Shown here: positions 1 to 33,443 of the stretch, piece by piece
How the letters are laid out: each line of letters begins with the position of its first letter
Numbering within the stretch: position 1 is the first letter of the stretch
NCBI GenBank assembly: GCA_020848745.1
Contig: JADLHM010000133.1
Location: forward strand, 1-33,443
Reading direction: 5' to 3'
Source of the DNA: Deltaproteobacteria bacterium
Lineage (GTDB): Bacteria; Desulfobacterota; Binatia; UTPRO1
Length of the DNA stretch: 33,443 nucleotides
Notes under the pieces: generated by a model
Told to the model about the DNA's origin: nothing
Database searches by the model: none
What the model saw: only the letters and a program-made list of their open reading frames with translations
Made by a program: the position numbers and the translations under genes

Positions 1-917
1 AGCGCCTCCTCGCGTCGACGTCGCTCGGCGCAGGCCGCCTCGATCTCGCCGCGACGCTGCATGATCCGCGCGCGCGCCGCGTCGGCGCCGGCGGCGAATC
101 GCCGCGCGACCGCCGCGTCCGTGCTCGCCAGCGCCTCCCAGGCGGCCGTGCTGCGGGCGAGCTCCGCCGCCGCGCGCTCGGGGTCGGTGGCGTCCGCGAG
201 ACCCTCGACGGCGGCACACAGCAACCCCTCCTGCCTCCGCCCCTCCGCTTCGGCGGCACGCCGCGCGTTCTCCGCGTCCTCGATCGCCTGCAACATCGCT
301 CTCGCGCGCCGCGCCACGGCCTTCTGCTGCGAGCGCGCGGCGATGGTCTCGAGCAGCGCCGCGTCGGAGTCGGGCCGCGCGCTCACGACGCGATCGAACG
401 CGGCGAGCGCGACCTCCCGGTGGTCGCTGTTCAGCACGGTGGAGAGCAGCTCCTCGGGCGAGCGCAGGAGGGCGGCAGCGGCGAGCGCCGTCCTCTCCAC
501 CTTCGCGTGACGGGCGACGCCGCCGAGCGCGCGCTCGTCGGTCAGCTTGGCGAGCGCCACCTCACGAACGGCATCGGCGGCCGAACTCCTCGCGATCGAC
601 GACACGCGCCGCACGTCGACCAACAGACCCGCCGCCTCCATCGCTGCCGGCAGCGCGGCGTCGAGGGCAAGCGCGAGCAGCCGGTCCTGGGCGGCCTCCC
701 GAACGCCGGGGTCCGCGTCCACCGCCGTCAGGCGACCCAGAACGGCCGGGTCGCCGACCTTCGCGATCGCCGCCCGCCGCACCTTCACCTCGGGGTCCCG
801 CTCCGCCAGGACCGCGAGCTCGCTCTGGCTCTCCATCTCGGGGATCGCCTGGAGGCGAACGGCCGGGTCGTCGTGCTTCCAGCGGGGCTGCGCTTTGAGC
901 TTGTCGAGAATTCCCAT
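1..917 (-). CDS. DUF349/HEAT-repeat protein, N-terminal part (runs off left edge)
   Basis: The minus strand is open from an ATG at 917 to the window edge, about 305 codons, with no stop. The product starts MGILDKLKAQPRWKHDD and continues with helical pairs rich in Ala, Leu and Arg: AVRLQAI, VRRAAIAKVGD and VREAAQDRL recur about every 30 residues in the first 100 residues, as in HEAT-like repeats. From about residue 170 the helices become long, charged and probably coiled (RRAEAEGRRQEG-like). This arrangement is known from bacterial proteins that carry DUF349 domains further downstream, which would lie outside the window. The function of the family is not settled. No strong Shine-Dalgarno is visible before 917. 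The gene is divergent from the TetR gene, with a 158-bp gap. I am confident it is coding and moderately sure of the family. Confidence 0.75.
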   Translation of the reverse strand, partial: MGILDKLKAQPRWKHDDPAVRLQAIPEMESQSELAVLAERDPEVKVRRAAIAKVGDPAVLGRLTAVDADPGVREAAQDRLLALALDAALPAAMEAAGLLVDVRRVSSIARSSAADAVREVALAKLTDERALGGVARHAKVERTALAAAALLRSPEELLSTVLNSDHREVALAAFDRVVSARPDSDAALLETIAARSQQKAVARRARAMLQAIEDAENARRAAEAEGRRQEGLLCAAVEGLADATDPERAAAELARSTAAWEALASTDAAVARRFAAGADAARARIMQRRGEIEAACAERRRREEA

Positions 918-1045
918 GGGAGATGTGAATGCCTCTGCCGTCGTGGTTTGGCGAGAGCCGTATCACACACAGCGCGGGGCGCGAGGACCGGCGATGACCC
1001 GCACCGGGGGATCGTGGGGCCGCCGCCCGTCGGCTTGCATTCTGG

Positions 1046-1077
1046 ATGGAGATTATCCAGATCTGGAGGATCTCCAT
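1046..1077. promoter_or_regulatory. Interrupted palindrome over the TetR RBS and start codon (probable operator)
   Basis: Positions 1046-1077 form a 32-bp dyad centred at 1061.5. The outer arms ATGGAGAT (1046-1053) and ATCTCCAT (1070-1077) are exact reverse complements. The core TCCAGATCTGGA (1056-1067) is a perfect palindrome. Only the two dinucleotide joints (1054-1055 and 1068-1069) break symmetry, so 28 of 32 positions match. The element contains the GGAGG ribosome-binding site (1065-1069) and the first two bases of the ATG at 1076. A TetR dimer or dimer pair bound here would block transcription or initiation of its own gene and of the coupled nitronate monooxygenase. Autorepression is usual for TetR proteins; the binding itself is inference. 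Confidence 0.6.
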
Positions 1078-1783
1078 GCTTCCACGTCCTCAACCTTCGC
1101 AGCGGAGCGGGGTCGCGTCCGAGGCCTCCGAAGGCCGCCGCAGCCGGCGCCGCCGCGAGCTGCACCAGAGCATCCTCGACACCGCGGCCGGGCTCTTCGC
1201 GCGCGACGGATACGAGACGACCACCGTCGAGAAGATCGCCGCCGCCGTCGACATCGCGCCCGCGACCTTCTTCAACCATTTCCGCAGTAAGGAGGACGTA
1301 CTGCGGGAGATCGGCCAGGACGTGTTCTCGCGCTTCCGCCGGCTGGTCGATGAGCAGCTCGAACGTCCGGTGACGAGCCTGGAGCGCCTCCACGGCTTCG
1401 CGACGCGTGGCGCGGCGCTGGTGCGGCGGGCGCCCGAGATGACCCGGCGGGTGCTGATGGCGGTGCTGCGCGCGCCGCGTCCCGGTGAAGCAGGGGCCGA
1501 GCTCGCGTCGATGCAGGAGGATTTCTCGCAGCTCCTGCGTCGCGGCCGCGACGTCCCGGCGAAGGACGTCCGCGACGACCTCGACGTCGAGCTCGCGGCC
1601 GAGATCCTCGTCTCGGTCGTGATCGGCGCCATGAGCCACTGGATCAACGATCCCGCCTATCCGCTGGAAAGCAAGCTGCGCGCGTCGTTCGCGCTGCTCG
1701 CCGACCGATTCCTGACCTCCACCAGCCCCGCGCGCACGGCCTCCCGCCGTCCGGCGGCCAAACGCAAGAGGAAGACCCCATGA
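1076..1783 (+). CDS. TetR/AcrR family transcriptional regulator
   Basis: This is a 235-aa TetR-type repressor. A basic N-terminal stretch ([11 protein letters not shown]) leads into the DNA-binding domain at about residues 27-75. It contains ILDTAAGLFARDGYETTTV and the recognition-helix signature IAPATFFNHFRSKEDVL, which is the most conserved part of the family. The C-terminal ligand domain is unspecific, and the protein ends in a Lys/Arg-rich tail (KRKRKTP). I chose ATG 1076 over an upstream in-frame ATG at 1046 because GGAGG (1065-1069) sits six bases before it. Its stop overlaps the next start (ATGA, 1780-1783), so it is co-translated with the nitronate monooxygenase and probably controls it. 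A palindrome over its own start suggests autoregulation. The ligand is unknown. Confidence 0.9.
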   Translation: MLPRPQPSQRSGVASEASEGRRSRRRRELHQSILDTAAGLFARDGYETTTVEKIAAAVDIAPATFFNHFRSKEDVLREIGQDVFSRFRRLVDEQLERPVTSLERLHGFATRGAALVRRAPEMTRRVLMAVLRAPRPGEAGAELASMQEDFSQLLRRGRDVPAKDVRDDLDVELAAEILVSVVIGAMSHWINDPAYPLESKLRASFALLADRFLTSTSPARTASRRPAAKRKRKTP

Positions 1784-2898
1784 AGACCGAGATCTGCAAG
1801 CGCCTCGGGATCGAGTTCCCGATCTTCGCGTTCAGTCATTGTCGCGACGTGGTCGCCGCGGTCAGCAACGCCGGCGGGTTCGGCGTGCTCGGCGCGGTCG
1901 GCTTCTCGGCCGATCAGCTGCGCGTCGAGCTCGACTGGCTCGACGAGCACGTCGCCGGCGGCTACGGCGTCGACATCGTCATCCCCGGCAAGTACGTCGG
2001 CATGGGCGAGATGGACGTCGAGAAGCTGCAGGCCATGCTCGCAGCGCAGGTCCCGGCCGAACACCGCGCCTTCGCCAAGAAGCTCCTCGCCGACCATGGG
2101 GTACCCGAGCTCCCTGCCGAGGAGAAGCCGCGCGAGCTCCTCGGCTGGACCGAGGCCACCGCGGGTCTCCAGGTGGAGGTCGCGCTCCAGCATCCCAAGG
2201 TGCGGGCGATCGCGAACGCCCTCGGCACTCCGCCGGCCGAGGTCATCAAGGAAATCCAGGACACCGGCCGGCTGGTCGGCGCGCTCTGCGGCAGCGCCAA
2301 GCAGGCCCTCGCGCACAAGGCGGCGGGCATCGACTTCATCATCGCCCAGGGCACCGAGGGCGGCGGCCACACCGGCGAGATCGGCAGCATCGTGCTCTGG
2401 CCCGAGGTGATCGAGGCCGCCGCGCCGATCCCGGTGCTCGCCGCCGGCGGCATCGGCAGCGGCAAGCAGATGGCGGCCGCGATGGCGCTCGGGGCACAGG
2501 GCGTGTGGACGGGCTCGATCTGGCTGACGGTCACCGAGGCCGATACGCCGCCCGCGCAGAAGGAGAGCTTCCTCAAGGCCACGAGCCGCGACACCGTTCG
2601 CTCACGCTCGTGGACGGGCAAGCCCTGCCGCATGCTGAAGAACGACTGGACCGAAGCCTGGGAGAAGCCCGAGAACCCGAAGCCGCTCGGCATGCCGCTC
2701 CAGTTCATGGTGACGGCCGAGGCGGTGAGCCGCGGCCACCACTACGCCGCGAAGGCGCAGGCGGTCGGCTTCAACCCGGTCGGCCAGATCGTCGGCCGCA
2801 TGAACGAGATCCGCTCCGCGCGCCACGTGATCCAGGACATGGTGCAGGACTACATCGAGGCGACCGAGCGGCTGCAGGGGCTCTTGCCGGAGGCCTGA
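1780..2898 (+). CDS. Nitronate monooxygenase-like FMN protein
   Basis: A 372-aa TIM-barrel flavoprotein of the nitronate monooxygenase / 2-nitropropane dioxygenase family, which oxidises alkyl nitronates with FMN and O2. The N-terminus (LGIEFPIFAFSHCRDVVAAV then GGFGVLGAVG) is the usual first strand and FMN loop. The signature AQGTEGGGHTG is at residues 189-199, with H197 in the position of the catalytic/FMN-proximal histidine. PVLAAGGIGSGKQMAAAMALG is the phosphate-binding strand, followed by GAQGVWTGSIWL. Length is normal. Many relatives in metabolically broad bacteria have unknown substrates, and some may act on CoA thioesters or quinones, so the substrate is not assigned. It starts inside the TetR stop codon (ATGA), which implies translational coupling. 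Confidence 0.85.
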   Translation: MKTEICKRLGIEFPIFAFSHCRDVVAAVSNAGGFGVLGAVGFSADQLRVELDWLDEHVAGGYGVDIVIPGKYVGMGEMDVEKLQAMLAAQVPAEHRAFAKKLLADHGVPELPAEEKPRELLGWTEATAGLQVEVALQHPKVRAIANALGTPPAEVIKEIQDTGRLVGALCGSAKQALAHKAAGIDFIIAQGTEGGGHTGEIGSIVLWPEVIEAAAPIPVLAAGGIGSGKQMAAAMALGAQGVWTGSIWLTVTEADTPPAQKESFLKATSRDTVRSRSWTGKPCRMLKNDWTEAWEKPENPKPLGMPLQFMVTAEAVSRGHHYAAKAQAVGFNPVGQIVGRMNEIRSARHVIQDMVQDYIEATERLQGLLPEA

Positions 2899-2993
2899 GC
2901 GCGACGGCGGGGCGCGCACCCATCGGACGCCGGCATCTTCTCGACGCGGCTCGCGGACGTAGCGGGCGTCCGGCCGGACGATCGTGGCCTCCC

Positions 2994-4025
2994 TCAGCGC
3001 AGCGCCTTGGTGCGGGCGATCGCGTCCCGCCAGCGTTCCATCGTCGCCGGACCCCGCTCCCATGCCTCGGTCGCGAAATAGAAGATGAGGCATTCGGCGA
3101 TGTCGCCGTACTTCTCGACCAGGCGCCTCGGCAGGTCGGCCCACGTGCTCGTCACGGCGTACACGTCGAGCATCTCGTCGGTGATGGCGTCGGCCATCGC
3201 CGAGAGATCGCCCTGGCGCTGCAGCTGCGTGAGCCGCTCCGAGACGCCATGCCAGCCGTGCAGCTCGAAGACGCCCTTGTAGGCGGGCGTCGAGCCGTAG
3301 AACGCGATCTGGAAGCGGGCGCGCTGCCGCCACTCGGCGCGCTCCTCCTCGCTGTCGCCGACGATCGTGAACACCGGACACGCGAGCTTGATGGCGCCGG
3401 GGTCGCGTCCCGCCTTGGCCGCGCCGGCCGCGACGTTCGGACGCACGACCTCGTCGAGGTAGCGGCGCGAGTGGAACGGGTGCACGTGCACGCCGTCGGC
3501 CACCTCGCCGCAGGCGCGCAGCATCCACGGCCTGACCGCCGCGAGGTAGATCGGCACGTCGGGATGCTCGATCGGCCCCGGGCTCCACAACCCGAGCAGG
3601 CTGAAGCGGTAGAACTCGCCCTGGAAGTCGAGCCGCTCCGTCCCCTGGAAGGCGCGAAAGATGGCGCGGAGCGCCAGCACGTACTCGCGGAGCCGCGCGC
3701 CCGGGCGGTCGTACGTCGTCGAAAAGCGGCGCTCGATGTGGGCTTTGATCTGCGTGCCGAGACCGAGGACGAAGCGTCCGCGCGTCGCCTCGGCGAGCTC
3801 CCAGGCGGTTTGCGCCGTCACCATGGGACTTCGCGGGAACGCGGTCGCGACGGCCGTTCCGAGGCGCAGCTCGGGGGCCGCGAGCGCCGACGCCAGGCAG
3901 GTGAGGTACGCGGTGCGTCCCGCCTCGGCGAGCCAGAGGCCGTCGTACCCCGCTCGCGCGCACGCCGCGGCGCGCTCCCCGGCGCGATGCAGCTCCATCC
4001 CGGCTCCGAACGCTTCGATTCTCAT
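2994..4025 (-). CDS. LLM-class F420-dependent oxidoreductase
   Basis: A 343-aa luciferase-like monooxygenase-fold protein. It begins MRIEAFGAGMELHRAGE and has GYDGLWLAEAGRTAYLTC, then RLGTAVATAFPRSPMVTAQ, TRGRFVLGLGTQIKAHIERR and the substrate-side signature EVADGVHVHPFHSRRYLDE. The last pattern is typical of F420-using LLM proteins of the MSMEG_2256 type rather than FMN-dependent luciferases. It therefore probably moves hydride between coenzyme F420 and an unknown substrate in the cytoplasm. ATG 4025 was chosen because GGGAGG lies four bases upstream; a longer open frame to 4202 gives a 59-residue extension with no family similarity. It converges with the nitronate monooxygenase across a 95-bp gap. 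No F420 biosynthesis gene is in the window. Confidence 0.85.
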   Translation of the reverse strand: MRIEAFGAGMELHRAGERAAACARAGYDGLWLAEAGRTAYLTCLASALAAPELRLGTAVATAFPRSPMVTAQTAWELAEATRGRFVLGLGTQIKAHIERRFSTTYDRPGARLREYVLALRAIFRAFQGTERLDFQGEFYRFSLLGLWSPGPIEHPDVPIYLAAVRPWMLRACGEVADGVHVHPFHSRRYLDEVVRPNVAAGAAKAGRDPGAIKLACPVFTIVGDSEEERAEWRQRARFQIAFYGSTPAYKGVFELHGWHGVSERLTQLQRQGDLSAMADAITDEMLDVYAVTSTWADLPRRLVEKYGDIAECLIFYFATEAWERGPATMERWRDAIARTKALR

Positions 4026-4405
4026 GACGCCTCCCGTTTCGCGTAGTCTCGGCTCGCCGACGTCATCGGCCGGGCGACGATGGCACGACTCCCTTTCCAA
4101 GGGGAGCCGCGCGCGGGCGTGACGGCTCCGCTCCTCATCCAGATGATGCGAGCCGAGGGGCCGTGCTGGGGCGCGGTGTTCAGCGCGCCGTTCGCCAAAC
4201 ACGACGCGGCGCAGCTGAAGAACAAATCGGACTGGCGCCGAAACACAAACGGCACCGAGGGCGTCTCATCGACGGCACTCGGCCGACGAGCTCACGCGAG
4301 TGGCGCCTTGGTACCCCTCGCAAGCGCATGCTAGCGTCGCACACGGTCATGAGCTCGCGTCTCGATACGGCGATCTCGGCACGCGAAACTGGCGGCGATC
4401 GCACG
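4026..4405. other. 380-bp gap with no gene I can defend
   Basis: This stretch separates the LLM gene (minus) from the HepT gene (plus). It is less GC-rich than its surroundings around 4195-4260. A plus-strand open frame of 84 codons (4080-4334) exists, but it has no recognisable motif or ribosome-binding site, and a 77-codon frame overlaps it on the other strand. I looked here specifically for a MntA-type nucleotidyltransferase (GSRARG...DxD) that should precede a HepT gene, and found neither motif in any frame. It should hold the LLM promoter (minus) and the promoter for HepT (plus). Confidence 0.5.
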
Positions 4406-4816
4406 ATGACGTACCTCGTCGAACGCCTCGCCGAGCTCCGACGCCACCTCGACCACCTGCGCGCGATTCGGCCCGGTGTGACGGGACCGGAGTTGCTCGA
4501 GCGAGACCTCACCCTCCACAACGACGTGCTCTTCTCGCTCTTCACGGTCTGTCAGCTGGTGATCGACCTCGCGAGCGAGCTGTCGTCACGCCGAGGCGAT
4601 CGGTTCGAGGATGACACGGAGGCGGTGCGCAACCTCGCCAAGGACGCGCGCTTTCCGATCGAGCTCGTCCGCCGCCTGGAGCGACTTCCGGGCTTCCGGA
4701 ACGTGCTGGTGCACGGCTACGTGAGCCTGGACATGGCGAGGGTCGTCGAGGCGCTGGACGAGCTGGCTCCGATCGACGAGTTTCACGGAATCGTGAGCGG
4801 TTTGCCGGAACTCTGA
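4406..4816 (+). CDS. hepT: HepT-like (DUF86) HEPN ribonuclease toxin, without its antitoxin
   Basis: A 136-aa protein of the HepT/DUF86 family. It begins MTYLVERLAELRRHLDHLRA, the usual first amphipathic helix, followed by ERDLTLHNDVLFSLFTVCQLVIDLA and the active-site motif RNVLVHGY. That gives R98, H103 and Y105, an intact RX4HXY. Known HepT proteins are HEPN-fold RNases neutralised when the partner nucleotidyltransferase MntA AMPylates the motif tyrosine. No MntA gene is adjacent on either side, which is unusual because the two normally overlap. The frame is open upstream to 4163, but only 4352 or 4406 are plausible starts; 4406 gives the normal family length. It ends 12 bp before the acyl-CoA dehydrogenase, so it may share a transcript with it. 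Confidence 0.8.
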   Translation: MTYLVERLAELRRHLDHLRAIRPGVTGPELLERDLTLHNDVLFSLFTVCQLVIDLASELSSRRGDRFEDDTEAVRNLAKDARFPIELVRRLERLPGFRNVLVHGYVSLDMARVVEALDELAPIDEFHGIVSGLPEL

Positions 4817-4828
4817 GGCGCCGCCGCC

Positions 4829-5998
4829 GTGTACGTCGCCTACACCCCCGAAGAAGAAGCGCTCCGCACCGAGCTCCGCGCCTACTTCGCGACCCTCATG
4901 ACCCCCGAGGTCGAGGCCGAGGTCGCCAACGGCGACACCGGCGGGCCGCACTGTCTCGCCGCCGTCAAGAAGATGGGCCGCGACGGCTGGCTCGGCATCG
5001 GCTGGCCGAAGGAGTACGGCGGTCAGGGCCGCGGGCTCGTCGACCAGTTCATCTTCTACGACGAGTCCTGGCGCGCGTTGGCGCCGATCCCGGCGCTCAC
5101 GATCAACGCGATCGCCCACACGATCATGGCCTACGGCAGCGACGAGCAGAAGCGGTTCTTCCTGCCCCGCATCCTGAAGGGCGCGCTGCACTTCGCGGTC
5201 GGCTACACGGAGCCGCAGGCGGGAACCGACCTGGCGTCGCTGAAGACCCGCGCCGTCCGCGACGGCGACGAGTGGGTGATCAGCGGCCAGAAGATCTACA
5301 CCAGCCTCGCCGGCTACGCCGACTACATCTGGCTCGCGGCGCGCACCGACCCGGACGCGCCCAAGCACCAGGGCATCTCGATCTTCGCGGTGCCGACGGC
5401 GACGCCGGGCTTCTCGTACTCGCCGATCCACACCTTGGTCTCGTCGGGCACGACCAACACCTTCTACGACAACGTGCGCGTCCCGACGTCGGCGCTGATC
5501 GGCACGGTGCACAAGGGTTGGAAGCTCATCACCAACCAACTGAACTACGAGCGCGTCGCGATCGCGCCGCCGGGGATGGTCGACAAGGTGTTCCAGGACA
5601 CGGTCGCGTGGGCGCGCGCGACCACGCTCCCCGACGGGCGCCGCGTCGTCGACCAGGAATGGGTCCGCACGAACCTCGCCCGCGTGCACGCCCGGCTCGA
5701 GTACCTGAAGCTCGCCAACTGGAAGGCCATCACCTGCGCCGAGCCCAACCCGGGGATCTCGAGTACGACCAAGGTGTTCGGCAGCGAGTTCTTCTGCGAG
5801 GCCTACCGCCTGCTGCAGGAGGTCTACGGCGCCGCCGGCATGCTGCGCGGCGACGCGCCCGGGGCGCCGCTCCGCGGCCGCCTCGAACGCGCCTATCAGG
5901 GCACCCTCTTCCTGACCTTCGGCGGCGGCGTCAACGAGGTGCAGCGCGACCTCATCGCGCTCTTCGGTCTCGGCATGCCGCGCGTCCCGCGCCACTGA
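4829..5998 (+). CDS. Acyl-CoA dehydrogenase, catalytic-type subunit of an alpha/beta pair
   Basis: A 389-aa FAD-dependent acyl-CoA dehydrogenase starting at GTG 4829. The first third is the helical N-terminal domain (EYGGQGRGLVDQFIFYDE). The middle beta domain carries GYTEPQAGTDLASLKTRAV and WVISGQKIYTS, the FAD/substrate signature. The C-terminal helical domain ends FGGGVNEVQRDLIALFGLG. At the usual MCAD catalytic position (YEGT) it has GGGV, but helix G has NYERVAIAP with E241. That is where isovaleryl-CoA dehydrogenase and the steroid side-chain FadE26-type enzymes keep their base. The next gene is a second, divergent family member separated by 11 bp, as in actinobacterial FadE pairs that make alpha2beta2 tetramers with one active site per heterodimer. 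The substrate is unknown; a bulky or branched acyl-CoA is plausible. Confidence 0.9.
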   Translation: MYVAYTPEEEALRTELRAYFATLMTPEVEAEVANGDTGGPHCLAAVKKMGRDGWLGIGWPKEYGGQGRGLVDQFIFYDESWRALAPIPALTINAIAHTIMAYGSDEQKRFFLPRILKGALHFAVGYTEPQAGTDLASLKTRAVRDGDEWVISGQKIYTSLAGYADYIWLAARTDPDAPKHQGISIFAVPTATPGFSYSPIHTLVSSGTTNTFYDNVRVPTSALIGTVHKGWKLITNQLNYERVAIAPPGMVDKVFQDTVAWARATTLPDGRRVVDQEWVRTNLARVHARLEYLKLANWKAITCAEPNPGISSTTKVFGSEFFCEAYRLLQEVYGAAGMLRGDAPGAPLRGRLERAYQGTLFLTFGGGVNEVQRDLIALFGLGMPRVPRH

Positions 5999-6009
5999 GG
6001 AGTCCAACC

Positions 6010-7134
6010 GTGGATCTCGAGCTCGACGAGAACCAACGCTCCATCGCCGACCTGGCGCTGCGGATCCTCCGCGACGCGCTGACCCGCGAGCGCCTGCGCG
6101 CGATCGAGGCGAGCGACGACCACGTCGCCACCGACGAGTGGACGAAGCTCGCGACCGCGGGCCTGCTCGGCGTGCCGCTCCCCGAGGACGTCGGGGGCGG
6201 CGGCTTCGGGCTCGTCGAGGCCTGCCTCGTGCTCGAGCAGGTGGGCCGCACGGTCGCGCCCCTGCCCTACCTCCAGACCGTCGTCGGCGGCGCCATGACG
6301 ATCGACGCCCACGGCACGCCGCGGCAGCGCCGCGAGCTCCTGCCGCGCGTCGTCGACGGCTCGCTCGTCCTCGCGATCGCGTTCGCCGAGCGCTTCGACG
6401 AGCTCGCGGCGGCGCTCCCCGTCGCGGCCGCCGTCCGCGAGGGCGCCGCCTGGCGCCTCGACGGCGAGAAGCCGCTCGTCGCGATGGCGCACGTCGCGGA
6501 TCGCCTGCTGGTCTCCGCGCGGACGCCGCCCGGCGCCTGCGCGGTCTTCCTCGTCGACCCGCGTGCGGCCGGCGTCACGCTCGAGACCACCGAGACGACC
6601 GCGCGCGAGCTCCGCTCCACGGTGCGACTGGCGGACGTCCGCGTGCACGACGACGACCGGATCGGCGACGCGGACGCCGGCATGGACATCGTCGCCGCGG
6701 CCGTCCGTCGGCTCACCGCCGGTCTCTGCGCGACCCAGGCCGGCGTCTCGGCCGAGGCGCTCCGCCTCACGGCGGCGCACGTGTCGGAGCGCGAGCAGTT
6801 CGGACAGAAGATCGCGACCTTCCAGGCCGTCGCGCAGCGCGCGGCCGACGCCTACATCGACACGGAGGCGATCACCCTCACCGCCCGGCAGGCGGTGTGG
6901 CTCCTCGCCAGCGGGCGCCCCGCCGACGAGGCCCTCGACACCGCGAAGTTCTGGGCGGCCGAGGCCGGCTTCCGCGTCGCGCACGCGGCGCAGCACCTGC
7001 ACGGCGGCATCGGCGTCGACACCGAGTACCCGCTCTTCCGGTACTTCCGGACGACGCGCCAGATCGAGCTCACGCTCGGCGGCGCGGCGTTGCACCTCGC
7101 CCGCCTCGGCGAGCGGATCGCGGCGGGTCGATGA
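6010..7134 (+). CDS. Acyl-CoA dehydrogenase-like subunit lacking both usual catalytic bases
   Basis: A 374-aa acyl-CoA dehydrogenase homologue. It starts at GTG 6010 with GAGGAG seven bases before it; that site overlaps the preceding stop. It has the N-terminal helical domain (LGVPLPEDVGGGGFGLVEA), a shortened beta domain without the TEP-x-AGSD signature, and the FAD-binding part of the C-terminal domain (EREQFGQKIATFQAVAQRAAD and QHLHGGIGVDTEYPLFRYFR). At helix G the sequence is VRRLTAGLCATQAG with no Glu, and at the second possible base position it reads LTLGGAALHL, also without Glu. It is therefore best explained as the structural/FAD-sharing partner of the preceding gene, as in FadE26-FadE27 or FadE28-FadE29 heterotetramers. 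The pairing is inferred from adjacency and residue loss. Confidence 0.88.
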   Translation: MDLELDENQRSIADLALRILRDALTRERLRAIEASDDHVATDEWTKLATAGLLGVPLPEDVGGGGFGLVEACLVLEQVGRTVAPLPYLQTVVGGAMTIDAHGTPRQRRELLPRVVDGSLVLAIAFAERFDELAAALPVAAAVREGAAWRLDGEKPLVAMAHVADRLLVSARTPPGACAVFLVDPRAAGVTLETTETTARELRSTVRLADVRVHDDDRIGDADAGMDIVAAAVRRLTAGLCATQAGVSAEALRLTAAHVSEREQFGQKIATFQAVAQRAADAYIDTEAITLTARQAVWLLASGRPADEALDTAKFWAAEAGFRVAHAAQHLHGGIGVDTEYPLFRYFRTTRQIELTLGGAALHLARLGERIAAGR

Positions 7135-7211
7135 TCGGCCGCAACGGACGCCTCCGAGCGTTGACAGCGGCACCGCGGTCGCTGCAAATCTGGCCGTACA
7201 GGAGGTTCGCC

Positions 7212-8033
7212 ATGCTCAACCGTCGACTCGCGCTCGTCGTCCCGCTGGTCCTCGTCCTCGCCACACCGGTCGCCGCCTTCGACCTGACCGGCACCTGGAC
7301 GGGCACCCGCAAGTGCAAGTTCTTCGATGCCGGGGTGAGGTCCAAGGTCGACCGCGAAGGCACGGTCGTGATCACCCAGTCCGCCAACTCCGTCGGGTTC
7401 CGGAGCGACATCGGAAGCTCGCACCTCTACCACGGGATCGCCAACTTCGGGACCGAGAAGCCGGACAAGGGCGAGCTCTCGGTACGCCACTGCGACAATC
7501 ACATGGACGCGGCGCCGTTCGACGCGATCGGACGCTTCACGGTGAGCACCAAGCCCGGCAGGGCGAAGGCGACGATCTCCGGCATCAGCATCGTCGCCAA
7601 CGACACCGTCCTGAGTCCGAGCCACGGCACCTGCAAGTGGAAGCTCACCCGCACGACGACCTTCGATTCCGGCGGCGTCTCGACGAACTGCGACATCGTG
7701 CTGTCACGACGCGCCGCCAAGACGGACGTCGCGTATCTGAGCGAGTCCGAGACGAAGCGGCTCCACGACGAGCTCATGGCCTATCGGCTCGCCACGTATC
7801 GCTACGCGTCCCCGAGCACGTCGCCCGGCAGCCATCTCGGCTTCATCATCGACGACGTCGCGCCGAGCCCGGCGATCGCCGCGAGCGGCGATCACGTCGA
7901 CCTCTACGCGTATACGAGCATGGCGGTCGCGGCGCTGCAGACCCAGGCCCGCGAGATCGAGCGCCTGCGCGCGGCGGTGGCGAAGCTCGAGACACGGAGC
8001 GCGGGCAAGCTCCGGACCGGAGCTTCACCCTGA
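7212..8033 (+). CDS. Secreted protein with a C-terminal S74/intramolecular-chaperone-like segment
   Basis: A 273-aa exported protein. ATG 7212 is preceded six bases upstream by AGGAGG (7200-7205). Residues 1-22 are a signal peptide (MLNRRLALVV, a Leu/Val core, then ATPVAA/FD). Residues 23-165 form a Cys-containing domain that begins FDLTGTWTGTRKCKF; I do not recognise it. From about residue 175 the sequence resembles the peptidase S74 chaperone domain of phage tail spikes and bacterial surface proteins. It has SESETKRLHDEL, then YRYASP, GSHLGFIIDDV, GDHVDLYAYTSMAVAALQTQ and a final Leu-heptad helix (REIERLRAAVAKLE). A Ser and Lys five residues apart (SESETK) match the spacing of the S74 self-cleaving dyad. 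The segment is shorter than typical S74 domains, so cleavage may not occur. Its role is unknown; trimerisation of a surface protein is one possibility. Confidence 0.7.
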   Translation: MLNRRLALVVPLVLVLATPVAAFDLTGTWTGTRKCKFFDAGVRSKVDREGTVVITQSANSVGFRSDIGSSHLYHGIANFGTEKPDKGELSVRHCDNHMDAAPFDAIGRFTVSTKPGRAKATISGISIVANDTVLSPSHGTCKWKLTRTTTFDSGGVSTNCDIVLSRRAAKTDVAYLSESETKRLHDELMAYRLATYRYASPSTSPGSHLGFIIDDVAPSPAIAASGDHVDLYAYTSMAVAALQTQAREIERLRAAVAKLETRSAGKLRTGASP

Positions 8034-8073
8034 ACGAGAACGCGGCGCGCCCGCGTCGTTGACGGAGGTCCGG

Positions 8074-8090
8074 CGGCGGCTCAGCCGCCG
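8074..8090. terminator. Hairpin between convergent genes
   Basis: CGGCGGC (8074-8080), loop TCA, GCCGCCG (8084-8090): a perfect 7-bp GC stem. It lies between the plus-strand secreted-protein gene and the minus-strand ABM gene and covers the latter's stop codon. No T-tract follows on either strand, so it is a possible GC-rich bidirectional terminator rather than a canonical one. Confidence 0.3.
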
Positions 8091-8443
8091 GCCTTCGCGG
8101 CCTCGGTCGTCTGGATGACCTCGTGGATCTCGAGCACGCTCGGCCCCGCGAACATCTCGGCCGGCGGCCGGTTACCGTGTGCGATCCGGAACGACTCGCT
8201 GTTCGTCCAGTCCCAGAACGCCTGCTCGGATTCCCAGTAGGTCTGCACCAGGTAGTAGCCTTGCTCCTGGCGCTCCTCGATCCGTCCCGTCTGGTGGTCG
8301 AAGCGGCGCGTCACCGGCCGCAGCACGAGGTTCTTCACGAACCCCGGCGAGCGGTCGATCAGGTGCGCGCGCTTCTTGAAGCGCTCCTCGAACTCGGCTT
8401 CGAAGGCCTTGGTGACGGGGATGCGGTTGGTGACGACGAACAC
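8081..8443 (-). CDS. Antibiotic biosynthesis monooxygenase (ABM)/HmoA-like protein
   Basis: A 120-aa dimeric ferredoxin-like-fold protein. Its path is FVVTNRIPVTKAFEAEFEERF, AHLIDRSPGFVKNLVLRPV, YYLVQTYWESEQAFWDWTNS and FRIAHG, which follows the ABM domain closely. Relatives include IsdG/HmoA-type haem-degrading monooxygenases and many small quinone or polyketide monooxygenases. The strand order FVVTNRI... and the WESEQAFWDW motif are those of the HmoA/HmoB side of the family, so haem or a similar ring is a candidate substrate, but no haem uptake gene is nearby. The start is GTG 8443, with AAGGAGG five bases upstream. The HAD gene lies 29 bp upstream on the same strand, so the two may be co-transcribed. 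Confidence 0.8.
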   Translation of the reverse strand: MFVVTNRIPVTKAFEAEFEERFKKRAHLIDRSPGFVKNLVLRPVTRRFDHQTGRIEERQEQGYYLVQTYWESEQAFWDWTNSESFRIAHGNRPPAEMFAGPSVLEIHEVIQTTEAAKAGG

Positions 8444-8472
8444 GGGAGCCTCCTTGGCTGGTCTAGCCCGAT

Positions 8473-9105
8473 CTAGTCCGCGAGCAACGCGCGCAGCCGA
8501 TCCATCGCGGGCCGATGATCCTCCTCGACGAGGATGCCTCGCATGCCGAGGCGCTCGGCCGCGGCGACGTTGCCGTGGAAATCGTCGAGGAAGACCGCGT
8601 GCTCGGGCGCGGCGACGCCGAGGCGATCGAGGGCCAGTCGGAAGATGCGCGGATCGGGCTTCCGGACGCCGGCGTGCGCCGAGTCCACCACCACGTCGAA
8701 GAGCTCGTCCACCGGCAGCATGGCGCGCCAGCCCTCGCCGAACTCCCGCACGTTGTTGGTGACGATCGCCGTCTTGACGCCGACCGCGCGGGCGTGGCGC
8801 GCGAGCGCGACCACGTCCTCGCGTATGCTCGTGTTGCGGAGCGAGCCGAGCGCCTCGAAGAGATCGATGCGGTGCTCGGGAGCCCCCAGGTCGAAGATCG
8901 CCTGCCGCGCGTCGACGAGCGAGACCTCGCCGCGCTCGAGACGGTGCCAGGGGTGGTCGGTGTCGCTGTCGTACGGCCCGAAGACGATCTCGATGACGCG
9001 CTCGGGCGCGAGTCCGAGCCCGGCGCCGAACGCGCGCACCGCGGCGAAGGGCGACTCCATGAAGACGCCGCCGAAGTCGAAGAGGACCGCTCGAACGGAT
9101 GGCAT
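8473..9105 (-). CDS. HAD-IA family phosphatase (YihX/epoxide-hydrolase N-domain-like)
   Basis: A 210-aa haloacid dehalogenase-superfamily hydrolase. Motif I is VLFDFGGVF: the nucleophile Asp is present, but the second Asp (DxD) is Gly, as in YihX-like sugar phosphatases and the N-terminal phosphatase domain of epoxide hydrolases. Motif II is AIVTNNVREF, motif III has RKPDPRIFRLAL and motif IV FLDDFHGNVAAA. The cap is the small helical C1 type between motifs I and II. The expected reaction is hydrolysis of a phosphomonoester with Mg2+ in the cytoplasm; the substrate is not predictable. ATG 9105 starts directly before motif I, as is normal. A longer open frame to 10038 on this strand is an artefact opposite the TPR gene. 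Confidence 0.85.
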   Translation of the reverse strand: MPSVRAVLFDFGGVFMESPFAAVRAFGAGLGLAPERVIEIVFGPYDSDTDHPWHRLERGEVSLVDARQAIFDLGAPEHRIDLFEALGSLRNTSIREDVVALARHARAVGVKTAIVTNNVREFGEGWRAMLPVDELFDVVVDSAHAGVRKPDPRIFRLALDRLGVAAPEHAVFLDDFHGNVAAAERLGMRGILVEEDHRPAMDRLRALLAD

Positions 9106-9195
9106 CGGCCCATCCTCGCGGTTTCCCCGCGTCCCCTCAAGCGCCCGGCGCGCGCTTGCGGCGCGCAGCCCGTCCGGGGCAAGCTCGCCGTCCCC

Positions 9196-10044
9196 ATGCG
9201 TCCGCGCTGGATCCGCGCCCTCGCCGCCGTCGCCTCGATGGCGGCCGCACCGGCACCGGCCGCGTTCGGCCACGCGCCGCCGGAAGCGATCGAAGCGGCG
9301 GCGCGCGCCGAGGTCGCGCGCCGCCCGGCCGACGCCGACGCGCACCTCGCCGCCGGCCGCATGCATCGCGCCGCGCGGGCCTGGGACGCGGCGCTCGCCG
9401 CCTGCGAGCGCGCCGCGGCGCTCGGCGCCGACCCGACCGTCGTCGCCGTGGCCAAGGGCGAGGTGTACCTCGACGCGGGATGGCCGGGCCTGGCCGAACG
9501 CGAGCTCACGCGGGCGCTCGAGCGAACGCCCGAGGACGTCGGGGCGCGCTACGACCGCGGCCGCGCCCGCATGGCGCTCGGCGATCCCGCCGGCGCGGCG
9601 CAGGATTTCGAACGCGCGATCGCCGGTATGCGTGAGCCGCGTCCCGAGCACGTGTTCGCGTGGCGCGACGCGCGCATCGCGCTCGGCGACCCCGCCGGGG
9701 CGATCCGCGTCCTCGACGCCGGCGTCGCGTACCTCGGCGCGGTACCGTCGCTGCACCTCGCCGCGCTCGACCTCGAGCTCGCCCTCGGGCGCTACCCCGA
9801 CGCGCTCCGCCGCCTCGATGCGCTCCTCGCGATCGGCGCGCAGAGCCCCGCCTGGATCGCGCGGCGGGCCGAGGTGCTCGATCGGCTCGGGCGCCACGCC
9901 GAAGCGCGGCGCGACCGCGCCCGCGCCCTCGCCGTGATCGAGCACCGTCGTCCGGGACGGCGCGGCAGCACGCTCACGACCCTCGCCGCCGAGCTCCGCC
10001 GCGATCTCGCCACCACCGCAGAGCCCCGGGAGGACCACCCATGA
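9196..10044 (+). CDS. Secreted TPR-repeat protein
   Basis: A 282-aa protein with an Ala-rich signal peptide (MRPRWIRALAAVASMAAA, cleavage near AAFG-HA). After it come about six degenerate tetratricopeptide repeats: ADAHLAAGRMHRAARAWDAAL, VAKGEVYLDAGWPGLAERELT, ARYDRGRARMALGDPAGAAQD, AWRDARIALGDPAGAIRVLD and ALDLELALGRYPDALRRLD. They continue to about residue 245. TPR proteins act as binding scaffolds, here in the periplasm or on the envelope. It overlaps the following metallophosphoesterase start by ATGA (10041-10044), so the two products are made together and may interact. The start at 9196 was chosen because the signal peptide begins there; no strong Shine-Dalgarno is visible. Confidence 0.82.
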   Translation: MRPRWIRALAAVASMAAAPAPAAFGHAPPEAIEAAARAEVARRPADADAHLAAGRMHRAARAWDAALAACERAAALGADPTVVAVAKGEVYLDAGWPGLAERELTRALERTPEDVGARYDRGRARMALGDPAGAAQDFERAIAGMREPRPEHVFAWRDARIALGDPAGAIRVLDAGVAYLGAVPSLHLAALDLELALGRYPDALRRLDALLAIGAQSPAWIARRAEVLDRLGRHAEARRDRARALAVIEHRRPGRRGSTLTTLAAELRRDLATTAEPREDHP

Positions 10045-11831
10045 CGCCGCCGGCCTTGCGCCTCGCCGCCCTCGCCACGAGCCTGCTCGCCGCGACCGTC
10101 GCGGACGCCGCGACCATCGTGCGCGGCCCGTATCTCCAGCAGCCGACGCCGGCCGGCATGACCCTGCGCTGGCGCACGGACGTCCCGACCGACAGCCGCG
10201 TGCGCTACGGCGCGGCCCCGGGATCGCTCGGTCTGACCGTAGACGACGCGGCCGTCACGACGGAGCACGTCGTGACCGTGTCGGCGCTGGCGCCCGACAC
10301 CGTCTACTTCTACGCGATCGGGTCCACGAGCGCCGACCTCGAGGGCGACGACGCCGATCACTTCTTTCGCACAACCCCGACCCCCGGCGCGGTGCGCCCC
10401 CTGCGCATCTGGGTCACGGGCGACGGCGGCTACGCCAACGCCGACGGTATGGCCGTGCGGGACGCTTACGCGGCGTACAACGGCGCCGCGCCCACCGACC
10501 TCTGGCTCCTCCTCGGGGACAACGCCTACCCGACCGGCAACGACGCCAACTATCAGGCGGCGCTCTTCGACCTGCACCACGACATGCTGCGGAGCGTCCC
10601 GACGCTGTCCACGTTCGGCAACCACGAGGCCATGGCGGGCAACTCGGCGCTCCAGACCGGTCCCTACTTCACGATGTTCACCTTCCCGACGGCGGGCGAG
10701 GCCGGCGGCGTTCCGTCCGGCTCCGAAGCCTACTTCTCCTACGACTACGGCAACGTGCACTTCGTCGTGCTCGACTCGGAGCACAACTCCAAGGCCTCGA
10801 CGAGCCCGATGATGCTGTGGCTCGAGGCGGATCTGCAGGCGACGACCGCCGACTGGATCATCGCGCTCTGGCACCGCCCCCCCTACAGCAAGGGCCTGCT
10901 GCACGACTCCGACCTCGAGTTCGAGGAGATCACCATGCGCACCAACGTCGTGCCGATGCTCGAGGACTACGGCGTCGACCTCGTGCTCTGCGGGCACAGC
11001 CACTCCTACGAGCGCAGCTACCTGCTCGACGGCCACTACGGGCTCTCCGACACGTTCGAGCTCCCGGTCCACGCTCGCGACGCCGGCGACGGCGATCCGA
11101 GCGGCAACGGCCCCTACCGCAAGCCGAGCCTCGGGCAGAGCCCGCGCAACGGGGCAGTGTACGTCGTCGCCGGCAGCTCGAGCGACGTCCGCACGACGAC
11201 GCTGAACCATCCGGCGCTCCCGGTCGGGCTCCTCGAGCTCGGCTCGCTCGTGCTCGACGTCGACGGCCAGACGCTCACCGGCACGTTCGTGAACGCCGCC
11301 ACGCAGGCGGCGGACCGCTTCCGCATCGTGAAGGGTCCATCCTGTCCGAGCGCGCCGCGGGGCGGCTGCGCGAGCGCCCCGAAAGGCCGGATCGCGCTCA
11401 GGAACGATCCCGTCGACACGAAGGACAAGGCGCAGTGGAAGTGGCAGAACGGCACGCTCGACAGCACGCAGATCGGCATGCCGAGCGGCCAGAGCGACGT
11501 CGCGGTCTGCCTGTACGATCAGAGCGGCAGCCTGTTCGGCGACGCCCTCGGCCACGGCGCCCCGGCGTGGAAGGCCAAGGGCGGCGGCGTGCAGTACGTC
11601 GAGAAGTCCGGGGCGCACGCCGGCATCACGAGCGTGAAGGGCACGTCGGGCACCGGCAAGGGACAGATCCAGGTGAAGGGCGCCGGCGCCTCGCTCGCGC
11701 TGCCGGCCGGCGCGCCGGCGTTCCCGTTGACGGCCCAGCTGATCAACCTCCAGAGCGGAGCGTGCTGGGAGTCGGTGTTCCCGACCGCCAAGGTCAACGA
11801 CGGCGTGAAGCTCTCGGCGAAGCTCCCCTGA
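10041..11831 (+). CDS. Secreted metallophosphoesterase (purple acid phosphatase-like) with a C-terminal shared domain
   Basis: A 596-aa exported enzyme. GGGAGG precedes ATG 10041 by seven bases. A signal peptide (residues 1-23, ends VADAA) is followed by a fibronectin-III-like domain (IVRGPYLQQPTPAGMTLRW...PDTVYFYAIG), as in purple acid phosphatases. The calcineurin-type metallophosphatase domain runs from about 120 to 390 with all metal motifs: GDGGY (~127), GDNAY (~158), GNHE (~193), WHRPPYS (~277) and GHSHSYERS (~317). From C435 to the end is a separate domain with CP...GC, KDKAQWKWQNG, VAVCLYD, GTGKGQIQVKG and ACWE. That tail closely resembles the tail of the propeller protein at 26884-31116. 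It probably releases phosphate from organic phosphoesters outside the cytoplasm; the role of the tail is unknown. Confidence 0.9.
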   Translation: MTPPALRLAALATSLLAATVADAATIVRGPYLQQPTPAGMTLRWRTDVPTDSRVRYGAAPGSLGLTVDDAAVTTEHVVTVSALAPDTVYFYAIGSTSADLEGDDADHFFRTTPTPGAVRPLRIWVTGDGGYANADGMAVRDAYAAYNGAAPTDLWLLLGDNAYPTGNDANYQAALFDLHHDMLRSVPTLSTFGNHEAMAGNSALQTGPYFTMFTFPTAGEAGGVPSGSEAYFSYDYGNVHFVVLDSEHNSKASTSPMMLWLEADLQATTADWIIALWHRPPYSKGLLHDSDLEFEEITMRTNVVPMLEDYGVDLVLCGHSHSYERSYLLDGHYGLSDTFELPVHARDAGDGDPSGNGPYRKPSLGQSPRNGAVYVVAGSSSDVRTTTLNHPALPVGLLELGSLVLDVDGQTLTGTFVNAATQAADRFRIVKGPSCPSAPRGGCASAPKGRIALRNDPVDTKDKAQWKWQNGTLDSTQIGMPSGQSDVAVCLYDQSGSLFGDALGHGAPAWKAKGGGVQYVEKSGAHAGITSVKGTSGTGKGQIQVKGAGASLALPAGAPAFPLTAQLINLQSGACWESVFPTAKVNDGVKLSAKLP

Positions 11832-11842
11832 GCCGCGCTCGC

Positions 11843-11855
11843 GGCGGCTTCCGCC
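11843..11855. terminator. Small GC hairpin between convergent genes
   Basis: GGCGG (11843-11847), loop CTT, CCGCC (11851-11855), 11 bp after the metallophosphoesterase stop and before the convergent acyl-CoA dehydrogenase stop at 11901. The stem is short and has no T-tract, so this is only a possible terminator. Confidence 0.25.
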
Positions 11856-11900
11856 ACGGCGGCGCCAACGCGCAAAGCGGCTTCGTGCGGTTCCGCGCGG

Positions 11901-13082
11901 TCAGAGACGCAGCTGGCGCGCGGCGAGGTCGCGCATGATCTCCTCGCTGCCGCCGCCGATCGCGTTGACGCGCACCTCGCGGTAGATGCGCTCGACCTTG
12001 TTGCCGCGCAGATAGCCGGCGCCGCCGAGCACCTGCATCGCCTCGCGGGCGCAGAACTCCATGGTGAGCGTCGCCTGGACCTTGAGGAGCGCCAGGTCCG
12101 TGACCGGCGTCTCGCCCTGCTGCACGCGCCAGGCGCAGTTCTCGAGATACGCCTGCGTCGCGTTCACCTGGCGGAGCATCTCGGCGACCTTGTGGCGAAT
12201 GACCTGGTGGTCGGCGAGCCGCTTGCCGAAGGTGCGCCGCTCCCGCGCGTAGCGCGCGGCCTCGACGAGACACGTGCGGGCGTAGGCGTTCGCGCTCGCC
12301 GCCATGCCGAGACGCTCGCCGTTGAAGTTCAACACGATGCCGAGGAAGCCCTGGTTCTCGGCGCCGATCAGGTTCGCCGCCGGCACCCGCACCTCGTCGA
12401 AGTAGAGCGCCGCCGTGTCGGACGCCCACCAGCCCATCTTTTCGAGACGCGTGCGCGACACCCCGGGGCGGTCGAGCTCGATCAGGAGAAGCGAGATGCC
12501 GCCGTAGCCGGGACCGCCGGTGCGAACCGCAGCCGTCACGTAGTCGGCGCGAAGCCCGCCGGTGATGAACATCTTGCTGCCGCGCACGACGTAGTCGTCG
12601 CCGTCGCGGACGGCGCGGGTCTGGATGTTGGCGACGTCGCTGCCGGCATCGGGCTCGGTGATGCCGAGGCAGATGTGCTGTTCGCCCGAAAGCACGCGCG
12701 CCGCCACCCGGGTCTTGAGCTCCTCGGAGCCGAGCGCGAGCACGGGCGGGAGGCCGATCGCGTGCACCATCAACGAGGCGAAGATGCCGCCCGCGCCGAT
12801 CTGCGCCGCCTCCTCGGACGTGATGATGTGGTGGAAGTGGTCGATCCCGGCCGACGTGCCGCCGTACTGCTCCGGGTATCCGAGGCCCAGCAGGCCGACC
12901 TCCGCCGCCTTGCCGTAGAGCGCGAGTGGGATCTCGCCCGCCGCTTCCCACGCCTCGACGTTCGGCGCGACCTCCTTCGCGAGCCAGCGACGGAGCGTAT
13001 CGCGCCACTCGCGGTGGCTGTCGTCGTAGAACGGCGAGGCGGGCTTGGTGGAATCGAAATCGATGACGGCGGTGGACGGCAT
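11901..13082 (-). CDS. Acyl-CoA dehydrogenase
   Basis: A 393-aa FAD-dependent acyl-CoA dehydrogenase with all three domains. The N-terminal helices contain LGLGYPEQYGGTSAGIDHFHH. The beta domain has LGITEPDAGSDVANIQTRAV and YVVRGSKMFITGGLRADY. The C-terminal helices include RRTFGKRLADHQVIRHKVAEM, CAREAMQVLGGAGYLRGNKVERIYREVR and GGGSEEIMRDLAARQLRL. The catalytic Glu is not at the MCAD site (GGGS replaces YEGT). E256 in FNGERLGMAA (helix G) takes the isovaleryl-CoA dehydrogenase-type position. It catalyses alpha,beta-desaturation of an acyl-CoA, passing electrons to ETF; chain preference is unknown. ATG 13082 has GGAG nine bases upstream. It stands downstream of ahpF on the same strand, with a 185-bp gap, so it probably has its own promoter. 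Confidence 0.92.
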   Translation of the reverse strand: MPSTAVIDFDSTKPASPFYDDSHREWRDTLRRWLAKEVAPNVEAWEAAGEIPLALYGKAAEVGLLGLGYPEQYGGTSAGIDHFHHIITSEEAAQIGAGGIFASLMVHAIGLPPVLALGSEELKTRVAARVLSGEQHICLGITEPDAGSDVANIQTRAVRDGDDYVVRGSKMFITGGLRADYVTAAVRTGGPGYGGISLLLIELDRPGVSRTRLEKMGWWASDTAALYFDEVRVPAANLIGAENQGFLGIVLNFNGERLGMAASANAYARTCLVEAARYARERRTFGKRLADHQVIRHKVAEMLRQVNATQAYLENCAWRVQQGETPVTDLALLKVQATLTMEFCAREAMQVLGGAGYLRGNKVERIYREVRVNAIGGGSEEIMRDLAARQLRL

Positions 13083-13267
13083 GATGACGGGCTCCCGTGA
13101 CGAGGGTGATCGAGCGCGGCGCGACCGTTCTCCATACCAGCACGCGCGGCCGCGACGCCAATCGGAGCGGCGGCGGGGCGAGGCCGGCGGGGAGCAAGCG
13201 CGGGCTTGCCGCCGGAGCGCGGGCGCATGCCGCGTCGCTCGCGATCTCGACGTCGGCGCGCGCGGCC

Positions 13268-14839
13268 TCAGGCGGCCGGCGCGGTGATGCGGATCAGGTG
13301 GTCGAACGCCCCGAGAGCCGCCTTCGCCCCCTCGCCGGTCGCGATGATGATCTGCTTGTAGGGCACGGTGGTCGCGTCGCCGGCGGCGAACACCCCGGGA
13401 ACGCTCGTCCGCCCCCGCTCGTCGACGACGATCTCGCCCGTCCGGGAGAGCTCGACCGCGCCGCGCAGCCAGCCGGTGCTCGGCAGCAGCCCGATCTGGA
13501 CGAAGATCCCGGCGACGGCGAGATCGCGGACCGCGCCGCTCGCCCGCTCCTCGTAGCGGAGGCCGGTCACCCGCTGCCCGTCGCCGACGACCTCGGTCGT
13601 GCGCGCCCCGAGGATCACCTCGACGTTCGGCAGGCTGCGGAGCTTCCGCTGCAGCACCTCGTCCGCCTTGAGCGCGTCCATGAACTCGAGGATGGTCACG
13701 TGCTCGACGACGCCCGCGAGGTCGATCGCCGCCTCGACACCCGAGTTGCCGCCGCCGATCACGGCGACGCGCTTGCCCTTGAAGAGCGGACCGTCGCAGT
13801 GCGGGCAGTAGGTGACGCCGCGCGTCCGGTACTCGCCCTCGCCCGGGACGTTCATGTCGCGCCAGCGCGCGCCGGTGGCGAGCACGACGCTGCGGGCGGC
13901 GAGGCGCGCGCCGCTCGCGAGCTCGACCACGATCGGGTCGCCGGGGACGAGCTTCACCGCCCGCTCGAGCTTGATCACGTCGACGTCGTAAGCGGCGACG
14001 TGCGCTTCGAGAGCGGCGGCGAGCCTCGGGCCCTCGGTCGCCGCGACCGAGACGAAGTTCTCGATGGCGTTGGTGTCGAGCACCTGGCCGCCGAAGCGCT
14101 CGGCGACCACGCCGGTGCGGATGCCCTTGCGAGCGGCATAGATCGCGGCCGCCGCGCCCGCGGGTCCGCCGCCGACGACCAGCATGTCGAAGACCGGCTT
14201 GGCGTCGAGCACGCGCGCGCGCCGCTCCACGGCGCCGGCGTCGATCTTCGCGAGCAGCTCTTCGAGCTCCATCCGGCCCTGTCCGAGCCGCTCGCCGTTC
14301 AGGTACACGGTCGGCACGGCCATCACCTGCCGCTCCGCGACCTCGTGCGGGAAAGTCGCGCCGTCGATCGCGACGTGGGTGACGTTGGGGTTCCGCGCCG
14401 CCATCAGGTTCAGCGCCTGCACGACGTCGGGGCAATTCTGACACGACTGCGAGAAGTAGGTCTCGAAGTGGAACGGACCCGTGAGGGCGTCCACCTGCGC
14501 CAGCGCGTCGCCGCCCACCTTCGGCGGGTGGCCGCCGACGTGGAGCAGCGCCAGCACGAGCGAGGTGAACTCGTGCCCGAGCGGGAGGCCGGCGAAGCGC
14601 ACGCGCGGGGCCTCGCCGGGCAGGTGGATCGCGAACGACGGCCGGCGGACGCCGGTTGCGCCGCCCGCGCGCGCGTCCTCGACCACCCGCACCATGCTCG
14701 ACGCCTCGGCGAGATCGGCGAGCAGCCGCCGCATCTCCGCCGAGTCGGCGCCGTCGTCGAGCGCCGCGGCGACCTCGATCGGCCGCCGCAGGTGCTCGAG
14801 GTACTGTCCGAGCTGCGCTTTCAACGCATCGTCGAGCAT
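13268..14839 (-). CDS. ahpF: Alkyl hydroperoxide reductase subunit F
   Basis: A 523-aa flavoprotein disulfide reductase that passes electrons from NAD(P)H through FAD to AhpC. The N-terminal double-thioredoxin-fold domain (about 1-200) carries the CQNC pair C133/C136 in [12 protein letters not shown]. The FAD domain starts at [20 protein letters not shown]. The NAD(P)H domain has [19 protein letters not shown], and the flavin-proximal disulfide is CPHC, C345/C348, the same numbering as in E. coli. The end [21 protein letters not shown] is the second FAD signature. All redox centres are present and the length is normal. ahpC lies immediately upstream on the same strand (15-bp gap), so the two form an operon. 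AAGGAG lies about ten bases before ATG 14839. Confidence 0.96.
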
Positions 14840-14854
14840 GGTGCCGGGTCTCCT

Positions 14855-15418
14855 TCAGATCTTGCCGACGAGGTCGAGCGACGGCTTCAGCGTCTTCGAC
14901 CCCTCTTGCCACTTCGCGGGGCACACTTCGCCCGGATGCGAGGCGACGTACTGGGCCGCCTTCACCTTCCGCAGCAGCTCCTTGGCGTCGCGGCCGATGC
15001 CGTTGTCGTGGACCTCGTAGAGCTTGATCTTGCCGTCGGGGGCGACGACGAAGCTGCCGCGGAGCGCGAGGCCCTCGTCCTCGATCAAGACCTCGAAGTT
15101 GCGGGCGAGCGTGGCGGTCGGGTCGCCGACCAGCGGATAGCGGACCTTCTTGATGGCCGGTGACGTGTCGTGCCAGGCCTTGTGCGCGAAGTGGGTGTCG
15201 GTCGACACGCCGTAGACCTCGACGCCGAGCTTCTTGAACTCGTCGTAGTTGTCGGCCAGGTCCTCGAGCTCGGTCGGGCAGACGAAGGTGAAATCGGCGG
15301 GATAGAAGACGAAAACGCTCCATTTTCCGCGGATCGACTCGTCGGATACCGGGACGAACTTCCCGTCGTGGAACGCGGTGGCCTTGAACGGCTTGATGGT
15401 CGTGTTGATCAGCGACAT
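14855..15418 (-). CDS. ahpC: Alkyl hydroperoxide reductase subunit C (2-Cys peroxiredoxin)
   Basis: A 187-aa typical 2-Cys peroxiredoxin that reduces H2O2, organic peroxides and peroxynitrite. The peroxidatic cysteine is C47 in [16 protein letters not shown] and the resolving cysteine is C166 in [10 protein letters not shown], both at the classical positions of AhpC. The sequence opens [20 protein letters not shown] like enterobacterial AhpC. The start at 15418 is fixed by homology and by GGAGGAGG about seven bases upstream; an upstream in-frame ATG at 15529 would add a non-homologous leader. It is first in the ahpC-ahpF operon and divergent from oxyR (127 bp between starts), the usual arrangement for OxyR-controlled peroxide defence. 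Confidence 0.97.
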
Positions 15419-15545
15419 CTCGATTCCTCCTCCAGGTTGATGGTTCGCGCCGGTTCTCCCGGCGCCGTTCCTATGTGCCCCCGGAGCGCCCGACAGTCCA
15501 ATCGAACGTTTTGAACTTCCGATCATCACTGGTTATCAATCGGGG
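15419..15545. promoter_or_regulatory. ahpC-oxyR divergent control region
   Basis: This 127-bp region between divergent ahpC and oxyR must hold both promoters. The stretch 15500-15545 next to oxyR is clearly AT-richer than its surroundings (AACGTTTTGAACTTCC, then GATCATCACTGGTTATCAAT). An OxyR site (four ATAG/CTAT half-elements spaced by seven) is expected. Only a partial ATCA-N7-TTAT half matches by eye, so no box is placed. Confidence 0.45.
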
Positions 15546-16505
15546 ATGATCGACCTCGGACAGATCACCCTCACCCAGATGCGGTACGCCGTCGCGGTCG
15601 AGACGACCCGGAATTTCCGGGAAGCCGCGGCGCGCTGCCACGTGTCCCAGTCCGGCCTCAGCATGCAGCTCCGCAAGCTCGAGGAGCTGCTCGGCATCGT
15701 GCTGTTCGACCGCGCCAAGAAGCCGCTGCTCGTGACCACCGACGGGGCCGCGGCGCTCGCCCAGATGCGGGCGGTCCTACGCGAAACCGAGCGGCTCGGC
15801 CAGGTCGTAGCCGAGGGCGAGGAGCCCGCGGGGCCCTTCCGCCTGGGCGTCATCCCGACGCTCTCGCCGACGGTCCTCCCGTTGTTTCTCGGCCGCTTCG
15901 CCGCCGCGCACCCTCGCGTCGAGCTCGTCGTCGAGGAGCTCAAGACCGAGGAGATCATCGCGCGCCTGCGCGCCGACACCCTCGACGCCGGCCTGGTGGC
16001 GACGCCGCTCCGGGTCGCGGGGCTCCGTGAGGAAGCCCTCGGCCACGAGCGCATGCTCGCCTATCTGCCGCCGGGCGACCCGCTGCTCCGCAAGACGGCG
16101 GTCACCCAGGCGGCGCTCAGCGAGCGCGAGCTCTGGATCATGCCGGAAGGCCACTGCTTCCGGAGCCAGGTGCTGTCCTACTGCGGCACCGAGCCGCGCC
16201 CCCGCCCCTCGCGCATCCAGTTCGAGAGCGGCAGCTTCCAGACGCTGGTGCGGCTCGTCGACGAGGGGCTCGGCGCCACGGTGCTGCCGGAGCTGGTCGT
16301 CGACGGGCTCCCGGCCGCACGCCGCCGCCGGCAGGTGCGCGCGCTGGTCGCCCCGACGCCGGTCCGGGAGATCGGGCTCGTCACCGCACGGAGCCACCTG
16401 CGCCGGCGCGTCACCGACGCGCTCGTGGCGGCGATCCGCCGCGGGCTCGAGCAAGCGCTCCCGCCGGCGGCGCGGAGCGCGGTCGTGCTGGATCCGCTGG
16501 AGTGA
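15546..16505 (+). CDS. oxyR: Hydrogen-peroxide sensor OxyR (LysR family)
   Basis: A 319-aa LysR-type regulator. The winged helix-turn-helix is at about residues 8-65 (MRYAVAVETTRNFREAAARCHVSQSGLSMQLRKLEELLG). The regulatory domain follows, beginning FRLGVIPTLSPTVLP. The diagnostic feature is EGHCFRSQVLSYC: C204 and C213, nine residues apart, equivalent to the redox pair C199/C208 of E. coli OxyR. It therefore should form an intramolecular disulfide on H2O2 exposure and activate ahpCF, from which it is divergently transcribed. The C-terminal LPELVVDGLP and QTLVRLVDEGLGATVLP are normal. ATG 15546 fits the family start (MIDLGQITLTQMRY). Confidence 0.93.
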   Translation: MIDLGQITLTQMRYAVAVETTRNFREAAARCHVSQSGLSMQLRKLEELLGIVLFDRAKKPLLVTTDGAAALAQMRAVLRETERLGQVVAEGEEPAGPFRLGVIPTLSPTVLPLFLGRFAAAHPRVELVVEELKTEEIIARLRADTLDAGLVATPLRVAGLREEALGHERMLAYLPPGDPLLRKTAVTQAALSERELWIMPEGHCFRSQVLSYCGTEPRPRPSRIQFESGSFQTLVRLVDEGLGATVLPELVVDGLPAARRRRQVRALVAPTPVREIGLVTARSHLRRRVTDALVAAIRRGLEQALPPAARSAVVLDPLE

Positions 16506-16518
16506 CGCGCGCCCAGGA

Positions 16519-17688
16519 TCACGCGCGCGGCCGGAGGGGGCGGGCGAAGAAGCGCTCGATCTTCGCCCGGTCGGCGTGCACGTCGCTCCGCCCGAGCTCG
16601 ATCAACCGGTCGCAGAACGTGGTGTCGAAGAGGAGGTAGCTCGCGAGGTTTCGCGTCGCCTCGTCGCTCCCGAGACCGCGCAACAGGTAGCGCACGACGG
16701 CCGGAATGCGATCGGCGAGCTCGCCCGCGATCGCCCCGATGGACTCCGACGGCTTGATCGACAGCACCTCGATCTCGCGAAAGTCCCCGGGGGCGGCCTG
16801 CTCACCGCCTCGGCGGATGATGCTCGAGTTCACACGCTCGCTGTGCTCGATGTCCGAATCGATGGCGTCGAGGAGAACCGCGTCGAGGAGGACGCCCGCG
16901 ATCTGCGCGATCGTCGGCGGCGGACGCCGCTGCCCGTCGTCGACGGACGGCACGGACCCGCCGCGGACGCCGATCGCGACGATGCGGTCGGCACCGAGCT
17001 GGATCGCGGGCGCGAGCGGGGCGATGTTGCGGATGCAGCCGTCGGCGAAATGGCGGCTGCCGAGCTCGACGGAGGGAAAGAAGACCGGAATCGCGCTCGA
17101 CGCCATGAAGTGGTCGACGCCGAGCACGGCGCGCTCGATGCTCCAGTGCGTGCGGGTCCAGAGCTTGAGGTCCGGCGCGCCCTCGAGGAAGAGCACGCCG
17201 CTCCCGCTGTAGAGGTCCGTCGCCGCAATGGCCACGCCGCGGAGCGTGCCGTCCGCGACGTTCTCCGCGATGCGACCGCCCTGGAATTCGCGGCCGATCA
17301 GCTGCCGGAGCGGCGCCGTGTCGAGGAGCGCCTTGCCGGTCACGTGGCCGACCATGCCGCCGAACGTGAGGTCGCGCACCCAGCGCAGACCGATCGAGCC
17401 GAGCGACACCACGTCCGTGCGGAACACATGGTCGGCGCTGAGCCCGCGCCACACCGAGACCAAACGCTCGACGCCCGCGGCGCAGCGGTCCGCGGTGGCG
17501 GCGAGGAGCCCGGCGTTGATCGCCCCCGCGCTCGAACCGACGAGGAGGCCGATGTTCGAGCGCTCGGGCGCGAGGCATCCGATCTCGAGCAGCCCGAGTA
17601 GCGCGCCCGCCTGATATGCCCCGCGGGCGCCGCCGCCCGAGAGCACGAGCGCCGTCCGGGCGGCGGTGTCGGCGTCCGTGTCCAGCAT
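16519..17688 (-). CDS. Patatin-like phospholipase/acyl hydrolase
   Basis: A 389-aa cytoplasmic or membrane-associated serine lipid hydrolase of the patatin family. The oxyanion hole is LSGGGARGAYQAG (residues 16-28). The nucleophile elbow is GSSAG with S53. The catalytic Asp sits in HFADGCIRN at about residue 220 (DGC instead of the usual DGG/DGA). These Ser and Asp residues form the catalytic dyad that cleaves acyl ester bonds in phospholipids. The C-terminal ~150 residues (IEVLSIKPSESIGAIAGEL, ATRNLASYLLFD) match a group of patatins with an extra helical region that includes RssA-like and larger relatives. The start at 17688 gives the short N-terminus normal for the family. It converges with oxyR (13-bp gap) and is divergent from pgl. 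Confidence 0.9.
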   Translation of the reverse strand: MLDTDADTAARTALVLSGGGARGAYQAGALLGLLEIGCLAPERSNIGLLVGSSAGAINAGLLAATADRCAAGVERLVSVWRGLSADHVFRTDVVSLGSIGLRWVRDLTFGGMVGHVTGKALLDTAPLRQLIGREFQGGRIAENVADGTLRGVAIAATDLYSGSGVLFLEGAPDLKLWTRTHWSIERAVLGVDHFMASSAIPVFFPSVELGSRHFADGCIRNIAPLAPAIQLGADRIVAIGVRGGSVPSVDDGQRRPPPTIAQIAGVLLDAVLLDAIDSDIEHSERVNSSIIRRGGEQAAPGDFREIEVLSIKPSESIGAIAGELADRIPAVVRYLLRGLGSDEATRNLASYLLFDTTFCDRLIELGRSDVHADRAKIERFFARPLRPRA

Positions 17689-17808
17689 GCCCGGTCATCG
17701 ACCACGGAGCGACGGCGATGGTCAAGCCCGCTTCGCCTCTCGTTCCGGTGTCCGCTGTCGCCGCATCCTTGAGGCGGGCGGTGAAAGTCGGCATAGCAGC
17801 TCTCGGCG

Positions 17809-18537
17809 ATGGGCGCGGGGATCCAGACGAAGATCTTCGAGGACGGAGACGCGCTGGCGCGCGCGGTCGCACGGGACCTGAGCACGCTCGCCGCGGCGGC
17901 GGCCTCCGCGCCGTTCACGATCGCCCTCTCGGGCGGCTCGACGCCGAAGCGGCTCTACGAGCTCCTCGCGGCGCCGCCTTGCCGCGAGCGCGTGCCGTGG
18001 ACGAAGGTCGAGCTCTTCTTCGGCGACGAGCGCAGCGTGCCGCCCGAGCATCCGGACTCGAACTACGGCATGGCGAAGCGCGCGCTCCTCGACCACGTAC
18101 CGGTGACGGCGCACCGCATGCGCGCCGAGCACGGCGACGCCGAGGGCTACGCGCGCCTCCTCGGCGAGCGCATCGCGCGGCGCCGAAACGGCGTGCCGGT
18201 CCTCGACGTCGTGCTGCTCGGCATGGGCGAGGACGGCCACACCGCGTCGCTCTTCCCCGGTACCGCGGCCCTCGGCGAGCGCGCGCGCTGGGTCGTCATG
18301 AACGACGTCCCGCAGCTCCACACGCGCCGCATGACGCTCACCTATCCCGTGCTGAACGCGGCCGAGCGCGTCTGGGTGCTCTCGGCCGGCGCCGGCAAGC
18401 GCACCATGGTCGCCGAGTGCCTCGCGGCGGCGGCGCGCGGCGACGATCCGCCGCCGCGGCCGATCGTCGGGATCCGGCCGACCGACGGCGAGCTCATCTG
18501 GTTCCTCGACAAGGCGGCCGCAGGGCCGACGGCCTGA
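17809..18537 (+). CDS. pgl: 6-phosphogluconolactonase
   Basis: A 242-aa DevB/SOL-type 6-phosphogluconolactonase, which hydrolyses 6-phosphoglucono-1,5-lactone to 6-phosphogluconate in the oxidative pentose phosphate pathway. Signatures are FTIALSGGSTPKRLYELLA (substrate phosphate loop), ELFFGDERSVPPEHPDSNYGM, LDVVLLGMGEDGHTASLFPG (with the catalytic His in EDGHTAS) and a late WVLSAGAGKR. Length is normal. It is the first gene of pgl-gnd-glk, 22 bp before gnd. zwf (glucose-6-phosphate dehydrogenase), often in the same cluster, is absent here. Confidence 0.95.
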   Translation: MGAGIQTKIFEDGDALARAVARDLSTLAAAAASAPFTIALSGGSTPKRLYELLAAPPCRERVPWTKVELFFGDERSVPPEHPDSNYGMAKRALLDHVPVTAHRMRAEHGDAEGYARLLGERIARRRNGVPVLDVVLLGMGEDGHTASLFPGTAALGERARWVVMNDVPQLHTRRMTLTYPVLNAAERVWVLSAGAGKRTMVAECLAAAARGDDPPPRPIVGIRPTDGELIWFLDKAAAGPTA

Positions 18538-18559
18538 CGGCCGAGAGAGGCAGTCGCAC

Positions 18560-19993
18560 ATGCAGCAGATCGGACTCATCGGGCTCGCGGTCATGGGCGA
18601 GAACTTGGCCCTCAACATCGAGCGCAACGGCTTCCCCATCGCGGTCTACAACCGGAGCTTCGAGAAGACCGACGCCCTCCTGAAGGGCCGCGCCCAGGGC
18701 CGGAACTTCGTCGGCGCGAAGACGCCGGCGGAGCTCGTCGCCGCGCTCGCGCGGCCGCGCCGCATCATCACGATGGTGAAGGCCGGCGGCCCGGTCGACG
18801 CGGTGCTCGACGAGCTCCGGCCGCTCCTCGAGCCCGGTGACATCCTCGTCGACGGCGGCAACTCGCACTTCACCGACACCGATCGCCGCGTCGCCGCTCT
18901 CGAGCCGACCGGCATCAAGTTCTTCGGCATGGGGGTGAGCGGCGGCGAGGAAGGCGCCCTCTGGGGTCCGAGCATCATGCCGGGCGGCGACGAGGCGACC
19001 TATCGCCACCTCGAGCCGATCCTCACGAGGATCGCCGCCAAGGCGGACTCCGGACCGTGCGTCACGTACGTCGGCCGCAAGAGCGCCGGCCACTTCGTGA
19101 AGATGGTGCACAACGGCATCGAGTACGGCGACATGCAGCTGATCGCCGAGTCGTACGACCTGCTGCGCTACGGCCTCGGGCTCGGCTCGGCGGACATCGC
19201 CGACGTCTTCGCCGAATGGAACGCGGGCGACCTGCAGTCGTTCCTGATCGAGATCACGGCGAAGATCGTGAACTTCAAGGACGACCGGGGCGGCCGGAAG
19301 CCCTTGATCGACGCGATCGTCGATACCGCCGGCCAGAAGGGCACCGGCAAGTGGACGACCCAGGCCGCGCTCGACCTCGGCGTCGCGATCCCGACCATCA
19401 CCGCCGCCGTCGACGCGCGCATCATGTCGTCGCAGCGCGCGACGCGGCTCCTCGCGGCGAAGGTCTACCCGCCGGCGCCGAAGCCCCTCAAGACCGGCAA
19501 GAAGGCCGCGGTCGCCGACATCCGGGCGGCGCTCTACGCGTCGAAGATCTGCTCGTACGCGCAGGGCTTCGCGCTGCTCGCCGAGGCGTCGAGGTCGTTC
19601 GACTACGGCGTGAAGCTCGGCGAGATGGCGCGCATCTGGAAGGGCGGCTGCATCATCCGCGCCGTCTTCCTCGACCGCATCCGCCAGGCATTCGAGCGTG
19701 ACCCGCGCCTCGCGAACCTGCTCCTCGACAAGGACTTCGCGAAGGCCGTGAAATCGCGCGTCGGGGCGTGGCGGAGCACCGTCCGACTCGGCGTGAAGCT
19801 CGGCATCGCGCTCCCCGCCATGTCGGCGTCGCTCGCCTACTTCGACGGCTTCCGGCGCGCGCGCACGCCCGCGAACGTGATCCAGGGTCAGCGCGACTTC
19901 TTCGGCGCCCACACCTACGAGCGCCTCGATCGCGAGGGCATCTTCCACACGGAATGGTCGGGCGGCCATGGCGGCGCACGTTCTCGCGGGTGA
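18560..19993 (+). CDS. gnd: 6-phosphogluconate dehydrogenase, decarboxylating
   Basis: A 477-aa enzyme of the long, dimeric NADP-type class. It oxidises and decarboxylates 6-phosphogluconate to ribulose 5-phosphate. The Rossmann start is IGLIGLAVMGENLALNIE. The active site shows MGVSGGEEGALWGPSIMPGG, then KSAGHFVKMVHNGIEYGDMQ (Lys and His-Asn of the catalytic centre) and KGTGKWTTQAALDLGV. The C-terminal tail that reaches into the partner's active site is present (DFFGAHTYERLDREG and FHTEW). The normal length of about 470 residues separates it from the short YqeC-type enzymes. Its last 26 bases overlap glk, implying coupled translation. AGAGGC about ten bases before ATG 18560 is a weak ribosome-binding site. 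Confidence 0.96.
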   Translation: MQQIGLIGLAVMGENLALNIERNGFPIAVYNRSFEKTDALLKGRAQGRNFVGAKTPAELVAALARPRRIITMVKAGGPVDAVLDELRPLLEPGDILVDGGNSHFTDTDRRVAALEPTGIKFFGMGVSGGEEGALWGPSIMPGGDEATYRHLEPILTRIAAKADSGPCVTYVGRKSAGHFVKMVHNGIEYGDMQLIAESYDLLRYGLGLGSADIADVFAEWNAGDLQSFLIEITAKIVNFKDDRGGRKPLIDAIVDTAGQKGTGKWTTQAALDLGVAIPTITAAVDARIMSSQRATRLLAAKVYPPAPKPLKTGKKAAVADIRAALYASKICSYAQGFALLAEASRSFDYGVKLGEMARIWKGGCIIRAVFLDRIRQAFERDPRLANLLLDKDFAKAVKSRVGAWRSTVRLGVKLGIALPAMSASLAYFDGFRRARTPANVIQGQRDFFGAHTYERLDREGIFHTEWSGGHGGARSRG

Positions 19994-20966
19994 CATCGGC
20001 GGCACGAACTCGCGCCTCGCGCTCTACGAGACCGGCGCGGGCGGGCCGACGCTCGTCCGCGGCGCCACGTTCCCGAGCCGCGAGCATGCCGGTCTCGAGG
20101 ACGTCATCGCCCGTTTCCTCGACGACGGCGCGGCGGCGGTGCCGATCACGGCGGCCGCCTTCGGCATCGCGGGACCGGTGGTCGACGACGCCGTCGCCGC
20201 CACCAACCTCCCCTGGCACATCCGGGGCACGTCGCTCCGGACCCGTCTCGGCACGCCGCACGTCCGGCTCTTGAACGATCTCGAAGCGACGGCCCACGGC
20301 GCGCTCGCGCTGCCGCCGGAGAAGCTCCTCGCGCTGAACGCCGGGGTCATGCGCCCGGGCAACCGGGCCGTGATCGCCGCCGGCACCGGGCTCGGCCAGG
20401 CCCTCCTCTTCTGGGACGGCGCGCGTCACGTGCCCGTCGCGACCGAAGGCGGACACGCCGACTTCGCGCCCCGCGACGAGGTGGAGCACGACCTGTTACG
20501 GTGGCTCGAGCGCAAGTACGACGGTCACGTCTCCTACGAACGCGCCGTCTCGGGCCACGGGCTCGTCAACATCTTCGGCTTCCTCGACGAGCACTGCCGC
20601 ATGCCGGTCGCCCCCGAGACGCGACGCCGCCTCGAGCGCGAGGACCCGGCGGCGGTGATCGGCGAGCTCGGTGTCGCGGGCACGTGCGGCACGGCGGTCA
20701 CGGCGGTCGAACGCTTCGTCTCGATCTACGGCGCGCAGGCCGGGAACCTGGCGCTCACCGTCATGGCGACGAGCGGCGTCTACGTCGGCGGCGGCATCGT
20801 CAACAAGCTGCTCGCGGCGATGACGGGCGGCTCCTTCGTGCGCGCGTTCGTCGCCAAGGGCCGGTACGAGCGGCTCATGCGCGAGATCCCGGTGTGGATC
20901 ATCCGCGACCCGGACGCGGGGCTGTACGGCGCGGCGCACGTCGCGGCCGCGCTGGCGGCGGGCTGA
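19968..20966 (+). CDS. glk: Glucokinase (bacterial Glk family)
   Basis: A 332-aa ATP-dependent glucokinase of the E. coli Glk type, which makes glucose 6-phosphate. The ATP phosphate-1 loop is LAGDIGGTNSRLALYE at the N-terminus. FGIAGPVVDD, LLNDLEATAHGALAL (with the catalytic Asp in NDLEA), AAGTGLGQALLFWDG and EGGHADFAPRD form the glucose site. GVYVGGGIVNKLLAAM is the adenosine-side motif. The start lies inside the end of gnd (26-bp overlap). This places sugar entry (glk) and the late oxidative pentose phosphate steps (pgl, gnd) in one operon. Confidence 0.95.
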   Translation: MAAHVLAGDIGGTNSRLALYETGAGGPTLVRGATFPSREHAGLEDVIARFLDDGAAAVPITAAAFGIAGPVVDDAVAATNLPWHIRGTSLRTRLGTPHVRLLNDLEATAHGALALPPEKLLALNAGVMRPGNRAVIAAGTGLGQALLFWDGARHVPVATEGGHADFAPRDEVEHDLLRWLERKYDGHVSYERAVSGHGLVNIFGFLDEHCRMPVAPETRRRLEREDPAAVIGELGVAGTCGTAVTAVERFVSIYGAQAGNLALTVMATSGVYVGGGIVNKLLAAMTGGSFVRAFVAKGRYERLMREIPVWIIRDPDAGLYGAAHVAAALAAG

Positions 20967-20971
20967 CCCGG

Positions 20972-21002
20972 GCCGCGCGGGCGGACGGCGGTCCGGCGCG
21001 GC
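20972..21002. terminator. Strong bidirectional hairpin between glk and the MscS gene
   Basis: GCCGCGC (20972-20978) pairs with GCGCGGC (20996-21002), and CGGAC (20982-20986) with GTCCG (20991-20995), around a GGCG loop. That makes twelve base pairs interrupted only by a three-base GGG bulge on one side. It fills the gap between two convergent stop codons (20966 and 21008). There is no T-tract, as is common at GC-rich terminators. Confidence 0.5.
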
Positions 21003-21007
21003 GGCCG

Positions 21008-22480
21008 TCAGAAGCGGAAGATCGCCTGCATCTTGAGGAGCAGACGGCGCGCCCGGCTCTCGCTGCTCTCGGTGGCGACGCTCTGCCCGCGCCGCTCGCG
21101 CAGCTCGCTCTGCCGGGTGGCCAGGACCCGGCTCACCGCGGCCGCCACGCTCGGCCGGGTCTTGAAGAGGGCCTCGAACCCCGCGCGCTCGACGATCAGG
21201 AGGACGGCGTCGCGCTTGGCGCGGACCGTCGCCGCCCGCGCCTCCCCCGTGAGGAGCGCCATCTCGCCGAAGAACGCCGGCGCCCGGAGCTCGGCGACGT
21301 GGGTCTCCCGGCCGCTGGCGCCCTGCACCACGACCTCCACCACGCCCCGCTGCAGTACGAAAAAGGCGTCGCCGGGGTCGCCCTCGCGACAGATGATCTC
21401 GTCCCGTCCGAACACGGCCTCCCGGACGTCCGGACGCAGCATCCCGAGCTCCGCGTCGTCGAGCTCGGCCAGGAAGTCGACTTGCCGGAGGGCGGCGAGG
21501 CCCTGCGCCTGGACGCGCTCGTCCTGGCTCCGCCGCGCCGGCGCCTCACGCAGGTAGACGTTCCCGGTCGGGAACGGGATCTCCATGTCGTGGCGTTGAA
21601 ACGCGTACCAGAGCTTGCTCATGATGGCGTCGCGGACCACGGGCAGACGCGCGTAATCGCGCATCCAGAACCGGATGCGGTACTTGATCGCGAAGTCGCC
21701 GTAGTCGACGACCTCCGCCGTCGGCGGCGGCGTCGCGACGACGTCGGGCACCTCGCGGAGCACCTCGACGATGACGTCCTTCACGTCGCTCGGCGGGCTC
21801 GCATACGAGACGCCGACGAAAAGCTCGTCGCCGATCGCCTCACCCCGGAAGGTGCGCACGACTGCGCGCGCGAGGAACGCGTTCGGCACGTCCAGGACCT
21901 CGAGGTTGCGGGTGACGATCGACGTCGAGCGCCATCCGATGCCCTGCACCCGCCCGACGTTGCCGTCGAAGCCGATCCACTCGCCCAGGTCGAAAGGCTT
22001 CTGCATCTGCAGCGACAGGCCGCTGAAGACGTTGCCGAGGGTCTCCTGGAGCGCGAGGCCGATCACCGCCGTCACGATCGCGGACGTCGTGAGGAGGCCG
22101 GAGACGTCGACGTCGACCGAGTGCAGCACGGCGAGAACGACGACGGTGTAGACCAGGAGCGTCGCGAGGTCGCGAAAGATCGTCGAGAAGTGCGCCTGGC
22201 GGCGGCGCACGACGAGGTCGGCAGTGACGGCGAGGCCACGCACGATCGCGAACGACACCGCGGCGACCGCCACCACGAACGCGAAGTTGGCCGGCCGGGG
22301 CGTCAGCCACGGCATGACGGCCTCGACGACCGTCGCGACGACCAGGCACCAGAGCGCGCCCCCGTAACGCCGGAAGACGCGCTGATCGCGGCCGAGCCAC
22401 CATCCCCCGACGAGGACCAGAGCTCCCGCGAGCCACAGGGCGGATGTCACGGGTGGTGCGCTGAGCGTCGCAACGTCCAT
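21008..22480 (-). CDS. MscS-type channel with C-terminal cyclic-nucleotide-binding domain
   Basis: A 490-aa inner-membrane protein. The N-terminal third has about four hydrophobic segments (for example LWLAGALVLVGGWWLG, FAFVVAVAAVSFAIVRG, TLLVYTVVVLAVLHS). The pore helix and MscS beta domain follow: TTSAIVTAVIGLALQETLGNV, FDLGEWIGFDG, GRVQGIGWRSTSIVTRN and LDVPNAFLA, a clear MscS signature. Residues ~345-455 are a cNMP-binding (CAP-like) domain with REGDPGDAFFVLQRGVVEVV and the phosphate-binding cassette FGEMALLTGEARAATVRA, including the Arg that contacts the cyclic phosphate. Ligand-modulated MscS relatives (bCNG-type) are known. ATG 22480 is preferred; a GTG at 22483 is directly adjacent. 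It is divergent from a nucleotide cyclase, which suggests its ligand is made next door. Confidence 0.9.
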   Translation of the reverse strand: MDVATLSAPPVTSALWLAGALVLVGGWWLGRDQRVFRRYGGALWCLVVATVVEAVMPWLTPRPANFAFVVAVAAVSFAIVRGLAVTADLVVRRRQAHFSTIFRDLATLLVYTVVVLAVLHSVDVDVSGLLTTSAIVTAVIGLALQETLGNVFSGLSLQMQKPFDLGEWIGFDGNVGRVQGIGWRSTSIVTRNLEVLDVPNAFLARAVVRTFRGEAIGDELFVGVSYASPPSDVKDVIVEVLREVPDVVATPPPTAEVVDYGDFAIKYRIRFWMRDYARLPVVRDAIMSKLWYAFQRHDMEIPFPTGNVYLREAPARRSQDERVQAQGLAALRQVDFLAELDDAELGMLRPDVREAVFGRDEIICREGDPGDAFFVLQRGVVEVVVQGASGRETHVAELRAPAFFGEMALLTGEARAATVRAKRDAVLLIVERAGFEALFKTRPSVAAAVSRVLATRQSELRERRGQSVATESSESRARRLLLKMQAIFRF

Positions 22481-22568
22481 CACGCCGGTCGGGTCGACGG
22501 CGCGGCACTATGCAGAAGCCGCGGCGCGCCTGTCAAATCATCCGACCGCGTGCTAGGCACCGTGGGCA

Positions 22569-23450
22569 ATGGCGGACGCTCCGATCACCGTCATCTTCGC
22601 CGACATCAGCGGCAGCACCATGCTCTGCGCGGTCCGCGGCGACGAGACGGCCTACAAACTCGTCTCCGCCTGCCTGAGCACGCTCGAAGCCGAGGTCCAC
22701 CGCTTCAACGGGCGCGTGATCAAGCGGGTCGGCGACGCCATCCTCGCCGTCTTCGACGCTGCCGAGCCCGCGGTCCACGCGGCGCACGCCATGCAGATCG
22801 CGCTCGAGGCCCCCGGCAGCGAGGTTCATGCGGAGGGCGTCCGTGTCCGGGTCGGCATCGCGACCGGCACGGCCGTGCTCGACGCGGGCGACATCTACGG
22901 CGATGTCGTCAACGTCGCCGCCCGCCTCACCTCGCTCGCCGGCGCGAACGAGGTCTTCATGGCCGGCGAGACCTACGAGGGAATCCCGCCGTCGATGAAG
23001 GACAACATCCGCGTCATCGACCAGCTCGCGCTTCGCGGCCGCCCCGATTGGGTGCTCGTCTATCAGTACCTCTGGAAGCAAGAGGGCGCGACCGTCAGCA
23101 CGACCGTCCGGCCGCGCGGCTACACCGCGGCGCTCGAGGTCACCTACCGCGGCGAGAAGTACGCGCTCGGCCCGTCGCGTCCGAAGCTCACGGTCGGCCG
23201 CGATCCCGACAACGACATCAGCATCGACGAGACGGTCGTGTCGCGTCACCACTGCGACGTCGTGCTGCGCGGCGACAAGTTCCTGCTCGTCGATCGCAGC
23301 ACCAACGGCACCTGGGTGCTGACCGACGGCGGCGACACCTTCCGCGTGACCCGCGAGGAGATCACCCTCGCGGGCAGCGGCCGGATCTTGCCGGGACGCC
23401 AGAATCTGGAGCCCCTGCGCTATAGGGTGGGGCCGCAAACCCCTGCGTGA
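22569..23450 (+). CDS. Class III nucleotide cyclase fused to an FHA domain
   Basis: A 293-aa cytoplasmic protein. Residues 5-170 are a class III adenylate/guanylate cyclase domain with all key residues visible. The metal Asp residues are D12 (FADISGST) and D56 (KRVGDAI). The base-selecting pair is K52 and D108 (GDIYGD), and the transition-state pair is N115 and R119 (VVNVAARL). Lys plus Asp is the adenylate-cyclase combination, so cAMP is the likely product. Residues ~195-280 form a forkhead-associated domain (LTVGRDPDNDISID, VSRHHCDVVL, LLVDRSTNGTWV), which binds phosphothreonine. Cyclase activity may therefore respond to protein phosphorylation. The channel across the 88-bp divergent gap has a cyclic-nucleotide domain, and a PP2C phosphatase gene follows on the same strand. 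Confidence 0.93.
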   Translation: MADAPITVIFADISGSTMLCAVRGDETAYKLVSACLSTLEAEVHRFNGRVIKRVGDAILAVFDAAEPAVHAAHAMQIALEAPGSEVHAEGVRVRVGIATGTAVLDAGDIYGDVVNVAARLTSLAGANEVFMAGETYEGIPPSMKDNIRVIDQLALRGRPDWVLVYQYLWKQEGATVSTTVRPRGYTAALEVTYRGEKYALGPSRPKLTVGRDPDNDISIDETVVSRHHCDVVLRGDKFLLVDRSTNGTWVLTDGGDTFRVTREEITLAGSGRILPGRQNLEPLRYRVGPQTPA

Positions 23451-23524
23451 TCGCGGCCGCGCGGCGCCCCCCCGGGAAGCCGCGTTGCGCGAACGTGGGT
23501 CGATATGGGACAACGGTGGGGCTC

Positions 23525-24229
23525 ATGGTGGTCGTGGGTGACGTGCTGTCCGATCGCGGGCTCCGCCGCGAGCTGAACGAGGACGCCTATGCGTACGAGC
23601 CCGAGCTCGACCTCTTCCTGGTCGCCGACGGCATGGGCGGTCACGCCGCGGGCGAGGTCGCGAGTCGTACCGCTGCCGAGACGATCACGACCAAGCTCCA
23701 GGAGCTCCTGGCCGACGACGATCTGACCCCGTTTCGCGACGCCGACGGCAAGCCCTGCGTCGGCGCCCGCCGGCTGGTGATCGCGGTCGAGTGCGCCAAC
23801 GACGCCATCTTCCGGACGGCCGCCAGCAACCCGAGCCAGCGCGGCATGGGGACCACGGTCGCCGCCCTGCACTTCGCCGACGGGTTCGCGAACCTCTGCC
23901 ACGTCGGCGACAGCCGCATCTACCGCATCCGGAACGGCGGCATCGAGCGTCTCACCGAGGACCACGCGATCGCGGCGAACGTCCTCTCCCGCGCCCTCGG
24001 CGCCCAGCCGATGGTCGAGGCGAGCTGGCGGGTCGAGCCGGTCCGCCCCGGCGAATGCTTCGTCCTCTGCACCGACGGCGTCCACGGCCAGGTGAAGGAC
24101 GAGGAGATGCTCGAGATCGTCGAGCGCAACGGCGACGATTTCGCCGCCGCCTGCCGCGAGCTGATCGCCCTCGCCAACGACCGCGGCGGCCGCGACAACT
24201 CGACCGCCCTCGTCGTCGGCGTCCGCTGA
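23525..24229 (+). CDS. PP2C-type Ser/Thr protein phosphatase
   Basis: A 234-aa metal-dependent phosphatase of the PPM/PP2C (Stp1/PstP-like) family. The motifs in order are SDRGLRRELNEDAYAYEPE, LVADGMGGHAAGEVAS, GMGTTVAALHF, CHVGDSRIYRIRNGGIERLTEDH, FVLCTDGVHG and GGRDNSTALVVG. These supply the Asp residues for the two-metal centre. It should remove phosphate from Thr/Ser residues in the cytoplasm and so oppose a kinase not present in this window. The frame is open back to a GTG at 23447 that overlaps the cyclase stop (GTGA), but the 26 residues it would add are unlike any PP2C start, so ATG 23525 is preferred. It is probably co-transcribed with the cyclase-FHA gene. Confidence 0.9.
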   Translation: MVVVGDVLSDRGLRRELNEDAYAYEPELDLFLVADGMGGHAAGEVASRTAAETITTKLQELLADDDLTPFRDADGKPCVGARRLVIAVECANDAIFRTAASNPSQRGMGTTVAALHFADGFANLCHVGDSRIYRIRNGGIERLTEDHAIAANVLSRALGAQPMVEASWRVEPVRPGECFVLCTDGVHGQVKDEEMLEIVERNGDDFAAACRELIALANDRGGRDNSTALVVGVR

Positions 24230-24247
24230 CCCGGCGCCGTCGTTGGG

Positions 24248-24335
24248 GACGGGGGAGACTGGGGGTCTCCTCCAGTCGGCACCCATCCCCCAGTGGGGCC
24301 CTGCCTCCTTCCGGAGACCCCCAGTCTCCCCCGTC
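24248..24335. repeat. Nested inverted repeat (BIME-like), also a possible terminator
   Basis: Two 23-bp arms, 24248-24270 and 24313-24335, are perfect reverse complements across a 42-bp centre. Each arm is itself a small hairpin: GGAGAC-TGGGG-GTCTCC (24254-24270) and GGAGAC-CCCCA-GTCTCC (24313-24329). The centre holds CCCC-CAGT-GGGG. Two inverted copies of a self-complementary unit is the architecture of REP doublets (BIMEs). It starts 19 bp after the PP2C stop, so it would also stop or protect that transcript. I see no other copy in the window. Confidence 0.6.
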
Positions 24336-24455
24336 GCACCGCCGCTGCCCAGCGGACGACGAGACGAGCGGCCTCAGGCACGGCTCCGCCTTGGGGCTGG
24401 AAGGGACCATGAATCAAAGAAGGACAAGGAACGGGTCTCCGAATACGAAAAGCGC

Positions 24456-24470
24456 GCGTTGCGCGAACGC
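24456..24470. promoter_or_regulatory. Inverted repeat upstream of the antitoxin gene
   Basis: GCGTT (24456-24460) and AACGC (24466-24470) flank GCGCG, 26 bp before the antitoxin start. Phd/YefM antitoxins repress their own operons by binding short palindromes at this distance. The match is short and the assignment is inference. Confidence 0.3.
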
Positions 24471-24496
24471 TGGTTCATTAGGTAGTTCGTGACTCC

Positions 24497-24760
24497 ATGC
24501 GAACCGTCAGCGCGGCCGAAGCCAAGACAAAATTCGGGACCCTGCTCGCCCGCGTCTCGCGGGGCGAAGAGATCGTCATCACCAGGCACGACAAGCCTGT
24601 TGCGCGGGTGGTTCCGGCAGGATGTCCCGGGCCCAAGGTCGCCCAGAGGGCCGTCGACGACCTCCGCGCCGTTCAAGGACGCATCCGGTCACGAACGAAA
24701 GGACGCGCAAGGCTCACGAAGGCCGAGGTTCGCTCGGCAATCGACATGGGCCGCCCTTGA
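24497..24760 (+). CDS. Phd/YefM-type antitoxin
   Basis: An 87-aa protein. Its first 50 residues are a Phd/YefM domain: MRTVSAAEAKTKFGTLLARV, then SRGEEIVITRHDKPVARVVP. That is the DNA-binding, dimerising part that autoregulates the operon. The C-terminal 35 residues are Arg/Lys-rich and should wrap the toxin. Its stop overlaps the toxin's TTG start (TTGA, 24757-24760), a common toxin-antitoxin arrangement. The antitoxin is intact while the toxin gene behind it is frameshifted. I see no clear ribosome-binding site before 24497. Confidence 0.85.
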   Translation: MRTVSAAEAKTKFGTLLARVSRGEEIVITRHDKPVARVVPAGCPGPKVAQRAVDDLRAVQGRIRSRTKGRARLTKAEVRSAIDMGRP

Positions 24761-25171
24761 GCAATTTCGTGGTCGATGCCTCCGTGAGCATTGCCTGGGC
24801 TCACCCCGCGCAAGCCACGCTGCTCACGGAGTCGTTACTCCACGAGATCGAACGGGGGGCAAACGGCGAACGCACCGGCGTTGTGGTCCCTCGAAACTGC
24901 CAACGCACTCTTGGTCCTCCGACGCCGCGGCAAGCTCACGGAGCGGGAACGTGAGTTGGCTCTATCCGCCCTGTCGAGGCTCCCGGTAGACCTCGATCAC
25001 AACGCGACGTCCCTCGCATTCGGCAAGTTGTCTCGCCTCGCCTCGGATCAAAGCCTCACCCTCTACGATGCCACCTATCTGGAGCTGGCCATCCGGAAAC
25101 GCCTACCGCTCGCCTGCAGCGACGGTCTCCTTCGTCAGGCAGCGAGACGGTGTCGCGTCCGAGTGCTCTAG
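24757..25171 (+). pseudogene. vapC: VapC-type PIN-domain toxin with a frameshift
   Basis: The first ~33 codons, from TTG 24757, read SNFVVDASVSIAWAHPAQAT and continue to LLHEIERG in one frame. The rest of a PIN domain continues in the next frame: PALWSLETANALLVLRRRGKL, SLTLYDATYLELAIRK, then LPLACSDGLL. The shift falls at a run of six G (24854-24859). Removing one G restores one continuous frame of about 137 codons ending at 25171. The acidic active-site residues survive in the two parts (VVDAS, LETAN, LYDAT, ACSDG). Intact, it would be an Mg2+-dependent RNase, typically cutting tRNA or rRNA. It is either a real inactivating mutation or a homopolymer error in the assembly. Phd with VapC is a known non-VapB pairing. 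Confidence 0.8.
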
Positions 25172-25256
25172 AATGCTGTCCGATTCGGAGGAACGTCCGC
25201 CCCCCCAGAGTTCCAAGCCGCGGGTCTACACGTGGCGGTTCCTCGAAGACCCCAAA

Positions 25257-25767
25257 TTCCATCTATCAACGCGCGCTTTTCGACGAGCTCGCGCCAGAGC
25301 GGATCCCCGACCTCGGCGCGGCAGCGCGGTCGCGGCGCGATCGCCGCGTCCGTGCCGTGCTGGCACTCGTGCCGGCCTTCGGTCCCAGCGCCATCCGGTC
25401 GAGTCTCCGCGGCATCACCGTCCCGGTCACGATCGTCGGCTTGCCGGCCGACGAGCTCGCGCCCTTCGAGCTGAATGCTCGCCGGTATCAGCGCCTGATT
25501 CCGCGCGCCCGCCTCGTGACGGTCGCCGACGCCGGGCACTTCGTTTTGATGCCGACCTGTACCTTCGCCGGGCGCCTCGTCGCGTCGGAGGTCTGCGTCG
25601 ACCGCCGCGACGGCGTCAATCGCGCCGCCGTCCACGCGGAGGTCGCGGCGAAGGCGGTCGCGTTCTTCGACCGCAGCCTGAAGGTGGCGCGGCCGCGCCG
25701 CGCCGAGCGCGAGCGATCGGGGCCGGCGAGTGGGCGCGCGCGGCCGCTTGCCGCCGCTACGCGCTGA
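25257..25767 (+). pseudogene. C-terminal fragment of a dienelactone-hydrolase-like alpha/beta hydrolase
   Basis: About 170 codons in one frame resemble only the second half of a predicted dienelactone-hydrolase/esterase. They include RDRRVRAVLALVPAFGP, then LRGITVPVTIVGLPADELAPF, IPRARLVTVADAGHFVLMPTC (acidic and His members of the triad in the expected places) and VAAKAVAFFDRSL. The upstream half, with the nucleophile elbow GxSxGG, is missing. The frame instead runs into unrelated sequence behind the vapC stop. Similarity seems to begin near 25260-25275, where a 15-base word shared with 33292-33306 lies. It is most likely a truncated remnant; whether it is translated is unknown. It ends overlapping the convergent GST gene by 11 bp. 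Confidence 0.65.
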
Positions 25768-26359
25768 GCGCCTTCTGGAATCCCGGGCGCGCGGCCAGGC
25801 GCTCCCAGTACGCCGCGACGTTCGGGTGCTCGGCGCCGACGCAGCCGAGCATGCGCGCGGCCATGAGGAAGTAGCCCATCATGACGTCGGCGCCCGAGAG
25901 CTCGTTGCCGACCAGGTACTGCTTGCCCTGAAGGGCGCGTTCCACGACGTCGAGGGCGTTCTTGGCGCGCACCCGGCCGTCGGCGGCGACCTGCGGGATG
26001 CGGTCGGCCTCCGGCAGGAACATCATGTGCCGGGCGATGTCCGCGATCGGCGGGAATGCCGTCGCCTCGGCGAAATGCACCCACTGGAGGTACGGGCCGC
26101 GGTCGGGGCTTCCGATCGGCGGCGCGAGCCGGCCCTTCCCGTACTTCTCGATCAGGTACTCGAGGATCGCGCCCGACTCGAACATCACCATCCCGTCGTC
26201 CTCGAGCGCCGGGAACTTGCCGGTCGGCGTGTCCTGCTCGAACGAGTGCCGCGGCGGCTTGAACGCGACCGTCGCGAGCTCGTACGGCACGCCGAGCTCC
26301 TCCAGCAGCCAGATGATGCGGATCGAGCGGGTGAGCTGCGCGTGGTAGAGCTTCAGCAC
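25757..26359 (-). CDS. Glutathione S-transferase family protein
   Basis: A 200-aa cytosolic GST. The N-terminal thioredoxin-like domain (1-80) begins LKLYHAQLTRSIRIIWLLEELG and contains TGKFPALEDDGMVMFESGAILEYLIEKYG, with the Pro and the Glu-Ser pair that bind glutathione. The helical C-terminal domain contains LQGKQYLVGNELSGADVMMGYFL, the N-capping box of GSTs. The likely role is conjugation or glutathione-dependent lysis of an electrophilic metabolite. The start is GTG 26359 with GGAGG six bases upstream; the frame is open to 26539 without homology. It faces the hydrolase remnant. Confidence 0.9.
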   Translation of the reverse strand: MLKLYHAQLTRSIRIIWLLEELGVPYELATVAFKPPRHSFEQDTPTGKFPALEDDGMVMFESGAILEYLIEKYGKGRLAPPIGSPDRGPYLQWVHFAEATAFPPIADIARHMMFLPEADRIPQVAADGRVRAKNALDVVERALQGKQYLVGNELSGADVMMGYFLMAARMLGCVGAEHPNVAAYWERLAARPGFQKALSA

Positions 26360-26490
26360 CGGCGGCCTCCGGGCGAGTGAGATGTCGGCGGTGCTATGCG
26401 CCGCCCCTCGCTGCGTCAAGTTGCCGGCGCCGCGGGGGTGGTGGCCGCCGAACGATGGAACTTTTCCACCGATCGGGGTCGCAATGCCCC

Positions 26491-26823
26491 ATGTTTCGAT
26501 GCTCGAAAGCGAGACCCTGGGCTCTCCTTGCGTTGGCACTCGGGACGATCGTGGGCGGCGTGCTCGGCGTCGTCATGAAGAGCACGTTCGCCGCGGTGGC
26601 GGGCGCGACCGCGGTGAATGCGGCCGTCGCGCTGGTCGTCGGCGCGCCACACTCCGCGCACCTGTTCAGCATCGCTTGGACGGTCCTTGGCAACGGCCGC
26701 GACAAGATCCGCTTCCTCGTCTCGGTCCAGGTTCTCAGCATGGCGAGCCTGTTCCTGGTGGCGCTGGCGTCGGCCCGTGGACGACGCTCATGGATCGCGC
26801 CCGCTCGATCCGCTTCCAGCTGA
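26491..26823 (+). CDS. Small membrane protein, unknown
   Basis: A 110-aa hydrophobic protein I do not recognise. From ATG 26491 it has about three candidate membrane helices: WALLALALGTIVGGVLGVV, AAVAGATAVNAAVALVVG and FLVSVQVLSMASLFLVALA. A short polar link between the last two contains GNGRDKIR. The frame extends upstream to 26377, with an alternative ATG at 26455, and neither start has a good ribosome-binding site. The coherent hydrophobic pattern is the only support; it could also be a chance frame in GC-rich DNA. It converges with the propeller gene. Confidence 0.45.
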   Translation: MFRCSKARPWALLALALGTIVGGVLGVVMKSTFAAVAGATAVNAAVALVVGAPHSAHLFSIAWTVLGNGRDKIRFLVSVQVLSMASLFLVALASARGRRSWIAPARSASS

Positions 26824-26883
26824 TCCGCCGCGAAGCCCGCCGCGGCGCCCCCGCAGAGCAGCCGTTGATGAAAATTGCGGCGT

Positions 26884-29800
26884 TCAGTCCGATTTCGCCT
26901 TGAAGCGCTCGCCGTCGTTGGCGATCGGTGACGAATACGTCGCCTCCCAGCACGCCTCCTCGGTGCCGTCGAGCGCGACTAGCTGTACCCGCACCGGCGG
27001 AGCGAGCCCGAGCGTCGGCATGGCGAGCACCGCGCCGCCACCCTTCACCTGGATCTTCGCCTTCCCCGTGGTGCCGGCCTTGAGCGTGATCTGCGTGATG
27101 CCGCCGTCGGTGCCCGCCTTGTCGCGCATCTTGAAGCCGTTGGCGCCGGTCCGCGACCAGCAACGCTTGCCCTTCGTCGGATCGCAGATGCGATCCGGAC
27201 GCACGACGGCGCCCATCACCGGCTGCGGCCGTCCGCCGTTCGCATCGTAGACGCAGAACGCGTAGTTCGTGAAGCCGGTCACCGGGTTGCCGAAGCGGGC
27301 GACCGGCGTGTCGCCGCCCTTGTTCCACGACCACGAAATCCGATCCTTGGCGTTGTTGGCGGCGTCGCTGACCTGCAGCGACCCCTTCCCGGACACGGCG
27401 ATCGGCGTGCAGCCGGAGCGCGCCGCGGCGGGACAGCCCGCCGGGTTCGGGTCGCAGGCGAAGTCGCCGAGCCCGTCGGCGTCGGCATCGACGTCCGGAG
27501 CGTTCGCGTCCTCGACGCAGGTGTCGAAGTCGTCGAACACGCCGTCGTCGTCGGCGTCCCCGAAGAGCACGACCGCCACCGCCGTGGTCACCGCACCGTC
27601 GCCGTTCAGGTCCGTGTCGACGTCGCTCTCCCTGACCTGGGAATAGACGAGCTGACCTTCCAGGAAGGGCTCCGGGAGACGCGCCACGGTGACGTCATCG
27701 CTCTGCGGGATGCCGCTCGACGGGAAGAGCGACAGCAGCTGCCGCTGGCCGTTCAGGAGATTGTAGACGTTCAGCACGAAATCGAGGTTGTTGCCGTTGC
27801 CGTCCAAGTCCACGCCCTGGCTGGCCTCCCAGACGACGAACGACACGGTGCCGCGGACCGGGTCGAGACGATACGGCACGCCGGGCTCGCAGCTCGGAAA
27901 GCTGCAAGGGATCGCCGCCAGCTCGGGATTGATCACCTCGCTCGGGCTGCTCGAGATGTCGACCAGCTGCAGCGGATGGTCGGTCGTGGAGCCATTCTGA
28001 TTCAGATCGACCCCGGTCGCCGCCTCGTCGGTGAGGACCGCCACGACGTTGCCGGCCACGAAGAAATCGGGGCGGTCAGGATAGCGCGGGTCGTAGAGCC
28101 CTTCGAATCCCACGTTGCCGCGGCTCACCGCGATGCCGGTGTTCTCGATCTTGCCGACGCCGCCGAACTTGTGGCGATACACATGCAGCACCCGGTCGGT
28201 GGCGGTGCCGTTGCCGTTCAAGTCGCACCCGCCCGGCGGGATGGTGGCCGCGCAGCCGGAGGCGTTGGGCGGCTCCATCGCCTCTGGTCGGGAAAACACG
28301 ACCGAGGTCCCGGTGGCGGCCACGATATCGGCGGCGACGCCGAGGTCGCGCACGACCGGGGCCGGGCCGATCTCGGCGACGGCGAGGATGCCGTCGATCG
28401 TGTCGAAGTCGCCGTTGCGGTCGTGGTCGTGCTCGCTTCCCTCCGGCACCGAGAACGCGATGAGCTCGTCCGACAACGCGATGCGCCGTCCGGCCACCCC
28501 GAGCGGCGTGACGACGTCGAAGGGGCCCGTCGCGTCGAGCAGCTCGACGACGTGGTCGTCGTCGTCACCGTCGCCGTTGCCGGCGCCGCCCAGGTCTTCC
28601 GGCCTGAGATAGAGCGCCCGCCCGCCTGCGACCGCGACGCGCGTCGCCGGTGTTCCGACGGTTCTGAGCGCGTTCGTCGCGGCGTCGAAGACGCCGAGCC
28701 CGCCGCGCACGCTGTACCCCCGGATGCTCGGCGCCTGCGCCGCCACGTAGACGTCACGGCCGTCGGGGCTCAGGGCGAGAAACACGCAGGTCTGATCGGT
28801 CAACTGGGCGTACGGGTCGGCGGAGCCCGAGCGGGCGTCGATCTCCCAGACGAGCAAGCCTTCGCTGCTGCATGTCAGCAGGCGCGAGCCGTCGGGGCTG
28901 ACCATGAGACGATAGACGTTCAGATCGTCCGTGGTCGCCTCCCAGCCGCCGACCCGCGTCAAGAGGCCGGTCGTCTGGTTGCGGTCGAAGACGACGATCG
29001 TCGGCTGGCCGTAGAACGTCGGCGCCACGTACAGGCGGCGGCCGTCGGGGCTCAGGCCCATCCCCTGGCCGTCGAGAACGATCGTCTGCTTCAGCGTGAG
29101 CGCGCCGTCGATCGGGCTCCGGTCGAAGACCTGCACGTCGTACGAGTTCACGTAGACGTGAGCTCCGTCGGGACTGAAGGCGATGTTGCCGCCGTCGCCG
29201 CCGACCAGGTCCGCGAGCGCGACACCGACGAACGTCAGCGCGCCGGTGAGCGGGTTGCGGCGGAACACGGAGAGCTTCTGCTCGCTGCCGCAGCAGCCGT
29301 TGTCGCTGCCCACGACGTACAGGTTGAGCCCGTCGGGGCTCACGGCGATGCGTCCGCCGCCCGTGATGCCGTCGATGCCGCCGAGGCCTTCCACGTACTC
29401 CACCAGGAACGTGAGGCCGCCGGTGAACGCGTCGCGCGCGAACACCATGACGTGTCCGGGTTGGAAGTTGTTGAAGCCCTTCACGTAGAGGTGCAGGCCG
29501 TCCGGGCTGATCGCGAGCTGGTTGACGCGATACGGCGCCGGCTCGTTGCCGAGGAAGGTCAGCCCGCCGCTTCCAGGATCGCGCGCGAAGACGGAGACGA
29601 CGTTGTGAATGGAGCCGGCCAGGTAGACGTGCGCGCCGTCCGGGCTGACCGCGACTTCGTCGCTGTAGGTCAGACCCGAGTCACCCGAGGCGATCGCCGA
29701 GCCCGGCGTGCGGAAGAAGACGCGCTCGCCGGAGACGGCGAGGGTGCGGCGGTTCACGAGCGGCGCGCCGTCCACCTCGACGGTAGTCGCGGCGGTGAGG

Positions 29801-31116
29801 TGGCTGCCGTCGCCGCGATAGACGCGCAGCACGCTATCCTCCAGGTCGGCATCGCCGTTGTAGTTCACTCCCTGGCCGGCTTCCGATTCGAGGAACGCCA
29901 CCAAGTCGCCGGCCGAGGTGATGGCGGGCGTGACGATCCCGGTCTCCGTCACGGTGCTGACGGCGCGCGCGGTGTTGGTCGCCACGCCCGTCGACGGATC
30001 GACGACCTGCACCACGAGGTCGGTCTGGTCGCCGTCGGGGTTCAGGTTGAGACCCTCCCGGCTCTCTTCGCGGACGTAGCCGATCGCGGCGCTGCCGGGT
30101 CGCAGACTCACCAGGGGAAGCGGCTGCTCGCGCGTGACGTCGTAGGGACCAATCAGGATCGGCCCGCGTCCGAGGTGGAGCCGGTCGCTGAGATCGAAGA
30201 GAGCAGGCCCGCCTTCGCCGTCGTCGCGCGCGAAGCGCAGGACGGATTCCGCCGCGTCCGAGGTTCCGAAGAGCTCGCCGACGTTGGTGAGCCGCAAGAG
30301 CGGAGGCAGCGGTCGGCCGTCGAGCGTGAACGAACGGACGTAGCGCTCGGGACTCGCCTGCGCGGCCAGCACTTGCAGGATCGTGTTCGGATCGCCCGCG
30401 CCCTGCGCCGCCACGTCGGCCGTGCCGGTGAGCAGGATCGCGACCTGCGCGCCCGGCGTCTCCGCCAGCACCGACGCCAGCCCTTGGCCCCAATGGTCGA
30501 GCGGCACCAGCAGATTGCCGCCGCCGTCGACAGTGGCGCGCACCTGCGGTGCGGCGTCGTTCACCAGATCGGCCATCAGGTTCGGCCGCGGCAGCACGGT
30601 GAACTGCCGGAAGACCCGCTCGGGCTGGCGGTCGCAGCCCGTCGTTGGCTGTGCGAGCGCGTCGATGCGGGCGACCGTCTCGGCACCCACCGTGACGATG
30701 ATCTCCGCCGGACCGGCGAGGCCGTCCGGTACCAGGATCCCGCTGGTGTCGGGGACGAGGAAGCTGAACGTCGTGCAGCGTCCGCCGGCGAGCGTACAAT
30801 CCTGGACCACTTTGCCGGTGATCGCGGCGGGCGGCACGAGGGTGTCCGCGCCGGGCCCCGGCGGCTGGAAGGTGAGCGAGACGACGTTACTCGCCGGATC
30901 CGGATGGAATCCCGGGGAGGCATCGCAAGGGGTGATCCGGATCTCGACGCGGCGATCCGGAGCGCTGATCGGGCTCGCGACGCTGCCCAACGTGGACGCA
31001 AACTCCCGACGCGTGACCGGAATGATGTTGCACCCGGCGCGCGCGTCTCCGATCCACGCGGCACACGTTCCGACAAACAGTCCAACGGCGATCCACCCAG
31101 CGCGCTGGCCAAGCAT
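26884..31116 (-). CDS. Large secreted beta-propeller protein with Ca-loop repeats and a C-terminal shared domain
   Basis: A 1410-aa exported protein. ATG 31116 has GGGAG six to seven bases upstream. Residues 1-28 are a signal peptide (WIAVGLFVGTCAAWIGDARA). Residues ~480-820 hold a lactonase/YncE-type beta-propeller: about seven blades repeat VSPDGAHVYLAG, ISPDGLHLYVKG, VSPDGLNLYVVG, FSPDGAHVYVNS, LSPDGRRLYVAP and similar, each followed by VFxRDPxTGGLTF. Flanking and downstream regions carry Asp/Asn-rich loops that look calcium-binding (DLNGNGTATD, DLNQNGSTTD, DLDGNGNNLD, DTDLNGDGAV). A thrombospondin-3-like stretch follows (DADDDGVFDDFD, DVDADADGLGD). The last 183 residues (from C1228) match the tail of the metallophosphoesterase at 10041-11831. 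It is probably a cell-surface or released structural or binding protein; no enzyme activity is assigned. Confidence 0.88.
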   Translation of the reverse strand: MLGQRAGWIAVGLFVGTCAAWIGDARAGCNIIPVTRREFASTLGSVASPISAPDRRVEIRITPCDASPGFHPDPASNVVSLTFQPPGPGADTLVPPAAITGKVVQDCTLAGGRCTTFSFLVPDTSGILVPDGLAGPAEIIVTVGAETVARIDALAQPTTGCDRQPERVFRQFTVLPRPNLMADLVNDAAPQVRATVDGGGNLLVPLDHWGQGLASVLAETPGAQVAILLTGTADVAAQGAGDPNTILQVLAAQASPERYVRSFTLDGRPLPPLLRLTNVGELFGTSDAAESVLRFARDDGEGGPALFDLSDRLHLGRGPILIGPYDVTREQPLPLVSLRPGSAAIGYVREESREGLNLNPDGDQTDLVVQVVDPSTGVATNTARAVSTVTETGIVTPAITSAGDLVAFLESEAGQGVNYNGDADLEDSVLRVYRGDGSHLTAATTVEVDGAPLVNRRTLAVSGERVFFRTPGSAIASGDSGLTYSDEVAVSPDGAHVYLAGSIHNVVSVFARDPGSGGLTFLGNEPAPYRVNQLAISPDGLHLYVKGFNNFQPGHVMVFARDAFTGGLTFLVEYVEGLGGIDGITGGGRIAVSPDGLNLYVVGSDNGCCGSEQKLSVFRRNPLTGALTFVGVALADLVGGDGGNIAFSPDGAHVYVNSYDVQVFDRSPIDGALTLKQTIVLDGQGMGLSPDGRRLYVAPTFYGQPTIVVFDRNQTTGLLTRVGGWEATTDDLNVYRLMVSPDGSRLLTCSSEGLLVWEIDARSGSADPYAQLTDQTCVFLALSPDGRDVYVAAQAPSIRGYSVRGGLGVFDAATNALRTVGTPATRVAVAGGRALYLRPEDLGGAGNGDGDDDDHVVELLDATGPFDVVTPLGVAGRRIALSDELIAFSVPEGSEHDHDRNGDFDTIDGILAVAEIGPAPVVRDLGVAADIVAATGTSVVFSRPEAMEPPNASGCAATIPPGGCDLNGNGTATDRVLHVYRHKFGGVGKIENTGIAVSRGNVGFEGLYDPRYPDRPDFFVAGNVVAVLTDEAATGVDLNQNGSTTDHPLQLVDISSSPSEVINPELAAIPCSFPSCEPGVPYRLDPVRGTVSFVVWEASQGVDLDGNGNNLDFVLNVYNLLNGQRQLLSLFPSSGIPQSDDVTVARLPEPFLEGQLVYSQVRESDVDTDLNGDGAVTTAVAVVLFGDADDDGVFDDFDTCVEDANAPDVDADADGLGDFACDPNPAGCPAAARSGCTPIAVSGKGSLQVSDAANNAKDRISWSWNKGGDTPVARFGNPVTGFTNYAFCVYDANGGRPQPVMGAVVRPDRICDPTKGKRCWSRTGANGFKMRDKAGTDGGITQITLKAGTTGKAKIQVKGGGAVLAMPTLGLAPPVRVQLVALDGTEEACWEATYSSPIANDGERFKAKSD

Positions 31117-31424
31117 GATTGTCTCCCGTCAGGAGGTGCTACTGGTCTGCTATGCCGTGGCTCGTTACTGAGTAAAGGGAAATTCGTGCCCGGAAACGCT
31201 ACGTGCGCCGATCCGGCGCTAGAAATCTGCGCCGCGACATCGCAGATGCCCGCGCGTTCCGCTTCCCAAATCTGAGAGCCCACGTCGTGACTAGATGCGG
31301 CTGGAATGGGACTCGCGAACGACTGCGCCTTTGGCGTCGCGCGCGTCGACGCTGCGAACGGATGCTCGTCGTGCCCCTCATTTGACCTTGCCGCGGGCGC
31401 TCGCTAGCTCCGGGGATCCCCTCG
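31117..31424. other. 308-bp divergent intergenic region
   Basis: This gap lies between the propeller gene (minus) and the sterol-desaturase-like gene (plus) and must contain both promoters. The part next to the propeller gene (about 31130-31195) is AT-richer, as promoters often are in GC-rich genomes. I could not place a convincing -35/-10 pair or operator, and the 60-codon plus-strand frame inside it is Arg-rich and without motifs. Confidence 0.45.
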
Positions 31425-32213
31425 ATGCTCGACACGCTGCTCGCTTGGTACGCGGAGCCGCTCTTCTGGCTCTTCCCGGTCGCGACGATGCTGCTCTCCG
31501 CGACCGCCTTCATGGCGTTCGCGCTGCCGCTCACCTGGCTCGCCGCCCGCGATCCCGAGTGGGCGCGGCCCTACCGCATCCAGTCGCGGCCGCCGCGCGC
31601 GCAGCAGCTGGTCGGGCCCTCGGTGAAGAGCTGGGCGGTCAACAACGCCTGGCTCATGCTCGGCACGGTCGCGGCATGGCCGCTGCTACGGCTCTCGGGC
31701 GTGCACACCGGGCCGCTGCCGGCCTGGTGGGTGGTCGTCGGCCAGCTCGCGCTCTTCTTCTACCTCGACGACTTCCTCTATTACTTCTCGCACCGCACGC
31801 TGCACCGGCCGTGGCTCTACAAGCGCATCCACGGCTGGCATCACCGCATCGTCACGCCGTGGGCGATCACCGGGAACTACATGCACCCGCTCGAGCTCGC
31901 GCTCACCGGGAGCGTTGCCATGGTGGGCCCGCTCGTTTGCGGCTCGCACGTCGCGGTCGTCTGGTTGTGGTTCGTCTGGCGGCAATGGGAGGCCGCCGAG
32001 GGCCACTGCGGCTACGACTTCCCGTGGAGCCCGAGCCGCTTCATTCCGGGAAGCGACGGTGCCCGCCACCACGACGCCCACCACGCGCGCGTGAAGGGCA
32101 ACTACGCCGGCTTCACGCCGATTCCGGATCGGATTTTCGGCACCTTCGTCCGCGGCTACGCCGAGGACCTCGCCGCGCGCCGCGGCCGGGCGAGCTTCCG
32201 AGACGCAGCGTAA
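31425..32213 (+). CDS. Sterol desaturase/fatty acid hydroxylase family protein
   Basis: A 262-aa integral membrane di-iron oxygenase. Hydrophobic helices at the N-terminus (LFWLFPVATMLLSATAFMAF) and at about residues 75-115 frame the histidine clusters. These are SHRTLH (HxxxH, ~122), HGWHH (HxxHH, ~135) and, after two more helices, HHDAHH (~215). Together they make the eight-His di-iron site of the family. Members hydroxylate or desaturate sterols, carotenoids or fatty acids using O2. Bacterial relatives are diverse and the substrate cannot be read from sequence. Length is normal. GGGGA lies about nine bases before ATG 31425. Confidence 0.9.
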   Translation: MLDTLLAWYAEPLFWLFPVATMLLSATAFMAFALPLTWLAARDPEWARPYRIQSRPPRAQQLVGPSVKSWAVNNAWLMLGTVAAWPLLRLSGVHTGPLPAWWVVVGQLALFFYLDDFLYYFSHRTLHRPWLYKRIHGWHHRIVTPWAITGNYMHPLELALTGSVAMVGPLVCGSHVAVVWLWFVWRQWEAAEGHCGYDFPWSPSRFIPGSDGARHHDAHHARVKGNYAGFTPIPDRIFGTFVRGYAEDLAARRGRASFRDAA

Positions 32214-32270
32214 CCTTCCGCCGCGGCCGGCTCTACGGGCGACGATCTCCAGCCCCGCGTCTAAAGACGG

Positions 32271-32633
32271 CTACCCGATCGGATCCGTAGCCCGCAGGAG
32301 CCCCCGCTCGACGGCTTGGCTACGATGGACGTGCGCCGTGCGGTACTCGGGCTCGTTCACCCTGTCGATGAACGCCTGGCGGTTGGGATACTCGACCAGG
32401 ACGAGCACGTCCCATTCCGGTGCGTCGTCTGCGTGGGCCTTCTCGGCGAATCGCCCGGCATAGAGGATGCGACCGCCCAACCGCTGGATCATCGGAACCG
32501 CGACACTGGCGTAGCCCTCGAGGTAGCGCTGCTCGCCGCCCGGCTTGAATTTCAACAGATTGAGCATCACCAGCGGACCGTCGGCCGCGCGCTGGCGCAT
32601 CGTTTCCACCCCGTTCCAGGAATCGACATTCAT
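32271..32633 (-). CDS. DUF1330 family protein
   Basis: A 120-aa small dimeric alpha/beta-barrel protein. The sequence PLVMLNLLKFKPGGEQRYLEGYA, followed by RLGGRILYAGRF, WDVLVLVEYPNRQAFIDRV and EYRTAHVHRSQAVERG, follows DUF1330. That family is structurally close to ABM/EthD monooxygenases and has no established function. ATG 32633 was chosen over GTG 32639 because GGGAGG sits seven bases before it. It is convergent with the sterol-desaturase-like gene. An antitoxin remnant is directly upstream on the same strand. Confidence 0.85.
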   Translation of the reverse strand: MNVDSWNGVETMRQRAADGPLVMLNLLKFKPGGEQRYLEGYASVAVPMIQRLGGRILYAGRFAEKAHADDAPEWDVLVLVEYPNRQAFIDRVNEPEYRTAHVHRSQAVERGLLRATDPIG

Positions 32634-32654
32634 GATCACACCTCCCGCGATAGG

Positions 32655-32735
32655 TCACGGTCGTTCACTCGCATTGCAACGGTCCCATAGGTCGTCGGGC
32701 AAGTAGACCTGCATCCGTGGCATACGCCTAACCAT
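32655..32735 (-). pseudogene. Remnant of a ribbon-helix-helix antitoxin
   Basis: A 26-codon frame reads MVRRMPRMQVYLPDDLWDRCNASERP and stops. MPRMQVYLPDDL is the conserved first strand and helix start of ribbon-helix-helix antitoxins, which normally continue for 60-80 residues. Directly after DDL a shifted frame gives VAMRVNDRDLSREV, which resembles the charged tail of such proteins. The gene is therefore probably broken by deletion and frameshift. No toxin gene follows. It is short, so chance is not excluded. Confidence 0.5.
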
Positions 32736-32860
32736 ACACCCTGGACATCGACGTCGACGATCAACGACCGGCGCTGATATCCGCCGGTCCGCCCGGCGGC
32801 GTGACGAGCAGCGGGCCGCGAAGCGGCGTCGCGCTGCGTCGTCCGTTGAGCGGCGGCGAA

Positions 32861-33190
32861 CTACGTCAGCTCTGCCACGGCGTGGAGCACCAAGCACGAG
32901 TAGCCGTACTCGTCGCCGCAGGCCTCGTAGATCTTCCGCTCCTCCCGAATGGCGGCGTACAGCTCGAGGTCCCCCCGGCGCGCGATCGCGTCGCGCAGCG
33001 GCGCTTCGAGGCCGGCGTAGTACGCATGCCAATCGTCGGCCGGCAGGCGGAACGAGCCGAGCCGTTCGTACCCTGCGCGCCGGGCCTGATCGATGCGCGT
33101 CGCCTCGTCGCGCATGTCGGGATACTCGGCGGCGAAGAACGCCCGCGCGCGGTCGCTCGGCTCGGCGACGAACCAGACGAGCTCGGTCAC
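32861..33190 (-). pseudogene. C-terminal fragment of a SAM-dependent methyltransferase
   Basis: From GTG 33190 the frame encodes 109 residues: TELVWFVAEPSDRARAFFAAEYPDM, then RIDQARRAGYERLGSFRLPADDW, AYYAGLEAPLRD and REERKIYEACGDEYGYSCLVLHA. These match the last ~105 residues of a group of class I methyltransferases, in which a FWAAEYP-type segment and a YGYVFY-type strand close the fold. The SAM-binding Rossmann half (GxGxG) that should precede it is missing. The upstream frame (to 33409) has no such motif. It looks like a 5'-deleted gene. Confidence 0.6.
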
Positions 33191-33311
33191 CACCAGGCAG
33201 CCGCTGTGGCGAACAGCAGTTTCAGGTGTCCGACTTTGACGATTATGTTGCCTCCCGCTGAGCGAACAGGCAGCAAAACCGCACCTAAAACTTCCATCTA
33301 TCAACGTCCTA

Positions 33312-33443
33312 TCAACTGACGATCTCGACGAGCGCGTGCGACCAACGGGCGAGCGGCAGGAGCGCCGCCGCGCGGCGCGGACGGGTGGGACCTTCCCGCG
33401 AGAGGGCACGCTCGTGGTGCGGACCCAGACCGTCGATCATCGA
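33312..33443 (-). CDS. C-terminal end of an unidentified gene (runs off right edge)
   Basis: On the minus strand a frame enters at the window edge and is open for 43 codons to a TGA at 33314-33312. Third codon positions are mostly G or C, as in the real genes here. The product ends LLPLARWSHALVEIVS. No family is recognisable from so little sequence. Confidence 0.35.
   Translation of the reverse strand, partial: SMIDGLGPHHERALSREGPTRPRRAAALLPLARWSHALVEIVS

Follow-up and report, generated by a model that had tools for sequence, protein, structure and literature searches.

S74/ICA domains are known to assist long trimeric fibres and a single family of eukaryotic transcription factors. In MYRF the catalytic dyad is S578/K583, and mutation of the serine abolishes cleavage (PMC3742443). 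The dyad of the phage T5 protein pb1 is S1264/K1269, and here too cleavage is abolished when the serine is mutated (PMC4690869). In phages, an Arg that lies 14 residues upstream of the serine, on the neighbouring fibre chain, senses correct folding (PMC4690869, PMC8326128); this is Arg897 in endoNF (S911) and Arg1250 in T5 (S1264). Cutting of MyRF is reported to be independent of the folding of the upstream stalk (PMC8326128). In Bdellovibrio, long trimeric MAT fibres, typically of about 1,000 aa, at the surface end in S74 domains with the motif SDxxxK, and the S782A change in the fibre protein Bd3182 abolishes self-cleavage (PMC10769870).

The protein described here is encoded in a stretch of DNA of 33,443 nucleotides (the window), which is contig C133 of an assembly of 4.88 Mb in 155 contigs. 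Like the MyRF/MrfA ICA (7dc3), its best fold match, the C-terminal domain has Lys at +5 from the Ser, a conserved Gly and a C-terminal helix. MyRF is a membrane-bound transcription factor of eukaryotes and has a beta-helical stalk, whereas the window protein is small, exported and bacterial, and has no stalk; cutting that does not depend on a stalk is what its architecture would also need. Phage endosialidase (3gw6, second in the VIA fold comparison) and T5 pb1 share the domain type and the dyad spacing. Their chaperones follow trimeric beta-fibres with the sensor Arg, whereas the window protein has Phe151 at position -14 and no beta-fibre upstream, and so lacks both marks of a phage tailspike. 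The Bdellovibrio fibres resemble the family of the window protein in being bacterial and in carrying S74 at the end, but the family members have guessed lengths of 195-597 aa with a median of 327 (a start was guessed for 49 of 56), disulfide-rich domains and the junction C-P-x-S-x4-K. The canonical S74 proteins of the window's class (L157-L186 except L181) have homologous tails, with Ser five residues before Lys in all 29, and fibre-type upstream sequence where inspected by eye, several of them following NTAxG repeats or other beta-rich stretches; they mostly read AQE or AEE where the window protein has IDD.

We consider it likely, with a probability of roughly 0.7, that this exported protein with a divergent S74/ICA domain trimerises, cuts itself between Leu164 and Ser165 and frees a small disulfide-bonded domain. 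The features to which the text refers are as follows.

7200..7205, plus strand: Shine-Dalgarno-like AGGAGG, 6 bases 5' of the ATG (read from the sequence)
7212..8033, plus strand: whole gene, ATG start, TGA stop, 273 aa (list of open reading frames)
7212..7277, plus strand: signal peptide, residues 1-22, MLNRRLALVVPLVLVLATPVAA, with an A-x-A-type end (by eye)
7278..7691, plus strand: N-domain, residues 23-160, with Cys 35, 94, 141 and 160 (paralogues, low-confidence model)
7689..7691, plus strand: Cys160, 5 residues N-terminal of Ser165 (alignments)
7704..8030, plus strand: S74/ICA-type tail, residues 165-273, 11.7 kDa if cleaved (profiles, fold)
7704..7706, plus strand: Ser165, predicted nucleophile (invariant in 56 of 56 proteins; S74 profile position 1)
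7719..7721, plus strand: Lys170, predicted general base (invariant in 56 of 56; S74 profile position 6)
7839..7841, plus strand: Gly210 of LGFIIDD, counterpart of the Gly in GxIAQEV (invariant in 56 of 56 and in all 22 rows of alignment A5)
7902..8018, plus strand: long C-terminal helix, residues 231-269, predicted trimeric coiled coil (single-chain AF2 models)

An earlier note on this DNA had read the product as a small exported protein, which agrees with its length and with the signal peptide; it has four cysteines. The start of the signal peptide is alike in the congeners L031 and L032, and the predicted mature form (residues 23-273) has a computed mass of 26.9 kDa. Elsewhere in the window, a 723-aa ORF at 9660-11831 on the plus strand looks metallophosphatase-like by eye in its later part (GDGGYAN, GDNAYPTGN, GNHE).

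Homology of the tail to S74 domains

Direct searches return little for the window protein. The full-length protein has no S74 match in Pfam and no match in NCBIfam, and a search of the window's own genome with PF13884 finds nothing. The tail alone matches PF13884 with 14.4 bits (E 0.049), under the curated cut-off of 22 bits. Among 58 genomes, its own included, two close orthologues of the whole protein were found, both in the same genus, and the tail by itself (roughly residues 163-265) shares 53-62% identity with the tails of otherwise different proteins from six further genomes. Ten such tails were aligned (A1); Peptidase_S74 matches eight of the ten and exceeds the cut-off in two (28.4 and 25.1 bits). 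Family members over the cut-off include L011 (28.4 bits), L013 (25.1 bits) and L194 (26.2 bits).

A canonical set of S74 domains (A2) had been found through A1, and was therefore exchanged, as a guard against circularity, for a set chosen by Pfam alone. The Pfam S74 model finds domains in 25 of the 148 genomes of the window's class. The 'ind' set holds 29 class domains, from L157-L186 except for L181 (the gene of L011), and the 'strict' set holds the 23 that remain when the A1 matches L159, L160, L161, L162, L166 and L170 are removed; none of the 23 was used in A1 or A2, while the S74 start in the L157-L186 loci was placed with A2. A model of these 23 domains gives the window tail 32.0 bits, a score that none of 1000 shuffles reaches (maximum 3.2). 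By hhalign, the match to the Pfam-chosen class S74 domains has 98.1% probability (E 6.9e-14; reversed control 2.2%).

Viral S74 domains match less well. A model of 42 of them alone gives the window tail 0.6 bits, a score that is attained by 28 of 1000 shuffles; the hhalign probability for viral S74 is only 67%. Searched against PDB sequences, A1 retrieves noise, interferon and coiled coils among it, but no S74 chain; the canonical set A2 does find S74 entries. Given that the viral model is weak and the bacterial models are strong, the link of homology runs through bacterial S74, best through the bridge protein L060 (E 7.5e-16).

The predicted fold points the same way. The tail was modelled from a 22-row alignment with viral S74 domains, and the AF2 model has a mean pLDDT of 77.8 and a pTM of 0.51. 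Foldseek against a structure library places three MyRF ICA chains (7dc3) first, with probabilities of 0.93, 0.90 and 0.77 at E 0.068-0.24; all remaining rows have probabilities of 0.06 or below. In VIA, the three best matches are all S74/ICA chaperones, at modest scores below Z 5: 7dc3 (Z 4.8, rmsd 5.7, 99 aligned), 3gw6 (Z 4.5, rmsd 4.7, 88 aligned) and 3gud (Z 4.4, rmsd 4.9, 77 aligned), with the following row at 2.9. In BFVD, phage proteins lead (best E 4e-4), many of them named tail fibre, adsorption or S74. The model is thus consistent with an S74 fold of helix, strand pair and long C-terminal helix, at modest Z of 4.4-4.8.

A chance likeness, in which an unrelated coiled-coil domain recalls S74 through Ser-x4-Lys and a Leu heptad, would account for a window protein below the Pfam threshold, for coiled-coil families among the weak matches and for the weak match of the viral model. 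It would not account for a full-length profile alignment that stands against shuffled and reversed controls, for relatives above the Pfam cut-off, for the bridge through L060 or for S74 entries at the head of the fold search, and we regard it as highly improbable. The S74-like C-terminal domain that the earlier note had proposed is borne out by the profiles and by the structure matches. The homology to Peptidase_S74/ICA extends over the whole domain by profile comparison, and because the Pfam cut-off is a threshold of detection, the window protein is filed as a divergent homologue rather than as a member that Pfam recognises. On these comparisons of sequence, the tail is a divergent S74/ICA homologue and not a new kind of domain.

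The Ser-Lys dyad and selection on the tail

The earlier note had assigned the active site to the serine of SESETK (S177..K182) and had begun the tail at 7734. At the position of S177, the ten tails of A1 have S, T, S, S, G, D, D, G, G and D, and a serine so poorly conserved is not the nucleophile. The Pfam registers place S165 and K170 (SRRAAK) at positions 1 and 6 of the Peptidase_S74 profile, so that the predicted dyad is S165/K170 and the domain begins at Ser165 (7704), 30 bases further 5'.

Conservation was followed in 56 proteins, made up of the ten A1 tails and 46 returned loci that were retrieved by the A1 profile, a set that does not cover all 72 matching genomes of the second phylum described below. 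Only four columns are strictly invariant: the Ser, the Lys at +5, the Gly in LGF and the Tyr in VDLY. The dyad corresponds to S578/K583 of MYRF, to S1264/K1269 of T5 pb1 and to the SDxxxK motif of the Bdellovibrio fibres. In the GxIAQEV motif the Gly is kept throughout; AQE is IDD in the window protein, and this position reads AEE, AED or AQD in many canonical S74 domains too. An Arg at +3 is found in 22 of 29 canonical tails and is absent from the window protein. With IDD in place of AQE or AEE and no Arg at +3, the geometry of the active site may differ in the window protein.

These changed flanks would suit a tail that is a relic of S74 and no longer cleaves, in which the N-domain is held as a permanent trimer for avidity and the Ser-Lys pair is only structural. 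The N-domain, which is predicted at low confidence to be a closed barrel, might also not stay trimeric once cut. Catalytic residues under relaxed constraint are expected to drift, but all 56 proteins keep Ser and Lys unchanged while the neighbours of the pair vary, and a relic of this kind seems unlikely to us.

Whole-gene dN/dS is 0.38, 0.48 and 0.37 for the three pairs of congeners, and in the three congeners it is 0.27-0.32 for the tail versus 0.36-0.60 for the N-domain. The tail is kept by purifying selection. A chance fusion between a secreted host protein and the decayed remains of a phage tail gene would agree with the weak PHROGs matches to tail proteins (best phrog_17524, E 0.0031) and with the existence of paralogues that lack S74 and end about where the tail starts. 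The low tail dN/dS stands against it, as does the occurrence of relatives in another phylum (72 of 377 genomes). In addition, a scan of viral_contigs with A1, made for a phage or prophage context, gave no relative, and the neighbouring genes differ among the three congeners (the window, L073 and L074), and no phage genes were noticed among them. Such a remnant is therefore very improbable. A tblastn search of phage sequences, with a query that carried one extra Arg, gave 15 weak matches in 15 records; the one inspected is an unnamed hypothetical protein.

Cysteines near the serine occur in canonical S74 proteins as well. In L157, L165, L174, L180 and L182, a Cys lies 2 residues before the Ser and a second Cys about 14 residues further upstream, and judging from sequence this pair could possibly form a disulfide hairpin at the cut site. 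In the canonical L173, a Cys lies 4 residues before the Ser.

A 4-Cys domain in place of an 8-Cys module

The earlier note had placed an unrecognised Cys-containing domain ahead of the tail. Pfam indeed names nothing over the N-domain, yet the domain is recognisable as a family of its own, since paralogues that lack S74 are present in the window's own genome (L002-L005) and in relatives. These paralogues end 1-11 aa past the equivalent of C160, so that the tail starts where a complete stand-alone protein ends. The N-domain (residues 23-160) is thus a family of small secreted proteins. L002 and L003 stand in tandem (G000:C110:193581-194557), and the 4-Cys family seems to be expanded in this family of genomes, with six matches in G004. 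The N-domain model has 8 strands at residues 27-147 and barrel-type structure matches (Z about 11) at low confidence. The full-length AF2 model is weak (pLDDT 54.9, pTM 0.37), which keeps the barrel fold tentative; on the model, the N-domain is probably a beta-barrel.

In most relatives the tail follows a different domain. A module with eight cysteines stands directly before the S74 tail and ends in C-P-x-S-x4-K in 51 of the 56 proteins (by regular expression); the expression does not match the window gene, its two congeners, L220 or L230. A Cys lies at -3 in 53 of 56. The other three come from the window's genus: the window protein and its two congeners have a Cys at -5, -4 and -5 and do not read C-P-x-S. 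The profile A7, built from the module only, finds 26 places in the class of G527, among them all 24 S74 places, and the two extra places run off the end of the sequence. Therefore, module and tail travel together in that class. The window's own genome has no A7 match. No named family covers the module in the proteins searched (four in Pfam, two in NCBIfam), and the module has no match among PDB sequences. Some members carry further Cys-rich domains, such as a Kazal domain in L011 (26.4 bits, cut-off 21). A strict lipobox expression is matched by 11 of 56, with guessed starts, and more look lipoprotein-like by eye. In L201, a long low-complexity D-rich linker joins a lipobox-like start to the module, and in L195 a T-rich linker lies between signal sequence and module. 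In L068, L069 and L071 (three genomes, one genus), a gene that is alpha/beta-hydrolase-like by eye adjoins the 8-Cys/S74 gene.

The family reaches well beyond the window's genus. Of the 148 genomes in the window's class, 15 match A1 at 1e-4 and nine of these do so at E <1e-49; the Pfam S74 model detects the gene in only one of the nine (G037). The six other genomes contain more canonical S74 proteins, several on sequences with NTAxG repeats. Many canonical S74 proteins with these repeats, which we take to be YadA-head-like, are found in G067 and G069 (L045, L046, L050-L054), with 10 and 9 PF13884 matches, respectively; an expanded fibre repertoire is possible there. Across the window's phylum, 7 of 395 genomes, its own included, match at 1e-6. 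The class of the L033 genome (Myxococcota bacterium MAG.506) has matches at 1e-10 in 21 of 71 genomes, and its phylum, apparently Myxococcota, in 72 of 377.

In a tree of the tails, which has few columns and many unresolved forks, the window's genus forms one clade (100/98) that is sister to L008 (98/85) and lies inside the larger family. L008 is an 8-Cys/S74 protein from the same family of genomes as the window. The simplest reading of these sequences is that an ancestor of the window's genus exchanged the 8-Cys module for the 4-Cys domain. The window protein does not stand alone: it belongs to a widespread family with an 8-Cys module, as a member in which one domain has been swapped. That S74 on a small protein without a fibre is a novelty, as the earlier note had held, still stands. 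No description of the family was found in the literature searched, a search outside which most subscription journals lie. A widespread family of small disulfide-rich proteins that carry an S74 tail is apparently new, and so, as far as the literature searched shows, is the way in which a stand-alone secreted domain has gained an S74 tail in the window's genus.

Proposed mechanism and meaning

Once the protein is exported, its C-terminal helices would assemble into a trimer, in which Lys170 would activate Ser165 for a cut of the Leu164-Ser165 bond. The products would be a disulfide-bonded N-domain of 15.2 kDa (residues 23-164) and a chaperone of 11.7 kDa (residues 165-273). Gating by a fibre-borne Arg, as in phages, is impossible here, given that no beta-fibre lies upstream. 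The gate may instead be trimerisation alone, as in MyRF, whose reported cutting without need of its stalk makes fibre-free cutting possible, or a disulfide-closed domain 3-5 residues before the scissile bond.

The second kind of gate is suggested by the near-invariant Cys-Pro before the scissile bond: as a hypothesis, closure of the disulfide upstream would set the geometry of the bond. In an extension to the whole family, the proteins would be self-releasing and disulfide-gated, with the Cys-Pro coupling oxidative folding to cutting, such that only correctly oxidised protein is released or left on a lipid anchor. This extension is tentative, and we think it unlikely as it stands.

A fibre-free family that keeps the catalytic pair would split the protease function of S74 domains from the folding of fibres. 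It would provide a natural minimal system, of about 200 aa, in which to study how trimerisation switches on a Ser-Lys pair, and possibly a self-releasing fusion tag. It also means that the Pfam S74 model misses a large subfamily. If the disulfide-gated reading is true, a chaperone of fibre folding would have taken on the role of a checkpoint for small, disulfide-rich domains.

Follow-up and report, generated by a model that had tools for sequence, protein, structure and literature searches.

The analysed stretch of DNA (33,443 nucleotides; hereafter the window) belongs to a 4.88 Mb genome (99.5% complete) of the class Binatia (Binatota), placed in the group UTPRO1, which is an order of Binatota (PMC8262859). 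Two genes of the window, encoding a metallophosphoesterase and a 1410-aa propeller protein, end in copies of one protein module, and a fragment of another copy lies between genes. The following features were distinguished (positions are those of the window):

4104..4229, + strand: orphan module fragment, last ~42 residues, ending KNKSD (HMM i-E 1.1e-10)
10041..11342, + strand: host part of the metallophosphoesterase, with a Sec signal peptide (about 10041-10109) and Pur_ac_phosph_N and Metallophos domains
11343..11831, + strand: module (162 aa plus stop), C-terminal in the metallophosphoesterase; optional third cysteine pair absent
26884..27435, - strand: module (183 aa plus stop), C-terminal in the 1410-aa propeller protein; six cysteines
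27436..27558, - strand: acidic TSP3-like (D-rich) linker, directly before the module of the 1410-aa protein; weak TSP3-like matches (residues 1186-1223), sequence read directly
27559..31116, - strand: host part of the 1410-aa protein, with a signal peptide (about 31036-31116) and a Lactonase/WD40-like propeller

The metallophosphoesterase gene runs from the ATG at 10041 to the end of its stop codon at 11831, with C435 encoded at 11343, while in the 1410-aa protein (minus strand) C1228 lies at 27435 and the stop at 26884; the tail coordinates given in a preliminary description of this DNA were thus exact. The orphan fragment at 4104-4229 has neither an upstream module remainder nor a host reading frame and is a decayed module copy. 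Counting this intergenic, hostless remnant, three copies were once present in the window. Two other gene groups were noted in the window: AhpF-like and peroxiredoxin genes (minus strand) beside an OxyR/LysR-type regulator (plus strand) at 13268-16505, which looks like an ordinary peroxide-response cluster, and consecutive 6-phosphogluconolactonase-, 6-phosphogluconate dehydrogenase- and glucokinase-like genes at 17809-20966.

An alignment that spans both tails completely shows 33% identity and 48% positives (BLASTP E 2e-24), which confirms their proposed homology and removes the concern that they might lack significant similarity. The tail of the 1410-aa protein, used alone as a query, matched about 30-35 places in the window's own genome, most with E < 1e-15, so that the similarity is far beyond chance. 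The order of motifs described for both tails was recovered, except that the last motif reads NDG....SAK in one tail and NDG....KAK in the other. As had been reported, the parts preceding the tails differ, being a PF00149/PF16656 phosphatase in one protein and a PF10282-like propeller in the other (Pfam). Pfam and NCBIfam scans of both full-length proteins assigned no family to the tails, and neither Pfam (2025) nor NCBIfam (2026) has a name for the module family, in agreement with the earlier statement, in which no named family was recognised.

An iterated profile, applied to fetched loci, recovered 28 modules of full length from the window's genome, along with about five copies that are fragmentary or edge-cut. 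In the alignment of the 28 sequences, the positions without variation include four cysteines, a G.P motif, and a single tryptophan and glutamine. In a sample of 148 genomes of the phylum, the module was present in four of the five genomes of the window's class and in none of the 143 others, a restriction to one class that applies within the sampled phylum. In a sample of the class it was found in 51 of 148 genomes, representing twelve families, and many class genomes contain at least 22 module candidates. A scan of a genome collection with a strict peptide pattern retrieved five loci, each of them in a genome closely related to that of the window, and no relatives of the module were detected in plasmids and viral contigs at the sensitivity used. 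Among about 16 genomes of one family (f66), a single genome (G162) carries the module, in one copy (E 4.5e-47), which may be the result of transfer or of a misbinned contig. In genome G000 (contig C98, ~151-172 kb; loci L018 3428-16764 and L019 1858-5650), four full module proteins plus decayed pieces occupy about 20 kb, which indicates local duplication and loss. Inspection by eye of the clusters holding several module copies revealed no recognisable partner gene.

The hosts of the module were characterised by a Pfam scan of thirty proteins plus the two window proteins. The domains identified ahead of the module include (i) GDSL lipase, reprolysin, GH5 cellulase, trypsin and a second metallophosphatase, and (ii) sortilin/BNR, kelch, FG-GAP, DUF5122 and PD40 propellers, laminin-G and beta-helix domains. 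In the window's genome the host classes comprise proteases, lipases, glycosidases, phosphatases and propeller proteins. We argue host diversity from these Pfam domains, since single-linkage clustering joined 48 of the module hosts, probably via common Cys-rich or DUF4215-like linkers, and thereby undercuts a claim that the hosts are fully unrelated. Sec-type starts, scored with a simple heuristic of our own rather than SignalP, were found in 86 of 99 module hosts, compared with 72 of the 329 remaining long ORFs in these loci; by the same heuristic none of the 99 hosts has a lipobox. The end of the module tail contains no membrane helix.

Most copies occupy the C-terminus: 92 of 103 distinct full-length modules (89%) end at most 15 residues before the stop, and in these copies the distance between the domain end and the stop is nearly constant (1-15 residues). 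The preliminary description held that the domain is always last, which is true of the two window proteins but not of the family. A flexible T/P-rich, acidic or Cys-rich linker frequently precedes the module. Internal copies occur in L027, with a long further part behind the module, in L035, followed by DUF4360, and in L053 and L055, where T/P-rich linkers flank the module on both sides (L055 also has a CBM96-like N-domain). In L049, L064 and L070 the module stands right after the signal peptide, followed in L049 by a CxxCH-containing part and in L070 by a pectate-lyase-like part (assigned by eye). The latter locus (genome G056; 3460-7671 and 5769-10034, plus strand) encodes, in adjacent frames that overlap, two N-terminal modules with 97% identity, and this pair is a recent tandem duplication with the pectate-lyase-like part. 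The suggested profile search yielded what had been anticipated, i.e., many matches on diverse, mostly C-terminally tagged exported proteins, together with the internal and N-terminal copies that had not been.

Two further groups of related sequences were recognised. Members of subfamily A5 carry the module directly behind the signal peptide (12 of 12 aligned members), where it precedes an SGNH-type hydrolase, an endo/exonuclease-phosphatase-type protein and others (assigned by eye), while subfamily A6 is C-terminal and ends in an.AP.P..C motif. In profile-profile comparisons (hhalign), A1 matched A5 with a probability of 97.8 (E 7e-13) and A6 with a probability of 96.3 (E 1.5e-9), and a profile built from only three N-terminal members also matched the tail from the window (E 3.7e-7). 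In the phylum sample, A5 and A6 were again found only in the window's class. One A5 member showed a match to CW_binding_2 (Pfam) at E 0.013 only. Judged from these sequence comparisons, A1, A5 and A6 are three subfamilies, with differing placements, of one unnamed domain superfamily.

AlphaFold2 predicted one compact all-beta domain for the window module (pLDDT 94.2, pTM 0.90) and an all-beta domain for the N-terminal subfamily A5 (pLDDT 91.2, pTM 0.88), with matching strand order in the two models. The single compact beta fold with disulfides that had been anticipated was thus obtained, the disulfides being supported by the co-occurrence of cysteines. Cysteines 84 and 92 of the module are both present in 89 of 103 copies and both absent in 14, and never occur singly; the first N-terminal cysteine and that of the CxYD strand are jointly missing from the three copies that diverge most, a count in which the cysteines further upstream in L064 are assigned to its signal peptide; cysteines 9 and 162 are invariant. 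From this pattern we infer three disulfides (1-61, 9-162 and 84-92), which in the 1410-aa protein would correspond to the predicted pairs C1228-C1288, C1236-C1389 and C1311-C1319. The module would accordingly be a ~170-residue Ig-like sandwich with two core disulfides and usually a third.

No solved protein in the PDB is related to the module by sequence, and the fold searches gave weak matches, with a best Foldseek E of 4.6e-3 and best Z values of 5.3 (rmsd 3.7, 95 residues) and 4.9 (rmsd 3.7, 101 residues). The Ig-like folds matched at this level (Z <= 5.3) include CTLA-4, ZP2, archaellum FlaF/FlaG and OmcA/MtrC domains; no structures of the C-terminal domain (CTD) of the type IX secretion system (T9SS) were among the matches listed. 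Such matches mean a common Ig-like arrangement and not a relationship, so that the function of the module cannot be read from its structure.

The module, its internal copy included, is under purifying selection. Readable ortholog or paralog pairs give dN/dS values of 0.09-0.24 for it; the value is 0.17 for an internal copy conserved between two species, and in readable ortholog pairs the module's dN/dS equals or falls below that of the host. It has also moved between genes, as similar modules are found on dissimilar hosts: the module at L018:10455 shares 75% identity with the one in L036 and 65% with the one in L037 (same genus), and the host parts are without similarity. Both in this genome and in others, proteins of the family to which the 1410-aa propeller protein belongs have this module at the end in some members and a different, Cys-rich one in others. 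The alternative Cys-rich C-terminal module, probably helical, occupies the last ~250 residues of L092 (genome G000, contig C94) and L093-L096 (CQKAIGK...CLDRINxGKLSGD..LCLG), and its profile matched five places in the window's genome. A tree of 103 modules was poorly resolved, with the modules of propeller hosts appearing scattered. In AU tests, a single clade was rejected neither for the two phosphatase modules (p 0.57) nor for those of five propeller hosts (p 0.35). The tree, compatible with common descent within phosphatase or propeller hosts, was therefore set aside as proof of shuffling, and the mobility of the module is argued from the direct module/host pairs.

As about thirty further exported proteins carry it, the module is probably a general-purpose attachment or addressing module. 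Starting from what was computed for it (homology, copy number, host diversity, signal peptides and placement, as well as predicted fold, cysteine pairs, purifying selection and unrelated hosts), we propose, with a probability of roughly 0.5, that it is a portable extracellular binding or anchoring module, mostly placed last, which retains its hosts near the cell surface. The module would be joined to Sec-exported proteins by recombination between genes, mostly as the last domain; the host would be exported by Sec through its signal peptide, and the module would fold with its disulfides in the periplasm. It would then attach to one shared ligand of the producing cell's envelope or matrix (a surface polysaccharide, LPS, the S-layer or an outer-membrane protein), so that enzymes and propeller proteins which would otherwise be soluble stay on or close to the surface. 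Sec export, periplasmic disulfide folding and mobility between hosts are supported; we infer all three of the remaining elements, namely ligand binding, a ligand that is common and retention at the surface.

The N-terminal and internal copies fit better with such position-tolerant binding or anchoring. CBM, SLH, PPC and Ig-like modules occur N-terminally, internally or C-terminally on exported enzymes, frequently behind T/P-rich linkers. The module resembles these accessory modules in its varied placement on diverse exported proteins and in its T/P-rich linkers, but differs from them in its strong C-terminal bias, its occurrence in one class only of the sampled phylum and a range of hosts extending well beyond polysaccharide enzymes. 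Searches against known binding-module families gave no meaningful Pfam E-value, no sequence relative in the PDB and no significant structural match. Against the binding reading, the 89% C-terminal bias and the near-constant distance to the stop exceed the needs of a freely placed module, and the same data would be expected of a ligand-free structural cap.

This bias would be accounted for directly if the module were a C-terminal sorting or secretion signal following the logic of the T9SS CTD, with an outer-membrane machine of Binatia, for export or attachment, reading the folded module in the periplasm and delivering the cargo to the surface. We consider this possible but rather unlikely. It agrees with the position 1-15 residues before the stop, with the dozens of unrelated Sec-exported cargos per genome, with the exchange of the module for another C-terminal one in the propeller family and with its limitation to one class within the sampled phylum. 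The type A CTD is an Ig-like domain of seven strands, found on many unrelated Sec-exported proteins (PMC10202324), and the module is likewise, as are the CTD families PF18962/TIGR04183 and PF13585/TIGR04131, a C-terminal beta domain on many unrelated Sec-exported hosts of one lineage. However, it is roughly double the length of a CTD (~170 aa against ~80-100), contains up to six cysteines, is not always C-terminal and occurs outside Bacteroidota, without a sequence match or an identified T9SS component. Its predicted all-beta domain has more strands than seven, and its fold matches are weak (best Z 5.3). When 28 members were compared with Pfam-A and NCBIfam, even a cut-off of E 1 brought up no T9SS CTD family, and membership in the T9SS was rejected on this ground; nor is the module invariably the last domain (92 of 103 copies). 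The internal and N-terminal copies, one internal copy being under purifying selection, also argue against a sorting signal, under which the fold would have been put to a second, separate use in the N-terminal subfamily. Moreover, the alignment has no conserved cleavage motif ahead of the module, and no dedicated machine was identified. SprA_N was found in none of 143 class genomes, but equally in none of the control genomes. The T2SS secretin GspD, present in the window's genome and in 141 of 143 class genomes, is nearly universal in the class and shows no correlation with the module, so that its presence is uninformative about the module.

Somewhat less probable still is that the module serves as an address tag for a route of surface display or secretion not yet described in Binatia, in which one receptor or translocon would recognise the fold and bring dozens of unrelated proteins per cell to the outer surface or keep them there.

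The module shares with MYXO-, PEP- and GlyGly-CTERM and LPXTG tags the character of a lineage-typical C-terminal element on dozens of unrelated surface proteins. Such tags are tripartite, consisting of a motif, a transmembrane helix and a basic tail (PMC11980579), whereas the module is a folded soluble domain without helix or basic tail, its tails ending in a beta-strand and K(A/S)D with no hydrophobic helix; NCBIfam CTERM families gave no match to it. Sortase anchoring was rejected, PF04203 being absent from the window's genome (controls were positive). The sorting, anchoring or secretion behaviour proposed in the preliminary description may thus apply, a general extracellular binding or anchoring module being the better fit, but the module is not confined to the C-terminus and the known C-terminal sorting tags do not match it; the original observation was right and undersold, and its interpretation is partly supported.

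The least probable explanation, to which we give little credence, is a passive structural or stability domain, i.e., a disulfide-bonded C-terminal cap spread by duplication and recombination with no ligand or sorting role: the compact disulfide-rich beta fold, the varied hosts and placements and the lack of a partner gene in the dense clusters inspected are compatible with it, but the glycine/aromatic motifs conserved across very different hosts, a dN/dS no higher than that of the host in readable ortholog pairs and copy numbers above 20 in many genomes speak for a shared job beyond capping.

A mobile extracellular module mostly placed last is an already known kind of behaviour. As far as Pfam and NCBIfam show, what is new is the family itself, with its three differently placed subfamilies and its expansion within a single uncultured class; a term search of the genomic survey of Binatota (PMC8262859) returned no mention of extracellular or surface proteins. 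Many members of an uncultured class that is widespread in the environment thus each have an unnamed superfamily on dozens of their proteins, and the module provides a simple marker for the exported or surface proteome of Binatia. Its distribution raises the question of which common feature of all hosts requires the same module, and if a common receptor or translocon proved true, it would constitute a new surface-display system.
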